NCBI GenBank assembly: GCA_016124495.1
Contig: WGNP01000004.1
Span: 1-64,000 of the forward strand
Direction of reading: 5' to 3'
Length of the DNA: 64,000 nucleotides
Source: Hyphomonas sp.
GTDB taxonomy: Bacteria > Pseudomonadota > Alphaproteobacteria > Caulobacterales > Hyphomonadaceae
The notes beneath the pieces are model-generated. The model ran no database searches, had not been told where the DNA came from, and saw nothing but the letters and a program-made list of their open reading frames with translations. The position numbers and the translations under genes are program-made. How positions within the stretch are numbered: position 1 is the first letter of the stretch; every line of letters starts with the position of its first letter. Below are positions 1-64,000 of this stretch, piece by piece.

Positions 1-1617
1 GCACTTGATCTGCTGACCGGCCGCATCTCCGTGCCGGCCGGGACACCGGCAGGCAGCTATACGCTCACCTACCGGATCTGCGAACGGCTGAACCCCGGCA
101 ACTGCGCATCCGCCCAGGCGGGGGTTTCTGTCGGGGCGGGGGCGGGCGTGTTGAGCGGGCTGCTCTATCACGACCTGAACAACAACGGAGTTTATGATCC
201 TTCTGATCAACCGCTTTCGGGCTGGATTGTCGAGGTTCTGAGGGATGGGAGCCCGGTAGCGCTGGCGCTTTCGGATGCCGACGGTACATACGACTTCGAG
301 GATCTGCTCAGGGATTCAGAATATTCACTTCGCGTCCTTCATCCATCAACCGGGCTTGTTTATGCGCTGATCGATGCCGTTTCTGTCGACGCGCAAAGTG
401 GCTCAACCGGCGTTGATGTTCCGATCGACCCCTCCGGCATTGTCTACGACTCTGTCACCTTGGCGCCTGTCCCTGGCAGCCGGATCAGTCTGGTGGACCG
501 CGCGGGCGATCCTCTGCCAGGCCGCTGCCTCCTTGACCCCGCCCAGCAGTTTCAGCTGACGGGCTCAGACGGCTTCTACAGGTTTGACATCATACCTGGT
601 GCAGCATCGCAATGCCCGCTGATGCGTTCGGAGTATAATCTGAAGGTCGATCCACCGCCAGGTTTCGGTTTTGTCTCAACTGTGTTTCCGCCGCAGCCTG
701 GGGTATTCAATCCGCCCGGGCAGCCTGCTCCTGTCATGGTGGTCAGATCTTCCGTACCCCGACCTGATGAGGAGTCCCTCTACTATCTGAGTTTTATGCT
801 TGGAAGCGGTGACCCGGATGTTATCCACAATCACATACCGCTCGATCCGTTCGTATCACGCGCGGATCTCGTCACTGTCAAAACGACGCCAAAGCGGTCG
901 GTGACCACAGGGGATGTCGTTCCATATGAGATAACCGTTCGCAATGATGAGGGCTTTGCCCGCAGCGATGTCACAGTCGTAGACATTCTTCCCCCCGGGA
1001 TGAAGTATGCTGCGGGATCGGCCCGCGTTGATGGCGCGCCAGTCGAGCCTCAGATCGAGAACAGCGGCCGCCGGCTCTCATGGACCAGGCAGACTATTCC
1101 GGCCTACTCCAGCGTGAAGTATTCCCTCATCCTGGTGGTTGGTGCAGGTATTGAAACCGGTGAACGGGTCAATACAGCGATCGCCATCAGGGGGAGCGAC
1201 GGGGTCGAAATTTCCAACCGGGCCACAGCTTCGGTTCAGATTGCCTCCAACTCCGTATTTGACTGCTCCGAACTGATCGGAAAGGTGTTTTCCGATTATA
1301 ATCGCGACGGCTATCAGAACGCAGGAGAGCCAGGCCTTTCGGAAGTCACACTGGCGACAGTTAACGGCCAGCGGATCACGACCGACGATCATGGAAGGTT
1401 CCATATTCCCTGTGTTGCGACACCCGATAGTCGCATCGGATCAAACTTTGTCCTCAAGATAGATCCTGCCTCGCTTCCATCCGGATGGCATGTCACCAAC
1501 GGCAACCCGAAAACAATACGTCTTACGAGAGGTAAGGTCAGTCAGCTGAACTTCGGCGCTGCACCTTCAGAAGCAGAGCCTGACGACCGGTCCATCAGCG
1601 CGGTGCAGCGAAGATGA
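1..1617 (+). CDS. DUF11 / SdrD-B-like surface protein, 5' end outside the window
   Basis: The reading frame is open from the first base, so the N-terminus and probably more repeats lie upstream. The visible 538 residues begin with the tail of a repeat (motif YTLTYRIC). An SdrD/Cna-B-like beta-sandwich follows (GLLYHDLNNNGVYDPSD, then DADGTYDF), then a second such region, a DUF11-type domain (DLVTVKTTPKRSVTTGD to ILPPGMKYAAG), and a last SdrD-B-like domain (GKVFSDYNRDGYQNAGE). Such domains build extracellular stalks. The stop overlaps the next start (ATGA, 1614-1617), so this gene is translationally coupled to the outer-membrane protein downstream. The first repeat resembles a C-terminal segment of the 1514-residue protein at 5249-9793. 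Function is inferred only as surface-exposed or secreted structure. Confidence 0.85.
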   Translation, partial: ALDLLTGRISVPAGTPAGSYTLTYRICERLNPGNCASAQAGVSVGAGAGVLSGLLYHDLNNNGVYDPSDQPLSGWIVEVLRDGSPVALALSDADGTYDFEDLLRDSEYSLRVLHPSTGLVYALIDAVSVDAQSGSTGVDVPIDPSGIVYDSVTLAPVPGSRISLVDRAGDPLPGRCLLDPAQQFQLTGSDGFYRFDIIPGAASQCPLMRSEYNLKVDPPPGFGFVSTVFPPQPGVFNPPGQPAPVMVVRSSVPRPDEESLYYLSFMLGSGDPDVIHNHIPLDPFVSRADLVTVKTTPKRSVTTGDVVPYEITVRNDEGFARSDVTVVDILPPGMKYAAGSARVDGAPVEPQIENSGRRLSWTRQTIPAYSSVKYSLILVVGAGIETGERVNTAIAIRGSDGVEISNRATASVQIASNSVFDCSELIGKVFSDYNRDGYQNAGEPGLSEVTLATVNGQRITTDDHGRFHIPCVATPDSRIGSNFVLKIDPASLPSGWHVTNGNPKTIRLTRGKVSQLNFGAAPSEAEPDDRSISAVQRR

Positions 1618-4600
1618 CCACGCAGAAATTGCACAGCACCGAATACCCGGAAGTCAGGTTCGCGCCCGGCGTCGCCGCCGCGCCGCTCAGCGGGTCAATT
1701 CGGATCATGCTTGTGACGGGCATTGCGCTGGGGATGGCTGGTCTTTCGTCCTATGCTGATCCGTCTCGCACCCTCAGTGCGCAATACGGGGCCATTGATT
1801 GGCTGAGCGATCAGCTGCGCACTGATCCGGGTGCCGGCCTTACGGGGCGTTATGGCCCTCTGCGAGGCCGGGACACATCTGTTGCGCCTGTATTCCAGGA
1901 AGATGGCGAAGTTCCGCACACAGATCGGTCCGCGGAGGCGAAAGGGCTTGATGCCTGGAGCCGTGAGGACAAGATGGCCGCAACGGAGGCGCCCGCTTGC
2001 GGCGACCGCATAAAGGACTGTCCGCCTTCGGCAGCGAGCATCCGGCCTCAGGACATCGTCTCCCTTTCTGACGCTGCCTTGCATCCTGCCGGCGAGGCAG
2101 CCCCCCCCGAACCCGGATGGACCGGTCCGGGGGAAGCCCGTCTTTCCTCCGAAACAAGCCGTTCCGCCAGCGGATCTGCTGGTATAGCGGCAATGGCAAC
2201 GGCTTCAGGTGGTTACGGCGGCCCCGATCATGAAAGCCTCGCGTCTGTCGATTACAGGCCAGAAGCCGCTGGCGAGGCGGCGTCCGCAGCCGATCTGCCG
2301 GGCGAGCCGGGGGCTGGCCCGGCGCGCGCAGAGACCGGTTATCCTGAAGAAGACAGGCCAGCGCAGGCCCAGGACACCTCATCCCCAGAGTCCAGCTGGT
2401 TTATCGTCGGGCAGGCGGACCTGACAATTGGCAGCAATAATGATACCGGATCGGCGCCAGAATTCTCCGGAGAGGGTCCTGAGGACGCAGGCTATTCAAA
2501 AGGTCGTATCGCATTTTATGCAAAAGGTGAGATGCATAACGGGCTGAAGGTAACGGCTTCGGTGGACACTCGGGAATCCGGTCTGCAGGACGTTTACAGA
2601 AATCTCGACCGCAAAGATCCGTCCCAGCTTCTGCAGCGGTTGCGGACATCCCAGAACTACCCTGTTTATGGGGACGATTCGAGTATTCGCGAGGATGCGC
2701 CGACACAGGGAGATGTTTACATCCGTGTAGAGAATGAAGACAGCCAGCTGGTTATCGGGAACTTTATCGCTCAGGCCACCGGCACGGAGCTGGCCCAGCT
2801 CGACCGGGGCCTGTTTGGCGCCATGGTGAGTCTGAGGACGCCTGAATCGACCGCTTCCGGTGAACGCAAGTCGCAGCTGTTTGCTTTTGCATCAGAGCCT
2901 GGAACAATTCCGGCCCGCGAGGAGTTTCGAGGGACCGGCGGATCGCTCTACATTCTCAAGCGCCAGGATGTTTCTGTAGGATCCGAGCGGGTCCGGATGG
3001 AGGTCCGGGACCGCACAAACGGGATCGTTCTCGAAAGCCAGGAGCTCCAGCCTTTTCTGGATTATGACTTCGATCCGTTCCAGGGGCGGCTTATTCTCCT
3101 GCGGCCGCTGGCGTCCTTCCTGCGCTCAGAAGCGGCGGTGACCGATGCCGGGGGTGTCACCAGCATACCGGTTCTGGTTGTTCGCTATGAGTATACCCCG
3201 TCCGCCACAAGTCTGACTGGGCGCACGGTTGGGGCGCGGGGTACCAGCTGGATAGGAGACCACCTCCGTCTGGGGGCTACGGTCCAGGATGAAACGACGG
3301 GGAATGCAGACCAGTTCCTGGTTGGGGCCGACATCCTGCTGAGCGCCGCGCCTGGAACCTATCTCAAAGCAGAGACTGCCCGCTCCGACGGAGCTGGATT
3401 TGGAGAGTCTGCCTCGGTCGATGGAGGGTTGTCGTTCTTTGATTTTGCTTCCCCCGGGCAGGGGCAGCAGTCTCATGCCTGGCGGTCAGAGATTGCGGTT
3501 GACCTGTCGGAGATCGGCCGCAAAGGGGATAATGCCGGAACGCTTTCAGCCTATTTTGAAGCCCTGCAGGCGGGCTTCTCCTCGGCCGGTCGTCTGACGG
3601 CCTCTGACACGACGCGCTGGGGCGGCCACCTGGAGATGCCTTTAGGGCGAGGCAGCGAGGTTATACTTGGTGTCGATGCGCTGGAGACGCCTGCGACCGG
3701 AGCAAACCGAACAGCCAGCCTTGATCTGGAAAGCCGCATGGATCTCAACCGCGCCAGCCTGACGGCGCGCGGCGGCCTGAGCCTTGATCACCGCACGCCC
3801 GGTCTTCTGTTCAACAGCGTCCAGCAGGGCGCGCGCCTCGATGCCGGGGCAACGCTGACATACAGCCCTGAGCAGGCGGGCTGGTCCGGGCGCCTGTTTG
3901 GCCAGACGACGCTTGACCGGGATAAAGGGCGCGTCAGGAACAACCGGGCCGGCGCGGGTGTTCAGGCGGCGCTTTCCAGGCACCTCTCGCTTGAGAGTGA
4001 GTTTTCCGGCGGGGATGGCGGCTGGGGTATGGACGTGAAGCTCAACCGGCGCATCGAAGATGGGGCTGACACCTATATCGGTTACTCGGTGTTTGCAGAT
4101 CAGGCGGAAACCGGACTTGATCCGGTCAGTCTTCTCGGCCAGCCGAACAGGGCAAGCCTGATTGCCGGGTCACGCCACCGTGTATCAGACCAGATGTCTG
4201 TCTTTGGTGAGAACCGCTTTGCGATTGGCGGGCAGGCGCCTGCGATAGCCCGGGTTTATGGCTTGACCTTTGATCCTGCTGAGTATGTCAGTGTGACGGC
4301 GTCTCTGGAACAAGGCCGGATAGACGATGCCCAGGCGGGTCTGATGCGCCGCACGGCGGCGAGCATGGGTATTGGTTTTTCAGGGCAGGATTACCGGGTC
4401 ACAAGCGCCGTCGAGATGCGTCAGGAGACGGGCGAGCGAGGCGAGCAGGAAGTCTGGCTGCTACGAAATTCAGCCTCTTTCAGCCTCGGTCAGGACTGGC
4501 GTTACCTCAGTGATCTGAACATCGCGTGGGCCGATGCGGACGGTCAGTCAATCCGCGCCGCGGAGTTTACCGAGGCAAGTATCGGAGCCGCTTATCGGCC

Positions 4601-5084
4601 GGCAGAACAACAGCGTTTGAATGGCCTGGCGCGGCTGCACTATTTTGAGGATATGGGGCCGCTGGGCCAGCTTACGGGCTCGGGCAGGACTGAAAGCCCT
4701 AAACAGGTGAGCATGATCTTCAGCGCAGATGGCAATTACAGCCTGACGCAGAGGCTGACCCTCGGCGCAAAGTATGGTTACAGGCAGGGAAAGGTGTCGC
4801 TCGCCAGGAGCTCTGCGGATTTCGTCAGCTCCGAGGCCCATCTCGGCGTCATCCGTGCCGATTACAATGCGATTGGAGCGTGGGATATTCTTGCGGAAGC
4901 GCGCTCTCTCTCGGTGTCCGGCGCGCATGAACGAAAGCTCGGAGCGCTTCTGGCCGTCTATCGTCATCTCGGCGAGAACGTGAAGCTGGGCGCTGGCTAT
5001 TCCTGGTCGGATTTTTCCGACAACCTGACAGACCAGACTTATACGAGCCGGGGAACATTCCTGAACCTGGTGGCGGCGTTCTGA
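1614..5084 (+). CDS. Large outer-membrane beta-barrel protein coupled to DUF11 surface proteins
   Basis: A 1156-residue protein. The N-terminus has a long leader with a hydrophobic stretch at about residues 29-47 (IMLVTGIALGMAGL). A low-complexity linker rich in Ala, Gly, Glu, Ser and Pro runs to about residue 255. A central domain follows (LVIGNFIAQATGTELAQLDRGLFG; then GTGGSLYILKRQDV, RVRMEVRDRTNGIVL and LDYDFDPFQGRLILLRPL). This is the module I associate with outer-membrane partners of DUF11-repeat proteins in Proteobacteria. The C-terminal part, about 600 residues, alternates polar and aromatic residues and ends in Phe (LVAAF), as outer-membrane barrels do. The start overlaps the upstream stop by 4 bases. 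It may anchor or export its neighbours; that is inference. Confidence 0.82.
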   Translation: MTTQKLHSTEYPEVRFAPGVAAAPLSGSIRIMLVTGIALGMAGLSSYADPSRTLSAQYGAIDWLSDQLRTDPGAGLTGRYGPLRGRDTSVAPVFQEDGEVPHTDRSAEAKGLDAWSREDKMAATEAPACGDRIKDCPPSAASIRPQDIVSLSDAALHPAGEAAPPEPGWTGPGEARLSSETSRSASGSAGIAAMATASGGYGGPDHESLASVDYRPEAAGEAASAADLPGEPGAGPARAETGYPEEDRPAQAQDTSSPESSWFIVGQADLTIGSNNDTGSAPEFSGEGPEDAGYSKGRIAFYAKGEMHNGLKVTASVDTRESGLQDVYRNLDRKDPSQLLQRLRTSQNYPVYGDDSSIREDAPTQGDVYIRVENEDSQLVIGNFIAQATGTELAQLDRGLFGAMVSLRTPESTASGERKSQLFAFASEPGTIPAREEFRGTGGSLYILKRQDVSVGSERVRMEVRDRTNGIVLESQELQPFLDYDFDPFQGRLILLRPLASFLRSEAAVTDAGGVTSIPVLVVRYEYTPSATSLTGRTVGARGTSWIGDHLRLGATVQDETTGNADQFLVGADILLSAAPGTYLKAETARSDGAGFGESASVDGGLSFFDFASPGQGQQSHAWRSEIAVDLSEIGRKGDNAGTLSAYFEALQAGFSSAGRLTASDTTRWGGHLEMPLGRGSEVILGVDALETPATGANRTASLDLESRMDLNRASLTARGGLSLDHRTPGLLFNSVQQGARLDAGATLTYSPEQAGWSGRLFGQTTLDRDKGRVRNNRAGAGVQAALSRHLSLESEFSGGDGGWGMDVKLNRRIEDGADTYIGYSVFADQAETGLDPVSLLGQPNRASLIAGSRHRVSDQMSVFGENRFAIGGQAPAIARVYGLTFDPAEYVSVTASLEQGRIDDAQAGLMRRTAASMGIGFSGQDYRVTSAVEMRQETGERGEQEVWLLRNSASFSLGQDWRYLSDLNIAWADADGQSIRAAEFTEASIGAAYRPAEQQRLNGLARLHYFEDMGPLGQLTGSGRTESPKQVSMIFSADGNYSLTQRLTLGAKYGYRQGKVSLARSSADFVSSEAHLGVIRADYNAIGAWDILAEARSLSVSGAHERKLGALLAVYRHLGENVKLGAGYSWSDFSDNLTDQTYTSRGTFLNLVAAF

Positions 5085-5248
5085 GGGACGGGGCGGGGGG
5101 CGGCCGCAACGCGCTCTTTCTGACAGCGCCGGCGGGGTGCTGGCTCTCAGCATGCAGGGACTGCGTTTTCCAGGTGTTGCGGGCGCAGCACCCGGGTTGG
5201 AGGGGCCTACTAGTCCGCTGTTAACCTGCGCCTGAGATAGACGCAGCA

Positions 5249-8200
5249 GTGAAGCTTGCAATGAGGCTCATGAAGATGGCGCCGTTCAAATCCGTCCTGG
5301 TGCTGGGGCTTGCGGTTCTCAGCGCGTTGCCTGCGCTGGCGGCAATTGATGTGAACAACAGTTTCACCCCGTCCACGCGTTATCCGGGTGAACCGGCCCG
5401 CCTGATCATCCGTCTGCAGAACTCCTCTCTTTCCCCCAGCCAGAACGTCGCCCTTGAGAATACTCTGCCGGCCGGCATCTATCTTGCCCCCGATGCAAAC
5501 ATAGCCAACAATTGCGGCGGCACCCTGACTGCATCAAATAATGCGGAACGGGGAAGCGTATCGATCGTTTCGGCTCAGATACCTGCCGGAGACGGGTCCA
5601 GTACCGGATCCTGCCAGATCGAACTGAATGTCATCGGCCAGAAGAGGGGCACCTATGTCAACACGATTGCCGCCGGGGCCCTGACCGCCATTACAAATGG
5701 TGTGCCTGAAGCCAATGCGATGGCCAGCTCGGCGACGCTCGCAATCATTGCGCAGGATGTCCAGATCAGCTGGGCAACAACCTACGCCGGAGGCGTACGG
5801 ACGGGCGCTGCGGTCGCGCTTCAGGGAAACGAGACCTTCTCCAGGCATATCGTCATTTCCAACCCGAATCCTGTTACCCTGACCGGGGCCACGTTTGTCT
5901 ATGATCTTTGGACGGACAGCCATAACATCAGAATCCGTGAGGATCTGCCGATGGGCTCGACCTGCGGGGGAACTCTCGCCATCGCAGCCCGGCCGTCAAG
6001 GACGGGGTTTGGCCCGACATCCCAGCTGACCTTCGCGGGAGGCAGCCTTCCGGCGCAATCAAGCTGCGAGGTATTCTTTACGGTTGAGCCCAGCCGCGAG
6101 GCCACGCTGCCTTTCAACCAGACGACCCTGACGCACAGCCTGCCGGCGGCTGCGATCTCAACCGATCAGGGCGCGACCAATACCTCCGCAGCAGCGAACA
6201 GTGTGGGCACGCACACCGGGATCCGGGTGATCAAACAGTTTAACGGTGCCTCGACAGCGACCGTAAACATCAACACGACCTCCTCGGCGCAGCTGCGCCT
6301 GACCTTCGAGAACCTTAATGTCCTGTCTGTCCCCGGCATAGACTTTACAGACTTCATGCCAACGGGCCTGACAGTTGTTTCCGCAGATTCGAATACCTGC
6401 GGGGCGGCGGTGAGTTTTGCGCCCGCCAGTCAGCTGACCCTGTCGGGAGCGACGCTGCCGGGCGCAGCTGCGAACTTGACGGGTCAGCAGACGGGCAGCT
6501 GCCAGGTCACGGTGACCGTGACTGCGGCGGCCGAGGGAGCCTACCTCAACCAGATACCGGCCGGAACGCTCGGGGGAACACATCAGTTTGCGGCGGCGTC
6601 TGCCACACTTAACGTGACCAATCCTCCGCCTCCCGTCCCGCCCCCGGCATTTAACACATCGATGGTTCTTTCGAGGTCCGGAACGCTCTACTCAGGCGAC
6701 ACGCTGAATGCGAGCTTCACACTTACAAACGCCCCCGCAGGCGCACCCGTCACAAATGTCCGCATCCCGGCAAACCTGACCACCCTGGGTTATGGATTTC
6801 GGGTCGGCCCGTCCGGCTTGATCAGTAACACCTGCGGCGGGAGCATTACAGCCCTGCCCGATGCAACCAGTCTCCAGGCGGCCGGCCTGGCGGTCAATCC
6901 AGGCCAGTCCTGCAACTTTGTCGTTCAGCTGATCACGGCGGCCGATGCTGTTCTGACATCCGGAACATCAGAAAACAGAACACTGACGATTGCCGCCGGT
7001 GCCATTTTCCATGACACCCCGGACACTCAGAACATACCTAACAGTCTTGCCGTCACCGCTTCGATCGGCCTGCAGCCTGCGGTCTCCCTGTCGATGAGCT
7101 TCAGCCCGGCCGTTGTCGGCCCGCTCGGCATCAGCCGTCTTCGCATCAACATCCAGAGACGTTCCAGTGACCTTGTGGGAATGCGCGATATCTCTGTCAT
7201 CAGTACCCTGCCGGCCGGCCATGTTGTCGCCCCCAGCCCGGATGTCCTGAACGGTTGCGGGGGGAGCGTATCGGCCGCCCCCGGGAGTAGTTCGGTTGCG
7301 TTGAGCGGGGCCAGCATGACGCTGGGGGCGAGCGCGACTTTGACGTGCAGCCTCGAAGTCAATATCCGGGCCGCCGGCCTTGTTCCTCCTGCGACCACGG
7401 CGACCGCGGCGGCCTCCATTGCCGCCGATCCGCGGCCTGGAGCCCGGGTCAACTTCATTGCAACGGACAACAGGCAGCCCGCCGGATTAGACGAGGTCCG
7501 CAACCTGCGCCAGGCCAGTGCGAACCTCACCCGTCTGGCAAGCGATGTGACCGTCAGCAAGGCCTTCAGCCCCACCTTTATAAACGGGGGCGGGGTGTCC
7601 CGTGTCCGGATCACGCTTTCGAACCTTGCATCGACGGCGCTGAACCTCACGGGTTTGTCCATCACTGATGCCTTCAGTGACACCGACATGCGCCTGTACG
7701 CCGATGTCAACCCTACCTTCACGGATCTCGCCGGCAACCCGAATGCCAATGGCTGCTCGGGAGGGACATTCAGCGGCGCTTCGGGTGATGCACAAATCAC
7801 ACTGGCCGGGGCCGCTATCCTTGCTGGTCGCTCATGCCTCTTCGAGTTTAACATAACGGCCTTTGGCGGAGGCAATAAGATAAACCGGATTCCGCCTGGT
7901 GCGCTTGCGACGCTGGAGGGGATCAGCAACCCTTCCGAAGTTTCGGCGACGCTGACGGTTGGCTACCAGATCGGCGCGGGAACAGGGTTTGCGCCCTCTG
8001 TGATGGAAGCGGGAGGCCAGTCGACCCTTTCTCTCGAGATCTACAACACCAATCTCGTCCCCAATGATCAGACGGGTGCGTCCCCGGCGATTGTGGACAT
8101 CATGCCTCCCGGTCTGCAGATCGTGCCGGCAACGGCCACAACCGACTGCGCCGGCGGCGTCGTGAGTTACGGCGTTGACGGCAGCGGGAACCATTTCCTC

Positions 8201-9793
8201 CGCCTCGACGGAGGGGTTTTCCCGGCTTCGGGCGTCTGCCGGGTTCAGGCGCAGGTGACCGGCAGTGCAACAGGTGTTTACCTGAATGAGATCCCGGCGG
8301 GCGCGCTGCGGGCGCTTTCGGGGCTTACGAGTATCAACGCCGCTCAGGCGCAGCTTCGAATCATCCAGCCTCCGGTCATTACGAAAGCATTCGGCCCGGC
8401 CTCTATACCGCTGGGCGGCACGTCTGTGATCACGTTTACCCTTCAGAACCCCAACCCGGCGGGAGTTCTGCCCGCAGGCATGACCGGGATAGCATTCACC
8501 GATACACTGGAGGGTATGCAGGTTGCAGCCCCCCTGTCGATTGGAGGGACATGCGCAGGCGTCGTCACGAATGCGCAGATCGGGGCGACGGCTTTCAGCA
8601 TCTCCAACATTTCCCTGGCTGCGGGGGCGCAATGCACGGTGACGCTTCCCGTCACGTCATCAACGCCCGGGCTTCTCCTGAACCAGGCGAGTGGGGCGAC
8701 CTCCGGTCAGACGTCTCAGCCTGGTCCCGCCTCGAACATTGCCGAGCTGCGCGTTCTGGAGCCGGTAACGCTGGCAAAATCTTTTGCCGTAGCAGAGATC
8801 TTTTCAGGACAGACCGCGCGGCTTGTCTTTGAGCTGATCAATCCCAATCCCGTTCCGGCTTCGATTTCCAATCCCGGCTTCACGGACACATTCCCCACCA
8901 GTCCGGGCGTCATGGCCGTCGCGCCCGTTCCGAATCTCTCTTCGACCTGTACAGGCGCAGCCATCCGTAACCTCGGAGACTCTGCAAATCTCGCGGCGGG
9001 CAATCTTGGCGTCCTGGTGCGGGGCGGAACGGTGCCGGCAAGTGCAGGATGTCAGATCAGCTTCGACATCACGGCGCAGCAGCCGGGGATTTATCTCAAT
9101 ACGACTTCTGAGATCAAAAGTGCCGGCGGATCCGCTCCGGCTAGCGCTGCCGAACTGCTGGTTTTGTCTGTTTCCGCAACGGATGACACCGCGACAGGCA
9201 TCAATGGCCTGCCTGGCGCTCAAAGCGTGCTGAATGTCTTTAACGGCGACGTCCTCAATAATGCACCTGCAACCCCTGTAACCACCCTGCTTTCCCTGGC
9301 AGCCGGTTCGACGGTTCCGGCAGAGCTGACTTTTGATCTGGCCACCGGAGCGGTCGGAGTTGTCCCTGGGGCCCGGCAGGCAACTTATTCTTTCAGATAC
9401 AGGATCTGCGACAGGACTATTGCGCTGAACTGTGCCGAAGCAAATGCAAGCGTGTCGGTCGCGCCTTCTGCAGATCTGTCGATTACCAAGACCAATACAC
9501 CCGGTATCAACAGCAATGCTGATCCTGCCGATGACGGGGTCATTTCGGGTACAGTGACGAACTATACGATTATCGTGCGTAATAACGGCCCGGATTCTGC
9601 TACCGGCGCGGTCGTGAAGGATACGGTTGTGTCGGGACTCATCTGTCCTGCAACCAATCCTGTAAGCCTCTCCGGCGCCGGGGTTCCCGGCGGCAGTTTC
9701 ACCTTTGCGGATCTGTCGGGCGCTGGCATCACACTGGGCACGCTTTCCGCGGGTCAGGCGACCACTCTGTCTTTTTCCTGCAGCGTGAACTGA
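5249..9793 (+). CDS. Giant secreted repeat protein with many DUF11/DUF7933-type domains
   Basis: A 1514-residue protein. The GTG start is 5249, with alternative ATGs at 5261, 5270 and 5276. A clear signal peptide (VLVLGLAVLSALPALA) ends near residue 32. At least nine tandem beta-sandwich units of roughly 110-150 residues follow. Each opens like NSFTPSTRYPGEPARL or KAFGPASIPLGGTSV, contains a paired-cysteine segment such as NNCGGTL or STCTGA, and ends with YLNxIPAG. The repeated cysteines suggest one disulfide per unit. A linker (about 1325-1415) resembles the start of the partial gene at base 1, and a final DUF11 domain (ADLSITKTN) closes the protein. No anchor or LPXTG-like signal is visible. 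The family is known for extracellular structural roles; adhesion or surface-layer function is inferred. Confidence 0.85.
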   Translation: MKLAMRLMKMAPFKSVLVLGLAVLSALPALAAIDVNNSFTPSTRYPGEPARLIIRLQNSSLSPSQNVALENTLPAGIYLAPDANIANNCGGTLTASNNAERGSVSIVSAQIPAGDGSSTGSCQIELNVIGQKRGTYVNTIAAGALTAITNGVPEANAMASSATLAIIAQDVQISWATTYAGGVRTGAAVALQGNETFSRHIVISNPNPVTLTGATFVYDLWTDSHNIRIREDLPMGSTCGGTLAIAARPSRTGFGPTSQLTFAGGSLPAQSSCEVFFTVEPSREATLPFNQTTLTHSLPAAAISTDQGATNTSAAANSVGTHTGIRVIKQFNGASTATVNINTTSSAQLRLTFENLNVLSVPGIDFTDFMPTGLTVVSADSNTCGAAVSFAPASQLTLSGATLPGAAANLTGQQTGSCQVTVTVTAAAEGAYLNQIPAGTLGGTHQFAAASATLNVTNPPPPVPPPAFNTSMVLSRSGTLYSGDTLNASFTLTNAPAGAPVTNVRIPANLTTLGYGFRVGPSGLISNTCGGSITALPDATSLQAAGLAVNPGQSCNFVVQLITAADAVLTSGTSENRTLTIAAGAIFHDTPDTQNIPNSLAVTASIGLQPAVSLSMSFSPAVVGPLGISRLRINIQRRSSDLVGMRDISVISTLPAGHVVAPSPDVLNGCGGSVSAAPGSSSVALSGASMTLGASATLTCSLEVNIRAAGLVPPATTATAAASIAADPRPGARVNFIATDNRQPAGLDEVRNLRQASANLTRLASDVTVSKAFSPTFINGGGVSRVRITLSNLASTALNLTGLSITDAFSDTDMRLYADVNPTFTDLAGNPNANGCSGGTFSGASGDAQITLAGAAILAGRSCLFEFNITAFGGGNKINRIPPGALATLEGISNPSEVSATLTVGYQIGAGTGFAPSVMEAGGQSTLSLEIYNTNLVPNDQTGASPAIVDIMPPGLQIVPATATTDCAGGVVSYGVDGSGNHFLRLDGGVFPASGVCRVQAQVTGSATGVYLNEIPAGALRALSGLTSINAAQAQLRIIQPPVITKAFGPASIPLGGTSVITFTLQNPNPAGVLPAGMTGIAFTDTLEGMQVAAPLSIGGTCAGVVTNAQIGATAFSISNISLAAGAQCTVTLPVTSSTPGLLLNQASGATSGQTSQPGPASNIAELRVLEPVTLAKSFAVAEIFSGQTARLVFELINPNPVPASISNPGFTDTFPTSPGVMAVAPVPNLSSTCTGAAIRNLGDSANLAAGNLGVLVRGGTVPASAGCQISFDITAQQPGIYLNTTSEIKSAGGSAPASAAELLVLSVSATDDTATGINGLPGAQSVLNVFNGDVLNNAPATPVTTLLSLAAGSTVPAELTFDLATGAVGVVPGARQATYSFRYRICDRTIALNCAEANASVSVAPSADLSITKTNTPGINSNADPADDGVISGTVTNYTIIVRNNGPDSATGAVVKDTVVSGLICPATNPVSLSGAGVPGGSFTFADLSGAGITLGTLSAGQATTLSFSCSVN

Positions 9794-10215
9794 GGCTTTA
9801 TCCGGCGCCGACGTGAACGGGTCCGGCCAGCGCCGTTATCTTCAGGAGGGCGGCTGCCCCATTTGTTGAGGGCATCACTGCGCGGGCCCGGACGGTCCTG
9901 TGCCCTGATCTGTGTTGCAGTCTGAACCTGGGGCGCGTCCCGGGACATGGTATCCATCCGGCGCGCAAAAATTTCGATAACTGACAAAGACCGGGAGCGG
10001 GGCAGCGATTCAACCCGCTTGGGAACATCGCCCTTCGCGATTTGGCGGGAGCGGCTCCTTGGCCGGAATTCTCGCTCTCGTGAACAGAAGAGCAGGCTTC
10101 ACGTTACAATCAAAGTAATAATTCAGTATACTGATATAGTGCTCGGGTCTTGCGCTCCGGCGTGCTTGCCGCCCACCAGGTTTTTCTGTTCACGAGCTTT
10201 TGCTGCTCCTCCCGC
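9794..10215. other. Intergenic region between convergent genes
   Basis: 422 bases between the end of the giant surface protein and the end of the GH3 gene. No convincing ORF was seen. The only structure I see is a perfect 13-base inverted repeat pair at 10077-10089 and 10184-10196, with a perfect 12-base palindrome (TCAGTATACTGA) at 10123-10134 inside the enclosed segment. No T-rich terminator follows either stop codon closely. Confidence 0.6.
10077..10196. repeat. 13-base perfect inverted repeats bracketing a 94-base segment
   Basis: CTCGTGAACAGAA at 10077-10089 is matched exactly by its reverse complement at 10184-10196. The enclosed 94 bases are more AT-rich than the surroundings and carry a 12-base perfect palindrome at 10123-10134. 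The arrangement could be the ends of a small non-autonomous element, a structured RNA, or a long stem downstream of the GH3 gene. No target-site duplication is evident next to the repeats. Confidence 0.5.
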
Positions 10216-12408
10216 TCAGGGCTTGATCCAGTTTTCCGTGATGCTGGCGCCTGAGTGAAGCGCAAAGTCTTCTGCGCTGCGCGCGAGGGCGATTTCATAG
10301 CGGCCTTCGGGGACGTGCCAGGCGCGGCGGTCCGTGTCGAAGTCGGCCAGCAGGCGCGGGTCAGCGGTGATTGTGGCCGCGGCGCGCTCGCCCGGTTTCA
10401 ATCTGAGGCGTGACCAGCCCAGCAGCCGGCGTATCGGGGCACCCCTGCGGCTGCTGAGGTAGACCTGCGGAGTATCGATACCTTCGCAGGGGCCGGTATT
10501 AGTGACGTCGAATGTGATCGTCAGCGTCTCGCCGCCTGTGACGGCGAGGTTGGCGTAGCTGAATGCCGTGTAGGACAGGCCGTACCCGAACGGAAAGAGC
10601 GGTGGGTGCCCCATGCGGGCGAACCAGCGATAGCCGATGTCAGACCCCTCCGGATGCGGAACATCGAATCCCGGCGCCCGTGACAGGTCGATGCGCGGGC
10701 CGAACGGGGCTGCCCAGCGTTTGCCAAGGCCGGGCAATTCCGGGCGCGGAAGCTGCGCCGTCGATTGCGGGAAGGTGACCGGCAGGCGCCCCGACGGACA
10801 GGCGGCGCCGAACAGGATATCGCCAATCGCTTCACCGCCTTTTGAGCCCGGATACCAGGCCTCAAGTACGCCGGCGACGCTCCCCAGCCACGGCATCAGG
10901 ACCGGTCCGCCCGTCTGCAGGACAACGATGGTGTTGGGGTTGGCCGCAGCGACCGCGTCAATCAATGCATCCTGGCCATTCGGAAGCGTCAGGTCCGGCA
11001 CGTCGGCGCCTTCCGTGGTCCACTGGTTGGCGAAGATGATGGCGATGTCGCATTCGCGCGCGATCATCGCTGCTTCGGACGGGTAGCGGCCATTCGCAAA
11101 ACTGACCCGCGCGCCGCCGGCCGCACGCTTGATCGCGGCGAGCGGCGACGAGGGATGGTAAGCTTCGCTGGCCATCGCCATCATGGCGCCCTCGCCGCCG
11201 GCATGGATGAAGGCGGCGTGCCCCTTACCGGTTGTGACCTGCGAAGATCCGCCGCCGCAGAGGACGCCGACATCGGCGTGACCGCCGATCACGGCAATGC
11301 GCTTTGCCGCGCCGGTCAGCGGCAGGATGCCGCCCTCATTTTTCAGGAGAACAATCCCCTCTGCAGCAGCCTTATATGCAATCTGTCCGTGTGCGGCGTA
11401 ATCGATAGGTTCGCCCTTCGGCAACGGGCGGTCGAACAGGCCGGCAGCGAACATCGCGCGCAGGATGCGGCGCGACATGTCCGAAATGCGTTCTGGCAAA
11501 GTCTCGCCGGCGGCGACAGATTCGCGCAAGGGTTCTTCGAACCAGACACGAAAGTCCAGCTGCTCGCCGGATTGCTGGTCGAGGCCGTTTGCGGCCGCGT
11601 GCACGCTGGTTGTGGCGCCCCAGTCTGCCATCACGAAGCCGGGATAGGCCCAGTCGCCTTTCAGCACACCGTTCAGCAGCGCGCCGTTTTCGCAAGCGTA
11701 GTGGCCGTTGATCTTGTTATAGGCGGACATGATCGCGCCCGGTGCGCCGCGTTCGATGGCGATCTGGAACGCCAGCAGGTCGCTTTCGCGCAGAGCCGCT
11801 TCGTCGATCACGGCATTGACGACGTGCCGGCCGGTTTCCTGGTCATTCAGCACGAAGTGCTTGGCGGTGGCGATGATGCCCTGGCTCTGGGTGCCCCGGA
11901 TGGCTTCACCTGAAAGGGTCCCCGCAAGCAGGGGGTCTTCACCGAGATATTCAAAATTGCGGCCGCAGCGGGGGTCGCGCACGAGGTTCATGCCGCCGCC
12001 GAGGAGGACGTTGAAGCCTTTCTTCGCGGCTTCGTCGCCCACCATGGCGCCGGCCTCGCAGGCGAGGTTCGCATCCCAGGTGGAGGCGAGGGCGAGCCCG
12101 GAGGGCAGGGCTGTGGCGGTGTCGCCCGGACGTGCATTGCGCGGATTGGTGACGCCGAGGCTCGCATCGGTTTCGTAGAGGCCGGGAATGCCGAGGCGGG
12201 GGATGGGCGGGACATAGCCGGCGGCCGGGATCGCGCCGTCGGGCAGGGGCGCGTCCGGCAGGAAGCCTATTGCCCACTGGCTGTGCAGCAGGCTGTAGCG
12301 CTCGTCCTCAGTGAGGGCTGCATCCAGAAGGGCGGCGCGGGCGTCTGCGGCCAGGCCGGGCGCCATCCAGGGGGCTTCATCGAAAGTGGTTTCAGAATTC
12401 AAGGGCAT
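10216..12408 (-). CDS. Glycoside hydrolase family 3 beta-glucosidase-type enzyme
   Basis: A 730-residue retaining glycosidase of family GH3 that removes terminal beta-linked sugars. The N-terminal barrel shows ATAKHFVLND (about 181-190) and GFVMADWGA, whose Asp262 is the expected nucleophile. The alpha/beta sandwich (IAVIGGHADVGVLCGGGSSQV, near 370) and a C-terminal fibronectin-III-like domain (FDVTNTGPCEGIDTPQVYLS) follow, as in BglX-type enzymes. No signal peptide is visible, so the enzyme is probably cytoplasmic. A strong AGGAGG at 12409-12414 abuts the ATG directly. Its spacing fits a TTG start at codon 3 (12402) better, and codon 15 (ATG at 12366) is another possibility. Substrate cannot be read from the sequence. 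Confidence 0.92.
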   Translation of the reverse strand: MPLNSETTFDEAPWMAPGLAADARAALLDAALTEDERYSLLHSQWAIGFLPDAPLPDGAIPAAGYVPPIPRLGIPGLYETDASLGVTNPRNARPGDTATALPSGLALASTWDANLACEAGAMVGDEAAKKGFNVLLGGGMNLVRDPRCGRNFEYLGEDPLLAGTLSGEAIRGTQSQGIIATAKHFVLNDQETGRHVVNAVIDEAALRESDLLAFQIAIERGAPGAIMSAYNKINGHYACENGALLNGVLKGDWAYPGFVMADWGATTSVHAAANGLDQQSGEQLDFRVWFEEPLRESVAAGETLPERISDMSRRILRAMFAAGLFDRPLPKGEPIDYAAHGQIAYKAAAEGIVLLKNEGGILPLTGAAKRIAVIGGHADVGVLCGGGSSQVTTGKGHAAFIHAGGEGAMMAMASEAYHPSSPLAAIKRAAGGARVSFANGRYPSEAAMIARECDIAIIFANQWTTEGADVPDLTLPNGQDALIDAVAAANPNTIVVLQTGGPVLMPWLGSVAGVLEAWYPGSKGGEAIGDILFGAACPSGRLPVTFPQSTAQLPRPELPGLGKRWAAPFGPRIDLSRAPGFDVPHPEGSDIGYRWFARMGHPPLFPFGYGLSYTAFSYANLAVTGGETLTITFDVTNTGPCEGIDTPQVYLSSRRGAPIRRLLGWSRLRLKPGERAAATITADPRLLADFDTDRRAWHVPEGRYEIALARSAEDFALHSGASITENWIKP

Positions 12409-12508
12409 CCTCCTGCGCGCTGCAATGGGGCTGGCAGTTGGGCCGGCGCATGGGCGCCATACTCTACCGCCTTCGCGCAGACTTCCAGAGCGCTCCAGTC
12501 CTCAAGGC

Positions 12509-13831
12509 TCAGGCGTTGTGTTCGACCAGTTGGCCGACGCCGACGAATTTGCGTTCGCCGATGCCGAAGGCAGCGAGGCCGCCGTAATACAGGAAGTAGA
12601 CCATCATGCTATGGAAGCCCGCAGCATAGGATTCAGTAAAGCAGGAGACCAGGATAACTGTAAACATCACGAGCAGTATCGAGTTTGCAACGCTGCCCTC
12701 GCGCAGCCATAGTCCGACAGTGCGAAGGCCTGCCCAGGTTACAGCCAGGATGAAGAAACCGAGGCCCACTAAGCCGAAGTGGACACGGACTTCCCAGAAG
12801 GCGCTGTGGAAGGAATGTTTGGTGCCGGGGGCCTTATGGTCATTCTCGTTGATTGTTTGGGCAATGCCCGTCAGCGGGTTCCAGAACCCATCAAGGCCGA
12901 CTCCGAACCAGGGGTGGTCGGCGGATACGCGCTCGGCCGCCTCCCAGATGGCGGTGCGTCCGGTAAGGGTGGAATCCTTGCCGAGGAGCGCGAAGAAGTC
13001 ATCCACCATGGTATTGTTGGGAACGGACAGGACTGTAATGGCAATCACCAGAGCGGATGCGGCAAGCAAGGCCAGGACCATTGTGCGCATGTGGCGAACC
13101 TTCGAGACGCTGCCCCAGACGAACTTGACCATGATCAGCAGGGCGCTGCCGACCACCGCGAACACGAGCGAGGTGGCAGAGCCTGCGATATACTGGAACA
13201 CAAAGGCGACCGGCACGAAGGCGAGACCAATCAGTCTCAGCGCCAGCGGCTCTTCCTCGTTGAGAAAGGTGCCCAGCGACACGAGGATGACAATCATCAT
13301 GTGGAAGGCGAGGTAGTTTTTCTGGGCGTAAGGCCCACCGGCCGGCAGGGTGGCGAAGAAGAGAGCAGTGTAAAGTGTGCCGAGCCATGCAGCAAACATG
13401 ACGACGCGCAGAAACTCGATCGCCCGCAGCCGGGCAGCCAGCAGAACCAGCAGCGTAGGTGTCAGCAGGAGTAGTATGGCGTTCTTTGGCGCTTCGGCAG
13501 GGTAGGGGGTCCAGAAGACTGAAAAAGCCCCGAGGATCGGCAACAGGAACAGCGGCCAGGCCTTCACGATGAGCGGAAGCGCTTGCGCGCGGTGCACGAT
13601 CAGCATGCCGAGCAGGCCGGCAATACAGATATTCCGAATCGGCTGAAACGCATCGATTGGCAGGAAGATCGTAAACATCCAGATCGTGTAGAATGCCTGC
13701 TCCCACGCAGGCGCCTTGCGGGCGTCCTCGTACACGTTCACCGGGATGACGCGCGGGGGCTGAAGATGGCTGATCTGCGGATCTGGCAAGGTAGAAAACT
13801 CCGGCGTGTGGCCCTGACGTGCAAACGCCAT
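12509..13831 (-). CDS. O-antigen ligase / Wzy-type polysaccharide polymerase (PF04932-like)
   Basis: A polytopic membrane protein of 440 residues from the ATG at 13831. The open frame continues to a TTG at 13864, so the true start is uncertain. About ten hydrophobic segments are visible. The large periplasmic loop contains the family's typical pattern ERVSADHPWFGVGLDGFW, followed by a conserved His region near KAPGTKHSFHSAFW. Members join or polymerise lipid-linked sugars at the periplasmic face. No other polysaccharide genes are adjacent, so the polymer is unknown. It lies about 100 bases upstream of, and in the same direction as, the GH3 gene. Confidence 0.85.
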   Translation of the reverse strand: MAFARQGHTPEFSTLPDPQISHLQPPRVIPVNVYEDARKAPAWEQAFYTIWMFTIFLPIDAFQPIRNICIAGLLGMLIVHRAQALPLIVKAWPLFLLPILGAFSVFWTPYPAEAPKNAILLLLTPTLLVLLAARLRAIEFLRVVMFAAWLGTLYTALFFATLPAGGPYAQKNYLAFHMMIVILVSLGTFLNEEEPLALRLIGLAFVPVAFVFQYIAGSATSLVFAVVGSALLIMVKFVWGSVSKVRHMRTMVLALLAASALVIAITVLSVPNNTMVDDFFALLGKDSTLTGRTAIWEAAERVSADHPWFGVGLDGFWNPLTGIAQTINENDHKAPGTKHSFHSAFWEVRVHFGLVGLGFFILAVTWAGLRTVGLWLREGSVANSILLVMFTVILVSCFTESYAAGFHSMMVYFLYYGGLAAFGIGERKFVGVGQLVEHNA

Positions 13832-13985
13832 GCCCAAAGGGGAGGGCGGGCGCAGACGGGCCAACTCCGCGCCCGTCCAGTGGGTTAATGGGTAAACAGG
13901 ACGTTAGGTCCCGGCGGGACGCGCGGCAAGGCGGTGCGGGCGGCAGGCTATTGTGCTCCGGGCCTGTTTCGGTCAGGTGACGGGC

Positions 13986-14612
13986 ATGGTGATGGTAAAG
14001 ATCTGCGGACTCAAGGATGCGGACCTCGTTGCGTTTGCTGCGCGCGCCGGGGCGGACTGGATCGGGTTCATGTTCCCGCTCAGCCCGCGTCAGGTGACGC
14101 TGGCGGCGGCAGAGACGCTGCTCTTGTCCGTCGGCAAGGCCGTCCCGGTCGCGGTGTTGCTGGATCCGCCGGATGATGAGGTGCGGACCGTAATGGCGCT
14201 CGGGTTCCCGGTCCTGCAGCTGCACGGGGCCGAGACGCCTGAACGGGTAGCTGAGATAAAGGCGATAACAGGCGCTGAGGTCTGGAAGGTGCTGGGCGTG
14301 CGGTCGGCGGCAGACCTGGCGCGGGCGGGCGATTATGGCGCGGCGGACAGGCTTCTGCTGGACGCCAAGCCGCCGGAGGGCGACGCCCAGAAGGGCGGGC
14401 ATGGGGCAGCGTTCGACTGGGACCTCCTGAAAGGCTGGACAGCGCCCAAACCCTGGCTCCTGGCGGGTGGGCTGACGCCTGAAAACGTGGCCGGCGCGAT
14501 ACGCCAAACTGCCGCGCCTGCCGTGGATGTGTCCTCTGGCGTGGAACGGATACGGGGGTTAAAGGACAGGGAACTGGTGCGCGCCTTCATCCGCGCGGCA
14601 AAAGGAACCTAG
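13986..14612 (+). CDS. trpF: Phosphoribosylanthranilate isomerase
   Basis: A 208-residue (beta/alpha)8 enzyme that converts phosphoribosylanthranilate to CdRP in tryptophan synthesis. Start ATG 13986 is chosen because MVMVKICGL is the family's N-terminus, with the catalytic Cys at residue 7, and because AGGTGA lies just upstream. The open frame extends to 13953 without similarity. FMFPLSPRQV, LQLHGAETPE and the C-terminal VDVSSGVERIRGLKD (catalytic Asp and phosphate loop) are all present. It leads the trpF-trpB-cutA-trpA-accD-folC block. Confidence 0.96.
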   Translation: MVMVKICGLKDADLVAFAARAGADWIGFMFPLSPRQVTLAAAETLLLSVGKAVPVAVLLDPPDDEVRTVMALGFPVLQLHGAETPERVAEIKAITGAEVWKVLGVRSAADLARAGDYGAADRLLLDAKPPEGDAQKGGHGAAFDWDLLKGWTAPKPWLLAGGLTPENVAGAIRQTAAPAVDVSSGVERIRGLKDRELVRAFIRAAKGT

Positions 14613-14657
14613 ACAGCCCTGAGCGCGATCCATCGTGCAGCGGGGATCAGAGGACGA

Positions 14658-15872
14658 ATGATGGACTTGCGCAATACCTGGGACAGATGGCCGGATGCGA
14701 ATGGCCGGTTCGGTGAGTTCGGCGGACGATACGTCGCCGAGACGCTGATGCCCCTCGTGCTGGAGCTTGAGGCCGAGTACCGCAAGGCCAGGCAGGACCC
14801 GGCCTTTGCGGCCGAGATGCAGGACCTGTGGACTCACTATGTGGGCCGCCCGTCGCCGCTCTACTTTGCCGAGCGCCTGACCGAGCATTTCGGGGGCGCG
14901 AAAATTTACTTCAAGCGCGACGAGCTGAACCACACCGGCGCGCACAAGATCAACAATTGCCTCGGGCAGGTCTTGCTCGCGCGGCGCATGGGCAAGAAGC
15001 GGATCATTGCGGAGACAGGCGCGGGCCAGCACGGCGTCGCGACGGCGACGATCTGCGCGCGTTTCGGCCTCGAATGCGTCGTCTTCATGGGCGAGACGGA
15101 CGTGGAGCGGCAGAAGCCGAACGTGTTCCGTATGCGCCTGCTTGGCGCGAAGATCGTGCCGGTCTCCTCCGGCACAGGCACGCTGAAGGATGCGATGAAT
15201 GAGGCGCTGCGCGATTGGGTGACGAATGTCGAGACGACGTTCTATTGCATCGGTACGGCGGCCGGACCTCATCCGTACCCGGAGATCGTGCGCGACTTCC
15301 AGTCGGTGATCGGCCGCGAAGCGCGCGCGCAGATCCTCGAGCGGGAAGGGCGCCTGCCGGACGCTGTGATGGCATGTATCGGCGGCGGCTCTAATGCCAT
15401 AGGCCTGTTCCATCCCTTCATCGATGACGAGGGCGTTCGCCTGATAGGCGTTGAGGCAGCGGGATACGGGATCGAGACGGGGATGCACGCGGCAGCGCTG
15501 AATGGCGGACGGCCGGGCATCCTGCACGGCAACCGGACGTACCTCCTGCAGACCGAGGACGGCCAGATCATTGATGCGCATTCGATTTCTGCCGGCCTCG
15601 ACTATCCGGGCATTGGGCCGGAGCATGCCTTCCTGCGCGACATGGGCAGGGCAGAGTATCTGTCGTGCACGGATGATGAGGCGCTTGAGGCGTTCCAGCT
15701 ATGTACGCGCCTCGAAGGCATCATACCGGCGCTGGAGCCCGCGCATGCGATTGCCCGCGTTGGCGAAGTGGCAAAAGATCTGGGCAAGAACGGGCTGATG
15801 ATTCTCAATCTCTGCGGCCGGGGCGACAAGGACGTGTTCTCCGTGGCGAAAGCACTCGGAGTGGACGTATGA
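14658..15872 (+). CDS. trpB: Tryptophan synthase beta chain
   Basis: A 404-residue PLP enzyme that joins indole and serine to make tryptophan in the alpha2-beta2 complex. It opens with [15 protein letters not shown]. The PLP lysine is Lys97 in [10 protein letters not shown], and the phosphate-binding glycine loop GGGSNAIG and the C-terminal GRGDKD are intact. Two ATGs (14658 and 14661) stand behind AGAGGACGA. The stop overlaps the cutA start by 4 bases (ATGA). Confidence 0.98.
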
Positions 15873-16189
15873 CCAGCCTCATCCTTGTCCGGATCACCTG
15901 TCCCTCGCGCCGCGTCGCCGAGGATATTGCCGATGCTGCGCTTGAAGGTCGCATTGCGGCCTGCGCCAACCTCGAAGGGCCTGTCACCTCTTCCTATCGC
16001 TGGAAAGGTGTGATCGAGCAGTCGTTCGAGTTCATCCTCTGGCTCAAGGGGCCGGAAGCGAACTGGGGGAAGATCGAGGCGCTGGTGACCCGTCTGCATC
16101 CCTATGATGTGCCGGCGGTTGTCGCGATGCCGCTGACGCATGTCAGCGACGCTTACGCCGCCTGGGCGCTCGAAAATACGGACGTCTGA
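15869..16189 (+). CDS. cutA: CutA1-family divalent-cation tolerance protein
   Basis: A 106-residue protein starting at the ATG that overlaps the trpB stop by 4 bases (15869); a longer open frame upstream lies inside trpB. The trimeric CutA1 fold is recognisable from [39 protein letters not shown], the FEFILWLK strand and [14 protein letters not shown]. Family members bind copper or other divalent ions, but their physiological role is poorly defined. Its position between trpB and trpA, with one base before trpA, means it is co-expressed with tryptophan synthase. Confidence 0.93.
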
Positions 16190-16190
16190 G

Positions 16191-17018
16191 ATGGGGCGCA
16201 CCCGGATTGAAGGCGCCTTTGCCGAGGCGCGCCGCGAAAACCGCGCCGTGCTGGTCGCCTACCTGATGGCGGGCGACCCGGACCTCGAGACGAGCTACGC
16301 CGCGCTTTGCGCGCTGCGCGACAATGGCGCCGACATCATTGAGCTCGGCGCGCCGTTCACGGACCCGATGGCAGACGGGGCGGCGATCCAGAAAGCAGGC
16401 CTTCGGGCGCTCGCGAACGGCACGAAACTGACCGATGTGATTGCGCTCGCCGCGCGGTTCCGCAAGGATGACCAGACAACGCCGCTGATCCTGATGGGCT
16501 ATGCCAATCCGGTCCATTCGATGGGGTATGAGACGTTCGCGGATGCGGCGGCCACGGCCGGGATCGACGGTTCGATCATCGTGGATCTTCCGCCCGAGGA
16601 GGATGCGCCGCTGCGCGAACTCTACACGCGGCACGGGTTATCGGTGATCCGTCTCGCAACCCCAACGACGGACGAGCACCGCGCTGCCAAGGTGTCCGAA
16701 GGCGCCTCCGGCTTTATTTACTTCGTCGCCGTAACGGGCGTGACCGGGGCTGGAAGCGCGGATCCTGCAGCGATTGCAGGGCAGGTGGCGATGGTTAAAA
16801 GAGTATCGGGACTGCCGGTTTGTGTCGGTTTCGGTGTAAAAAGTGGTGCACAGGCTGCGGAAATGGCTAAAATCGCAGACGGGGTGGTCGTTGGTTCGGC
16901 TTTTGTGGAAAAGGCGGGCGATGCACATGCAACTGGCCGGTTCAAGGCTGCGGCGCCCGCGATGGGCGCACTGGCGCGTGAACTGCGGGTTGCAATCGAT
17001 TCTGTCCGCAAAGCCTGA
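16191..17018 (+). CDS. trpA: Tryptophan synthase alpha chain
   Basis: A 275-residue (beta/alpha)8 protein that cleaves indole-3-glycerol phosphate and channels indole to TrpB. The start is set at ATG 16191, one base after the cutA stop; the frame stays open to 16140 inside cutA. Catalytic Glu51 and Asp62 lie in IIELGAPFTDPMADG. GFIYFVAVTGVTGAG forms the flexible loop and phosphate site, and VCVGFGVKSG is present. Confidence 0.97.
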   Translation: MGRTRIEGAFAEARRENRAVLVAYLMAGDPDLETSYAALCALRDNGADIIELGAPFTDPMADGAAIQKAGLRALANGTKLTDVIALAARFRKDDQTTPLILMGYANPVHSMGYETFADAAATAGIDGSIIVDLPPEEDAPLRELYTRHGLSVIRLATPTTDEHRAAKVSEGASGFIYFVAVTGVTGAGSADPAAIAGQVAMVKRVSGLPVCVGFGVKSGAQAAEMAKIADGVVVGSAFVEKAGDAHATGRFKAAAPAMGALARELRVAIDSVRKA

Positions 17019-17048
17019 CTTTGCCGCCAATTCGGGAGTTCCTGACTT

Positions 17049-18029
17049 ATGAACTGGATCAACAAGGTCACGCCGCCTGGCCTCAAGACAATGATGCTGA
17101 AGAAGGAGACACCGGACGACCTGTGGGTCAAATGTCCGATCTCCGGAGAGCTGATCTACAAGAGTGACCTTGAGGCAACCTGGAATGTGACACCGGCCGG
17201 GGCGCATCTGCGCATCTCGCCGCGCACACGCTTCCGCCTCCTGTTTGATGATGAGCGCTGGGAGCCGGTGTCGCTGCCGCCCGTGCCGCTGGACCCGCTG
17301 AAGTTCAAGGATGACAAACCCTATCCCGCGCGCCTGAAGGCTGCGAAGGCGAAGGTCGCCGCGCGCGACCTGAAAGAAACCGAAGAGGGCGGCGCGCCGC
17401 TCTTGCAGGAAGACTGCATGGTCGCGGCATATGGCAAGGTCGGCGGCGTGCCGGCGGTCGTGCTGGTGCAGGATTTCGATTTCATGGGCGGCTCGCTCGG
17501 CATGGCGGCCGGCGAGGCCTTCATCACCGCGGCGCAACTGGCGCTGGCGCGCAAGTCTTCCTTTGTGGTCTGCACGGCGTCTGGCGGCGCGCGGATGCAG
17601 GAGGGCACACTCAGCCTGATGCAGATGCCGCGCACGACACTTGCGATCAACGACCTCGCCGATGCAAGGCTGCCCTATGTGGTGGTGCTGACGGACCCGA
17701 CTTCGGGCGGTGTTTCCGCCTCGTATGCGATGCTGGGCGATGTGCATATTGCCGAACCCGGCGCGATGATCGCCTTCTCCGGCCCGCGCGTGATCGAGCA
17801 GACGATCCGCGAGAGCCTGCCGAAAGGCTTCCAGCGTTCGGAATTCCTGCGCGAGAAAGGTCAGGTCGATATTGTCTGTGACCGGAGGAAACTGAAGGCG
17901 ACGATTTCGCGGGTGCTGTCGCACCTGTTGCCATTGTCGCACCGCCGGGACGACCGGTCCAACATTATGCTGACACCCCCGAAAACGCATGCCGACAAGC
18001 TGCCCCAGCCAAAGGGCGCCGCTGATTGA
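17049..18029 (+). CDS. accD: Acetyl-CoA carboxylase, carboxyltransferase subunit beta
   Basis: A 326-residue subunit of the carboxyltransferase that moves CO2 from biotin to acetyl-CoA. The crotonase-fold core is intact (TASGGARMQEG, LTDPTSGGVSASYAMLGD and FSGPRVIEQTI). The N-terminal zinc ribbon, four cysteines in E. coli AccD, is reduced to one (Cys29 in WVKCPISGEL), so zinc binding there is unlikely. I recall similar loss in other alphaproteobacteria. The last bases overlap the folC start (TTGA). Confidence 0.96.
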   Translation: MNWINKVTPPGLKTMMLKKETPDDLWVKCPISGELIYKSDLEATWNVTPAGAHLRISPRTRFRLLFDDERWEPVSLPPVPLDPLKFKDDKPYPARLKAAKAKVAARDLKETEEGGAPLLQEDCMVAAYGKVGGVPAVVLVQDFDFMGGSLGMAAGEAFITAAQLALARKSSFVVCTASGGARMQEGTLSLMQMPRTTLAINDLADARLPYVVVLTDPTSGGVSASYAMLGDVHIAEPGAMIAFSGPRVIEQTIRESLPKGFQRSEFLREKGQVDIVCDRRKLKATISRVLSHLLPLSHRRDDRSNIMLTPPKTHADKLPQPKGAAD

Positions 18030-19279
18030 CTGGGAACAGCCCGGCGCTCGACGCCTCGCTGAAGCGGTTCGAGGGTCTCTATCCTGATGTTATCGAGCTT
18101 TCGCTCGGGCGCGTGCTTGCGGCGCTCGAAGCTTTGGGCCGTCCGCAGGACAGGCTGCCGCCAGTCATCCATGTGGCGGGCACCAACGGCAAGGGGTCGA
18201 CCTGCGCCTTCATGCGCTCGATGGCCGAAGCCGCCGGCTTATCCGTGCACGTGTTTACCTCGCCGCATCTGGTGCGCTTCAACGAGCGCATCCGGCTGGC
18301 GGGGAACCTGGTAGATGACGCACGTTTGATCGGCTGGCTGGACCGCACCTTTGACGCGATCGGAAGCGGGCAGATCACGCATTTCGAGGCGACAACGGCT
18401 GCAGCGATCCTCGCCTTCTCTGAAGTGCCGGCCGACTTGCTCATTCTCGAGGTTGGCCTTGGCGGCCGGTTTGATGCCACCAACGTGATCGATTCGCCGG
18501 CACTGTCGGTGATTACGCCGGTGGATTTTGACCACAAGGCGTTCCTGGGTTCGGACCTGCGCTCGATTGCCGGCGAGAAGGCCGGCATAATCAAGAAGGG
18601 GCGCCCGGTCCTCTCGGCGATCCAGCGCAAGGTCTGCGAAGATGTGATTTCCAAAAAGGCAGCGGCGGAGGGCGCGCCGCTCTACCGGCTGAAGACGCAT
18701 TTCGTTGATGCCATGCCGGAAGACCTCGCGCTGATCGGCGAGCACCAGCGCTCGAACGCGGCGCTGGCGGCAATGGCAATGCAGTTGTTTGGCAATTCCG
18801 TCCGTGTGCCGCAGGAAGCGATTTTTCGCGGTGCGCGCGAGGCCAAGTGGCCGGCGCGGATGCAGCGGCTGAAGCCGGGGCCGGTGACGGCGATGGCTAA
18901 GGGCTGCGACGTCTGGCTCGACGGCGGGCACAATCCGCATGCGGCGCGCGCGATCGCGCGGCATCTCAATTCACTCGGCGGCAAGACCGCGCTGGTCACC
19001 GCAATGCTGGCGAGCAAGGATTCGGTCGGCTTCTTCATGCCGTTCCGCTACCTGAAGCCGCCGGTGTTCACGATGCCTAACGCGGCAGGGCATATCGGGG
19101 CGGACCCTTTGCAGCTGGCAGAGGCCGCGCACACTGCCGGGCTGGAGGCGACGGCGTGCGCAGGCCTCGCAGACGCGATGCACGCGGCCGCTGCGAGCGG
19201 CGCAGACCGGGTGCTGATCTGCGGGTCGCTGTATCTGGCGGGCATCGTGCTGCGCGAGAATGGAGACCCTCCTGAGTAG
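18026..19279 (+). CDS. folC: Bifunctional folylpolyglutamate / dihydrofolate synthase
   Basis: A 417-residue Mur-ligase-superfamily enzyme that adds glutate residues to folates and makes dihydrofolate from dihydropteroate. The P-loop HVAGTNGKGST is followed by TSPHLVRFNERI (folate site), LEVGLGGRFDATN, and the C-terminal WLDGGHNPHAA. The start is TTG 18026, overlapping the accD stop by 4 bases; this places the first conserved segment, FEGLYPDVIELSLGR, at the normal distance. Confidence 0.96.
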   Translation: MTGNSPALDASLKRFEGLYPDVIELSLGRVLAALEALGRPQDRLPPVIHVAGTNGKGSTCAFMRSMAEAAGLSVHVFTSPHLVRFNERIRLAGNLVDDARLIGWLDRTFDAIGSGQITHFEATTAAAILAFSEVPADLLILEVGLGGRFDATNVIDSPALSVITPVDFDHKAFLGSDLRSIAGEKAGIIKKGRPVLSAIQRKVCEDVISKKAAAEGAPLYRLKTHFVDAMPEDLALIGEHQRSNAALAAMAMQLFGNSVRVPQEAIFRGAREAKWPARMQRLKPGPVTAMAKGCDVWLDGGHNPHAARAIARHLNSLGGKTALVTAMLASKDSVGFFMPFRYLKPPVFTMPNAAGHIGADPLQLAEAAHTAGLEATACAGLADAMHAAAASGADRVLICGSLYLAGIVLRENGDPPE

Positions 19280-19664
19280 GGGCGCGGGGCGCAGGCTTGC
19301 GCCGGCATTTGCGCGCGCCTCACGCGGGCAAAATCAACGCGGTGTAAAATACCTGCCGGAACACACGTGCGTCCTTCCGGCCCGGGCGCATGTTCAGCGC
19401 ATGATCCCCGCGCCTGCGCACCCGGAAAAAGGCCCTGCCTGAACGCCAGACTGTTCAATTCGCCCCCTCACCTCTGTTTCAATCACTCAAGCCACGGCCT
19501 GAGGTATCAACCCTCCTTGGCCCGGAGCCGAGTGGATTGACCTTTCCAGGAGCGCGCCAAATTGACCCTGACGTAAGCGTCAACTCTTGCGCGCTGGGCG
19601 CCGCGACGGTAGGGACGGCGCACTTTTCTAGTCCACAGTCATAAACCAGCCTGGGAGCGCCCGC
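19280..19664. other. Intergenic region upstream of etfBA
   Basis: 385 bases between folC and etfB. A 60-codon ORF (19260-19442) overlaps the folC end and has no recognisable features. The clear signal is the 22-base dyad at 19562-19583. The remaining bases show no hairpin with a T-run and no tRNA. Confidence 0.6.
19562..19583. promoter_or_regulatory. 22-base dyad operator upstream of etfBA, LiuR/MerR-like
   Basis: TTGAC at 19562-19566 and GTCAA at 19579-19583 enclose a core containing TGACGTAA. Nine of eleven symmetric positions pair. The form TTGAC-N-xTxACGTAAx-GTCAA resembles the motif I recall for MerR-family regulators of branched-chain and fatty-acid oxidation (LiuR type), which often control etfBA. 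It sits 82 bases before the etfB ATG and contains a -35-like TTGACC. Assignment to a regulator family is inference. Confidence 0.6.
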
Positions 19665-20411
19665 ATGAAGGTTCTCGTGCCCGTCAAGCGCGTCATCGAT
19701 TATAACGTGAAGGTCCGCGTCAAGCCGGACCAGACCGGGGTCGATCTCGCCAACGTCAAGATGTCGATGAACCCCTTCGACGAGATTTCGGTCGAAGAAG
19801 CCGTGCGGATGAAGGAAGCGGGCATCGCGACCGAGGTCGTGGTGGTCTCCATCGGACCGCAACAGGCGCAGGAAACCATCCGCACCGCGCTCGCGATGGG
19901 GGCAGACCGGGGCATCCTGATCAAGACCGATGCGATGGTTGAGCCGCTGGCGGTGGCGAAACTGCTGGCGAAAGTCGTGGCTGACGAGAAGCCGGATCTC
20001 GTGCTCTTGGGCAAGCAGGCGATTGACGACGATTCCAACCAGACCGGCCAGATGCTGGCGGCGCTGCTGGACTGGCCGCAGGGCACGTTTGCCTACAAGA
20101 TCGAGAAAGACGGCGATGCGCTGAAAGTGACCCGCGAAGTTGATGGTGGCCTGCAGACCGTAAAGCTTCAGACCCCGGCCGTCGTGACCGTGGACCTGCG
20201 CCTCAACGAGCCGCGCTATGCCTCGCTGCCCAACATCATGAAAGCGAAGAAAAAAGAGATCTCAGAGAAGTCGCCCGCCGATTACGGCGTCGACATTACC
20301 CCGCGCCTGACGGTGGTGAAGGTGACCGAGCCCGCCGCCCGTTCGGGCGGCGTGAAGGTTGAAGATGTGGCGGCCCTGGTCGCGAAACTCAAAACGGCAG
20401 GAGCTGTCTGA
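19665..20411 (+). CDS. etfB: Electron transfer flavoprotein, beta subunit
   Basis: A 248-residue ETF beta chain that, with EtfA, carries electrons from acyl-CoA dehydrogenases to ETF-ubiquinone oxidoreductase. The N-terminus [19 protein letters not shown], the segment [17 protein letters not shown], and [17 protein letters not shown] (AMP-binding region) are typical. The recognition-loop region [20 protein letters not shown] is present. The stop overlaps the etfA ATG by one base (TGATG). Confidence 0.97.
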
Positions 20412-21340
20412 TGGCTGTCCTCGTAATTGCAGAACACGCCCATGGTGCGCTGTCGGACGCGACGCACAAGGTCGTCACCGCCGCCTCGAAATTCGGCGGG
20501 GATGTGGATGTGCTGGTCGCTGGAGAGAATGCTGGCGCCGTGGCGCCGGCCGCCGCGAAGATTTCCGGCGTGCGCAAGGTGCTGAAAGCGGAAGGCGAGA
20601 CCCTGCGCAAGCAGACCGCCGAAGCGATGGAAGCGCTCGTGGTGCCGCTGATGGCGGGCTATGACGCCGTGTTTATCGCCGCCACGACTACGGGCAAGAA
20701 CATTGCACCGCGCATCGCGGCGAAGCTCGACGTGATGCAGCTTTCGGAAATCGTTGAAGTCGTGGACCAGTCGACGTTCGTGCGTCCGATCTACGCGGGC
20801 AACGCGATCATGACGGTGAAGTCTTCGGATGCGAAGAAGGTGATCACCGTGCGAGGCACGGCGTTCCCGGCCGCCGGAAATGACGGCTCGGCTTCGGTTG
20901 AGGACCTTGCAGCCCCGGCTGCGCAGTCCAAGTCCGAATTCGTGTCGGAAGAGATGGTGAAGTCGGACCGGCCGGAACTGACTGCCGCCAAGCGCATCGT
21001 CTCGGGCGGACGCGCGCTTGGATCGTCGGACAAGTTCAAGGAAGTGATCATTCCGCTGGCGGACAAACTGGGCGCCGCCGTCGGTGCTTCCCGCGCCGCC
21101 GTGGACGCTGGCTATGCGCCGAACGACTACCAGGTCGGCCAGACGGGCAAGATCGTTGCCCCGGAACTCTATATCGCCGTCGGCATCTCGGGCGCCATCC
21201 AGCACCTCGCCGGCATGAAGGATTCCAAGATCATCGTCGCGATCAACAAGGACGAGGAAGCGCCGATCTTCCAGGTGGCCGATTACGGCCTCGTGGCGGA
21301 CCTGTTCGTCGCCGTACCCGAACTGACCAAGGCGATCTGA
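20411..21340 (+). CDS. etfA: Electron transfer flavoprotein, alpha subunit
   Basis: A 309-residue FAD-binding chain of ETF. The N-terminal domain ([20 protein letters not shown]) is followed by the C-terminal FAD domain with [53 protein letters not shown] and [10 protein letters not shown]. It is translationally coupled to etfB. With 3-hydroxyacyl-CoA dehydrogenase nearby, the region serves beta-oxidation. Confidence 0.97.
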
Positions 21341-21389
21341 TCCGGGACCGGCCGGAGTTCAGGCAAGCCCGCACGTTCAAGGCGTGCCG

Positions 21390-21410
21390 GGCGGCCTTTC
21401 ACAGGCCGTC
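21390..21410. terminator. Hairpin between etfA and the convergent small gene
   Basis: An 8-base-pair stem (GGCGGCCT / AGGCCGTC, one G-T pair) with loop TTCAC lies 49 bases after the etfA stop and includes the stop codon of the minus-strand gene. There is no T-run, so it would be a weak or factor-assisted terminator. Confidence 0.35.
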
Positions 21411-21776
21411 CGGTCCGGGCGGCCAAGCCCCTTTCTGGCCGTGCCATTTCGCAGTGAAGTAGTCGGTCCAGGGTTGCTCGGACCCGTCGAGCAACACCCG
21501 TGCATGGATCTTGAGGAGACCAGACCGCCATTGAACTTCGAGCTTCTGCTCGCCTTCCGGAAAATACCAGGTGGTTTCGTAGATGGTCTTCCAGCGCCAG
21601 ATCACATCTCCGGTGGAGAGATGCGCGCGGACCAGTTCGCCGTCGACTGTGATGCGCTCCTGGCTGAAGAGCTCTGGCAGGTTGACGGCATTTTCGACTA
21701 CGATGGTGTGGTTGCCGCGCTGGAACTCCCAACGCTGTCCGTGAAGAAGCAAGGTGTTTGACGCCATCGTGATCAT
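21399..21776 (-). CDS. Conserved-looking small protein of unknown function
   Basis: 125 residues from ATG 21776; a second ATG at 21767 is equally possible, and no strong ribosome site separates them. The sequence is polar with many Trp residues ([26 protein letters not shown]). It carries no signal peptide, membrane segment or cysteines, and looks beta-rich. I do not recognise a family. Its codon use resembles a real gene, while the same-frame extension upstream to 22316 lies over the dehydrogenase gene and is spurious. Convergent with etfA. Confidence 0.6.
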
Positions 21777-21980
21777 CGGTCGCGGCCTTTCTGACTGAAC
21801 GGACTTGTGGGCGGGCGGTTGCTTTTCAAGGTCGCAAGCGAGCCGACCTGTCATCGGGGACGATCGAACAGGGCCCGCATCCGGCGCGCAGATAGCGAAG
21901 CCGTAGTGCATTCCGGCGCTTTGCTGCGCTGCACAAGCAGGTATAAACTGCGCGTTCAACAGGTGTTCAGGGGTTGGTCC

Positions 21981-22859
21981 ATGGCGGAAATCAGGACAGT
22001 CGGCGTGATCGGCGCCGGACAGATGGGCAACGGCATCGCGCATGTTTCGGCCTTGGCCGGGTACGAGGTCGTGCTGACGGATGTGTCGGAAGAGGCGCTC
22101 GCAAAGGGGCTCGCGGCCATTGAGGCGAATATGACGCGGCAGGTGTCGCGGCAGGTAATCACGCCGGACGACCTCAAGGCGGCGCTGAAGCGGATACGTC
22201 CGTCGGCGGACATCAGGGCGCATGCGGCCTGCGATCTTGTGATCGAGGCGGCGACCGAGAAGCGCGAACTCAAGGAACAGATCTTCCGGGCAGTCAGCGA
22301 AGTCGTGCCGCCGCATGCGTTCCTGGCGACCAATACCTCATCCATCTCAATCACCCGGCTCGCGTCCGTGACGAACCGTCCGGAGCGGTTCATCGGCCTG
22401 CATTTCATGAACCCGGTGCCGCTGATGAAGCTGGTCGAGGTGATCCGTGGTCTGAATACGGACCAGGAGACATTCGAGACCGCAATCACCTATGCCAAGC
22501 GGATCGGCAAGACGACCACGAATGCGGAGGACTACCCGGCCTTCATCGTCAACCGTGTACTGATGCCGATGATCAATGAGGCGATCTATACGCTCTATGA
22601 AGGTGTTGGGAATGTCGAGTCGATCGATACCGCGATGCGGCTCGGCGCCAACCATCCGATGGGGCCGTTGCAGCTGGCGGATTTCATCGGCCTTGATACG
22701 TGCCTGTCGATCATGCAGGTGCTGCATGACGGGCTCGCCGACACGAAGTACAGGCCATGTCCGCTGCTGGTGAAATTCGTGGAGGCTGGCTGGCTCGGCA
22801 AAAAATCCGGCCGGGGTTTCTATGATTACTCAGGCGACCATCCGGTGCCGACGCGCTGA
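21981..22859 (+). CDS. 3-hydroxybutyryl-CoA dehydrogenase
   Basis: A 292-residue NAD-dependent 3-hydroxyacyl-CoA dehydrogenase. The dinucleotide fold is GVIGAGQMGNGIAH at the N-terminus. The catalytic His lies in FIGLHFMNPVPLMKLVEVI, the Glu-Asn region in FIVNRVLMPMINEA, and the C-terminal helical domain has GANHPMGPLQLADFIGLD. The start is ATG 21981, since the frame upstream to 21807 carries no family sequence. It acts in short-chain fatty-acid and polyhydroxybutyrate metabolism, fitting the nearby etfBA and the 3-hydroxybutyrate-type SDR at 52500. Confidence 0.95.
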   Translation: MAEIRTVGVIGAGQMGNGIAHVSALAGYEVVLTDVSEEALAKGLAAIEANMTRQVSRQVITPDDLKAALKRIRPSADIRAHAACDLVIEAATEKRELKEQIFRAVSEVVPPHAFLATNTSSISITRLASVTNRPERFIGLHFMNPVPLMKLVEVIRGLNTDQETFETAITYAKRIGKTTTNAEDYPAFIVNRVLMPMINEAIYTLYEGVGNVESIDTAMRLGANHPMGPLQLADFIGLDTCLSIMQVLHDGLADTKYRPCPLLVKFVEAGWLGKKSGRGFYDYSGDHPVPTR

Positions 22860-22929
22860 AGTCTTAAGCTTTCAGTAACCCTCTCTGAGCTCCCCTGCCT
22901 TCTAACACTAAGTTTGAGAGGAGCCCGAC

Positions 22930-23415
22930 ATGACCATCCGTGCACCGCTGAATTACCTGGCCGGGGGCGCGGTCCTGCTCGCGATCGTGGTGGGCTGCGG
23001 GTATTATACGTCGCAGGCGCCCGCAGCCTCGGCCGCCATCGCGGCAACCGAAGTGCCGCTCACGGTCTACTGGTCGGATGGAGATTCCGGGCGGCTCTCA
23101 GACGGCACGAAGTTCCGTCTCTACGGCATCGATTCTCCCGAGACCGGCTCGATGAAGCAGCGCGGCGGCGCAAAATGCGAGAGCGAGCGTGCACTCGGCT
23201 TCGAGGCCAAGGAAGCGGCGCTGGAGCTTACCCGCGGCAAGGAAGTCACCGTCAGCGAGGTGCGCGGAACAGACCGGTATGAGCGCACGGTCCTGCGCCT
23301 CGATCTGGAGGGAAAGGACCTGGCGGCGCTGCTGGTGGCCGGCGGAACGCACCGGGCCTGGGACTATGACGGGGGCGAGAAGAAGCCGGACTGGTGCGCC
23401 GGCGCGGCGGGCTGA
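22930..23415 (+). CDS. Exported staphylococcal-nuclease-like protein (copy 1)
   Basis: 161 residues behind a clear GAGGAG site. An N-terminal hydrophobic segment (GGAVLLAIVVGCGYYTS) contains a possible lipobox cysteine, so the protein is periplasmic or membrane-attached. The TNase/SNase fold is visible: DGDSGRLSDGTKFRLYGIDSPETG carries the calcium-site Asp and the active-site Arg and Glu, and GTDRYERTVLRL carries the second Arg. A terminal disulfide between the Cys in GAKCESE and KPDWC is likely. It is clearly homologous to the protein at 62674-63282. Confidence 0.85.
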   Translation: MTIRAPLNYLAGGAVLLAIVVGCGYYTSQAPAASAAIAATEVPLTVYWSDGDSGRLSDGTKFRLYGIDSPETGSMKQRGGAKCESERALGFEAKEAALELTRGKEVTVSEVRGTDRYERTVLRLDLEGKDLAALLVAGGTHRAWDYDGGEKKPDWCAGAAG

Positions 23416-23471
23416 AGGCTTGCGTTCGGGCGCTCACGGGCTAGCGTCGCTACAGCGATAGGGAGCAGGCC

Positions 23472-24185
23472 ATGCGGCAATTCTGGATTTCGGGAAGCCT
23501 GGCGCTTTTGCTCATCCTGACAGGGTGTGGCGAGACAGACGCGCCGCGCGGCGAGCCCTATTTCGAGAAACCGGCTTCGCAGGAGGCACGCGATGTGCTG
23601 GGCGAGGTTGACCCGTCTGAATTGCCAGCCTCGCAACGCGCGGCGCTTGCATATGCGTATGCGGTTACGGCGGCCGCGCTGTTCAAGGGGGGCGATGATG
23701 CGGGCGGGGCTGTGCATGCGGCGTATCTGGATCCAGCGGCGCATGCCGGGCTGATGGTCGGCCTGGATACGCTGGGTTTCGATGCCGCCGCAGTCGAGGC
23801 TGTCAGGGCCGCGCCGCAGGATGAAACGGCGCTTGCGGCAATGGACGCGATGCTCGCGGCGCTGCGTCCGAATGCGTCGGGAGACGTCAAGGAGACGACC
23901 GGTTTCCTGATGAAGTCCCTGGGCGTGGCCTATGAAGCCGGGGCCGATGCGGGAACGATCTCCAATGTAGAGGCCTACCAGACCGCCTACGGACTGGCCG
24001 TTACGGCGCGGGATATCGTTGCCGCACAAGAAGACGCAGCTTACGGTGACCTGCGGCTCGAGCTGGAAATCCTGGTGCGGATGTGGCCGGGCAAGGGGCC
24101 GGCGGCGACGTCCACGCCGGCGCCGGATCTGGAGATGGCGCAGGCGCTGTTGAATATAAAGCTAGCGCTTGCGCGCCTGCCTTAG
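23472..24185 (+). CDS. Hypothetical lipoprotein
   Basis: 237 residues with a signal peptide and lipobox (LALLLILTGCGE, Cys near residue 19) behind a good GGGAGCAGG site. The mature part is Ala-rich and predicted helical, with no family I recognise. Its last 24 bases overlap the end of the convergent tlpA-like gene. Location: inner leaflet of the outer membrane, or inner membrane. Confidence 0.75.
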   Translation: MRQFWISGSLALLLILTGCGETDAPRGEPYFEKPASQEARDVLGEVDPSELPASQRAALAYAYAVTAAALFKGGDDAGGAVHAAYLDPAAHAGLMVGLDTLGFDAAAVEAVRAAPQDETALAAMDAMLAALRPNASGDVKETTGFLMKSLGVAYEAGADAGTISNVEAYQTAYGLAVTARDIVAAQEDAAYGDLRLELEILVRMWPGKGPAATSTPAPDLEMAQALLNIKLALARLP

Positions 24186-24758
24186 GGCGGCGTCGATAAA
24201 CTGAACGGCTTCCGAGGCGGCCCAGTCGGCTTCGCCGGACATGCGCGCCAGCTCAATGCCGTCGGGGCCATAGAGGATCGTGGTCGGGAAGCCCTGGACA
24301 TTGGCGCCGTAGACGATGTCGCCCCGGTCGAGGGGTGCGTGGCGGAAGGCAATGCTGGCGGCGCCCAGTTCGGTGAGGCGGCGTTTGGCGTAGTCCACGT
24401 CCTCATCGGAATCGATGCTGATGGCGACAACTTCGAACGCGTCCCCGCCGCGCGCCTTCTGGAGCGCGCCGAGCGCCGGCATTTCCTTCTCGCAGGGCGC
24501 GCACCAGGTCGCCCAGTAGTTTACGAGGATGGTCTTGCCCTTGAAACTGGCGAGCGTGACTTCGGCGCCGGATGCATCGTCGAAGGTGCCTTCGGGGACG
24601 GATTGGCCGGCGGATGAGAAGTCGAGCCGCTCAAGCGTGCCGGTCGCATAGCGCTCGAGAGGGTTCGAAGGCGGTTTGCCGCCGGATGCGCTGATCAGCA
24701 CATAGACAACAGCGGCAAGGGCGACCAGAAAGAGGCCGGAAAAGACATAGCGGTTCAT
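24162..24758 (-). CDS. tlpA: TlpA-family membrane-anchored thioredoxin
   Basis: 198 residues with an N-terminal membrane anchor ([18 protein letters not shown]). The thioredoxin fold carries the redox motif [14 protein letters not shown] (Cys86, Cys89) and the cis-Pro loop [14 protein letters not shown]. Such proteins reduce periplasmic disulfides, for example in cytochrome maturation. It is divergent from argH, an arrangement I recall from other alphaproteobacteria. Confidence 0.9.
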
Positions 24759-24794
24759 GCGGGGTGTCGTCTCCGTGCGGCTGGTTTCGAGGAT

Positions 24795-26198
24795 ATGGCG
24801 ATGAATTCAGGTAAAGGCCAGACAATGTGGGGTGGCCGTTTTGCCGCAACGCCATCGGCCATCATGAACGAGATCAATGCCTCGCTGGATGTGGACCGGC
24901 GGATGGCGCAGGAGGATCTGGCCGGGAGCCGGGCGCATGCCGACATGCTGGCCGAAATGGGCATCCTCAGCGTTGCCGACAACGAAGCCATCCAGGGCGG
25001 ATTGGACGCCATTTCCGCTGAGATGCGCGCGGGCATGTTTCCTTTCCGGCCCGAACTCGAAGACATCCACATGAACGTTGAGGCGCGTCTGAAGGAGCTT
25101 ATCGGCGAGCCCGCCGGGCGGCTGCACACCGCACGCTCGCGCAATGACCAGGTGGTGACGGATTTCCGGCTCTGGACGCGCGGCGCGCTGGAGGAGACGA
25201 GCCATCTGGTGACCGCGCTGCAAGGCGCGCTGGTGCGCCGGGCCGGCGACAACGTGGCGACCTTCATGCCGGGCTTTACCCATTTGCAGACCGCTCAGCC
25301 GGTCACGCTGGGCCATCACCTGCTCGCCTATGCCGAGATGCTGGAGCGGGACCGGACGCGGCTGCTGGACTGCGCCGTGCGGCTCAACGAAAGCCCGCTC
25401 GGCGCGGCGGCGCTCGCCGGAACCGGGTTTCCGATCGACCGGGACATGACGGCGGAGGCGCTCGGCTTTGCCCGGCCGATGGCGAACTCCCTGGACGCCG
25501 TGGGTTCGCGTGATTTTGCGCTGGAAGCGCTGAGCACGCTGTCGATTGCGGCGACGCACCTGTCGCGGCTCGCGGAAGAGATCGTGCTATGGACAAGCCC
25601 GCAGTTCGCCTTTGCCGTGTTGCCGGATGAATGGTCGACGGGGTCTTCGATCATGCCGCAGAAGCGCAATCCGGATGCCGCGGAACTGATCCGGGCGAAG
25701 GCCTCGCTGATCACGGGATTGTTTTCGGCGCTGCAGGGGGCCGTGAAAGCGCTGCCGCTGGCCTATGCCAAGGACCTGCAGGACGACAAGCGGCTGACGT
25801 TTGAAGCCTTTGACACGTACAATCTGTGCGCACGGGCGATGGCCGGGATGGTGGATACGATCCGCTTCAAGCCGGAGGCCATGCTGGCGGCGGCGGGGAA
25901 GGGGTATTCGACGGCGACTGACCTGGCGGACTGGCTGGTGCGGGAACTCGGCCTGCCGTTCCGGGACGCGCACCATGTGACCGGGCGGATCGTCGCCCTG
26001 GCCGAGGAAAAAGGCGTGGAACTTGCGGCGGTTTCGCTCGGCGACATGCAGAAGGTGCATTCCGCAATCACCGAAGATGTCTTCAATGTGCTGACGGTCG
26101 AGGCGTCTGCCTCATCCCGGACATCATATGGCGGCACAAGCCCTGTTCGGGTCGCGGAACAGGTGGCACAGTGGAAACAGAGATTGCGACTGGAGTGA
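24795..26198 (+). CDS. argH: Argininosuccinate lyase
   Basis: A 467-residue fumarase-superfamily enzyme, the last step of arginine synthesis. The N-terminus [23 protein letters not shown] and the flexible signature loop [12 protein letters not shown] are complete. Two near ATGs (24795 and 24801) follow CGAGGA. The stop shares one base with the next gene's ATG. Confidence 0.97.
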
Positions 26199-26437
26199 TG
26201 ACGATGAAAAGGCTTCTGGGCGCTGCAGCAGCGCTTCTCCTTCTGGGGGGTGTGTCGGCTTGCGGGCTGACGGGCGATCTCAAACGCCCCGGCCCGCTTA
26301 TCGGGAACCCGAATAATGTGGATCCGGCGTCCCTGCCGGACGCCGAGAACAAAAACCTGCCGCAACTGCCGGACCGCCCGTCTGAACCTGCCGATGAACA
26401 GGCCGAAGACGAACTGCTGGGTGGGCCAGACACCTGA
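26198..26437 (+). CDS. Small LptM/LppL-type lipoprotein
   Basis: 79 residues. The start is ATG 26198, overlapping the argH stop by one base (a second ATG is at 26204). The signal peptide and lipobox LLLGGVSAC are followed directly by CGLTGDLKRPGP. This matches the CGxxGxLxxP pattern of the YifL/LptM/LppL group, often found in front of lysA. LptM in E. coli assists disulfide maturation of the LPS exporter LptD. The C-terminal half is Pro/Asp/Glu-rich and probably disordered. Confidence 0.8.
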   Translation: MTMKRLLGAAAALLLLGGVSACGLTGDLKRPGPLIGNPNNVDPASLPDAENKNLPQLPDRPSEPADEQAEDELLGGPDT

Positions 26438-26676
26438 TGCGCTCGCGGGCGCTTCTTGCGGCTGGCGCTGCGCTGTTGCTGGCAGCCTGCCAGACGGTGC
26501 CGGCAGAGCCGGTGATCACGCTCGCCGAGGCGGCTGAGCCCGCGCCGGTTGGCGTGGCGGTCCCTGTCAGCGCGAACCCCGCCGAGGGCATGATGGAGAA
26601 TGATTGGGGTGGTGAAGTGCCGCAATCCAGGCCGGCCGGCGACGTCAACGAAGGCGGCCTCGGCGACCTCGAATAG
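26437..26676 (+). CDS. Small hypothetical lipoprotein
   Basis: 79 residues starting at the ATG that overlaps the previous stop (TGATG). The signal peptide ends at the lipobox LLLAACQTV. The mature peptide of about 60 residues is acidic and Pro/Gly-rich with no recognised domain. It is translated as part of the argH-lysA run, and the tandem of two small lipoproteins suggests related envelope roles. Confidence 0.68.
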   Translation: MRSRALLAAGAALLLAACQTVPAEPVITLAEAAEPAPVGVAVPVSANPAEGMMENDWGGEVPQSRPAGDVNEGGLGDLE

Positions 26677-26689
26677 CCCCGGAGCAAGG

Positions 26690-27964
26690 ATGCATCATTT
26701 CAGCTATTCCGGGGGCCGCCTTCACTGCGAAGGTGTGGACCTTGAAGCCATCGCCTCGGCGGTCGGCACGCCATGCTATGTCTATTCGAGCGCCACGCTG
26801 GTGCGCCATGCGCAGGTGATCGCTGAGGCCTTCCGCGGGCAGCGAGCGCTTATTGCTTATTCGGTAAAGGCCAACGGCAATCTCGCCGTGCTCGCAACCC
26901 TGGCCGGGCAGGGCTGCGGCGCGGATGTGGTCAGCGGCGGCGAATTGCTCCGGGCACGGAAGGCCGGCATTCCGGCCTCACGGATCGTGTTCTCGGGCGT
27001 GGGCAAGACGGCGGCAGAAATGGCGCTGGCGCTGGAGCAGGGAATCCATCAGTTCAATGTAGAGAGCGCGGGCGAACTGCGCGTGCTTTCGGACGTCGCC
27101 GCCCGGCTGGGCAAGACGGCGCCGATTGCGCTGCGCGTCAACCCCGATGTGGCGGCCGGTGGGCATCCGAATATTTCCACCGGCAAGTCCGGCGACAAGT
27201 TCGGCGTGCCCTGGGGCGAGGCCGAAGCACTCTATGCTGAAGCGGCGAGCCTGCCAGGCATCAAGGCCGTAGGCGTGGACGTACATATCGGCAGCCAGAT
27301 TGGCGACCTTGCGCCGATGCGGGCTGCCTTCGAAAAGGTTGTTGCCCTCGCGCTGCGCCTGCGCGGCCAGGGGCATGAAATCCGCCGCATCGATGTCGGC
27401 GGCGGGCTGGGTATTCCGTACAGGGAGGGGGATGCGCCTGCGCCGCCCTCCGCCTATGCGGCCATGATTTCCGAAGTGACGGCCGGGCACGGCTTTGACG
27501 TGATTCTCGAGCCCGGGCGTGTGATTGCGGGCAATGCCGGCGTGCTGCTGGCGACGGCGCTCTACGAGAAGGAGGCGCCGGACCGGACCTTCCTGATCCT
27601 CGACGCGGGGATGAATGACCTGATCCGCCCGGCGCTCTACGGCGCGCATCATGATATTCTGCCGCTTGCCGAACCGAAGGCAGGTCAGGCGCAGAAAACC
27701 TATGACGTGGTGGGGCCGATCTGCGAGTCGACCGACAAGTTTGCCTCTGGCCGCACTTTGCCGGAAGTGAGCGCGGGCGACCGGCTCGCGTTCATGTCGG
27801 CCGGGGCTTACGGCGCGGTCCTGTCGTCCGGCTACAATGCGCGTCCTTTGGTTCCGGAAGTGCTGGTCGATGGCGACCGGTTCGAGATCGTCCGCAGGCG
27901 GCCCAGTTTTGAGGAATCGGTTGAACTGGAGAAAGTGCCGGAGTGGCTTACGACGGCGGCCTGA
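26690..27964 (+). CDS. lysA: Diaminopimelate decarboxylase
   Basis: 424 residues; a fold-III PLP enzyme that makes lysine from meso-diaminopimelate. Start ATG 26690 follows GGAGCAAGG, and the frame extends upstream to 26600 without similarity. PLP-lysine Lys60 is in YSVKANGN. VDVHIGSQIGD, the glycine loop DVGGGLGIPY, LEPGRVIAGNAG and the dimer-contributed Cys in PICESTDKFA are present. Confidence 0.97.
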   Translation: MHHFSYSGGRLHCEGVDLEAIASAVGTPCYVYSSATLVRHAQVIAEAFRGQRALIAYSVKANGNLAVLATLAGQGCGADVVSGGELLRARKAGIPASRIVFSGVGKTAAEMALALEQGIHQFNVESAGELRVLSDVAARLGKTAPIALRVNPDVAAGGHPNISTGKSGDKFGVPWGEAEALYAEAASLPGIKAVGVDVHIGSQIGDLAPMRAAFEKVVALALRLRGQGHEIRRIDVGGGLGIPYREGDAPAPPSAYAAMISEVTAGHGFDVILEPGRVIAGNAGVLLATALYEKEAPDRTFLILDAGMNDLIRPALYGAHHDILPLAEPKAGQAQKTYDVVGPICESTDKFASGRTLPEVSAGDRLAFMSAGAYGAVLSSGYNARPLVPEVLVDGDRFEIVRRRPSFEESVELEKVPEWLTTAA

Positions 27965-30660
27965 CACAAATTGCGGCCAAGGTTGCCGCAACGCAGCGTC
28001 GCCTCACGCTGCTGGCGCTGGGGCGTGCTTTCTGGCCCGTGTTCGTTCTGCTCATGCTGTTCCTGGCCGCGGCTCTGTCCGGCGGGTTCGACCGGCTCGA
28101 CAAGATTTCCGCGGCGCTGATTACGCCGGTGCTGCTGATCGCGGGCGCCTTGGCGACCTGGCGCGGATTGCAGAGCTACGAGCGGCCGGACGAATCCGAA
28201 GCAGCACGGCTGCTGGAAGCCCCCTCCGAGCTGCGCCCCCTCACATCGCTGAAGGACCGGCCCGCGCATCCGTCTGCGGCGGCGTCCGGCCTTTGGCAGG
28301 CGCACCGGGCAAGGTTGCTCGCGGAGCTGCAGAACCTTCGGCTTCCGCGATTCGGGGCGGCCTGGAAGGCGCTTGACCCTTACATGCTGCGCGCCGTTCT
28401 GCCCGCGGCCGTGATTGTGTTCGCGGTGCTGGCCGGCGGCGATGGTCCGGGCCGGGTGCTGCGGGCGCTGTTCCCGGACTATGGGGCGCTGGTCGGCGCC
28501 GACAAGATGATTGTCGAAGCCTGGGTCACGCCGCCGGAACATACCGGGCGTCCGCCTATCTTCCTGAAGCCCGGCAGCGAGGATGTTCGAGTGCCGAAGG
28601 GTTCGGAAGTGACCTTGCGCACGGAAGCGGCTTCTGCGCCGCGCCTCGTGATGAAAGGGGCGCGTGACAAGGGCGCGAAGTTTACCGCAACGCCGGATGA
28701 CGCCTGGGAAGCCAAGGCGACCATCACCGGTGATACGCGCATCAGCGTCCGCTGGTGGGGCGAGCGGGCGAGCTACAGCTTCAATGTGCTGCCGGATGCG
28801 ATCCCGGACATCGAGTTTGTCGGGCTGCCAGCGCCAGGCGCGCAGGACCGCGTGAAGTTCGCCTGGAAGGCGCAGGATGATTACGGCATCGCCAGTATCG
28901 ACCTCGCGATCCGGTTGCGCGAGCCGCATCCGGCGGCGCCGGACGCCGAAGAGCGCGTGCCCGTGCCGATGCCGGGCGCTGCGGGCGCCAAGGAAGCGAA
29001 CGCGACCGTCGAGCTTGATCTGACGCGCCATCCCTGGGCGGGCCTTGCAGTGGACCTGCAGCTCGTCGCGCTGGACGGCGAAGGGCAGGAGGGCCGCAGC
29101 GAAAGCGTATCTTACATCCTTCCTGAAAAGCTGTTCCTTGATCCGCTCGCCCGGGCCACGCAGGAGGCCCGCGTGACCGTTCTGCGCGAGCCGCGCGACT
29201 ATGCGCCTGAGGGAAAGAATGATCTGGCGCTGCGCGACGGATCGATCAACACGGCGGCCACAGGAAGGCTGGGCGCGGCGCCGGAGGGCATCCGCCAGGG
29301 TGTGCTGATGCTGGAATCCATCACCTACAAGGGCGAACAGTTCATCGACGACCTTGCAATCTTCATGGGCCTGCAGATGGCTGAGAGCACGCTGGTCGCG
29401 GCCGGCTCGAAAGCCGAAGCGGACGCGGTCGATCCCCTGCTATGGGCGATTGCGCTGAAGCTGGAATATGGCAGCGCGGCGGACGCAGCGCGGCGGCTGG
29501 AAGCGGCGCGGGCTGCGCTGGAGCGCGCGCTGCGGGACGGGGCTCCGGAGGAGGAAATCCGCAGGCTGATGGAAGCGTTCCGCGACGCGGCCAATGAATA
29601 CATGGCCGCGAAGATGGCGGAGGCGATTGCCAACGGGCTGGACGCGCCGGAGTCCACCGAAGACAGCCAGGCGCAGGCGGGTGGTGAAGGGCTCGGCGGT
29701 CAGGACTTCGAGGACATGCTGAACGCCCTGCAGGACCTGACCGAGACCGGCGCAAGCGATCAGGCGCGCCAGCTGCTCTCCGACATCACCAACATGCTCG
29801 AAAATCTCGAGTTCCAGCAGGGCGGCGAAGGGCAGCAGGGACAAGGGATGCCCGGCGAGCAGGCCGATGGCGGGGAGAGCGAATTGCCGCCCGAGGAGCA
29901 GGAGCTGACGGATGCGATGCGGCGCCTGTCAGAACTGCTGCGTGAGCAGCGCCAGCTGAACGATGACACCCTCGCCCAACAGCGCGGCGAGCAACCGTCC
30001 GGGCAGGGCGGTACGCCGCCGCCGTTTGGCTCGCCGGGTGGCGAAGGCGCGGATGAAGGCGGCGGCGGGCAGCAGGAAGGCAGCGGCATCGGCCGCGGCG
30101 AGCAGCCCGGTGAAAGCGGCGCTGGCGCCGGCGAGGAGGGCGAACCTCAGGACGGCGATCAGGGCGGGGGCCAGCAGGGTGGCGGCACACTGGCGGAGCG
30201 CCAGGCGGAACTTGGCCGGTTGGTCCAGGAGTTTGCACGCCGGAGCGGCGAAGCCGCGGGGGGCGGCGAAGGCGGCACGGGCGCGCAGGTTGATCCGGGC
30301 GCCATGTCGGCGATCCGCGACGCGCAGCGCCGGGCCGAGCAGGCGCTCGAGAACGGTAATGAAGGCCGCGCGATCCTCGAGCAGGAGCGCGCGACACAGC
30401 TGATGTCAGAGGTCGCGCGCGACATGGCGGGCGCGCTCGACAGCCTGCAGGCCGAGCGGCGCGGTGAGCAGGCGGGCGGGGAGGACCCGATGGGCCGTTC
30501 GCTGATGGGCGCCGGCAATGATGGCAAGGGTGTGAACATTCCCGACGAGTCCGAGCGCCAGCGCGCCAAGGATATCCTTGATGAACTCCGCCGCCGCTAC
30601 AACGAGGCGGAGGACGAGGAAGAGCGCGAGTATCTGAGGCGCCTGCTCGACCGGTTCTGA
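27943..30660 (+). CDS. TIGR02302/DUF4175-family membrane protein
   Basis: 905 residues from GTG 27943, overlapping lysA by 22 bases. Two hydrophobic segments near residues 28-48 and 57-75, and a third near 150-165, anchor the N-terminus. A beta-rich extracytoplasmic region follows (TPPEHTGRPPIFLKPGSEDVRVPKGSEVTL). The C-terminal third is helical and extremely rich in Gln, Gly and Glu (about 570-800), ending in an acidic coiled coil (NEAEDEEEREYLRRLLDRF). The family is alphaproteobacterial, usually placed after lysA, and has no established function. Confidence 0.88.
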   Translation: MAYDGGLTQIAAKVAATQRRLTLLALGRAFWPVFVLLMLFLAAALSGGFDRLDKISAALITPVLLIAGALATWRGLQSYERPDESEAARLLEAPSELRPLTSLKDRPAHPSAAASGLWQAHRARLLAELQNLRLPRFGAAWKALDPYMLRAVLPAAVIVFAVLAGGDGPGRVLRALFPDYGALVGADKMIVEAWVTPPEHTGRPPIFLKPGSEDVRVPKGSEVTLRTEAASAPRLVMKGARDKGAKFTATPDDAWEAKATITGDTRISVRWWGERASYSFNVLPDAIPDIEFVGLPAPGAQDRVKFAWKAQDDYGIASIDLAIRLREPHPAAPDAEERVPVPMPGAAGAKEANATVELDLTRHPWAGLAVDLQLVALDGEGQEGRSESVSYILPEKLFLDPLARATQEARVTVLREPRDYAPEGKNDLALRDGSINTAATGRLGAAPEGIRQGVLMLESITYKGEQFIDDLAIFMGLQMAESTLVAAGSKAEADAVDPLLWAIALKLEYGSAADAARRLEAARAALERALRDGAPEEEIRRLMEAFRDAANEYMAAKMAEAIANGLDAPESTEDSQAQAGGEGLGGQDFEDMLNALQDLTETGASDQARQLLSDITNMLENLEFQQGGEGQQGQGMPGEQADGGESELPPEEQELTDAMRRLSELLREQRQLNDDTLAQQRGEQPSGQGGTPPPFGSPGGEGADEGGGGQQEGSGIGRGEQPGESGAGAGEEGEPQDGDQGGGQQGGGTLAERQAELGRLVQEFARRSGEAAGGGEGGTGAQVDPGAMSAIRDAQRRAEQALENGNEGRAILEQERATQLMSEVARDMAGALDSLQAERRGEQAGGEDPMGRSLMGAGNDGKGVNIPDESERQRAKDILDELRRRYNEAEDEEEREYLRRLLDRF

Positions 30661-30718
30661 ACCGCTTGCGCACCGCCGCGTTCCCTGACTTGATGCAAGA
30701 AAACGGGAGGAGCAGGTC

Positions 30719-31678
30719 GTGGCGCAGCGCTGGGAGTACACCAAGGGCCTCAAGGATATCGGCAACGGGCTGTATGCCTGGCTGCAACCCGATGGCGGCT
30801 GGGGCTGGTCAAATGCGGGGCTGATCCGTGACGGCGAGGCTTCACTGCTGGTCGATACGCTTTTCGACATGACCCTGACGCGGGACATGCTGTCCGCGAT
30901 GGAGGATGCGACCGGGATCGGCGCGGGCAAGATCGCCACCATCGTCAACACGCATGCGAACGGCGACCATTGCCACGGCAACGGATGTTGTCCGCAGGCG
31001 GAAATCATTGCCAGTGAGGCGAGCGCGCGGGAAATGGCCGAGGTGCCGCCTGCTACCTTGGCCATGTTCAAGGCGGCGGGTGCGAAGCTTGGCCCGGCAG
31101 GCACTTACTTCGCCGATGTGTTTGCACCGTTTGATTTCGAGAATGTTGAGGAGCGCGCGCCGACGAAGACCTTTTCCGGCGCGATGGACATGAAGGTCGG
31201 TGACAAAGCGGTGCGGCTGATCGAGGTGGGTCCGGCGCATACCGGCGGCGATGTGCTGGTACATGTGCCGGGGGACAAGGCGGTGTTCACGGGCGACATC
31301 CTGTTCATCAATGGCACGCCGCTGATGTGGGCGGGGCCGGTCGCAAACTGGATCCGCGCCTGCGAGACGATCATTGCGATGGATGTGGACATCATTGTGC
31401 CGGGGCATGGTCCTATCACGGACAAGGCCGGAGTTCGCCGCGTGGCGGATTACCTGGCTTACGTCGACAGGGAGGCCCGCAAGCGGTTCGAGGCCGGATT
31501 GCCCGTGCGTGAGGCAGCGCTGGATATCGCGCTGGGTGATTTTTCGAGCTGGGGCGATGGCGAACGGATCGCGGTGAATGTCGACAGTCTCTACCGGGAG
31601 TATCGCGGCGACGGGAAGGTCACGCCGGTGATCGAGCTGTTCGCGCTGATGGCGCAAGTCCGCGACGCGCGTCGCTAA
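30719..31678 (+). CDS. MBL-fold metallo-hydrolase with an Asn in the metal motif
   Basis: 319 residues from GTG 30719 behind GGGAGGAGCAGG. The metallo-beta-lactamase fold is seen as SLLVDTLFDMTLT, the metal motif THANGDHCHGN, then VGPAHTGGDVLVHVPGDKAVFTGDILF and VPGHGPI. The usual HxHxDH motif is HxNxDH here: the second His is Asn, which probably changes the first metal site. The length and WGWSNAGLI start fit a distinct subfamily. Substrate unknown. The gene ends at a strong hairpin. Confidence 0.85.
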   Translation: MAQRWEYTKGLKDIGNGLYAWLQPDGGWGWSNAGLIRDGEASLLVDTLFDMTLTRDMLSAMEDATGIGAGKIATIVNTHANGDHCHGNGCCPQAEIIASEASAREMAEVPPATLAMFKAAGAKLGPAGTYFADVFAPFDFENVEERAPTKTFSGAMDMKVGDKAVRLIEVGPAHTGGDVLVHVPGDKAVFTGDILFINGTPLMWAGPVANWIRACETIIAMDVDIIVPGHGPITDKAGVRRVADYLAYVDREARKRFEAGLPVREAALDIALGDFSSWGDGERIAVNVDSLYREYRGDGKVTPVIELFALMAQVRDARR

Positions 31679-31682
31679 AGCT

Positions 31683-31707
31683 AGCGATCTGATGGAATCA
31701 GATCGCT
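31683..31707. terminator. Bidirectional hairpin terminator
   Basis: A perfect 11-base-pair stem (AGCGATCTGAT / ATCAGATCGCT) with loop GGA lies 5 bases after the MBL gene. On the plus strand it is followed by a T-rich tract (TGCTTTCGCTTTTT). It also precedes the end of the convergent ndh gene. The core GATCTGATGGAATCAGATC has the look of a dispersed repeat. Confidence 0.75.
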
Positions 31708-31772
31708 TGCTTTCGCTTTTTGATTGGTCGTAAATACCTGCGCTCAACCGGTATGCACTTGAGAGCAATTTG

Positions 31773-33089
31773 CTAGTGCAGCTTGAGCTTGGGCCGCACA
31801 ACCTGGTTCACATGGCCCATCAGGATCATACCGAGACCTCGGATTAATCCGTGGATCGCCATCAGGTGCATCCGGTAAAGCGAAATATAGACGAAGCGGG
31901 CGAGATGGCCTTCGATGGCCATGCGGCCGCCCACGAGGTTTCCCATCAGTGTGCCTACGGTCGCATAGCGGCTGATCGATATCAGTGAGCCTTTGTCCTC
32001 ATAGGTGAACGCCTTGAGCGGCTTCTGTTCGATCAGGGCACGGATATTGTTATACGCGGTGCCGGCCATCTGGTGGGCGCTCTGGGCGCGGGGCGGCACA
32101 GGACGGTCTGCGCCCGGCGGCGTATACGAGGCGCAGTCACCGATGGCGAAGATGCGGTCATCGCGCGTCGTCTGCAGCGTATCCTTCACGAGCAGCTGAT
32201 TGGAGCGGTTCGTTTCGAGACCCGCAATGTCCTTGAGGAAGTCCGGCGCTTTCACGCCGGCCGCCCAGACTTTCAGGTCAGCGGGGAACACCTTCCCGTC
32301 CCGGGTTTCGATAGCCTCAGGTGTGACGCGCGAGACCTGCGCGCCGGTGACGACTTCCACGCCGAGGGCTTCGAGTTCGCCTTGGGCTGCTTCCGCCAGT
32401 TTTTCCGGAAGGGCCGGCAATATGCGCGGGCCTGCTTCGAGGAGGCAGACCTTGAGACGCTTCTCGTCGAACACTTCGAGGCCGTAATAGCGCAGCGCCG
32501 ATGCCGAATTGTAGAGTTCGGCGGCAAGCTCCACACCAGTTGCGCCGCCGCCGACGATGGCTACCCGCACATATTCGTCTGCCTGCGGATCGAGACTGAG
32601 CCGGCGCGAGCAGCGCAGGCACTGGTTCAGGAGGCGCTGGCGGAACGAATCGGCATCGCGGCGGCTTTCAAGCGACAGGCAGTTCTCCTTGACCCCCTCA
32701 ACACCGAAATCGTTCGACACGGAGCCGAGGGCCAGGACAAGATAGTCATAGCGGATGCGGTGCTCGCCCATCAGCTCCGAGCCGTCCACGTCCAGGAGGG
32801 GCGAGACGATCACCTGGCGGTTGGCGCGGTCGATGCCCTTGAGTGCGCCCTGGAAGTAGCGATAGCCCCAGCGGTGGGCATGGGCGCCGTAACCGACCTC
32901 ATCGAGGTTTGCATCCAGCGAGCCGGCGGCGACTTCGTGGAGCAGGGGTTTCCAGATATGCGTCCGGTTGCGCTCAAGCAGGATGATGTCGAACTTCTCG
33001 CGGCCATACCGTGCGCCCAGCCGGGCTGCGAGCTGCAACCCGCCGGCCCCGCCTCCGACGACGACAATCTGGATCTTCAACCCGCGCAT
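31773..33089 (-). CDS. ndh: Type II NADH:quinone oxidoreductase (NDH-2)
   Basis: 438 residues. FAD site IVVVGGGAGGLQLAARLG at the N-terminus, NAD site VAIVGGGATGVELAAEL near residue 178, then VWAAGVKAPDFL and the second FAD motif FAIGDCASY. The C-terminus (FVYISLYRMHLMAIHG) is amphipathic, suited to a monotopic membrane enzyme that reduces quinone without pumping protons. A stand-alone gene whose 3' end faces the hairpin at 31683. Confidence 0.93.
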   Translation of the reverse strand: MRGLKIQIVVVGGGAGGLQLAARLGARYGREKFDIILLERNRTHIWKPLLHEVAAGSLDANLDEVGYGAHAHRWGYRYFQGALKGIDRANRQVIVSPLLDVDGSELMGEHRIRYDYLVLALGSVSNDFGVEGVKENCLSLESRRDADSFRQRLLNQCLRCSRRLSLDPQADEYVRVAIVGGGATGVELAAELYNSASALRYYGLEVFDEKRLKVCLLEAGPRILPALPEKLAEAAQGELEALGVEVVTGAQVSRVTPEAIETRDGKVFPADLKVWAAGVKAPDFLKDIAGLETNRSNQLLVKDTLQTTRDDRIFAIGDCASYTPPGADRPVPPRAQSAHQMAGTAYNNIRALIEQKPLKAFTYEDKGSLISISRYATVGTLMGNLVGGRMAIEGHLARFVYISLYRMHLMAIHGLIRGLGMILMGHVNQVVRPKLKLH

Positions 33090-33137
33090 TCGCCCAGCAT
33101 ATGGCCCGAACGGTAAAGAAGGAAATAGCGATCTCGA

Positions 33138-33710
33138 TCAACGGTTTGCGCCGGGCACCCATTTGACATCGTCGGCCCCGTCATTGTTGGCCGCGCGCCC
33201 GGCGACGAACAGCCAGTCCGACAGCCGGTTGATGAAGGCGAGGGCGACGGCGTTCACCGGCTCCTCCGGCAGTGCGGAGAGTTCTGCGATCTGGCGCTCT
33301 GCACGCCGGCACAGGGTTCGGGCCACATGGAAGTATGCCGAAAGGGCCGATCCGCCGGGCAGAATGAAGCTGTCAAGCGGCGGGATCACCGCGTTCATTG
33401 CGTCGATTTCGGTCTCGAGGCGGGTGACCTGTGACCCGATGATGCGCAGCGGGGTCCATTCCAGGACGCGGCCCCGGTCGGGTGTTGCGAGGTCTGCGCC
33501 GAGATCAAACAGGTCGTTCTGGATGCGGCGGATGGCGACGAGCATGTCACCCCTGGCCTCCAGGGCAGCGACGCCGAGGGCGGCGTTCAGCTCGTCTACG
33601 GTGCCATAGGCCGCCACGCGCGGATGCCATTTGGGCACCACTTCGCCGGTCGAAAGGCGTGTTTCGCCGGTGTCTCCGGTGCGGGTGTAGATCTTGTCGA
33701 GCCTGACCAT
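33138..33710 (-). CDS. Cob(I)alamin adenosyltransferase, PduO type
   Basis: 190 residues from ATG 33710; the extension to 33782 overlaps the next gene. MVRLDKIYTRTGDTGETRL is the family's ATP-binding N-terminus. RIQNDLFDLGADLATP, LDSFILPGGS, ARTLCRRAERQI and INRLSDWLFVAGR complete the helical bundle. It makes adenosylcobalamin from cob(I)alamin and ATP. The gene follows the HIG1 gene closely, as I recall in other alphaproteobacteria. Confidence 0.95.
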   Translation of the reverse strand: MVRLDKIYTRTGDTGETRLSTGEVVPKWHPRVAAYGTVDELNAALGVAALEARGDMLVAIRRIQNDLFDLGADLATPDRGRVLEWTPLRIIGSQVTRLETEIDAMNAVIPPLDSFILPGGSALSAYFHVARTLCRRAERQIAELSALPEEPVNAVALAFINRLSDWLFVAGRAANNDGADDVKWVPGANR

Positions 33711-33726
33711 GCGGGCGCTCCCTTGT

Positions 33727-33939
33727 CTATCCGCCGAACTTGATGGCGCCGGCGACGATGCCCAGCAGGACGAGGAAGCCAATGGCGGCGGCCTGGAGGA
33801 TAACGCGCAGGCGCATCAGCTGGTTTGAACGGCTGGCCTGCTTCTCATCGCGCCGCGCGAGGTTGGCGATGCCCACCAGCAGCACGACGACGATCGCGGC
33901 GAGGAGAATGTAGAAGCCGATGGTCAGGGTGCTTTGCAT
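33727..33939 (-). CDS. HIG1-domain twin-transmembrane protein
   Basis: 70 residues with two membrane helices (IGFYILLAAIVVVLLVGIA and LQAAAIGFLVLLGIVAGAI) joined by the basic loop ARRDEKQASRSNQLMRLRV, the HIG1 signature. Eukaryotic HIG1 proteins assist respiratory complex assembly; the bacterial role is unproven. 16 bases separate it from the adenosyltransferase gene. Confidence 0.85.
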   Translation of the reverse strand: MQSTLTIGFYILLAAIVVVLLVGIANLARRDEKQASRSNQLMRLRVILQAAAIGFLVLLGIVAGAIKFGG

Positions 33940-34025
33940 GGGACTTTAGCCTTTTCGTGGAGTTTCAGGCAGGACCATAGACCGGGCCCGCTGTTCCGGC
34001 GCTGCTGCATCCGGTCGCGGCGGTG

Positions 34026-34334
34026 TCAGGTTTCATTTTCGAGCCGGGCGGCAAGGGCCTCGACCCGGCTGGCCATGGTCAGCAGCAGCTCTACCGCGCG
34101 CGCCTCCGTATCCGGCCGGGCTGAGACGCCGCGCCGGGCGCTGTCGAGTTCATCGAGCAGGGCCAGCGCAGTGATCAGCAGCAGGCGTTCATCGCCGATA
34201 TCGCCGACCGCACCGGCTATCTGGCCGACGCGGGCATCCAGTTGCCCGGCGAGGCGCTGGATGCGCATTTCCTGCCCCGGCGCGCAGGCGATGGAGAAGT
34301 TGCGGCCCCGGAGCGTGATGTCAGCCTTGGCCAA
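34026..34334 (-). CDS. zapA: Cell division protein ZapA
   Basis: 102 residues. The start is TTG 34334, three bases after the preceding stop, with GAGGAC as ribosome site. ITLRGRNFSIACAPGQEMRIQRLAGQLDARV is the globular head and the remainder forms the coiled coil (LLITALALLDELDSA, VELLLTMASRVEALAARLE). ZapA cross-links FtsZ filaments at the Z ring. Confidence 0.9.
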   Translation of the reverse strand: MAKADITLRGRNFSIACAPGQEMRIQRLAGQLDARVGQIAGAVGDIGDERLLLITALALLDELDSARRGVSARPDTEARAVELLLTMASRVEALAARLENET

Positions 34335-34337
34335 GCG

Positions 34338-34607
34338 TCAGTCCTCCTTGCCGAGCGCGGCGCGGACTTCTTCGATGGCGGAGCTCAGGGCGAGGCTCGC
34401 CTCATCGGCGAGGGCCTGGAGTTCCTGTTCCCGCGCGAGGGACTGGTCGAGAGCATCGGCAAGGCTGGCCCGGTCGGTGACCAGCGCCGCGATCTCGGCG
34501 CGCAGTGCGGCCGGGTTGCCGGTACGCAAAAGGTGCGCCTCGAGCGCCAGTTCCAGGCGCTTGAGGGCGGTTTCGAGGCGCAGGGCGGCCGTGTCGGGGT
34601 CGGTCAT
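34338..34607 (-). CDS. DUF4164-like coiled-coil protein upstream of zapA
   Basis: 89 residues, almost wholly predicted coiled coil (ALRLETALKRLELALEAHLL through LADEASLALSSAIEEVRAAL). Its size and position directly before zapA match the alphaproteobacterial DUF4164 group. With the three-base gap to zapA, a role with the divisome is a reasonable inference but is not shown by the sequence. Confidence 0.78.
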   Translation of the reverse strand: MTDPDTAALRLETALKRLELALEAHLLRTGNPAALRAEIAALVTDRASLADALDQSLAREQELQALADEASLALSSAIEEVRAALGKED

Positions 34608-34712
34608 GACGTTTCTGGACTAACTGGAATGACTACGCCCGCCAAGCGCCTTGACGGTTCGGGACAAGTCTGGCCTAGCACGAAGGGCGAAAAACTCCGG
34701 GAGATCAGCAGA

Positions 34713-36683
34713 ATGGCTGTCACAAATCGCGACATGGCGAATGCGATTCGGGCCTTGTCCATGGACGCCGTGGAAGCGGCAAAATCGGGCCATGTCGGCT
34801 TGCCCTTGGGCATGGCGGATGCGGCGACGGTGCTGTTCCGGAAGTTCCTGAAGTATGATCCGCGCGACCCAGCCTGGCCTGACCGGGACCGGTTCGTCCT
34901 GTCCGCGGGCCATGGCTCGATGCTGATCTACTCGCTGCTTCACCTGACCGGCTATACCTCGGTGACCCGTGACGACATCCGCAATTTCCGCCAGCTGGGC
35001 GCGAAGACGCCGGGGCATCCGGAAAACTTCATCACGGCCGGTGTCGAGACGACGACGGGCCCCCTGGGGCAGGGCATCGCGACGGCGGTCGGCATGGCGA
35101 TCGCGGAGCGCCACCTGAATGCGCGCTTCGGCAACGAGCTTGTGGATCACCGCACCTGGGTGGTCGCCGGCGATGGCTGCCTCATGGAGGGCATCAGCCA
35201 GGAAGCGATCACGCTCGCCGGTCATCTGAAGCTGAACAAGCTGATCGTGCTCTTTGACGACAATTCCGTCACCATTGATGGCGGGACGGACCTGTCAGAC
35301 GGGACCGACCAGTGCGCGCGCGTCGAGGCGTCCGGCTGGATCAGCCGCCGCGTCGATGGGCATGACGAGAAGGATGTGACCGAGGCGCTTAAGTGGGCGA
35401 CCAGGCAGAAGAAGCCGGTCTTCCTTGCCGTGAAGACGATCATCGGGTTCGGCGCGCCGAAACTGGCGGGCACCGGCAAGGCGCATGGCGGACCTTATGG
35501 GCCCGAAGAGATCGCCGGTATCCGGAAAGCCCTCAACTGGCCGCACGAACCTTTCGAGATTCCGGAATCGATCGAGGCCGCCTGGGCGAAGGCGGGTGAG
35601 CGCTCGCGCGAAGACCATGCGGCGTGGAAGAAGCGCCTCGCGGCGAGCCCAAAGAAGGGCGAGTTCAATGCCGCGATCGCCGGCCGGCTTCCAAAGAATC
35701 TCGGCAAGGCGATCCTCAAGCACAAGAAAGCCGTGGCTGAGGGCGGCGCCGCCAAGGCGACCCGCGTGTGGAGCGGCGAGGCGCTGGAAGTGATCACGCA
35801 TCTCGTGCCCGAAATGGTTGGCGGCTCGGCAGACCTTACGGGCTCGAACAATACCAGGACGGGCGCGACCAGCCCGATGACACCGAAGTCCTGGGACGGC
35901 CGATACATCCACTACGGCGTGCGCGAGCATGCCATGGCGGCGGCGATGAACGGCATGGCGCTGCATGGCGGCATCATTCCGTATTCGGGCACGTTTCTCG
36001 TATTTGCAGACTATAGTCGCGCCGCCATCCGGATCGGCGCGTTGATGGGCCTTCGCGTCGTCCATGTCATGACGCACGATTCCATCGGTCTCGGCGAAGA
36101 CGGACCGACGCACCAGCCGGTGGAGCAGATTGCATCCTTGCGCGCGATGCCAGAGATGCTGGTCTTGCGTCCGGCGGACGGCGTGGAAACCGCGGAATGC
36201 TGGGAACTCGCCCTGACGCGTCAGGATGGTCCCTCGACGATGGCGCTGACCCGCCAGAATGTGGCGCCGGCCAGAAAGACGCATACGGACGAAAACCTTT
36301 CAGCCAAAGGCGCCTATGTCCTGTCGCCCGCCAAGGGCAAGGAACGCGGCGTGCTGATCGCTACGGGCTCGGAAGTCGAGATCGCGCTCAAGGCGCAGGC
36401 TCTGCTTGCAGCAGACGGCGTCGGCGTCCGCGTCGTCTCGATGCCCTCGATGGAACTCTTCGGCCGGCAGGACGCAGCCTACCAGGCCGAGACGCTCGGC
36501 AATGGTTTGCCGCGCGTAGCGGTCGAGGCGGGTGTTCGCTTCGGCTGGGATCGCTGGATCGGGGCGGATGGCGGCTTTGTCGGCATGGACAGCTTCGGCG
36601 CCAGTGCGCCCTACCAGCAGCTCTACAAGCATTTCGGCATCACGGCGGAAGCCGTCGCCGAGGCGGTGAAAGCGCGCCTCTAG
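34713..36683 (+). CDS. tkt: Transketolase
   Basis: 656 residues from ATG 34713 with GGGAGA upstream; the open frame back to 34242 covers zapA and is spurious. The thiamine-diphosphate site is VVAGDGCLMEGISQEA with FDDNSVTIDG. TTGPLGQGIATAVGMA, the second-domain YGVREHAMAAAMNGMALHG, and THDSIGLGEDGPTHQPVEQ are intact. It exchanges two-carbon units in the pentose phosphate pathway. The 3' end overlaps the decayed DUF2306 gene on the other strand. Confidence 0.97.
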   Translation: MAVTNRDMANAIRALSMDAVEAAKSGHVGLPLGMADAATVLFRKFLKYDPRDPAWPDRDRFVLSAGHGSMLIYSLLHLTGYTSVTRDDIRNFRQLGAKTPGHPENFITAGVETTTGPLGQGIATAVGMAIAERHLNARFGNELVDHRTWVVAGDGCLMEGISQEAITLAGHLKLNKLIVLFDDNSVTIDGGTDLSDGTDQCARVEASGWISRRVDGHDEKDVTEALKWATRQKKPVFLAVKTIIGFGAPKLAGTGKAHGGPYGPEEIAGIRKALNWPHEPFEIPESIEAAWAKAGERSREDHAAWKKRLAASPKKGEFNAAIAGRLPKNLGKAILKHKKAVAEGGAAKATRVWSGEALEVITHLVPEMVGGSADLTGSNNTRTGATSPMTPKSWDGRYIHYGVREHAMAAAMNGMALHGGIIPYSGTFLVFADYSRAAIRIGALMGLRVVHVMTHDSIGLGEDGPTHQPVEQIASLRAMPEMLVLRPADGVETAECWELALTRQDGPSTMALTRQNVAPARKTHTDENLSAKGAYVLSPAKGKERGVLIATGSEVEIALKAQALLAADGVGVRVVSMPSMELFGRQDAAYQAETLGNGLPRVAVEAGVRFGWDRWIGADGGFVGMDSFGASAPYQQLYKHFGITAEAVAEAVKARL

Positions 36684-37014
36684 GGTCAGCCCGGTATCCG
36701 GGCAGCGCCATCGCCATCACGGCCCAGAGGATTCCGCCGGGCATGACCAACGTCAGCAGGCTGACGAGCCCTGCTGCCGCATGCTTCACCCGTGCTGAAC
36801 GGCCTTCCTCGGCCCGCAGGCAGATCTGACAGACGCCCAGCGGGATGAGTGTCTGGCCGGGCATTGCGGCTCGGCTCATGGGGCCGCCGAGTTCTTCGCT
36901 GAGCCCCGCGCCGCCTGTTGGAATGGCCCAGGTCATCATCACACGCAGGAACCATACGCCGCTGGCGGCAAGGAACAGGCGCGTGACCCAGCGCCAGTGG
37001 AAGGTAAAGCGGTG
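36640..37014 (-). pseudogene. Remnant of a DUF2306-like membrane protein
   Basis: Only the C-terminal half is recognisable: HWRWVTRLFLAASGVWFLRV, then a Gly-rich loop, ICLRAEEGRSARVKHAAAGL and a last hydrophobic stretch LLTLVMPGGILWAVMAM. This follows the His-Arg-Trp helix pattern of a DUF2306 subgroup. The N-terminal membrane segments are missing; upstream residues in the same frame bear no likeness. The 3' end runs into tkt. Likely non-functional. Confidence 0.5.
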
Positions 37015-37109
37015 GCCTGCGCCCGGTTCGCGGTCCTGAGGCGCGCAGATGGTGTCTGGATAGAGGACCGGCGGCGCAATCCGAATAGTTTTCCGGAACT
37101 GACGCAATA

Positions 37110-37690
37110 GACCTGGGTCCGGTTCACCTATGATCGCAAGCGCGCCTTTCCCGGCCGGGAAGCATATGTGCTCGAAGTCCACATGACGCGCGCTGAACCG
37201 GCTCACGCCGCCGCTTATGGCGAATTCTCCTGCATACGGCTGGTGTTCGGTGCAGCCTGGAACGCGCTGTGGATCCGCGAAAGCTTGCTGGACGGGCCGA
37301 CGGGCAGTGAGGATCTCTGAGTGTTCGGCGTGTTCAATGCGCATGCCGATGAACTGATGAGATCACTGGCCGAAGTGGAGACTATCCGTGGGCAGATCGA
37401 AGCGGCGCAGATTGGAGCCCTGCATCGGGCGAGGCCGCCATTGATAGCGTTTCACGGCGCCTCGGTTTCAGTCGCTCAACACGGCACCGCCGGCTGAAGC
37501 ATGACGGCGAATTGTTCGAACTCATTCCGGGCGACCTGGGCCGGCGCACGGCTCCCGACTATCTGGACAGCCGGAAGGTCTCTGTGACGGAAGCGGCGTG
37601 CCTGACCGGCTTTTCAGAACCATTCGCCTTCTCCCGGGCATTCCGGCGCCGGACGGGCGCGAGCCCCGGCCGGTGCCGTGAGGGAAGTGA
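37110..37690 (+). pseudogene. Remnant of an AraC-family regulator (Arabinose_bd type)
   Basis: Frame-switched fragments of one regulator. About 37120-37320 reads YDRKRAFPGREAYV and RLVFGAAWNALWIRESLLDG, which fits the end of a PF12625 sensor domain, and stops at TGA 37318. From about 37430, in another frame, IDSVSRRLGFSRSTRHRRLK and VTEAACLTGFSEPFAFSRAF form both HTH motifs of an AraC DNA-binding domain, ending near ASPG. The N-terminal sensor part is absent. One stop, at least one frameshift and the truncation mark it as dead. Confidence 0.7.
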
Positions 37691-37695
37691 GTTGC

Positions 37696-38142
37696 CTAGC
37701 CTTCCTTCGGAGCCTTGAACAGGTCGAGCTGGTTGGGGTCGGCCGCCTTGCGGCGCCTGGTCTTTGTGCGGCCACGCCGGAAATAGAGGTCGTCCGTGTG
37801 GTCTGTCTCTTCGGAAGGTGGGGCCGGCTCGGGCAGCGGCGGAGGCGAGGGCCTGGGCTTCGGCGGCGATTTCGGATCGGCAATCAGCCACCAGCTGACC
37901 GCGACCACGACATTGCCGGACGTATCCTCGTAGCGTTGCAGGTGTCCGGCCGGGCCGTCGGCGCCTTGCGCGGCGAGCAGGGCAATCGCTTCGGCTTCCG
38001 GAAGGTGGAGCCAACCGGTCTCCAGCCGCTCAACCCGGTAGCCGGGCGCAAGGCTCACGGCTTCGCTCAGCGACCGGGCGGTTTTCACGCCGGGCTGGGT
38101 TGCCTCTTCAAGGCTTCGGGCAATGGGATAGGTAAGGCTCAT
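37696..38142 (-). CDS. Hypothetical protein coupled to mmcB
   Basis: 148 residues. The ATG at 38142 overlaps the mmcB stop (ATGA). The N-terminal half (RSLEEATQPGVKTARSLSEAV, VERLETGWLHLP) may be globular. The middle is proline-rich, and the tail is basic (FRRGRTKTRRRK), ending in NQLDLF, which resembles a beta-clamp-binding pentapeptide QLxLF. Sharing an SOS-controlled operon with mmcB, a DNA-repair role is plausible. No family recognised. Confidence 0.7.
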   Translation of the reverse strand: MSLTYPIARSLEEATQPGVKTARSLSEAVSLAPGYRVERLETGWLHLPEAEAIALLAAQGADGPAGHLQRYEDTSGNVVVAVSWWLIADPKSPPKPRPSPPPLPEPAPPSEETDHTDDLYFRRGRTKTRRRKAADPNQLDLFKAPKEG

Positions 38143-38624
38143 TTGATGGGCGAGGTAAGCCCGTCATCGCCCGGCGTCCAGCCCGCATCCGCCGCAACGG
38201 TAAGCCGCGCGGCGCCGAGCCTTGCGAAACGGAGCGTCACGGCCTTGCGGCGGGCGGGGGCCAGGCGGGTCTCGGGCGCTTCGCGGATGATCGCTCCGTA
38301 AAAGGCATCCGCTACAATCAACCCGGCATCCGGCGGGATCAGTTCCTGCGGAAAATCGTCGCCGACAGCAAAGCTCAGCCGGTCGCAGAAATCCATATAC
38401 TCGCGCCATTTCGTATCGGACCTGAAGTCCTGAATGCTGGACTTGATCTCGATTATCCAGATGTCCCCGCCCGGCCCGATCGCCGCAATGTCCGCGCGCC
38501 GATGGTTGGCCAGTGTCATTTCAGTGAGCCCGTAATATCCAAGCTGGCTCATCAGGCGCAGCGTGCCACGGCAGATTTCGGCCGACCGGCGAGGCAGTGG
38601 ATCGATGGGGGCAGGATTGATCAT
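38139..38624 (-). CDS. mmcB: MmcB-family DNA repair protein
   Basis: 161 residues from ATG 38624; the longer frame to 38792 lacks similarity. MmcB is a PD-(D/E)XK-like nuclease-fold protein of alphaproteobacteria linked to mitomycin C resistance. Seen here: LGYYGLTEMTLANHRRADIAAIG followed by IWIIEIKSS, which give the D-ExK catalytic pattern, then EYMDFCDRLSFAV and GLIVADAFYGAIIR. A perfect LexA box lies 13 bases upstream of the start codon, so it is SOS-regulated. Confidence 0.92.
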   Translation of the reverse strand: MINPAPIDPLPRRSAEICRGTLRLMSQLGYYGLTEMTLANHRRADIAAIGPGGDIWIIEIKSSIQDFRSDTKWREYMDFCDRLSFAVGDDFPQELIPPDAGLIVADAFYGAIIREAPETRLAPARRKAVTLRFARLGAARLTVAADAGWTPGDDGLTSPIK

Positions 38625-38636
38625 GGCAGGCGGTTC

Positions 38637-38651
38637 GTTCCGCTTGTGTTC
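38637..38651 (-). promoter_or_regulatory. LexA (SOS) box of mmcB
   Basis: GTTC-CGCTTGT-GTTC on the plus strand (GAAC-N7-GAAC on the mmcB strand) exactly matches the alphaproteobacterial LexA consensus GTTC-N7-GTTC. It ends 12 bases before the mmcB ATG, so LexA bound here would cover the transcription start or the ribosome site. Confidence 0.85.
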
Positions 38652-38817
38652 CGGTCCCCGAATTAGGCCGCTGAGACCTTGGACGTCAAGGCAGATCAGC
38701 GCCGGAGCGGGGCTAGAGCGGACAGAGAAAAAATCAAGGCAGCCTTCATCCATTGACCGCCGGCCTGCGTAGACAAAGTGAGAGAGAGACACAGGTTGTC
38801 TCTGCCGGGAGCACCTG

Positions 38818-39705
38818 ATGGCCAGCGCTTACGACACGAACAACAGCTCCGACCGCCAGTTTGTGCGCACCGCGATGAAGGTCGCGCTGCTGGAGCCAGC
38901 CCACGAAGCCAGCCTCGCCCGCCGCTGGCGCGAGCAGAATGATGAAGTCGCGCTGCATGAGCTGACGACGGCCTACATGCGCCTTGTCATCGCGATGGCC
39001 TCGAAGTTCCGCCACTACGGGCTGCCGATGGCGGATCTCGTATCCGAGGGCAATGTCGGCCTCATGCAAGCAGCCGCCCGGTTTGAGCCGGAACGCGAAG
39101 TGCGGTTCTCGACCTATGCCAGCTGGTGGATCCGGTCCTCGATCCAGGACTATGTGCTGCGCAACTGGTCGATCGTGCGCACTGGGACGACCTCGGCGCA
39201 GAAATCCCTGTTTTTTAATTTGCGCCGCCTGCGCGCCCGGATCGCCGATACCGGTGATGGAATCATGAGCGTCGAGAACCGCGAATGGGTCGCCAACCAT
39301 CTCGGCGTGCCGGTCCGCGATGTCGAGACGATGGCCTCGCGCCTGTCCGGGTCTGACCGCTCGCTGAATGCGCCCCTGTCCATAGACGGTGACGGCGAGT
39401 GGCAGGACATGATCGCCGACGAAGCGGCCATTCCCGAGCAGGTGGTTATGGTGGAGCACGACACCGCCAAGCGGCGAAAGTGGATTGCCGAGGCCCTGAA
39501 GACGCTGAACCCGCGTGAAATGCACATCATCTCGAAGCGGCGGCTTGCCGAAGAGTCGATGACGCTGGAGGCGCTTGGTGAGGAACTCGGCGTGTCCAAG
39601 GAGCGCGTGCGCCAGATTGAACATCAGGCGCTCGGCAAGTTGCGCAAAGCCTTGGAGCGTATTGTCGGCGATCCGATGAAGGCCGGACTTATCCCCGAGG
39701 CCTGA
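38818..39705 (+). CDS. rpoH: RNA polymerase sigma-32 factor
   Basis: 295 residues. Region 2: LVIAMASKFRHYGLPMADLVSEGNVGLMQAAARFEPER, then FSTYASWWIRSSIQDYVLRNWSIVR. The RpoH box appears as QKSLFFNLRRLR, the diagnostic stretch for heat-shock sigma factors, and region 4 ends in LGVSKERVRQIEHQALGKLRKAL. It directs RNA polymerase to heat-shock promoters. A second rpoH copy, common in this class, would lie outside the window. Confidence 0.95.
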   Translation: MASAYDTNNSSDRQFVRTAMKVALLEPAHEASLARRWREQNDEVALHELTTAYMRLVIAMASKFRHYGLPMADLVSEGNVGLMQAAARFEPEREVRFSTYASWWIRSSIQDYVLRNWSIVRTGTTSAQKSLFFNLRRLRARIADTGDGIMSVENREWVANHLGVPVRDVETMASRLSGSDRSLNAPLSIDGDGEWQDMIADEAAIPEQVVMVEHDTAKRRKWIAEALKTLNPREMHIISKRRLAEESMTLEALGEELGVSKERVRQIEHQALGKLRKALERIVGDPMKAGLIPEA

Positions 39706-39708
39706 GTC

Positions 39709-40104
39709 TCAATCGAGCTTTTCGAGATTGAGCGGATGGCTGACTTCGAGCCTTCCGTCGCGCAGGAAACCGAGCGCCCGATGCGCGGTTCCTTCCGGCG
39801 CCTGGCAAAGTTCCGCGGCGGACTTTCCGATTTCGAGGATGAGCGCTGATCCCCGCAACGCCCTCGACGATCTGGGAAGCCAGCCTCGCCTCCCGGTCGC
39901 GGTACGGTGCGGCGGGGCCTCCACCCCGACGAGGCGGACGCTCTGGCCGGTGTCCAGTGCCAGCGCGTCGCCGTCCACAACGCGCACCACGCGGCCACGT
40001 TCGCCCACAGCGAGTTCATCCAGGGGGTCTGCAGCGGCGTTGCAGGCGGCCAGACCGAACAACAATCCGGCGATCGCAAGTCTCCGCCCCACGCGGATGC
40101 CCAT
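39709..40104 (-). CDS. Short TNase-like lipoprotein (copy 2), possibly frameshifted
   Basis: 131 residues from ATG 40104 (the frame continues to 40140). The signal peptide and lipobox are LAIAGLLFGLAAC. The TNase entry motif VVRVVDGDALALDTGQSVRLVGVEAP follows. Then the sequence turns unlike the fold (TATGRRGWLPRSSRALR), while another frame of the same DNA reads PYRDREARLASQIVEGVAG, as expected. The original frame resumes plausibly at LILEIGKSAAE. Two compensating one-base changes would explain this. The active-site Glu is in VEAP; the downstream catalytic Arg is doubtful. Confidence 0.65.
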   Translation of the reverse strand: MGIRVGRRLAIAGLLFGLAACNAAADPLDELAVGERGRVVRVVDGDALALDTGQSVRLVGVEAPPHRTATGRRGWLPRSSRALRGSALILEIGKSAAELCQAPEGTAHRALGFLRDGRLEVSHPLNLEKLD

Positions 40105-40168
40105 CCCCAGCCGGTCCACATGCCTGGAGCACCTGCCCACCCTCCGGCCTTTAAGCGGGGTTTCCTCC

Positions 40169-40203
40169 AGCCTTGCCAGAGGGCTTCGGCGCCCTTTAAG
40201 GCT
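40169..40203 (+). promoter_or_regulatory. Structured leader in front of the Cys/Met PLP enzyme gene
   Basis: A nested stem: outer AGCCTT (40169-40174) with AAGGCT (40198-40203), inner AGGGC (40180-40184) with GCCCT (40191-40195). It lies 31 bases before the start codon. I could not match it to a known SAM or SAH riboswitch consensus, and there is no T-run. Function uncertain. Confidence 0.3.
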
Positions 40204-40233
40204 TCCCCAGCGATAACTCCCGGGAGGGACCCC

Positions 40234-41526
40234 ATGTCAAAGCCCAAGAAATCCTACCGCAAGCGCGAAATCGGAGGGCACACGCTGAGCCCTGAATCCC
40301 TGATGATGGGGTTCGGTTACGACCCCTTCATGTCGGAAGGCTCGATCAAGCCGCCGATCTTCATGACCTCTACCTTCGCCTTCAAGTCGGCCCGCGACGG
40401 CGAGGCCCTCTTCCGGCGCCTTGCCGGGCGTCACGAGGAAGGCGACCCGGAAGACGCAGACCTCATCTATACGCGCTTCAACAACCCCAACATGGAAGTG
40501 CTGGAAGACCGCCTGACCCTGTACGATGACGGTGAAGCGGCGCTCGCTTTCTCGTCCGGCATGTCCGCAATCACGACGGCGCTGTTCGCCTGCGCCGAGC
40601 CGGGAACTGCCGTGCTGCATTCGAGCCCGCTCTATGGCGCGTCTGAAGTCTTCATCCGGACTTTCCTGCCGGGCTGGGGCGTGCGCTCGGCCGAGTTTGA
40701 TGCCTGGTCCACTGAGGACGAGATCCTGGCAGCGGCCCGCGCCACTGTGAAACGGTTTGGCCCGATCTCGGTGATCTTCACCGAGTCGCCTGCCAACCCC
40801 ACCAATGCCCTCGTCGACATCGCCGCCTGCGCCCGCGTCTGCGATGTGATGGAGAAAGAGACCGGCCGCCGCCCGATCCTGATGTGCGACAACACGATGA
40901 TGGGCCCGATCGGACACCAGCCGCTGAAACACGGCGCCGATCTCGCACTCTACTCGCTGACCAAATATGTCGGCGGGCATTCGGACCTGATCGCTGGCGG
41001 CATCGTCGGCAATGAGGAGATGATGACGAAGATCCGCCGAATGCGGAACTATCTCGGCACCATGCTGGACGCGCATTCCTGCTGGCTGCTGACGCGCTCG
41101 CTGGAAACTGTGCAGCTGCGCATGGAGCGCGCCTTCCGGAATGCCAGGGCCTGCGCGGAGTTCCTGAACACACATCCGAAAATCACCAAGGTCATGTACC
41201 CGGAGTTCCTCAAGGAGGGCGACCCGCAAAAGAAGGTGTTTGACGAGCAATGTCTTGGCGCAGGGGCGACTTTCTCGTTTGATGTGAAAGGCGGCAAGGA
41301 TGCGGCGTTCAAGCTGCTCGACAACCTGCGTCTCATCAAACTGGCGGTCAGCCTCGGCGGCACGGAAAGCCTGATGTGCCACCCGGGTTCGACCACGCAC
41401 TCGGCCGTTCCTGCAGATGTGCGCGCCCGCATCGGCTTCACCGACGGCCTCGTGCGCTTCTCGGTCGGCATCGAAGCGCCGGAAGACCTGGTCGCTGACC
41501 TCGGTCAGGCCCTCGAACACGTCTGA
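40234..41526 (+). CDS. Cystathionine gamma-synthase / methionine gamma-lyase-family PLP enzyme
   Basis: 430 residues from ATG 40234 behind GGGAGGG; the longer frame overlaps the nuclease-like gene. The Cys/Met-metabolism PLP family is shown by YTRFNNPNMEVLEDRL, ALAFSSGMSAITTALFA, FTESPANPTNALVDI, the PLP-binding LYSLTKYVGGHSD (Lys244), and VSLGGTESLMCHPGSTTHS. The exact reaction (cystathionine synthesis, sulfhydrylation or gamma-elimination) cannot be fixed from sequence. Confidence 0.92.
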   Translation: MSKPKKSYRKREIGGHTLSPESLMMGFGYDPFMSEGSIKPPIFMTSTFAFKSARDGEALFRRLAGRHEEGDPEDADLIYTRFNNPNMEVLEDRLTLYDDGEAALAFSSGMSAITTALFACAEPGTAVLHSSPLYGASEVFIRTFLPGWGVRSAEFDAWSTEDEILAAARATVKRFGPISVIFTESPANPTNALVDIAACARVCDVMEKETGRRPILMCDNTMMGPIGHQPLKHGADLALYSLTKYVGGHSDLIAGGIVGNEEMMTKIRRMRNYLGTMLDAHSCWLLTRSLETVQLRMERAFRNARACAEFLNTHPKITKVMYPEFLKEGDPQKKVFDEQCLGAGATFSFDVKGGKDAAFKLLDNLRLIKLAVSLGGTESLMCHPGSTTHSAVPADVRARIGFTDGLVRFSVGIEAPEDLVADLGQALEHV

Positions 41527-41577
41527 GACGCAGCGGACTTCAAATACTCACGGTTTTCCCGTAAGGGAGAAGCTGGC

Positions 41578-41654
41578 GATCCCGTAGCTCAGCAGGATAG
41601 AGCGACAGATTCCTAATCTGTAGGTCGTGCGTTCGAATCGCATCGGGATCACCA
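41578..41654 (+). tRNA. tRNA-Arg (anticodon CCT)
   Basis: 77 bases including an encoded CCA. Acceptor stem GATCCCG / CGGGATC, D arm GCTC...GAGC, anticodon stem ACAGA / TCTGT with loop TTCCTAA (anticodon CCT), T arm GTGCG TTCGAAT CGCAT. All stems pair. It reads AGG codons. tRNA-Arg genes are frequent integration sites, and the unusual lipid-type cluster begins 6 bases downstream. Confidence 0.96.
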
Positions 41655-41660
41655 TTTTCC

Positions 41661-42746
41661 TCATCTTGAGGGCGCGAGTGTGCCGCATCGAATGTCGTAG
41701 ATGATCGACTTGTCGGAGACGCTCAGGCCGGCGCTGCGGGAAAGGTCTATTCCGATGTGCGGGGTGAGCGCCGGGCCCGGCTGCACCGGGTTCATGAATA
41801 CGCGCTCGCAGTAGCGCGCACCCGGGCCGGCGGCGGCAAGGATACCGCGCCAGCACGCGTCATAGTCCGCCTGGCTGCAATAGGAGCCGAAATCCGACAG
41901 GGAGAACGCATCGAACGGGCCAAAACCCGACGCCCCAAGGGTGGCGAGACCTTCCTCGGCGATATGGATACGGTCCAGCCGTTCGCGGATCATATCGAAC
42001 TTCTCCGGTCGCATGTGCAGGGGAAGGGCGGATTCGGGCGTGTGGCGCCCCTTCAGCAGCAGCGCAGCAAAATCCGACTCGCGGAAGAAGATGTTCTCCG
42101 AAGCGCGGCGGAAAAGACCGGTCAGGCGCGCGGCGCTTTCTGCCGGTGAGGGCAGGAAGGCACCGCCCGGCTCACCCACGATCCGGGTCCAGAACCAGCG
42201 TTGGGACAGGAGGCGCACCGCCCCGTGCCAGACCGCATCATCAAACCGGGTGCGCCAGATGCCTGCCTGTTCGGATAGTGTGGGTGCTCCAAGCAGGGTA
42301 TCAATCGACCGTCCGCGGATGAGACGAGTACCAATGGCGCCTAGGCGCAGCACCCGCTCCCATCGCCCGGAGTTCCACACGCCGGAGGCGAGGACGCCGC
42401 GGCGTGCGCTCCAGAAGCTGCGCGAAGCCGGTGGCAGGAAGCTCTCGACCTTCCGGTGAAGGTCCAGCCGGTGGCGTGTCGCCGCGATACCAAGATAGGC
42501 ATGCAGCGCTTCGTCCCCAAGCGCCTGATACGCCGCTATCTTGAGGCGGAGAAGTTCGTTCTGAGCGGGATTGATGTCGATCGACGTGATTCGGGCGGGT
42601 CCGCCCAGCAACAAGTCAAGCGGGCGCGCGCCGCTCGCTGTCAGGCAAAGGACCTGGTCCGTCGGTTTCAGGGTGAGAGCGGCAAGCTCAGTCGCGCCGT
42701 CTTCATTGGCCGAAGTGAAATTCAGTGTACGCGCGAAATTGGACAT
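41661..42746 (-). CDS. BtaA-like (DUF3419) aminocarboxypropyl transferase
   Basis: 361 residues, last gene of the six-gene set. The SAM-binding region is LCLTASGARPLDLLLGGPARITSIDINPAQNELLRLK, the DUF3419/BtaA pattern. IFFRESDFAALL and FGPFDAFSLSDFGSYCSQADYD also fit. BtaA moves the 3-amino-3-carboxypropyl group of SAM onto diacylglycerol, the first step to betaine lipid DGTS. No BtaB methyltransferase is adjacent, and the neighbours suggest a different acceptor. It starts 6 bases after the preceding gene's stop. Confidence 0.8.
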   Translation of the reverse strand: MSNFARTLNFTSANEDGATELAALTLKPTDQVLCLTASGARPLDLLLGGPARITSIDINPAQNELLRLKIAAYQALGDEALHAYLGIAATRHRLDLHRKVESFLPPASRSFWSARRGVLASGVWNSGRWERVLRLGAIGTRLIRGRSIDTLLGAPTLSEQAGIWRTRFDDAVWHGAVRLLSQRWFWTRIVGEPGGAFLPSPAESAARLTGLFRRASENIFFRESDFAALLLKGRHTPESALPLHMRPEKFDMIRERLDRIHIAEEGLATLGASGFGPFDAFSLSDFGSYCSQADYDACWRGILAAAGPGARYCERVFMNPVQPGPALTPHIGIDLSRSAGLSVSDKSIIYDIRCGTLAPSR

Positions 42747-42752
42747 GGGGGC

Positions 42753-43604
42753 TCAGACCATCAATCCGACACGCGGCCGGGGAACCTGCGGACAGCGCCC
42801 GGCAAGGATGGCTTCAATGCCTGGGCGCAGGAGATCCTGCGGCGTGAAGATGAGAGGCGCAGGGCCGTGCACGGCACGGTTTTCGCCGATCAGTTCAAGA
42901 ATCGCCCGGTCTTCGGCCAGTATACGCCGGAAAAAGAGACGTAATGCAGCGAGCTTCAAATGCGCATCGATCCCGTCGCCCGGGACGGCAATCGTTGCGG
43001 CGACATAGGTCTCATTGCTGGTAACAGGTGAAAGACGGAAACGTGCTGCAAAAACAGGGCGACTACCGTCCGTATAAGATACGTCCGCGGTAGCCGGCGC
43101 GCGGAAGGTGTCCCGTATGGTGTATCGGTGAGCGCCGAGCAGTCGAGCGCCCCAACCGCTTGGCGCCGCGCCGGGGGGGTAGGTGGCAGAGATCCACCCC
43201 GCTCCCGCTTCGAGAATGGCTTCGACCGGGCGGCGTGATCCGGGGCGTCGCAGGTAGCCCTGGTGCACGACACTGGTATGGGTCGTGTCGAGAATGTTCT
43301 CCCCGACATCACCGAGCCCCGCCCGGACGCGCCCCTCGATCAGGATTTTCCGGAAGGGCGTCGCGATCAAGAGCGGACTCGCGCATGTCTCCGTGAGCGG
43401 ATCACCCCCGGCCGCAAGTATCCAGTCCTCTGCCTCAAGCACACGATGCGCTGCTCCTGAGGCAACCGCCACAGCGGCGATGCGGCCACCCTCGCGCCAG
43501 ATACGAAGCGATGTGCCCGCCAGAACACGGTCGACCGGCGGGCCGCGCAGATCGCGGGCTCTGAGCAAGGGGTACCACCCGGGAAGCAGGCTGTCCGATG
43601 TCAT
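42753..43604 (-). CDS. Rieske-oxygenase-like protein lacking the Rieske cluster
   Basis: 283 residues, shorter than usual Rieske oxygenase alpha subunits. The start GWYPLLRARDL and LRIWREGGRIAAV correspond to the N-terminal Rieske domain, but the CxH...CxxH ligands and about 40-50 surrounding residues are gone. The only cysteines are Cys74 and Cys271. The catalytic domain keeps GENILDTTHTSVVHQG (Asp106, His109, His114) and a late acidic site (Glu231/Asp232), the expected mononuclear-iron ligands. It overlaps the next upstream gene by 4 bases (ATGA). Reaction unknown; electron delivery would need another route. Confidence 0.72.
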   Translation of the reverse strand: MTSDSLLPGWYPLLRARDLRGPPVDRVLAGTSLRIWREGGRIAAVAVASGAAHRVLEAEDWILAAGGDPLTETCASPLLIATPFRKILIEGRVRAGLGDVGENILDTTHTSVVHQGYLRRPGSRRPVEAILEAGAGWISATYPPGAAPSGWGARLLGAHRYTIRDTFRAPATADVSYTDGSRPVFAARFRLSPVTSNETYVAATIAVPGDGIDAHLKLAALRLFFRRILAEDRAILELIGENRAVHGPAPLIFTPQDLLRPGIEAILAGRCPQVPRPRVGLMV

Positions 43605-44866
43605 GCGCCGGCGCCGTTTCCGCGGATCACCCGGCGCAGCTTACCGCCTTGCGGCGCCGGAAGGGGCGCTGTGGCAGCAAGGATTTCCGGGCTGGCGCCA
43701 AGTCGCAGGAAGAGCGCCGCGAGGGCATCTCTCGCGGGCACAAGCTCATTGTCGAGCCCCGGTGGCAGGGTCAACGACACGCGCGCGGTCGCTACCTGGG
43801 CCGCGCGAAAGTCGGTGATGTTCCGGCTCGCGCCTACGACCGCGTTGCGGATGACATCCGGTGTGACAAGGATGAGTTGTCCCTCTGCGCCCGCAAGCCG
43901 GAAGGTATCATCGCAGCGGCCGGCGACTTCTGAAACGGCTTGCAGCGGCGAGCCGCAGGCGCACGCCTTTGCAGACAGGCGCAGGAGATCATTCATCCGG
44001 TAGCGGATCATCATCTGCGTCCGGCGTGTGAAGTCGGTGATGACCGGCGTCACCAGCTCTCCTTCCGGCTCCCATTCGAAGGCGACGCAGTCTTCGCACA
44101 GATGCAAGGTGCCTTGAGAACAGGCGACGCCGAGCAGGCCTTCGGTCGCCATGTAGATCTCTCGCACCGTGACCGCGAAACGTGCCTCAATCTCCCGCCG
44201 GTCAACGGGATCGAGCACTTCGGCGCCGGAGAAAATCTGACGCGGCGCCAGTGGAAGATCCGACCGGGCGAGGGCAACGAGCGCATGCGGCGGCGCCACA
44301 ATTACGCTCGGACGAAAAGCTGAAACCGCCGCAAGCTGGTTTTCAAGACCCTCCGTCAGATCGAAGAACTTCAGCACCAGACGGCCGGATTCGTTGGCCG
44401 CGTCATACAGCCGGCTGCCGCGCGGCAGCATCACGGCTACCCGGTATCTGGCGGACAACATGTCGGGAAGTGCCTTGGCGAGAAGGGTGCCGAGCCAGAG
44501 ATATCGCTCCGGATCGCTGACCAGATAGAGGCCGCGATTGCCGCTCGTCCCGGTGCTCGCGCCAACGCTGAACTTCCCGATGCTGCCGTTCTGATCGTAA
44601 GCGCTCCAGGCGCTGTCAGCGGAGATGCCGTTAATGTTGTAGAGATGAAAGGCGCCCATCAGTGCGGCCTTGTCCATCAACGGAAAGTCCGCAAGCGGAT
44701 GGCCGGAGAGGTGGGAGAAGGCGGCCGCGCGCGGCGCGGTGCGCGCCAGGAAGCGCGCAAGGCGCTGCGACTGCCAGCGCAGCAGGTCGCTTCGAGTGCG
44801 CAGGCGCGCCGCCCGGGCGCGGCTGCGCCAGAAGGCCGATAGCGTCAGCATAAGCGCCGCGCTCAT
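43601..44866 (-). CDS. CoF_synth/F390-synthetase-related adenylate-forming enzyme
   Basis: 421 residues from ATG 44866, which overlaps the MBL gene's stop by 4 bases; the frame is open further to 44890. The nucleotide-binding loop is VGASTGTSGNRGLYL. REIYMATEGLLGVACSQG, LCEDCVAFEWEP and the terminal cysteine pair KACACGSPL follow, with IRYRMNDLLRL and the hinge in CDDTFRLAG. This is the PaaK/CoF_synth group (TIGR02304-like), which activates carboxylates as acyl-AMP. No carrier protein is encoded nearby; the acyl substrate is unknown. Confidence 0.83.
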   Translation of the reverse strand: MSAALMLTLSAFWRSRARAARLRTRSDLLRWQSQRLARFLARTAPRAAAFSHLSGHPLADFPLMDKAALMGAFHLYNINGISADSAWSAYDQNGSIGKFSVGASTGTSGNRGLYLVSDPERYLWLGTLLAKALPDMLSARYRVAVMLPRGSRLYDAANESGRLVLKFFDLTEGLENQLAAVSAFRPSVIVAPPHALVALARSDLPLAPRQIFSGAEVLDPVDRREIEARFAVTVREIYMATEGLLGVACSQGTLHLCEDCVAFEWEPEGELVTPVITDFTRRTQMMIRYRMNDLLRLSAKACACGSPLQAVSEVAGRCDDTFRLAGAEGQLILVTPDVIRNAVVGASRNITDFRAAQVATARVSLTLPPGLDNELVPARDALAALFLRLGASPEILAATAPLPAPQGGKLRRVIRGNGAGA

Positions 44867-45642
44867 GTGACGGGTTCCGGATCGTGGCAAAGGACTATTC
44901 GGCCGCCCGACGTCGCAAAGACGTTCAGGCGCGCAGCCGTCTCCCGCGCAGCAACCGGGTTGTCAAGAATCCAGCGTGCGGGTGCTCCGGGTGAGCGCGC
45001 CTCGTATATTGCCTGTGCCAGCCAGTCGGCGTCTCCCGCGTAGAGTATGGCCGGTGTCTGCCGTGCGAACAGGTAACCGGTATGCCCGCGCATGTGACCG
45101 GGCAGGGGCACAGCCAGCACTTCTCCGTCCCCGAACACATCGCGGGCCGGCCCGAGGCCGAAAGGCGCCGCAACGGATGGAAGTGAGTCAAGCGGCGTCA
45201 GCCGCGCGCGCAGGTCATCCGGCAGCAGCTCCCGGAAAACGCCGTGGCGTGTCCGCCCGAACGGACCGGCTCTGAGAAAGTGATCGAGCGCGCCCGCGTC
45301 GCCGATCAGGCGCGCTTGCGGATAGTCCTTGAGCGCAGAGACATGATCTGCATGCAGATGGGTCAGAAGGATCGTCTGCACGTGAGGAGACCCGCCTGGC
45401 AGCGCTGCAGCCGTCAGCTTCGGGCGCAGGATCCCCGCATAGAGTGCAAGGGGCAGGGAGCGCGCGCCGCGGGTAACCCGCGCGCAGTATCCTGTGTCGA
45501 TGAGGCAGGCGCCTGCGCGCGTGTGATCAAAGCGGCCATAGCGAACAGCAAGATCAATACGCGTCCAGCGCCCGCCACTCAGCACCAGTCGTTCCGGCAC
45601 GCGCACCGCGGCGCTGTTTGGGAAGGAAAGTCCGGTGATCAT
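44863..45642 (-). CDS. MBL-fold hydrolase of the lipid-type cluster
   Basis: 259 residues. The full metal motif THLHADH (His95, His97, Asp99, His100) is followed by PLPGHMRGHTGYLF and YAGDADW, and CLIDTGYC precedes it. The set fits two-zinc quorum-quenching or thioesterase-like MBL hydrolases. The ATG at 45642 overlaps the SDR stop by 4 bases. A role in releasing an acyl product, by thioester or lactone hydrolysis, is inferred from context. Confidence 0.85.
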   Translation of the reverse strand: MITGLSFPNSAAVRVPERLVLSGGRWTRIDLAVRYGRFDHTRAGACLIDTGYCARVTRGARSLPLALYAGILRPKLTAAALPGGSPHVQTILLTHLHADHVSALKDYPQARLIGDAGALDHFLRAGPFGRTRHGVFRELLPDDLRARLTPLDSLPSVAAPFGLGPARDVFGDGEVLAVPLPGHMRGHTGYLFARQTPAILYAGDADWLAQAIYEARSPGAPARWILDNPVAARETAARLNVFATSGGRIVLCHDPEPVT

Positions 45643-46607
45643 GGGCGGCGTCCGAATGTGAGGGCGAGACCCTCCTCAAAGCCGATCCTTGGCGCCCATC
45701 CGAGCTGCTGGCGCGCCGCTGCCAGATCAAGGGTTTGTGTGAATGCAAATAGCCCGGCGCCATAGGCGGTTATGCGCGGCTCGGGCCGCTCCGGATGAAG
45801 ATACGCTGCGGCCTCCAGTGCGCGCGCAGCTGCCAAAACGATGCCGGTCGGCATCGGTCGCCAGCGGACAGTCAGTCCGGCGTGCAGCGCTGCAGAATCT
45901 GCAATCTGGCGCACGGGTAGCGGCTCGCCGCCAGATATATTGAAAATGCACTGTCTCATTCCGGCTGGCGCCGACAACGCCGCGAGGACGGCGCTCACGA
46001 CATCGTCGACATGCGTCAGGTCTGTTTCTGCCCGGCCACCCCGGATTAGCGGCAGCGGTCCTGCCTGAGCCGCGCGTAACAGGCGCGGCAACAAGGCTGT
46101 ATCGCCTGCGCCGTAAATTCCCCGCGGCCTGAGGATCACCGGATCAAGGCCTGTTTCTGCGCGGACAATTCGCTCGGCCTCGCCCTTGGTCGCGGCATAG
46201 GCGTTGACTGGCGTCGGCAATGGCACGTCCTCTTTGACGCCCGGTTGGTCCTGGAATCGAAAATAAAGGCTGGGCGTGGAGATGTGGACGAAGCGTTTCG
46301 CGCCCGCCGCCCTGGCAAACCTGAGGGCAGAGAATGTCCCTCCCACATTCGAGGCATGAAATGCGGCGCGGGGCCCCCAGGCTGAAGACAGCGCTGCGCA
46401 ATGGACCACCGCGCTGAGCTCTCCCGCTTCGCGCGGCGGACCGCCAGCCAGATCATTCCGCACCGTGCGCGCGCCGAGCGCTTCAAGCGCCGCAAGCTTA
46501 CCCTGGTCACGCCCCAGCGCCACAACCGGCTGGCCTTGCGCCAGCAGGCGGCGGCAAATCGCGCCGCCGAGAAACCCGGTCGCACCCGTGATGGCTATGG
46601 CGGCCAC
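45639..46607 (-). CDS. NAD(P)-dependent extended SDR (epimerase/3-beta-HSD/OleD-like)
   Basis: 322 residues. Rossmann motif ITGATGFLGG at the N-terminus, VVHCAALSSAWGP, HISTPSLYF, and the catalytic YAATK (Tyr137, Lys141). The C-terminal part has LRPRGIYGAGD, LTHVDDVVSAVL and FNISGGEPLPV. Extended SDRs of this shape reduce 3-oxo-acyl or 3-oxo-acid groups in Ole-type pathways and act on sterols. Next to a condensing enzyme, reduction of a beta-keto product is the natural guess. Confidence 0.88.
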   Translation of the reverse strand: MAAIAITGATGFLGGAICRRLLAQGQPVVALGRDQGKLAALEALGARTVRNDLAGGPPREAGELSAVVHCAALSSAWGPRAAFHASNVGGTFSALRFARAAGAKRFVHISTPSLYFRFQDQPGVKEDVPLPTPVNAYAATKGEAERIVRAETGLDPVILRPRGIYGAGDTALLPRLLRAAQAGPLPLIRGGRAETDLTHVDDVVSAVLAALSAPAGMRQCIFNISGGEPLPVRQIADSAALHAGLTVRWRPMPTGIVLAAARALEAAAYLHPERPEPRITAYGAGLFAFTQTLDLAAARQQLGWAPRIGFEEGLALTFGRRP

Positions 46608-46611
46608 GGGT

Positions 46612-47658
46612 TCATGTCTCCAGGATTGCCCCGGCGAGCGAAACGCCGGCCGAGGTTCCGATCAGGAGCACGCGCATGCCCGCACGGATCAGGCCTTCGT
46701 TGCGCGCCAGGCACAGCGCCACGGGGATCGACGCAGCCACCTGGTTGCCTATCGTCCGTACCCGGTCGAATACGCGATCAGGTTCAAAGCCGCCGCGCCG
46801 GATGATATGCGCCAGGGCATGCGGGCTTGCCTGATGGGGCACCACAAGGTCAATGTCCGTGCGTCTCAGGCCGGAGGTCTCGAGAAGGCGGTCGAGGAAG
46901 CCCGGCAGGGCAGCGGCGGTGATCCGGTAGAGCGCCTTGCCGTCCATGCGGAAATAGGCGCTGCGCGAGAATGCTTCAGGATCGGCGTGAAAGTCGATGC
47001 CTGTCCCGCCGGCGGCCAGCGTGCAAGCGTCATAGCCATCGGCGAAGGTTTCCATATGGAAGCCGCCGAAGCGTGCGCCGCCCAGCCTTCCGGCGCCTGC
47101 GGCGCTCACCACAAAGGCCGCCGCGCCGTCGCCGAACAGGCCGGCGGCCTCCGGCGCGTCGTGCCAGGGCAGCGCGCGGGAAGCGATTTCCGCCGTCACG
47201 ACCAGAACCTGCCGCGCGCGGCCCGCCGCGATGTGCAGGCCCGCGACATCGAGCGCTACCAGCGCGCTGAGGCAGGTGGCATTGACGTCATAGGCCGGAA
47301 AGTTGAAGGCAGCGCCGCCGAGTTCACGTTTCACCAGGGGTGCTGTCGCCGGGATTGGCTGTCGCCCGACCGAAGCGCCGAAGAGCAGGAGGTCCACGTC
47401 GGCCAGCTTGAGGCCGGCCTCGGCGAGCGCCGCGCGGGCCGCGGCTGCACCGAGCCGCTCCTGGGTTTCGCCCGGGTTGGCGACTGGCCGTGTGGCCACG
47501 CCGCAGACGCCTTCAAGCCAACCGGCTGCCTTGCCAAGCCGGCGATCGATCTCCGACGAATCCAGTGACGCTTCCGGCAACGCCATGCCGATGCCCGAAA
47601 TCGACGGGCTGGTCGAAGGCAGGACCGCAGGGCGCAGGCGCTCAATGTGAGTGAACAT
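46612..47658 (-). CDS. KAS III-like condensing enzyme (thiolase superfamily)
   Basis: 348 residues, first gene of the set. Nucleophile Cys129 in YDVNATCLSAL, His275 in VPHQASPHAL and Asn305 in TIGNQVAASIP form the KAS III triad; GLFGDGAAAFVVS is also typical. The start is ATG 47658, since SISGIGMALPEA is the first strand. No ribosome site precedes the ATG, and a good promoter places the transcript start at the ATG itself. It probably condenses an acyl-CoA or acyl-ACP. Whether it is FabH-like or OleA-like cannot be told here. Confidence 0.9.
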   Translation of the reverse strand: MFTHIERLRPAVLPSTSPSISGIGMALPEASLDSSEIDRRLGKAAGWLEGVCGVATRPVANPGETQERLGAAAARAALAEAGLKLADVDLLLFGASVGRQPIPATAPLVKRELGGAAFNFPAYDVNATCLSALVALDVAGLHIAAGRARQVLVVTAEIASRALPWHDAPEAAGLFGDGAAAFVVSAAGAGRLGGARFGGFHMETFADGYDACTLAAGGTGIDFHADPEAFSRSAYFRMDGKALYRITAAALPGFLDRLLETSGLRRTDIDLVVPHQASPHALAHIIRRGGFEPDRVFDRVRTIGNQVAASIPVALCLARNEGLIRAGMRVLLIGTSAGVSLAGAILET

Positions 47659-47664
47659 TTACGT

Positions 47665-47693
47665 AGTATAATACGCTTTGTAGTCGCTGACAA
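47665..47693 (-). promoter_or_regulatory. Promoter of the KAS III gene set, likely leaderless
   Basis: On the minus strand -35 TTGTCA (47688-47693) and -10 TATACT (47665-47670) are separated by exactly 17 bases. Six bases follow before the ATG at 47658, so the first transcribed base would be at or next to the A of the ATG. No Shine-Dalgarno sequence is present, which agrees with a leaderless mRNA. Confidence 0.65.
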
Positions 47694-47758
47694 GCTGGCA
47701 TGTCCTGCCTGGGCCCGAAATCGGGCCAAAGCCACGCTTCCGGGAATGGGGCTGGGCT

Positions 47759-48989
47759 TCAGGTCAACGAAAGGCGTAGCTCGCGCAAACTCACGAAGCC
47801 GATGGTTGGCTGGCCGCGTGCCGCGGGTGCGGCGATCGGTGTCCGCGGGTGGAGCGACGGCAGCGTGCGAAGCGTGGCCTCGATCTCGAGACGGGTGAGC
47901 GGCGCGCCGAGTCAGGCATGTATGCCCCCGCCGAACAAGACGTGATCGCGCCGGCCGCCCCGAATCCGGAAGGCATGCAGGTCCTCAAACGCCGCCGGAT
48001 CGCGGTTAGCCGCGAGCAGCGACAGCACGACCGCCGCGCGGCGCTTTACCGGGCAACCCAGTATCTCCGGGTCCGCGGCAACATAGCGTGCTGCAATCGC
48101 GACCGGCGGTCCGTCGCGCCGATTTTTTTCCGTACCCGGAACAGCAAGGTCCGGGTCTGCCACCAGCGCCGCCCATCCCTACGGATGGCAGAGCAGGGTA
48201 AGCAGGCCATTGCAGAGCACATCCGCCGAGGTGAGATTGCCGGCCAGCAGGCTCAGCAGCACGAACGTCGAGATTTCGGCATCGGCGAGTGTCGATTCCG
48301 TCTCGCTTTCGGCGTGTACGATCGCCGACAACAGGTCTTCGCCGGGCCTCGCCCGCCGCTGCGCAACGGCATCAGCGAAATACGTATCCAGGCCCGCAAA
48401 CGCAGCCAGCTGTCGCCGGTCCTCGCCTGGCGAGCGCAGCGGATTGAACACGGAGATCAGGTCGCGCGACCATTGCCGCAATTGCGGCACGACGGCGCGC
48501 GGAAGGCCCAGCATGTTGCCGGTCACTTAGATGGGGATAGGCGCAGCATACTCGGAGACGAAATCGAAGTCCGGCTTCTGCGCCGCCTCCGCAAGCCGGC
48601 GCGCCGCAATCGCTTTGATCTCCGCGCGAACGCCTGTGAGACGCGGCTGCGCACGCGCTGGTGCGGCGTGCAGCCGCGATAGAGCAGGTTGCCGTGCGGC
48701 CCGTCCTGCATCACGGCGGCGGGCGCAAAGGCGCGGGCGAGGGAGCCGGGCGGCATGGCGCGCGGATCGGGCCGGTAGCTGGCGTCCGCGAAGATCGCGC
48801 GCAGTCCTCGATCTGCATGAGATACGGCCCTGTGGGCGCTTCCAGGAAAGGCGCATGCGTATGAATGTGGCGCGGCGCGTCCTGCCGCAGCCGGTCCGGC
48901 ATCGGATGCGGATCACGCAGGAATTCGGGATTGAGCCCGGTCACTTCATACCCGTCGGGCCAGGGCTGGAGTTCTGCATCGCTCCTCAA
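47759..48989 (-). pseudogene. Decayed cytochrome P450 gene
   Basis: Reads from TTG 48989 (LNPEFLRDPHPMPDRL) through AIFADASYRPDPRAM and LLYRGCTPHQRVRSRVSQAF to the I helix LLAGNLTSADVLCNGLL, K helix ExxR, AANRDPAAF, HVLFGGGIHA, then LGAPLTRLEIEATLRTLPSL and a stop at 47759. It is broken by frameshifts near 48805 and 48630 and by in-frame stops TAA 48527-48529, TAG 48179-48181 and TGA 47912-47914. The TGA sits where the heme-ligand cysteine (TGC) belongs. It lies upstream of, and in the same direction as, the lipid-type cluster, which it may once have served. Confidence 0.85.
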
Positions 48990-49066
48990 TCCTCGCGCCT
49001 AAAGTCCCTTAAATACAAGCAGAGATTGTATTTTGGATTCGGGGCCGTTCCCAACCGGCCTGCCGC

Positions 49067-49107
49067 TTGACACTTCGGCAGTCATCAATTACTTTGCATT
49101 TCAAAGT
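49067..49107 (+). promoter_or_regulatory. Promoter with overlapping palindromic operator
   Basis: -35 TTGACA (49067-49072) and -10 TACTTT (49090-49095) are 17 bases apart. The inverted repeat ACTTTG-CATTT-CAAAGT (49091-49107) covers the -10 box and the predicted start point, a classic repressor site. AGGAGA follows just before the ATG at 49126. The wHTH regulator encoded downstream is the obvious candidate to bind it. Confidence 0.65.
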
Positions 49108-49125
49108 GCTTTATAGGAGATAAAA

Positions 49126-49749
49126 ATGGCATCCCCCGGAACCCTCTCGAGTGACCTCGCCTACGTTCGTGACCTCGCCGAAGCCGGCCAGAACGCACCG
49201 CTGCTCGGCGGACGCTTTCTGACCTGGTGGGGCGGCCTGATGACGGTCGCCTATGTCGGCCATTTTCTGATCGCTACGGACTCGGTCGGCATTGGCCCGG
49301 AATCGCTCTGGCTTTGGTGGGTCCCGATCTCCCTGCTTGGAGGCGCGGGCCAATTTTTGCTGCAGCATTTCATTCGCTCGAAGCCCGGCGTGTCTTCGAC
49401 AGGTAACCGCGTCCAGTCGATCGTCTGGATGAGCGCGGGCTTTGTCCTCTTCGCGTTCTTCATGGGCGTGATCGGGCGCATCCTGTTCTTCGATGGAGGT
49501 TATGAAGGCTTCTACTGGTCGGTGCCTATGGTGATCGGCCTCTACGGCCTCGGTCAGTTTGTGACCGGGCTGATCGCGGGCAATGGCGCGCTGAAGTTCG
49601 CCGGTATCGCGGCGTTTGCAGGCACCACGGCTGGCGTGGTCCTGTCGGATTCGGAATATGTCTGGCTGGCCGGCGCTGCAGTTGCCTTCCTTGCCGTCTG
49701 CGTACCGGGGCTCATGCTGATGCGCCGCGAACCGGCCACCACGGTCTGA
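49126..49749 (+). CDS. Hypothetical polytopic membrane protein
   Basis: 207 residues with a strong ribosome site (AGGAGA). Six hydrophobic segments are visible (for example LMTVAYVGHFLIA, LWWVPISLLGGAGQFLL, IVWMSAGFVLFAFFMGVIG, VIGLYGLGQFVTGLIA and AGAAVAFLAVCVPGLML). No transport or enzyme motif recognised. It is co-transcribed with the winged-helix regulator 12 bases downstream, a pairing common for small repressor-controlled membrane proteins. Confidence 0.8.
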   Translation: MASPGTLSSDLAYVRDLAEAGQNAPLLGGRFLTWWGGLMTVAYVGHFLIATDSVGIGPESLWLWWVPISLLGGAGQFLLQHFIRSKPGVSSTGNRVQSIVWMSAGFVLFAFFMGVIGRILFFDGGYEGFYWSVPMVIGLYGLGQFVTGLIAGNGALKFAGIAAFAGTTAGVVLSDSEYVWLAGAAVAFLAVCVPGLMLMRREPATTV

Positions 49750-49761
49750 GAGGCAGCGCGC

Positions 49762-50073
49762 GTGAGCGAGGACAATCCCTTCGACCATAATGATATCGAT
49801 GACGTCATCCACGGCCGCCTGCGTCTCGGCGTCATGGCCTACCTGTCGGCCGCGAGTCCCGCCATCTTCGGCGAACTGCGTGACAAGGTCGGCGCTACCG
49901 ACGGCAACCTGTCGACTCACCTGAAGAAGCTGGAAGAGGCAGGTTACGTCACCCAGGAAAAGCGCTTCGTTGGCAAAAAGCCGCAGACGCGCGTCTTCCT
50001 GACAGACAAGGGCCGCAAGGCCTGGATACTCTGGATCCAGCGGATGGAAGCCATAATGCGGGCGGCAGAATGA
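49762..50073 (+). CDS. Winged-helix transcriptional regulator (HTH_34/MarR-like)
   Basis: 103 residues from GTG 49762. DVIHGRLRLGVMAYLSAAS, then FGELRDKVGATDGNLSTHLKKLEEAGYVTQEKRFVGKKPQTRVFLTDKGRKAW give the helix-turn-helix and wing of the PF13601-type group. It probably represses its own operon through the palindrome at 49091-49107. No ligand domain is present. Confidence 0.88.
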   Translation: MSEDNPFDHNDIDDVIHGRLRLGVMAYLSAASPAIFGELRDKVGATDGNLSTHLKKLEEAGYVTQEKRFVGKKPQTRVFLTDKGRKAWILWIQRMEAIMRAAE

Positions 50074-50126
50074 GGATCACGGCGAGTTGAGTTGAACCAC
50101 CGGGCCTGCCTGTGCGTATTGCAGGC

Positions 50127-50636
50127 ATGACCCAGTTAATCTTCTCCCGCCGCCTCTTTCTCGCCTCCGGCGCCACGGCCGTTCTCGCCGCCTGCTCCGG
50201 CGGCACACCCAAGGCCAGCGCCTCCACCCCGTCGCAGTTTACCGATGACGAATGGCGCGCGCTCAGGGAAGAAGACTGGAAAACCCGTCTGTCTCCCGCA
50301 GCCTTCGCCGTGCTGCGCAAGCACGACACCGAACGTCCGTTCACCTCGCCTCTCAACGATGAAAAACGCGCCGGTACTTTCCACTGCGCGGGCTGCGACC
50401 TTGCGCTCTTCTTATCCGACGTGAAGTTCGACAGCGGCACCGGCTGGCCGAGTTTCTGGGACTTTATTCCGGGCACGCTCGGCACCAGCATTGACCGCAA
50501 GCTCTTCATCGCGCGCACGGAGTATCACTGCGCCCGCTGCCTCGGCCATCAGGGCCACGTCTTCGAGGACGGCCCGGCGCCGACCGGCCTGCGGTACTGC
50601 AATAACGGTGTCGCGCTGACGTTCAAACCCGCCTGA
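50127..50636 (+). CDS. msrB: Exported peptide-methionine (R)-S-oxide reductase
   Basis: 169 residues from ATG 50127 (a GTG at 50112 is possible). The N-terminus SRRLFLASGATAVLAAC combines a twin-arginine-type pair with a lipobox, so the enzyme is probably an exported lipoprotein. Both zinc pairs (CAGC, CARC), FDSGTGWPSFWDF, TEYHCARCLGHQGHVFEDG and the catalytic Cys in GLRYCNNGVALTF are present. It repairs oxidised methionine in envelope proteins. Confidence 0.93.
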   Translation: MTQLIFSRRLFLASGATAVLAACSGGTPKASASTPSQFTDDEWRALREEDWKTRLSPAAFAVLRKHDTERPFTSPLNDEKRAGTFHCAGCDLALFLSDVKFDSGTGWPSFWDFIPGTLGTSIDRKLFIARTEYHCARCLGHQGHVFEDGPAPTGLRYCNNGVALTFKPA

Positions 50637-50677
50637 TGGAACTCCCCCTCGCCGTCCAGGCGAGGGGGGAAATCCAA

Positions 50678-51070
50678 TCAGTAGAAGATCGACGCCGCCA
50701 GGAAGGCGAAGAAGAAGCCGATTGCATAAAGCGCAACGCTGAGTCCCCAGACAATCCAGCTGACCTGCCGTGCCCGCGCGCAGGCGGCTGCCTGCGCCTT
50801 GTCAGCCGGGCAGGGCAGGCTGCGCGCGTGCCATTGCCAGGCGCCCGAGATGAGCAGCAGCACGCCTGCCACGCCAAACACCAGCGTCTTGTTCCTGCCA
50901 AGCCACACCAGCTGTGGCACCGCTTCGATCAGCCCCGCCATCACGGCCCCGGCCCCAAGGCTGACCAGCAGCGCCGGCAGGGCGCAGCAGATCAGCGTGC
51001 CGGTGGACGTGAACAGCGAGAGAAACGCCGGCAGCGTACTCGGTGGGCGGATTTCATCCGTGTCCGTCAT
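50678..51070 (-). CDS. MerT-like metal transport membrane protein
   Basis: 130 residues with three to four membrane segments. The vicinal cysteines in TGTLICCALPALLVSLGAG correspond to the first-helix CC pair of MerT; a second pair of Cys (LPCPADKAQAAACARA) lies in a loop. It overlaps the MerP-like gene start-to-stop (51067-51070). No merR or merA is nearby, so the metal may not be mercury. Confidence 0.78.
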   Translation of the reverse strand: MTDTDEIRPPSTLPAFLSLFTSTGTLICCALPALLVSLGAGAVMAGLIEAVPQLVWLGRNKTLVFGVAGVLLLISGAWQWHARSLPCPADKAQAAACARARQVSWIVWGLSVALYAIGFFFAFLAASIFY

Positions 51071-51402
51071 TTCGCGACGTTCCGGTCAACCGAGACCAGA
51101 GAGTATCCGGCCTTGCGGATCAGTTTCTCGAGGGCGGCGTCGTCCAGCGATTTGCCGGGCTTCAGGTCAACGCGGACCTGTCCCTTGGAGAGGTCGACAT
51201 GGACTTTCTGCACGGCCTCGTCCTTGCCGACGATCTTGCGGATCGACTGGGCGCAGAAGTCGCACACGAGGCCGTTCACTTTGGCCATCAGGATTTCGCC
51301 GGGTGCAGGTTCGGCCATGGCGGACGTCTCCGGAGAGGCAAGAGCAGCTGGCGTCGTCATCGAAACCGCTGCGGCGAGAGCGAGAGTTTTCAGGAGTTTC
51401 AT
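51067..51402 (-). CDS. Periplasmic heavy-metal-associated (HMA/MerP-like) protein
   Basis: 111 residues with a signal peptide (TLALAAAVSMTTPAALA). The HMA fold is visible as MAKVNGLVCDFCAQSIRKIV, with CxxC in the form CDFC rather than the usual Met-Thr-Cys context, then VQKVHVDLSKGQVRVDL and LEKLIRKAGYSL. It binds a soft metal in the periplasm and would pass it to the adjacent MerT-like protein. Confidence 0.85.
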   Translation of the reverse strand: MKLLKTLALAAAVSMTTPAALASPETSAMAEPAPGEILMAKVNGLVCDFCAQSIRKIVGKDEAVQKVHVDLSKGQVRVDLKPGKSLDDAALEKLIRKAGYSLVSVDRNVAK

Positions 51403-51429
51403 GAGATTGATCCTTTGAGAATGAGTGTA

Positions 51430-52065
51430 TCAGAAGCGCCAGGTCCAGTTGAGCAGGAATTCTTCCTCCTCAAGCGTGTAGCCGGCCTCGATGAGCAAGG
51501 GGCCCTTGAAGAAGCGCAGCAGCGGCGTCACCGTCACAGGCTCTTCCGCCTCCGGATGGTTTTCCACCTGAACCATGGCCCAGGTATGAAGTTCGCCGAA
51601 CTCCGCCACATACGGCGCAACGCCCAGCCGGGCGGCGTGCGAAAGACTTTCATCCGCGCCGAAGTCGCGTGCGCGTACGTCATAGGAGACGAACACCCGC
51701 CGGGTTTCCCAGTCAGCGGTAACGCCCGCAAAACTGCCGGGTTCAGTCTCTCCGCCTTCGAAGGGGTCAACGGCGCCTGCGCCGAGCATCAGGTAAAGAT
51801 TGCCCTGGCTCGCCGGCGCGTTCCAGCGCCCGGCAAGCCGGGTGTACTGGAGGCCGGTGAAAGTCTGATCCATTTCCTGGTTCTGCTCGACATAGAGGCC
51901 AACGGAATCGGTTGGGGTCGGCGAGTAGTGGACGTGCAGGGACGAGTACATCCCGTTATTGTCCTGCATCAGGGTCCAGCCGCCCGCATAGGAGACGGGC
52001 CGGGCGCTGGCAGGCGCGGCAAGGGCTGCGAGGGCAAGCCCTGCAGCAAAGTATCGAGGGGGCAT
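51430..52065 (-). CDS. Hypothetical outer-membrane-barrel-like protein in the metal operon
   Basis: 211 residues with a signal peptide (GLALAALAAPASA). Alternating polar and aromatic strands (GGWTLMQDNNGMYSSLHVHY, RRVFVSYDVRA) and a terminal Phe (LLNWTWRF) point to a small beta-barrel or surface protein. It is transcribed with the MerP/MerT-like genes. No named family recognised. Confidence 0.75.
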   Translation of the reverse strand: MPPRYFAAGLALAALAAPASARPVSYAGGWTLMQDNNGMYSSLHVHYSPTPTDSVGLYVEQNQEMDQTFTGLQYTRLAGRWNAPASQGNLYLMLGAGAVDPFEGGETEPGSFAGVTADWETRRVFVSYDVRARDFGADESLSHAARLGVAPYVAEFGELHTWAMVQVENHPEAEEPVTVTPLLRFFKGPLLIEAGYTLEEEEFLLNWTWRF

Positions 52066-52109
52066 GATGCCGGTCCTTTGTTCGAAGTTGATCCAACGTC
52101 TGCGCAGGA

Positions 52110-52454
52110 TCAGGCTTTCGGCGGACGGGGCTCCGGAACGACGGTGCGCGAGGCGGTCCGTGCCTCCAGCGGGAAGTCAGGCGCTTGGGCGAACACAAAT
52201 ACGTTGGCCGCGGGTAATGCAGGTGACGGCAAGGCCGTCAGCACAGCCGGGCAGCAGCAGTTGGTGTCCGTATCCGGATGGTCCGGAGCTGCGGGTTCAG
52301 ACGCCGCCATCATGTCGCAATGGGCATGGGCGTCGGCACGGGCTGCAGCCTCCGCTGGCTGGCGTTCCATGCTGCACGGTCCGGCGTGCGCCGACAGGCC
52401 GCCGGCTGCGATCAGCCAGATACCAAGACACAGGAGGAGGGCTCGTTTCACCAT
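52110..52454 (-). CDS. His/Cys-rich periplasmic protein, first gene of the metal operon
   Basis: 114 residues with a signal peptide ending near AGGLSAHA. The mature part is rich in potential metal ligands (ADAHAHCDMMAA, HPDTDTNCCCPA) and ends in a proline-rich tail. Together with the next three genes on the minus strand it suggests a copper- or soft-metal-response operon. Function inferred from composition only. Confidence 0.65.
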   Translation of the reverse strand: MVKRALLLCLGIWLIAAGGLSAHAGPCSMERQPAEAAARADAHAHCDMMAASEPAAPDHPDTDTNCCCPAVLTALPSPALPAANVFVFAQAPDFPLEARTASRTVVPEPRPPKA

Positions 52455-52499
52455 CTGGGCTGAAATTGGCCCTTCACCCGCTTCCGGTCAATGACCGCG

Positions 52500-53282
52500 C
52501 TACTGCGCTGTCCAGCCGCCATCGATCGAAAGCTCGGCGCCATTGATCGAATTTGCCGCCGGCGAGCACAGAAACGCGGTAAATCCGGCGACCTGCTCGA
52601 CAGTTACGAATTCCTTCGTTGGCTGGGCCGCCAGCAGCACATCGTTCTTCACCTGCTCTTCAGTCATGCCGCGCGCCTTTGCCGTGTCTGCGATCTGCCC
52701 TTCAACCAAGGGCGTGAACACATAACCGGGGCAGATCAGGTTCGCCCGCACGCCTGAGGTCGCCCCCTCCAGCGCGGTCGTCTTGGTCAGGCCCGACAGG
52801 CCGTGCTTGGCCGCCACATAGGCAGACTTGAACGGCGAGGCGACCTTCGCGTGGGCCGAGCCCATGTTCAGGATGCGTCCCCATTTCTTCGATTTCATGT
52901 GGGGCAGGGCGAGGCGCGTCGTATGGAAGGCCGACGAGAGATTGAGGGCGATGATCAGGTCCCACTTGGCGACCGGGAAGTCCTCGAGGGGGGAAACAAA
53001 CTGCGTGCCTGCATTGTTGACCAGGATGTCGACGCCGCCGAAGTTTGCGGCGGCCTGCGCCATCATCCCTTCGATCGCTTCGGCTTTTGTCAGGTCGGCG
53101 CCCGAAAACGCGGCTCTTACTTTATGATCCCTTTCGAGACCCGCCCGAAGCGCTTCGATTTCCTTTGCGTCACCGAAACCGTTCAGGATCACATTGGCGC
53201 CTTCGGCGGCAAGACGGGTGGCGATCGCCTTGCCAATGCCGCTGGTCGAGCCGGTTACGAGGGCGGTTTTTCCCTTGAGCAT
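52500..53282 (-). CDS. 3-hydroxybutyrate dehydrogenase-type SDR
   Basis: 260-residue classical SDR. NAD site TALVTGSTSGIGKAIA, NNAG motif VDILVNNAGTQFVSPLEDF, catalytic Ser-Tyr-Lys (NMGSAHAKVASPFKSAYVAAKHG) and the C-terminus INGAELSIDGGWTAQ. The C-terminal pattern CPGYVFTPLVEGQI and AAQPTKEFVTVEQVA match D-3-hydroxybutyrate dehydrogenases, linking ketone-body or PHB breakdown with acetoacetate. Confidence 0.92.
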   Translation of the reverse strand: MLKGKTALVTGSTSGIGKAIATRLAAEGANVILNGFGDAKEIEALRAGLERDHKVRAAFSGADLTKAEAIEGMMAQAAANFGGVDILVNNAGTQFVSPLEDFPVAKWDLIIALNLSSAFHTTRLALPHMKSKKWGRILNMGSAHAKVASPFKSAYVAAKHGLSGLTKTTALEGATSGVRANLICPGYVFTPLVEGQIADTAKARGMTEEQVKNDVLLAAQPTKEFVTVEQVAGFTAFLCSPAANSINGAELSIDGGWTAQ

Positions 53283-53401
53283 GCGATGCGTATCCTTGGG
53301 GCGCGGTTGGCCATTGGGCAGGTCATGGGGTAGGGACGGCGGGTCGCTCTGGCAACCCTGATCAGATTATCCTGCAGTAATACAGAGAGTAAGGGTGAGC
53401 G

Positions 53402-53839
53402 ATGCTGTTCGGCGGAGAAATCAGCGCCTTTGATGCGGCGTTTCCCCGTTTTCTCATATCCACCGGCGCGGCGGGGCTGATGCTTCTCATGGCGTCGACG
53501 GTCTATGTGCTGCTGACGCCCTGGAAGGAACTTTCCCTCGTGCGCTCCGGCAACACGGCGGCGGGCGTCGCCCTCGGCGGCGCTATCATCGGTCTTGCCA
53601 TTCCGATTTCCTCGACGCTTGCCTCCTCGATGACGCTGCCGGGCCTCCTGATCTGGGGCGCCATCGCACTGCTGATGCAACTCATCGCCTACCGGGTCGT
53701 GGACCTCATCCTGCGCGATATTCCGGGACGCATCGCCAATGACGAGATCGGTGCCGCCACCGTGCTGGCCGCCGCTAAACTTTCCGCCGCCCTGATCCTT
53801 GCAGCTGGCCTCTGGGACCCTGTGCTGCAGAGGCTATAA
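53402..53839 (+). CDS. DUF350-family membrane protein
   Basis: 145 residues with four membrane helices. Two internally similar halves (GLMLLMASTVYVLLTPW and LLIWGAIALLMQLIAYRVVDLIL) and GNTAAGVALGGAIIGLAIPI are the DUF350 pattern. Function unknown in the family. Divergent from the SDR gene, and 7 bases upstream of the protease gene. Confidence 0.85.
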   Translation: MLFGGEISAFDAAFPRFLISTGAAGLMLLMASTVYVLLTPWKELSLVRSGNTAAGVALGGAIIGLAIPISSTLASSMTLPGLLIWGAIALLMQLIAYRVVDLILRDIPGRIANDEIGAATVLAAAKLSAALILAAGLWDPVLQRL

Positions 53840-53846
53840 AGGCCCG

Positions 53847-54686
53847 ATGCGATCCTTCGATTGGCTCATCTATGTTGGCGCGCTGGGGCTGATGCTCGCA
53901 GTGATCTTCGCGCTGTCACCGAACGCGGATGCCCCTGCGCCGGCGCCGGAATCGGAATTTGCCGAAGACTTTGCCGAAGAGATGGGCCCGCTGCTACCGG
54001 ATCCTTCGCCGCTCGATGAAATGGTCCTCGTGCAGGTCGGCGAGCCGCAGAACGGCATCGGCACCGCCTTCGCCCTCAACCAGGAAGGCGATTGGCTGAC
54101 CGCGCGCCATGTCGTCGAGGGCTGCGCCAAGGTCACGCTCGAAGTCGCTCCCGGAAACTATGTGCCGGTCGCCGCGATCGCGGTGGATGACGGCCACGAC
54201 CTCGCGCTTCTCTCCACAGGCCGCAGCCCTTACCCCGTGACCCTTGAACTGGCCTCGCCCCTCAACATCGGCACGAAGGGTTTCGCAGTCGGCTTCCCGC
54301 AAGGCCAGCCGGGCGAGCTTGCGACCGAACTGGCCGGGCGCTCGCGCCTCGTGACACGGGGCCGCCGGGAAGGGGATGCGCCGATCCTCGCCTGGAACGA
54401 GATCGGCCGCACGGAAGGCCTGAATGGCACACTTGGCGGCATCTCCGGTGGGCCGATGTTCGATGCCAGCGGCGCGGTGCGCGGCGTGGTCATCGCCGAA
54501 AGCCCCCGTCGCGGCCGCATCTACACGGCTGCGCCCCAGTCGGTGCATGACTTCCTGACGAAACTCGGTGTCGAGCTTCAGCCCGGGCCTGCCGATCCGT
54601 TCGAACTCTCCGGCTATGGCACACCTTCCGACAATGCGCGGCGCAGGTTACAGGTCGTCAAAGTCACCTGCGAGGTAGTCCCATGA
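53847..54686 (+). CDS. Membrane-anchored trypsin-like serine protease
   Basis: 279 residues from ATG 53847; the frame upstream is inside DUF350. One N-terminal membrane anchor (YVGALGLMLAVIFAL) and an acidic, proline-rich linker precede the S1C-like protease domain. The triad is His88 (LTARHVVEG), Asp118 (DDGHDLALL) and Ser200 (LGGISGGPMF). No PDZ domain follows. It faces the periplasm and may be regulatory. It overlaps pyrF by 4 bases. Confidence 0.86.
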   Translation: MRSFDWLIYVGALGLMLAVIFALSPNADAPAPAPESEFAEDFAEEMGPLLPDPSPLDEMVLVQVGEPQNGIGTAFALNQEGDWLTARHVVEGCAKVTLEVAPGNYVPVAAIAVDDGHDLALLSTGRSPYPVTLELASPLNIGTKGFAVGFPQGQPGELATELAGRSRLVTRGRREGDAPILAWNEIGRTEGLNGTLGGISGGPMFDASGAVRGVVIAESPRRGRIYTAAPQSVHDFLTKLGVELQPGPADPFELSGYGTPSDNARRRLQVVKVTCEVVP

Positions 54687-55552
54687 GCGATTTCGCATCC
54701 CGGCTCACCGACGGCGTTCGCCGTCATGGCCCGCTCTGTTTAGGTATCGACCCGCATCCCGGCATGGTCCCCGCGCTGTTTGGCGGCGACACCGCGCGCG
54801 GCCTGGAATACTGGGGCCGCGCGCTGGTCGAGGCCGCCGCCGGCAAGGTTGCTGTCGTCAAGCCGCAGGCCGGGTTTTTCGAACGCCTCGGCCCCGGCGG
54901 CATGGCCGCGCTCGCGTCGGTCAGCCGCGCCGCGCGAGAGTCCGGCCTCCTCGTGCTGATGGATGCCAAGCGCGGTGATATCGGCTCGACGGCCGAAGGC
55001 TACGCCGAGGCCTACCTGTCGAGGGGCGCCTTCTTCGAATCCGACGCCGTCACCGTGAATCCCTACATGGGCCTCGACACGCTCGAGCCTTTTGCAAAAC
55101 GCGCCGAAGAGAACGGCAAGGGCATCGTCGTGCTGGTGCGCACCTCCAATCCCGGCGCCGTCGATTTCCAGATGCTCGATACGGGCGGCCAGCCCCTCTA
55201 CATGCGCGTTGCCGAAGCGCTTCGCCCGCTGACCGACCGGCTGATGAGCCCCTGCGGCTGGTCGAGCCTGATGATGGTCGTCGGCGCCACTGCCCCCGAG
55301 GAGGCACGCCGGGTCCGCGCCGCTGCACCGAAAGCCATGTTCCTTGTGCCCGGTTACGGCGCGCAAGGCGCTGCTGCCGCGGAGGCCTGCGCCGGCCTGA
55401 TTGGCGGGCAGGGCGGCATTGTCAGCGCCTCCCGCCTCATAAACTTCCCGAAGGCCGCCGAGGGCGCGCAGACAATCGACACCTGGCAGGCCGCCGTCGA
55501 AGCTGCCATCCTGAGCGCCCGGGACGAACTGCGGCTCGCGGCCCGCGCCTGA
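54683..55552 (+). CDS. pyrF: Orotidine 5'-phosphate decarboxylase, type 2
   Basis: 289 residues. CLGIDPHPGMVP at the N-terminus, VVKPQAGFFERLG, and the catalytic LMDAKRGDIGSTAEGYA (Lys-Asp-Lys-Asp network of the type-2 group) are present, with the phosphate-site region VSASRLINFP near the end. It makes UMP, the last step of pyrimidine synthesis. Confidence 0.95.
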   Translation: MSDFASRLTDGVRRHGPLCLGIDPHPGMVPALFGGDTARGLEYWGRALVEAAAGKVAVVKPQAGFFERLGPGGMAALASVSRAARESGLLVLMDAKRGDIGSTAEGYAEAYLSRGAFFESDAVTVNPYMGLDTLEPFAKRAEENGKGIVVLVRTSNPGAVDFQMLDTGGQPLYMRVAEALRPLTDRLMSPCGWSSLMMVVGATAPEEARRVRAAAPKAMFLVPGYGAQGAAAAEACAGLIGGQGGIVSASRLINFPKAAEGAQTIDTWQAAVEAAILSARDELRLAARA

Positions 55553-55658
55553 CCGCGCTCCCGCGGCGTCACACCTCGACATTGCCGCATGAACAGCTAC
55601 TGTGCTGAGCTACAGATCCCGCCGCAAATCCGGACGGGGCGCCGCTTGGGAGGCATTC

Positions 55659-57815
55659 GTGAACATCAGGAACTTGCGCAGCTGGGCCGGCCCGGCGCTT
55701 CTGGCCGGAACGGCCCTTCTGCTCGCCGCCTGCGGTGATCGCCAGGCCCGGGTGGCGGAGCCGGAAGGCTTTGCCGCCGTCGATACGGCGCGGATTTCCG
55801 CGGCGAGCGCGGCCGATGAATGGCTGACTTATGGCGGCACTTACGATGAGCAGCGCCACTCGAAGCTGAACCAGATCACCAAGGAGAACGTCAGCCAGCT
55901 GGGCGTGGCCTGGACCTATGACCTCGCCACCAACCGCGGCGTTGAATCGACGCCTATCGTCGTCGACGGCGTCATGTACGTCACCTCCGCCTGGTCAGTT
56001 GTTTATGCGCTGGATGCCAAGACCGGCGCTGAGAAGTGGGTCTACGATCCTGGTGTCGACCGCGCAGTCGGCGTCAAGGCCTGCTGCGACGTCGTCAACC
56101 GCGGCGTCGCCGTTTATGACGGCAAGGTCTATGCCGGTGTCATCGATGGCCGTCTCGAAGCGCTGAATGCCGAAACCGGCGAAGTGGTCTGGAGCAAGGT
56201 CACCGTCGACCAGTCGCTGCCCTACACGATCACCGGCGCCCCGCGTGTCGTGAACGGCAAGGTGCTGATCGGCAATGGCGGCGCCGAACTCGGCGTGCGC
56301 GGCTACCTCTCGGCCTATGACACCAGCTCCGGCGATCTCGTCTGGCGTTTCTACACCGTTCCGAACCCCACCAAGCAACCGGATGGTGCAGCCTCCGACG
56401 ATGCCTTCGTGAAAATCGGCAATGTCACCTGGGGTGACACCGGCGCCTGGACCACCGATGGCGGCGGCGGCACCGTCTGGGATTCGATCGTCTATGACGA
56501 AGTGAACAACCAGATCATCTTCGGCGTCGGCAACGGCTCGCCCTGGAACCGCACTTTCCGCGACCCGTCCGGCGGCGACAACCTCTTCCTCTCCTCGATC
56601 GTTGCGGTCGACGCCGAGACAGGCACCTACAAATGGCACTTCCAGACCACGCCCGGCGACAACTGGGACTACACGGCCACACAGACGATCATCCTCGCGG
56701 ACCTCCCGCTCGGTGAAGGCGGCGCCACCCGCCGCGTCGCCATGCAGGCGCCGAAGAACGGCTTCTTCTACGTCGTGGACGCCGCCACTGGCCAGTATAT
56801 CTCCGGCGACGCCTATGTGCCTGTGAACTGGGCCACCGGTCTCGATGCCAACGGCCGCCCGGTCGAAGTCGCCGCCGCCCGCTACGGCAAGGAGCCCTTC
56901 CAGCAGACGCCCGGCCCCCTCGGCGGCCATAACTGGCAGCCGATGGCCTACAATCCGGATCTCGGCCTCGCCTATATCCCGGCGCAGGAAATCCCTCAGG
57001 CCTATGCCGAAGACCCGCGCTTTGCCTCTCGCCCGACCGGCTGGAACACCGGCATCGACTTCTCGGCCGGCGTGCCGCCCATCGCCCCGCCGGAAGTCGC
57101 CAAGATGCTCCGGGCCAGCCTCAAGGGCCGCCTGATCGCCTGGGACCCCGTTGCCCGCAAGCCGCGCTGGACGGTCGAGCACGAAAACGCCTGGAATGGC
57201 GGCGTGCTGTCCACGGCCGGCGGCCTTGTATTCCAGGGCCGTCTCACCGGCGACTTTTCCGCTTTCGACGCGGCGACCGGCGACAAGCTCTGGACGCACG
57301 AGCTGAAATCCGGCGGCGCGTCCGGTCCCGGCACCTACATGATTGACGGCGAGCAATACGTCACGATCACGACCGGCTGGGGCTCGGCCTTCGCGCTCGC
57401 CGCCGGCTTCGCTTATGACGAAAAGGTCTCCGGCTCGGTCGGCAAGGTTGTCACCTTCAAGATCGGCGGCACCCAGGAAATCGCGGACACGGGCCTCGCG
57501 CCGATCGACGCAACGCCCAAGGCGCCCGCCTTTGGCAGCCTCGCGATGATCTCGGAAGGCACCGTCCACTACGCGCGCAACTGCGCGGTATGCCACGGCC
57601 CGCTTGCTGTCTCGTCCGGCGTTCTGCCTGACCTGCGCTGGTCGGCCATCTCCGGCAACAAGGATGCCTGGAAAGGCGTCGTGCTGGACGGCAACCTCGC
57701 CGCCAACGGCATGGTCTCCTTCGCCGATTATCTGACGCCTGACGAGGTGGAAGCCATCCGCGCCTACGTGCTCACCCAAGGGCACACGGCCGTGAAAGCG
57801 GGTGGCGGGAAGTAG
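55659..57815 (+). CDS. PQQ-dependent quinohemoprotein alcohol dehydrogenase
   Basis: 718 residues from GTG 55659, preferred over the ATG-like start at 55602 because GGGAGG stands 7 bases before it. A lipobox (TALLLAACGD) suggests attachment to the membrane. The eight-bladed PQQ propeller shows WLTYGGTYDEQRHSKLNQI, the vicinal disulfide KACCDVVNRG and TTPGDNWDYTATQ. The residue two after the catalytic Asp is Thr, not Asp, pointing to calcium rather than a lanthanide. A C-terminal cytochrome c domain carries CAVCHG. No PQQ genes in the window. Confidence 0.94.
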   Translation: MNIRNLRSWAGPALLAGTALLLAACGDRQARVAEPEGFAAVDTARISAASAADEWLTYGGTYDEQRHSKLNQITKENVSQLGVAWTYDLATNRGVESTPIVVDGVMYVTSAWSVVYALDAKTGAEKWVYDPGVDRAVGVKACCDVVNRGVAVYDGKVYAGVIDGRLEALNAETGEVVWSKVTVDQSLPYTITGAPRVVNGKVLIGNGGAELGVRGYLSAYDTSSGDLVWRFYTVPNPTKQPDGAASDDAFVKIGNVTWGDTGAWTTDGGGGTVWDSIVYDEVNNQIIFGVGNGSPWNRTFRDPSGGDNLFLSSIVAVDAETGTYKWHFQTTPGDNWDYTATQTIILADLPLGEGGATRRVAMQAPKNGFFYVVDAATGQYISGDAYVPVNWATGLDANGRPVEVAAARYGKEPFQQTPGPLGGHNWQPMAYNPDLGLAYIPAQEIPQAYAEDPRFASRPTGWNTGIDFSAGVPPIAPPEVAKMLRASLKGRLIAWDPVARKPRWTVEHENAWNGGVLSTAGGLVFQGRLTGDFSAFDAATGDKLWTHELKSGGASGPGTYMIDGEQYVTITTGWGSAFALAAGFAYDEKVSGSVGKVVTFKIGGTQEIADTGLAPIDATPKAPAFGSLAMISEGTVHYARNCAVCHGPLAVSSGVLPDLRWSAISGNKDAWKGVVLDGNLAANGMVSFADYLTPDEVEAIRAYVLTQGHTAVKAGGGK

Positions 57816-57871
57816 TCCCGCCCCCCCAATCGGCAGTAGCGTATGGGCCCGGACAGGTTTAGTCTGGGCCT

Positions 57872-58411
57872 ATGCACATCCTGATCGGTCTTCTCGCCGT
57901 CCTTACCGCCATCGGTGTCTGGGTCTGGCGCCTGCAGATGGCGAAGCGCGGCCTCGACGTTGCCACCGACATCGCGAAGACCGTCGCCAATGCGCCGCGC
58001 CGCCTCGCGTTCAAATACAAGATGGGGAAGGGCGGCCTCGACCTGATCGGCGATCCGCGGGAAGCGGCTGCCATCATGCTGATGCAGGTCGCGCTCGCCC
58101 GCGGCGGCCCGCTGACGCCGCTTCAGGGCGACGTCATCGAAGCCGAGATGTGCGAGCATTTCCAGTATCTGCCGAGTGAGGCCGAAAACCTCGCCGCGCA
58201 CGCTGCCTGGGTCTCTCAATCCTGCCCGCCCGCCACGGTCACGATGACCCAGCTCAGCAAGCTGATTGTCAATGCGCCCCAGCTCGGCCCCAAGGAAGTG
58301 ATCGATCTCGACGCGATGCTCGTCGCGGTCTCTGAAGCCGAAGGCGTGCCGACCCGCGCGCAGCTCGCGCTGCTTCAGGTTTACCGCGATCTGGCCGGCC
58401 TGAAGACCTGA
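57872..58411 (+). CDS. Hypothetical membrane-anchored protein
   Basis: 179 residues. One N-terminal membrane helix (ILIGLLAVLTAIGVWVW), then a helical domain (DPREAAAIMLMQVALARGGPL, EAEMCEHFQYLPSEAENLAAHAAWVS, LLQVYRDLAGL) reminiscent of TerB-like folds. No catalytic motif is visible. It may be cytoplasmic-facing. Confidence 0.75.
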   Translation: MHILIGLLAVLTAIGVWVWRLQMAKRGLDVATDIAKTVANAPRRLAFKYKMGKGGLDLIGDPREAAAIMLMQVALARGGPLTPLQGDVIEAEMCEHFQYLPSEAENLAAHAAWVSQSCPPATVTMTQLSKLIVNAPQLGPKEVIDLDAMLVAVSEAEGVPTRAQLALLQVYRDLAGLKT

Positions 58412-58447
58412 CCTTGCACCGCCAATGCGGCTGGTCTAGGCGGAAGA

Positions 58448-59257
58448 ATGAGCTACGCCGCACGGGTCTGGAACGACAACTGGATGAATTTCTCCGTGCT
58501 CCGGCACGGCGCGTTTGACGGTTTTCTCGTTACCTCGAAGAACTCCGGTACGCACTGGATGATGTACATGTTCGCCGTTGCACTTGCGGACACGTACAAG
58601 GTGGCGCGGCCCAGGTACTTCTCCGAAAACGCCCTGCGGCCCTATCTCGGCTCGCCGACGGACGAGCCGGTTTATCCGCAGCTGCCGCGCCTTGCCCGCA
58701 GTCACACCATTCCGCATCAGCTCGCCAACTGGGGCTGGGCCCGCCGCCTGGGCCGGCTGCCGCCCTATGCCCTGTGCGTGCGCCATCCGATGGCGATCCT
58801 CGCCTCCCACCATGCCAAGTGGGAATACGATATCCAGGTCGACTGGCTCGAGTACCTGAAGGGCGATCCGGACGGCAAGCGCTACCGCTGCGATCTCTAC
58901 TGGCTCGCCCGCTTCTGGAACCGCTGGGGGGAAGTCGAGGCCGCGTATCCGTCGTCGATCCTGCGCGTGCACTACGAATCCACCCGCGCCGACCCGCGCG
59001 GCACGCTGGAAGCCATCGCCCGTCACTGGGCTATCGCGCTGACGCCGGAAGCGCTCGACGCTGCCGTAGCCGCCGGTACCAAGGAAGCGATGGCGCTGAA
59101 GGTCGATCCGGAAGCTGAGCCCAACGTGCTGCAAAACCGGCAGCAATCGCTGCAGGAACTATTCTCCGGCGAAGCGATGGATATCTATGCCAGCCGCGTG
59201 CGCGAACTCTTCCGCTACGACCTCGGCTACGACTTCATGACGCCGCCTGCGGTTTGA
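58448..59257 (+). CDS. Sulfotransferase-like protein
   Basis: 269 residues. The PAPS 5'-phosphosulfate loop appears as FLVTSKNSGTHWMMYM (about 27-42) and the 3'-phosphate region as YALCVRHPMAILASHHAKW. LRVHYESTRADPRGTLEAI and the C-terminal QELFSGEAMDIYASRVRELF resemble sulfotransferase-3 folds. The acceptor is unknown. It overlaps the convergent GST gene by 23 bases. Confidence 0.8.
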   Translation: MSYAARVWNDNWMNFSVLRHGAFDGFLVTSKNSGTHWMMYMFAVALADTYKVARPRYFSENALRPYLGSPTDEPVYPQLPRLARSHTIPHQLANWGWARRLGRLPPYALCVRHPMAILASHHAKWEYDIQVDWLEYLKGDPDGKRYRCDLYWLARFWNRWGEVEAAYPSSILRVHYESTRADPRGTLEAIARHWAIALTPEALDAAVAAGTKEAMALKVDPEAEPNVLQNRQQSLQELFSGEAMDIYASRVRELFRYDLGYDFMTPPAV

Positions 59258-59927
59258 GATAGCCGGTTGAGCGCCCGTTCCCGCCTGGGCCATATTTGAT
59301 CCACCACGGCTCGAGCTTCGCCTGCTCCTCGAGGGTGCGGAACAGCGGGTCTTCCAGAACAGCCGCCGAATACTCCGCCGCCGCGCCGCTCAGTGGCAGG
59401 CCGTAGGTGCGAAACCGCGTGACGACGGGCGTGTAGAACGCATCGGCCGCTGACCAGGCTCCGAACAGGAACGGGCCGCCCGATCCATACCTGGCCCGCA
59501 GTCCGGACCACATCGCCTGAAGCCGGGTTATGTCAGCCTCAAGCGCCGGTGTCATGTCCGGAGCAGGGTGGCGCGAGCGGATGTCCATCGAACACAGCTG
59601 GCGGATCGTCTGGAATCCCGCATGCATTTCGCTCGAAACGGCCCGTGCAATAGCGCGCTTCTCTGGGTCCAGAGGCCATACGGCGCCGGGCGGGGCCCAT
59701 TCGGCGATGAACTCGGTGATCGCGAGGCTTTCCCAGATTTCGGTCCCGTCCCAGATCAGCAGGGGCACTTTAGCCGTCGGGCTGAGCGCTTTCAGTTGCG
59801 TGGTTGTCTCAGGGAAATCCAGCGGAAGGATGACTTCTTCGACCGGCAAGTTGACTTTTCGGGCCACCAGAAGCGGCCGGATCGACCAGCTTGAGTAGTT
59901 AAGATTACCGGAAACGAACCGTCTCAT
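59235..59927 (-). CDS. Glutathione S-transferase
   Basis: 230 residues. The N-terminal thioredoxin fold has the catalytic serine region NLNYSSWSIRPLLVAR, the cis-Pro segment TAKVPLLIW and the Glu-Ser pair IWESLAITEFIAEW, followed by the helical domain with FGAWSAADAFYTPVVTRF. Its ATG overlaps the YciI gene stop by 4 bases. Substrate unknown. Confidence 0.92.
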   Translation of the reverse strand: MRRFVSGNLNYSSWSIRPLLVARKVNLPVEEVILPLDFPETTTQLKALSPTAKVPLLIWDGTEIWESLAITEFIAEWAPPGAVWPLDPEKRAIARAVSSEMHAGFQTIRQLCSMDIRSRHPAPDMTPALEADITRLQAMWSGLRARYGSGGPFLFGAWSAADAFYTPVVTRFRTYGLPLSGAAAEYSAAVLEDPLFRTLEEQAKLEPWWIKYGPGGNGRSTGYLKPQAAS

Positions 59928-60220
59928 GCCGATTTGCCCTCACCTATTGCCCAACGGGTTTCATTTATTGTTACTTTTCCAAAGACGCCGGCCTTCGAAT
60001 AGGGGTCCGCGGCGTTGAGCGCCCTGGCGGCGGCCAGGCTCTCGGCTTCGATCAGGAAGACCGAGCCCACCATCCGGCCTTCGGAGTCCAGCAAGGGCCC
60101 CGCCATCCGGACAACCGGGCCGAGCCCGCCTGCCCATTCCAGGTGTGACGGCCGGGCAGCGGCCCGCCGGGCTGCCCCGTCCGTTTCGTTATCGAGGCAA
60201 TGCAGGCAGAAAAGCGCCAC
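59924..60220 (-). CDS. YciI-family protein
   Basis: 98 residues. LFCLHCLDNETDGAARRAAARPSHLEW, GPLLDSEGRMVGSVFLIEAESLAAARALNAADPYSKAGVF are the dimeric ferredoxin-like YciI fold with its His and Asp residues. The family's reaction is largely unknown. It forms a two-gene unit with the GST, divergent from the TetR regulator, whose operator lies between them. Confidence 0.92.
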   Translation of the reverse strand: MALFCLHCLDNETDGAARRAAARPSHLEWAGGLGPVVRMAGPLLDSEGRMVGSVFLIEAESLAAARALNAADPYSKAGVFGKVTINETRWAIGEGKSA

Positions 60221-60343
60221 GACGAACCCTCCTTCTTCGTGTTTTGCCCGCTATGCCACAGGCACTTTGCGACGACTATGGGTGTGGCGAGGGGTGCTGC
60301 CGCCCGGGAAATACCCGGCCTGCGAGTGGACGCTGAATGATAT

Positions 60344-60357
60344 ATTGAATATTCAAT
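60344..60357. promoter_or_regulatory. Palindromic operator between yciI-gst and tetR
   Basis: A perfect 14-base palindrome, ATTGAATATTCAAT, flanked by GAATGA (60334-60339) and its complement TCATTC (60357-60362). It stands 21 bases before the tetR ATG and in the divergent promoter region, as expected for TetR autorepression. Confidence 0.7.
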
Positions 60358-60378
60358 CATTCTGTGTAGGGTGCCCCG

Positions 60379-61071
60379 ATGACCGCAAGCCCGACCGACG
60401 ATACCCGCAAGCAGATCCTCATGGCCGCCGTGGAGCGTATCCTCCACTACGGCTATTCGAAGACAACGATGGCGGAGATCGCCCGCGACTGCAACATGTC
60501 CGCCGGCAACATCTACCGGTTCTTCGCGTCCAAGCTGGATATCGCCGAAGCCATGGCGCAGAAGTTCAATGAAGAATCCTACCTCACCTTCTCTCAGATC
60601 GTTGCCCGCAAGGACACCGCCGCCAACCGGCTGCGCGAGCTCTTTCACTATGACCTTGCCCGCACCTACTCGGCGATCGAGGACGAAGCGAAGATTCTCG
60701 AAGTGGCCGAAGTGCTCGCCAAGGAACGTCCGGTCTACATGAACGACAAGCTCGCCCAGGAGCGGGTTTTCCTCGTCCGGATCATGGATGAAGGCGTCGC
60801 TGCCGGGGAATTCCGCCCCCTCGCGAACCCCAACGAGACGGCTGAGATGTGGCAGTCCGCCCTCATGAAGTTCCGGTTCCCCCAGCTCTTCTCGAAGCTG
60901 ACCCTGCCGAAACTGCAGCGCGAACTGGACGGCGTGATGGACCTGCTCCTCGCCGGCCTTTCGCCCGGAGCCGCGGTTCCGGCTGCCTGGGATGGAATCA
61001 CCCCCCGGACCGGCGAAGTCTGCCCGGTCACCGGCAAACTTCTGCCCGCTGCGGAACTGAAGGCTAATTAG
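60379..61071 (+). CDS. TetR/AcrR-family transcriptional regulator
   Basis: 230 residues. The HTH region is TRKQILMAAVERILHYGYSKTTMAEIARDCNMSAGNIYRFFASKLDIAEAM, followed by an all-helical ligand domain. The C-terminal tail ends in GEVCPVTGKLLPAAELKAN, which contains a cysteine. It probably binds the palindrome at 60344 and controls itself and the divergent yciI-gst unit. Ligand unknown. Confidence 0.93.
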   Translation: MTASPTDDTRKQILMAAVERILHYGYSKTTMAEIARDCNMSAGNIYRFFASKLDIAEAMAQKFNEESYLTFSQIVARKDTAANRLRELFHYDLARTYSAIEDEAKILEVAEVLAKERPVYMNDKLAQERVFLVRIMDEGVAAGEFRPLANPNETAEMWQSALMKFRFPQLFSKLTLPKLQRELDGVMDLLLAGLSPGAAVPAAWDGITPRTGEVCPVTGKLLPAAELKAN

Positions 61072-61093
61072 TGAATAAAAACGATTTTGTTCA
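61072..61093. other. Dyad directly after tetR
   Basis: A 9-base-pair stem (one G-T pair) starting TGAA and ending TTCA with loop ACGA. It follows the tetR stop at once and precedes the -35 box at 61094. It could be a terminator for tetR or an operator for the next promoter. Confidence 0.4.
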
Positions 61094-61122
61094 TTGACCA
61101 GTGTTCAGGGCGGTGCTATATC
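61094..61122 (+). promoter_or_regulatory. Promoter of the 38-codon membrane peptide gene
   Basis: -35 TTGACC (61094-61099), 17-base spacer, -10 TATATC (61117-61122). The expected start lies about 45 bases before the ATG at 61173. Confidence 0.5.
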
Positions 61123-61172
61123 AGGCTCATGGACGGCAGCAGTTGCCTTCCAGCAGTCCAAAGAGCCCCGCC

Positions 61173-61289
61173 ATGACCACCTCTTCCCGCGCCGAAGCCC
61201 GCCAGTCCCTCGTCTCCTTCCTTGCTGCCGTTCCGGCCGCCCTGCTCACCGTGTGGGCAACCTTCGGCCTCGCCAACTTCGTCATCTGA
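61173..61289 (+). CDS. Small single-span membrane protein
   Basis: 38 residues. A polar N-terminus (MTTSSRAEARQ) is followed by a hydrophobic helix (SLVSFLAAVPAALLTVW) ending in FGLANFVI. The ribosome site is weak (AAAGAG, 8 bases upstream). A promoter precedes it and a strong terminator follows at 61374, so the transcription unit looks deliberate. No family recognised; the unit could also be a small RNA. Confidence 0.45.
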   Translation: MTTSSRAEARQSLVSFLAAVPAALLTVWATFGLANFVI

Positions 61290-61373
61290 ACGTGACGCGC
61301 CCTGCCGCTGGCCGGCAGGCGCCAACCACCCGCACCCGGCGCACCGCCCCTGACGCGCGTTTGCGGGTTCCTG

Positions 61374-61418
61374 CCGGGACCTGAGGCTTCCCCCAGCCCA
61401 TCAGGTTCCGGTTTTTTT
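61374..61418 (+). terminator. Rho-independent terminator
   Basis: An 11-base-pair stem (CCGGGACCTGA / TCAGGTTCCGG, one G-T pair) with a 16-base loop is followed directly by seven T. It ends the transcript of the small membrane peptide and separates it from convergent tsaD. Confidence 0.85.
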
Positions 61419-61435
61419 CTGCCCGAATTCTGAAA

Positions 61436-62527
61436 TTAGGCCTTGGCGCCCTTGTGGCCGCCGCCATAGACCGGGGCGCTCAGCGCCGCCGCCTCGTCCA
61501 GCGGCCAGCGTGGCCGCGATCCGGCGTCCAGTCCGTCCGCCCCGTCCAGCATGCCCGCCGCCATCCGCTCTGCGCCGGCCAGCGCAATCATCGCGGCATT
61601 GTCCGTGCAATGACGAAGGGGAGGGGCGATGAGGCGCGCGCCATTGGCGCTGGCGGCTGCCTCCAGCGCAGCGCGAATCGCCTTATTCGCTGCGACGCCG
61701 CCCGCCACTACGAACCGCGTCTCGCCGCCGCCAGCGTCAAAGACCGCCAGCGCCCGCGCAGACTTCTCGCTGAGCACATCGCAGATCGCCGCCTGGAAAC
61801 TCGCGCAGATGTCTGCCTTCGCGGCCTGCGTCTCGGCGCCTTGCGCGACGCGCGCGACCGCCGACTTCAGCCCCGCAAAACTCATCTCGAGGCCCGGACG
61901 GTTCAGCAGCGGGCGCGGGAATTCATGCGCCCTGGCATTCCCCTGCACCGCCAGCCGCTCCACCGCCGGGCCGCCCGGAAAGCCGAGGCCCATCAGCTTC
62001 GCCACCTTGTCGAAGGCCTCGCCCACCGCGTCATCGATCGTTGAACCGAGCCGCGTGTAGTCTCCCAGTCCGCGCACTTCCAGGAACTGGCAATGCCCGC
62101 CGGAGACGAGCAGCAGAAGATACGGGAACGGACATGTCCCGGCCAGGCGGGGGGAGAGGGCATGGCCTTCCAGATGGTTCACCGGAATGAAGGCAACCCC
62201 GGCGGCCTGGGCCACCGCCTTGCCGGTCATCAGGCCCACCAGCACCCCGCCGATCAGCCCCGGCCCGGCGGTCGCCGCCACGCCGTCCAGCTCCGCATAG
62301 GAAATCCCTGCCGCGTGCATCGCCGCCGCCACCGTCAGGTCCGCCAGTTCCGCATGCGCCCGCGCCGCAATCTCGGGCACCACACCGAGATACGGCGCAT
62401 GCTCCTCCAGCTGCGTGCGGATCACGTCCGACAGCAGCGTCGCCTTGCCGTCCTTAAGTCGCAGGACGGCTGCGGCGGTCTCGTCGCAGGAGGTTTCGAT
62501 GCCGAGGATAGTCAGAGAGCGGGTCAT
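61436..62527 (-). CDS. tsaD: tRNA N6-threonylcarbamoyladenosine transferase
   Basis: 363 residues of the ASKHA/Kae1 family. [16 protein letters not shown] at the N-terminus, [11 protein letters not shown], and the metal-binding HLEGHALS, with [30 protein letters not shown], and [12 protein letters not shown] near the C-terminus. It transfers threonylcarbamoyl to A37 of ANN-decoding tRNAs. Confidence 0.96.
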
Positions 62528-62673
62528 GCGGGGCGTATAGCGGTCCGCAGGCCTGTATAGAAGCCAGCTTCGCTGGGCCCGCGACCTGAGCGGTCAAATT
62601 TCATTGAACGGCGCAAGCCTGTTTGACGCCTTTGCGCAGACTTTCCCGGTCGAGGCGACGGGGATGTTACGAC

Positions 62674-63282
62674 ATGGGCCGGAAGGGCAGTGTTCTGGAA
62701 TTGCGCAAGCGGTGCCGGACACAGGCCGCGCCGGGTCCAACACGTCATGGCAAGCTGAAGTTTTCGCGTCATGGCCCTGGCTTGCGCGTCCCGCGCTGGC
62801 CGCTTCGGGTCTCTGCGACCCTCGTCTGCATGGTGTTGGCCCCTGCCATCCCTCTTGCTGGCCTGGGCGCTGCAGAACGTCCTGATGGGCGACAGGAGAC
62901 GACAATAATGATGGCGAACATCGCGCCATCTGTTGATGGAGCGCGTGTACACGTCTCATGGCTTGATGATGGTGACAGCGGCACAATCGCAGGCCGCCCA
63001 TTTCGTCTTTACGGAGTGGACGCGCCTGAGGGCAGTCCATCCCCCGCGCAGTGCGCCGCAGAGCGGCTCCGGGCAGGCGAGGCGCGTTCTGCAGTCCGTG
63101 CCCTGACGGATGGACGCGCTGTCGAGATCAGCAAATCCCACGGCGCCGATAAGTTCAGTCGTGACTTGTTATCGCTTTCAGTTGACGGGCGTGACGTTGT
63201 TTCGTCTCTGGTCGCCGCCGGCTATGCAAGGCGCTGGAACTTCGAGGCGGCAGTGATAAAACCGCGTTGGTGCGCAACCTAA
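62674..63282 (+). CDS. Exported staphylococcal-nuclease-like protein (copy 3)
   Basis: 202 residues from ATG 62674; the open frame begins at 62623 and the start is uncertain. The N-terminal region is basic and ends in a hydrophobic export segment ([18 protein letters not shown]). The TNase domain shows [24 protein letters not shown] (Asp, Arg, Glu), [12 protein letters not shown] (second Arg displaced) and KPRWC at the end. It aligns with copy 1 (22930) along the whole domain, including the paired cysteines. Its stop overlaps the lepA stop region on the other strand. Confidence 0.78.
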
Positions 63283-64000
63283 TCCCCATCCATCCGCAGC
63301 GCTGCCACAAAGGCTTCCTGCGGAATTTCGACCTTGCCGAACTGGCGCATGCGTTTCTTGCCGGCGGCCTGCTTGTCCAGCAGCTTGCGCTTGCGGGTGG
63401 CGTCGCCGCCATAGCATTTCGCGGTCACGTCCTTGCGCATCGCGCTGATTGTCTCGCGCGCGACAACGCGGCCGCCGATGGCGGCCTGGATCGGGATCTT
63501 GAACATCTGGCGCGGGATCAGGTCCTTCAGGCGTTCGCACATCTGGCGGCCGCGCCCTTCGGCCCGGTCGCGGTGCACCAGCATTGCGAGCGCGTCTACC
63601 GGCTCCTCGTTGACCAGGATCTGCAGCTTCACAAGATTCTCGGCGCGGTGGCCGATCAGGTTGTAGTCGAAGCTCGCATAACCGCGCGAGATCGATTTCA
63701 GCCGGTCGTAGAAGTCGAAGACGACCTCGTTGAGCGGCAGTTCGTATTTCACGCAGGCTCGTCCGCCTACGTATGAAAGTTCGGTCTGCACGCCGCGCCG
63801 GTCCTGGCAGAGTTTCAGGATCGAGCCGAGATATTCGTCCGGCGTATAGATCGTGGCGGCAATCCAAGGTTCGCGGATTTCCGAGATGCGCACGACGTCC
63901 GGCATGTCGGCCGGATTATGCAGCTCGATTTCGGAGCCGTCCGTCATCGTCATCTGGTAGACCACGCTCGGCGCGGTCGCGATCAGGTCGAGGTCGAACT
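63279..64000 (-). CDS. lepA: Elongation factor 4 (LepA), N-terminal part outside the window
   Basis: The C-terminal 240 residues of LepA/EF4, a ribosome-associated GTPase; the frame stays open to the window edge. The EF-G-like domain IV/V ([58 protein letters not shown]) and the LepA-specific C-terminal domain ([39 protein letters not shown]) are intact. Confidence 0.96.

Follow-up and report, generated by a model that had tools for sequence, protein, structure and literature searches.

A predicted modular acyl-metabolite gene set of Hyphomonas joins an apparently widespread four-gene core to a Rieske-less iron protein and a BtaA-like transferase

Enzymes of the BtaA family make diacylglyceryl homoserine, and in betaine-lipid synthesis BtaA is partnered by BtaB. 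The OleABCD pathway condenses, reduces and activates acyl chains, and OleA, OleC and OleD convert acyl-CoA to beta-lactones (PMC7064751). Another point of reference is NdmC, which a passage of PMC4408171 presents as an active member of the non-heme iron oxygenase family without a Rieske cluster of its own: NdmC performs N7-demethylation of 7-methylxanthine in Pseudomonas putida CBB5 and relies on an additional cluster carried by the reductase NdmD, together with NdmE. Finally, TIGR02304 loci, for which we found no stated function, occur in E. coli and Mesorhizobium/Rhizobium. Here we describe a six-gene set that resembles each of these systems in part and lies in a 64,000-nucleotide stretch of Hyphomonas sp. 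DNA (contig WGNP01000004.1, hereafter the window). From its sequence we lean towards the view that the set represents one form of a modular route to an amphiphilic, acyl-derived small molecule, in which a hydroxylated acyl chain would be capped by an aminocarboxypropyl group.

The six genes are contiguous, all on the minus strand and span positions 41661-47658. As the original prediction had it, they are separated by short overlaps or gaps, the five junctions from the KAS III gene onward being a gap of 4 bases, three overlaps of 4 bases each and a gap of 6. Pfam and NCBIfam searches agree with the domains originally predicted. The first four genes, referred to as the core, encode a KAS III-like condensing enzyme (P0001, 46612..47658; ACP_syn_III and ACP_syn_III_C, Cys129-His275-Asn305), an OleD-like extended SDR (P0002, 45639..46607, GTG start; Epimerase in Pfam, Tyr137/Lys141), a metallo-beta-lactamase (MBL)-fold hydrolase (P0003, 44863..45642; Lactamase_B in Pfam, complete two-metal site) and a PaaK-like adenylate-forming ligase (P0004, 43601..44866; TIGR02304 'F390 synthetase-related'). 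We place the start of P0004 at the ATG at 44866, which is conserved among relatives, where the ORF list instead has a TTG at 44890. Two tailoring genes complete the set: P0005 (42753..43604; VanA_C only), which is related to Rieske oxygenase alpha-subunits but lacks the block that binds the [2Fe-2S] cluster, and P0006 (41661..42746), a BtaA-like (DUF3419) protein predicted to be a SAM-dependent aminocarboxypropyl transferase. A convergent tRNA-Arg(CCT) on the plus strand (41578..41654, ARAGORN) borders the set; the same tRNA-Arg lies near it in six relatives and is a possible insertion site.

At the other end, a probable promoter (TTGTCA-17-TATACT, 47665..47693, minus strand) ends 6 bases ahead of the KAS III ATG. 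A single promoter had been claimed for the set. The promoter scan by itself returned 2 sites against 1.3 expected from shuffles, which is not significant, but the same arrangement, read by eye, precedes KAS III in 7/7 copies, and this recurrence suggests a leaderless transcript. Directly upstream of KAS III lies a cytochrome P450 gene that had been overlooked and that is broken in this genome (47762..49043, minus strand). Its remnant, traced by tblastn with the P450 of locus L027 as query, runs through three frames (49043-48801, 48804-48625 and 48628-47762) with in-frame stops; in five of six relatives the P450 is intact, co-directional and upstream of the core.

The core reaches well beyond Hyphomonas and is kept together in different phyla. 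Among 112 loci, KAS III, SDR, MBL and TIGR02304 ligase occur together in 105, a conservation that is conditional on the ligase because the ligase was used to pick the loci. They are collinear in 93 of these 105; in the remaining 12, the ligase gene is not placed after the rest of the core. The loci include the best 80 of at least 570 ligase-like stretches from a contig scan, plasmid records (with a match, 7 of 68 examined) and, as L163-L172, nine genomes of one search plus G367 from a class-genome scan with its weaker hits left out; L041 and L042 were excluded as weak ligase matches, and the 112 contain duplicates (L073 = L030, L075 = L034, L076 = L038 and probably L172 = L143). Core active-site residues are invariant or at least 95% conserved in 99-108 aligned loci. 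The KAS III Cys-His-Asn triad is invariant in 101/101, the SDR Tyr and Lys in 99/99, and the MBL residues H95, H97, D99, H100, H183, D204 and H253 in 105/105, and the STGTSG-, YxxTEG-, RYxxxD- and GRxDD-type motifs of the ligase together with K417, which we take to be ANL motifs, are conserved in 16 sequences. P0004 itself meets TIGR02304 at 283.2 bits against a curated cutoff of 251.9. Only 1/385 class genomes has a match above this cutoff, yet G367, just under it at 241.9 bits, has the core (L172), which indicates that some members score too low for it. Of 5426 complete E. coli genomes, 671 (about one in eight) contain a single place that covers 80% or more of the 7.5-kb stretch of the E. 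coli locus.

By comparison, the complete six-gene set was found in 7/37 genus genomes and nowhere else, and at E 1e-20 the BtaA-like gene is found in only those same seven of 42 genus genomes. The idea that the genes belong together in an acyl-derived pathway is hence supported by the co-occurrence of the core among ligase-chosen loci, but as a six-gene set they are confined to seven genomes of one genus. The unit is best described as a core of four genes to which tailoring genes are added interchangeably, with the oxygenase and the BtaA-like gene as its lineage-specific part. A chance run of genes was rejected, the six being kept in seven genomes and the core being so regularly together. All six genes show dN/dS of about 0.12-0.21 (ratio of mean values), figures that are rough because dS exceeds 1.

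The original prediction had likened the logic of the set to OleABCD while assigning its ligase and hydrolase to other families, and this is what we see: the ligase is PaaK-like, the hydrolase MBL-fold and the SDR OleD-like. An Ole-type olefin or beta-lactone may be envisaged, with the PaaK-like ligase acting as OleC and the MBL enzyme as OleB in a route otherwise like that of OleA, OleD and OleC. OleD is indeed the best NCBIfam model for P0002 (187.5 bits, under the cutoff of 580), and the formation of beta-lactones from acyl-CoA by Ole enzymes has been described (see above). The condensing enzyme, however, is nearer to FabH-type enzymes and CorB: its nearest solved sequences are 4v2p (ketosynthase), 4ryb (3-oxoacyl-ACP synthase 3) and 4yuc (CorB), and the scores are 142-153 bits for FabH-type and CorB chains (E 1e-40 or lower) as opposed to about 49 bits (about 6e-12) for 3row/3s21, which we take to be OleA. 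Moreover, the PaaK-like ligase is without any Pfam match at 0.01, the set contains an MBL enzyme (best NCBIfam models AHL lactonases, far under cutoff) and no OleB-type hydrolase, tailoring genes are added, and an olefin would give capping enzymes no acceptor. To our minds, an Ole-type product is quite unlikely. Membership in OleABCD as such was rejected, given a KAS III outside the OleA group, an SDR under the OleD cutoff, and neither an OleC-type AMP-binding ligase nor an OleB-type hydrolase. The kinship of P0001 with 4v2p and CorB, both presumably involved in pyrone chemistry and among the three best solved sequences, brings up another scenario, in which KAS III would fuse two beta-ketoacyl chains in the manner of CorB-type enzymes and the remaining enzymes would tailor an alpha-pyrone or other ring. 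Since 3-oxoacyl-ACP synthases score about equally, and since every core includes a reductase, which favours a reduced product, we regard a ring product as highly doubtful.

What varies around the core are the tailoring genes. Core loci show 12 different combinations of recognised neighbours, and a further seven loci are without any recognised tailoring gene; a neighbour here is any tblastn hit within the fetched stretch, whether or not it belongs to the operon. One type combines an ATP-grasp protein (ATP-grasp_3) with GNAT and a Rieske oxygenase. Others have an EryCIII-like glycosyltransferase, as in Hyphomonas polymorpha, a sulfotransferase (Sulfotransfer_3), PAP2 together with a fatty-acid hydroxylase and a desaturase (FA_hydroxylase and FA_desaturase), or the BtaA-like transferase (DUF3419), the Pfam names being judged from one or two examples each. 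Acetyltransf_6 was matched by the Paenibacillus GNAT only, and the GNAT proteins of Shinella and L137 matched no Pfam family. Because the sulfotransferase of L022 is divergent and outside the operon, this type is supported by two Ruegeria loci only. The TIGR02304 loci of E. coli and rhizobia thus have the four-gene core in common with the window but differ in tailoring, with PAP2, fatty-acid hydroxylase and desaturase in E. coli and GNAT, Rieske oxygenase and ATP-grasp in rhizobia. The hydroxylase and desaturase of the E. coli type indicate a lipid chain. BtaA loci fall at five places on the ligase tree, a quick tree with some long branches that covers 99 loci (without L073, L075, L076, L172, L126, L099, L124, L131, L027, L030, L032, L040 and L085), and ATP-grasp occurs in 0/12 of them.

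The assignment of the last gene as BtaA-like stands, P0006 scoring 159.5 bits with DUF3419 (PF11899, cutoff 28.2) as the only match to this family in the genome. Its Foldseek search gave only weak matches among solved structures, to SAM methyltransferases, and phmmer against PDB sequences found no relative. As in BtaA/BtaB betaine-lipid synthesis, the window has a DUF3419 enzyme, whose expected activity is transfer of the 3-amino-3-carboxypropyl group of SAM. With a score so far over the cutoff, and given the diacylglyceryl homoserine made by the family, P0006 could be an ordinary BtaA that adds homoserine to diacylglycerol on the way to a betaine-type membrane lipid, with the other genes supplying or editing acyl chains. 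The set differs from that system, however, in its other neighbours and in having no BtaB partner: the 1.5-kb flanks of free-standing BtaA loci contain a BtaB-like gene in 27/28 cases, 3 of which were the source of the query sequences, as against 0/11 cluster BtaA loci (stretches of 9-18 kb), and none was found in this genome in a search run without an in-genome positive control. Furthermore, the cluster BtaAs, P0006 included, form a group of their own, split from the free-standing ones by a single branch at 98 SH-aLRT in a quick tree with some long branches (24 of 28 free loci, with L183 and L200, which gave no local match, and L201 and L202 left out and L073 dropped), and 26 residues fixed among them are each under 30% in free-standing BtaAs. 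Based on this separate grouping and the missing BtaB, ordinary betaine-lipid synthesis strikes us as very improbable, and the membrane-lipid option of the original prediction is disfavoured in its betaine form.

P0005, described from the outset as Rieske-less, deserves the name: a 44-column block with the CxH...CxxH motif is present in two rhizobial relatives in the alignment and missing from P0005 and its six genus relatives, and the motif occurs in 47/48 oxygenase homologues of the contig set (L169-L171 excluded from the count). The AlphaFold2 model of P0005 (pLDDT 87) is nonetheless close in fold to Rieske alpha-subunits that carry the block, namely dicamba monooxygenase (3gb4; Z 25.7, 262 residues, 2.6 A), SxtT/GxtA and NdmA (Z down to 21.4); phmmer against PDB sequences found no relative. 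Is the protein then a catalytically dead remnant, such that the chemistry of the set would be that of the core and BtaA? Loss of the block, a mean dN (0.302) above that of the five other genes and the lack of such a gene at BtaA loci L088, L112 and L132 speak in favour. Against this, D106, H109, H114 and D232, presumably the mononuclear iron ligands, are invariant in 28/28 aligned sequences (P0005 plus 27 of 48 oxygenase homologues), dN/dS is about 0.21, the gene is kept in all seven genomes though the adjacent P450 is broken or absent in two, and NdmC is active without its own cluster. A dead remnant therefore seems unlikely. P0005 and NdmC are alike in belonging to the non-heme iron oxygenase family and in having no Rieske cluster of their own, but unlike NdmC, P0005 has no NdmD or NdmE encoded in its set. 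An NdmD-like donor elsewhere in this genome (G000, 93.7% complete) was rejected, its three Rieske matches being read from their ORFs as two complete oxygenase subunits and a bc1 subunit, none of them a reductase.

Returning to the modular acyl pathway that we favour, its steps may be sketched from family chemistry, which also dictates their order. The ligase would activate a carboxylic acid as acyl-AMP, KAS III would condense an acyl chain with an extender drawn from primary metabolism, either malonyl-ACP or another acyl thioester, the SDR would reduce the beta-keto function to give a hydroxyl, and the MBL enzyme would release the product from its thioester or open a lactone. The core product may then be a beta-hydroxy, possibly alpha-branched, acyl compound whose hydroxyl or carboxyl could be capped in version-specific ways: by a sugar (glycosyltransferase), by sulfate, by an amino acid (ATP-grasp and GNAT) or, here, by 3-amino-3-carboxypropyl from SAM through the BtaA-like enzyme. 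In the window's genus, the Rieske-cluster-less iron protein and, in most relatives, the P450 would add oxidation steps.

The four-enzyme set is apparently widespread and unnamed. No established name for core or set was found in the literature searched, a weak result in that strict terms mostly retrieved nothing, and the passages obtained from PMC2649909, PMC5467263, PMC9823363 and PMC5501837 mention 'F390 synthetase' merely in passing. Literature searches on Rieske-less oxygenases, BtaA in gene clusters and Hyphomonas aminolipids likewise yielded nothing of use. A bolder reading, which we put forward tentatively and consider possible rather than probable, sees a large class of acyl metabolites, as yet without a name, whose head groups are swappable, made by one four-enzyme chain builder in Bacillota, E. 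coli and Alphaproteobacteria and finished by a lineage-specific capping gene. The window version would be an aminocarboxypropyl-capped lipid, and its Rieske-family iron enzyme, with neither [2Fe-2S] cluster nor NdmD-like partner, would have another electron source or none. If true, hundreds of loci, among them the one present in roughly an eighth of complete E. coli genomes, would be explained by a single cassette that builds the chain and is combined with different capping genes, products would become predictable by class (glycolipid, sulfolipid, aminoacyl lipid, homoserine-type lipid), and the function of the 'F390 synthetase-related' family would become directly testable. The Rieske-less iron protein, for its part, would offer a natural test of an oxygenase fold operating without a built-in electron relay.

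The original prediction of six minus-strand genes at 41661-47658, on one of the 25 contigs of a 3.27-Mb genome, held when the open reading frames were checked; neighbouring genes overlap by 4 bases at three junctions and are separated by gaps of 4 and 6 bases at the other two. According to Pfam and NCBIfam, the products are a KAS III, an extended SDR (top NCBIfam model OleD), a metallo-beta-lactamase fold (MBL) protein, a ligase scoring above the TIGR02304 cutoff, an oxygenase that matches VanA_C without a Rieske domain and a BtaA-like DUF3419 protein. No name for the set was found in the literature searched (mostly non-subscription papers, with strict terms), and we regard it as recurrent, real and, so far as that literature shows, uncharacterised. 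Upstream lies a seventh gene that the prediction had overlooked, a minus-strand cytochrome P450 pseudogene (47762-49043) that is split among three reading frames and interrupted by in-frame stops. An intact co-directional P450 (439-479 aa) occupies the position immediately upstream in five of the six relatives; none was found at locus L030. All seven copies of the set have a promoter-like element between P450 and KAS III, with 6 bases separating its second hexamer from the KAS III ATG, and this spacing suggests a leaderless message; a consensus promoter scan taken alone is not convincing.

Despite its BtaA-like gene, the set differs from the BtaA/BtaB betaine-lipid system in that the BtaB partner was not found. 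Among the 28 free-standing BtaA loci examined in the class, 27 have a BtaB-like methyltransferase in their short flanks (three of the 27 being query sources), while none lies near cluster BtaA (0/11 loci), and on this comparison we reject ordinary betaine-lipid synthesis by the set as unlikely. The genome itself has a single DUF3419 match and, in a search at 1e-8 run without an in-genome positive control, no BtaB match.

As for the oxygenase (P0005), alignment with two rhizobial relatives revealed that all seven genus proteins lack one continuous 44-column block, which in the relatives holds CPHR...CPYHGW. The Rieske motif is kept in 47 of 48 oxygenase homologues of the contig set, the exception (L073) coming from the window's genus. 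Since the motif is intact in the oxygenase of L137, which is a BtaA locus from a different group, BtaA is not tied to Rieske loss in general. Twelve residues, including D106, H109, H114 and D232, are invariant in 28/28 aligned oxygenases. Among solved structures, the AlphaFold2 model of P0005 (pLDDT 87) matches dicamba monooxygenase best (Z 25.7, 262 residues), and the model's secondary structure and the alignment suggest that P0005 keeps N-terminal strands resembling the base of a Rieske domain without the cluster-binding part. Mean dN is higher for its gene than for the other five, with dN/dS near 0.21. In lacking its own cluster P0005 resembles NdmC, a Rieske-less family member that uses an additional cluster carried by its reductase, NdmD (PMC4408171). 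Unlike the NdmC case, however, no NdmD-like Rieske reductase is among the three Rieske matches of the 93.7% complete genome, which on reading are the bc1 protein and subunits of two further oxygenases or of one.

The complete six-gene set is, within these searches, restricted to one genus. A ligase search placed it in seven of 37 genus genomes (the window's own, G000, plus G001, G010, G014, G018, G021 and G022), and BtaA profile matches among 42 genus genomes fell in the same seven. In eight of the 37, the core (KAS III, SDR, MBL and ligase) is followed by a glycosyltransferase and a convergent VTT-domain (DedA-like) gene. G010 has a second ligase match, 71% identical to the set's ligase P0004, on a separate short contig (L019; G010:C78, 3167 bases). 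A tRNA-Arg(CCT) gene (41578-41654), a possible insertion point, adjoins the set in 7/7 genomes, with another gene in between at L027. In two glycosyltransferase-type genomes the tRNA and the rest of the left flank are retained, and nothing homologous to the set or to its right flank was found next to them, a pattern that fits insertion beside the tRNA or, alternatively, loss.

The core was compared across 112 loci: seven plasmid records (examined among 68 matching), the best 80 of at least 570 loci from a genome contig scan, nine from a phylum-wide genome draw, G367, 14 genus loci and the window, three or four being duplicates. In the draw, 10 of 398 genomes, own genome included, gave a strong ligase match. 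All four core genes are present in 105 of the 112 stretches, collinear on a single strand in 93; in the other 12, mostly Sphingomonas, Caulobacterales and neighbours, the ligase stands apart. Seven loci lack the full core, six of them at a contig end (L082, L083, L124, L126, L131, L147), and the L025 stretch has no KAS III match. In L094 (Sphingomonas), ligase genes at 8001-9245 and from 16663 onward lie either side of a KAS III-SDR-MBL-ATP-grasp-GNAT-Rieske run. The KAS III Cys-His-Asn (101/101 loci), SDR Tyr and Lys (99/99) and MBL two-metal ligands (105/105) are kept, and conservation of the ligase motifs reaches at least 95% in 108. KAS III scores similarly with 3-oxoacyl-ACP synthases, CorB and 4v2p, whereas its scores with solved chains that we take to be OleA are far lower; phenylacetate-CoA ligases are relatives of the ligase. 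Because of these kept residues and family relations, we infer that the core would activate, condense, reduce and release, in that presumed order and on presumed substrates.

Neighbouring genes, counted as tblastn matches anywhere in the stretch of the 105 full-core loci, are exchangeable: GNAT, Rieske and ATP-grasp (47 loci), glycosyltransferase and DedA-like (12), GNAT and ATP-grasp (11), BtaA and a Rieske-type protein (8, six with a P450 or its remnant), none recognised (7), ATP-grasp alone (6), PAP2 with fatty-acid hydroxylase and desaturase (4), sulfotransferase (3, that of L022 outside the operon), Rieske and ATP-grasp (3), BtaA alone (2), BtaA and GNAT (1) and BtaA, GNAT and Rieske (1). 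No ATP-grasp match accompanies BtaA (0/12). The PAP2 version, seen at 4122-11003 of an E. coli plasmid record (L024) between narI and purU, is covered to at least 80% of its 7.5 kb at one place in 671 of 5426 E. coli genomes, chromosomes making up nine of ten rows among the matches listed; its hydroxylase and desaturase favour a lipid chain. BtaA loci occupy five positions on the 99-row ligase tree and require five label changes; starred branches force every one of these changes, which may be gains or losses; glycosyltransferase and PAP2 change once each, sulfotransferase twice and ATP-grasp 12 times. In the DUF3419 tree, possibly disturbed by two or three long branches, one branch (SH-aLRT 98) parts 12 cluster proteins from 24 free-standing ones. 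With BtaA loci at several places on the ligase tree and cluster BtaAs on one branch, it seems that several core lineages took up members of a single BtaA lineage, or that this lineage passed between them. The L137 locus, with its GNAT and Rieske-intact oxygenase, has two BtaA-like genes (4518-5600 and 7965-9059; 46% and 33% identity to the set's BtaA-like protein, P0006). The description that in our view suits the six-gene set best is that of a variant of a modular cassette for an acyl product.
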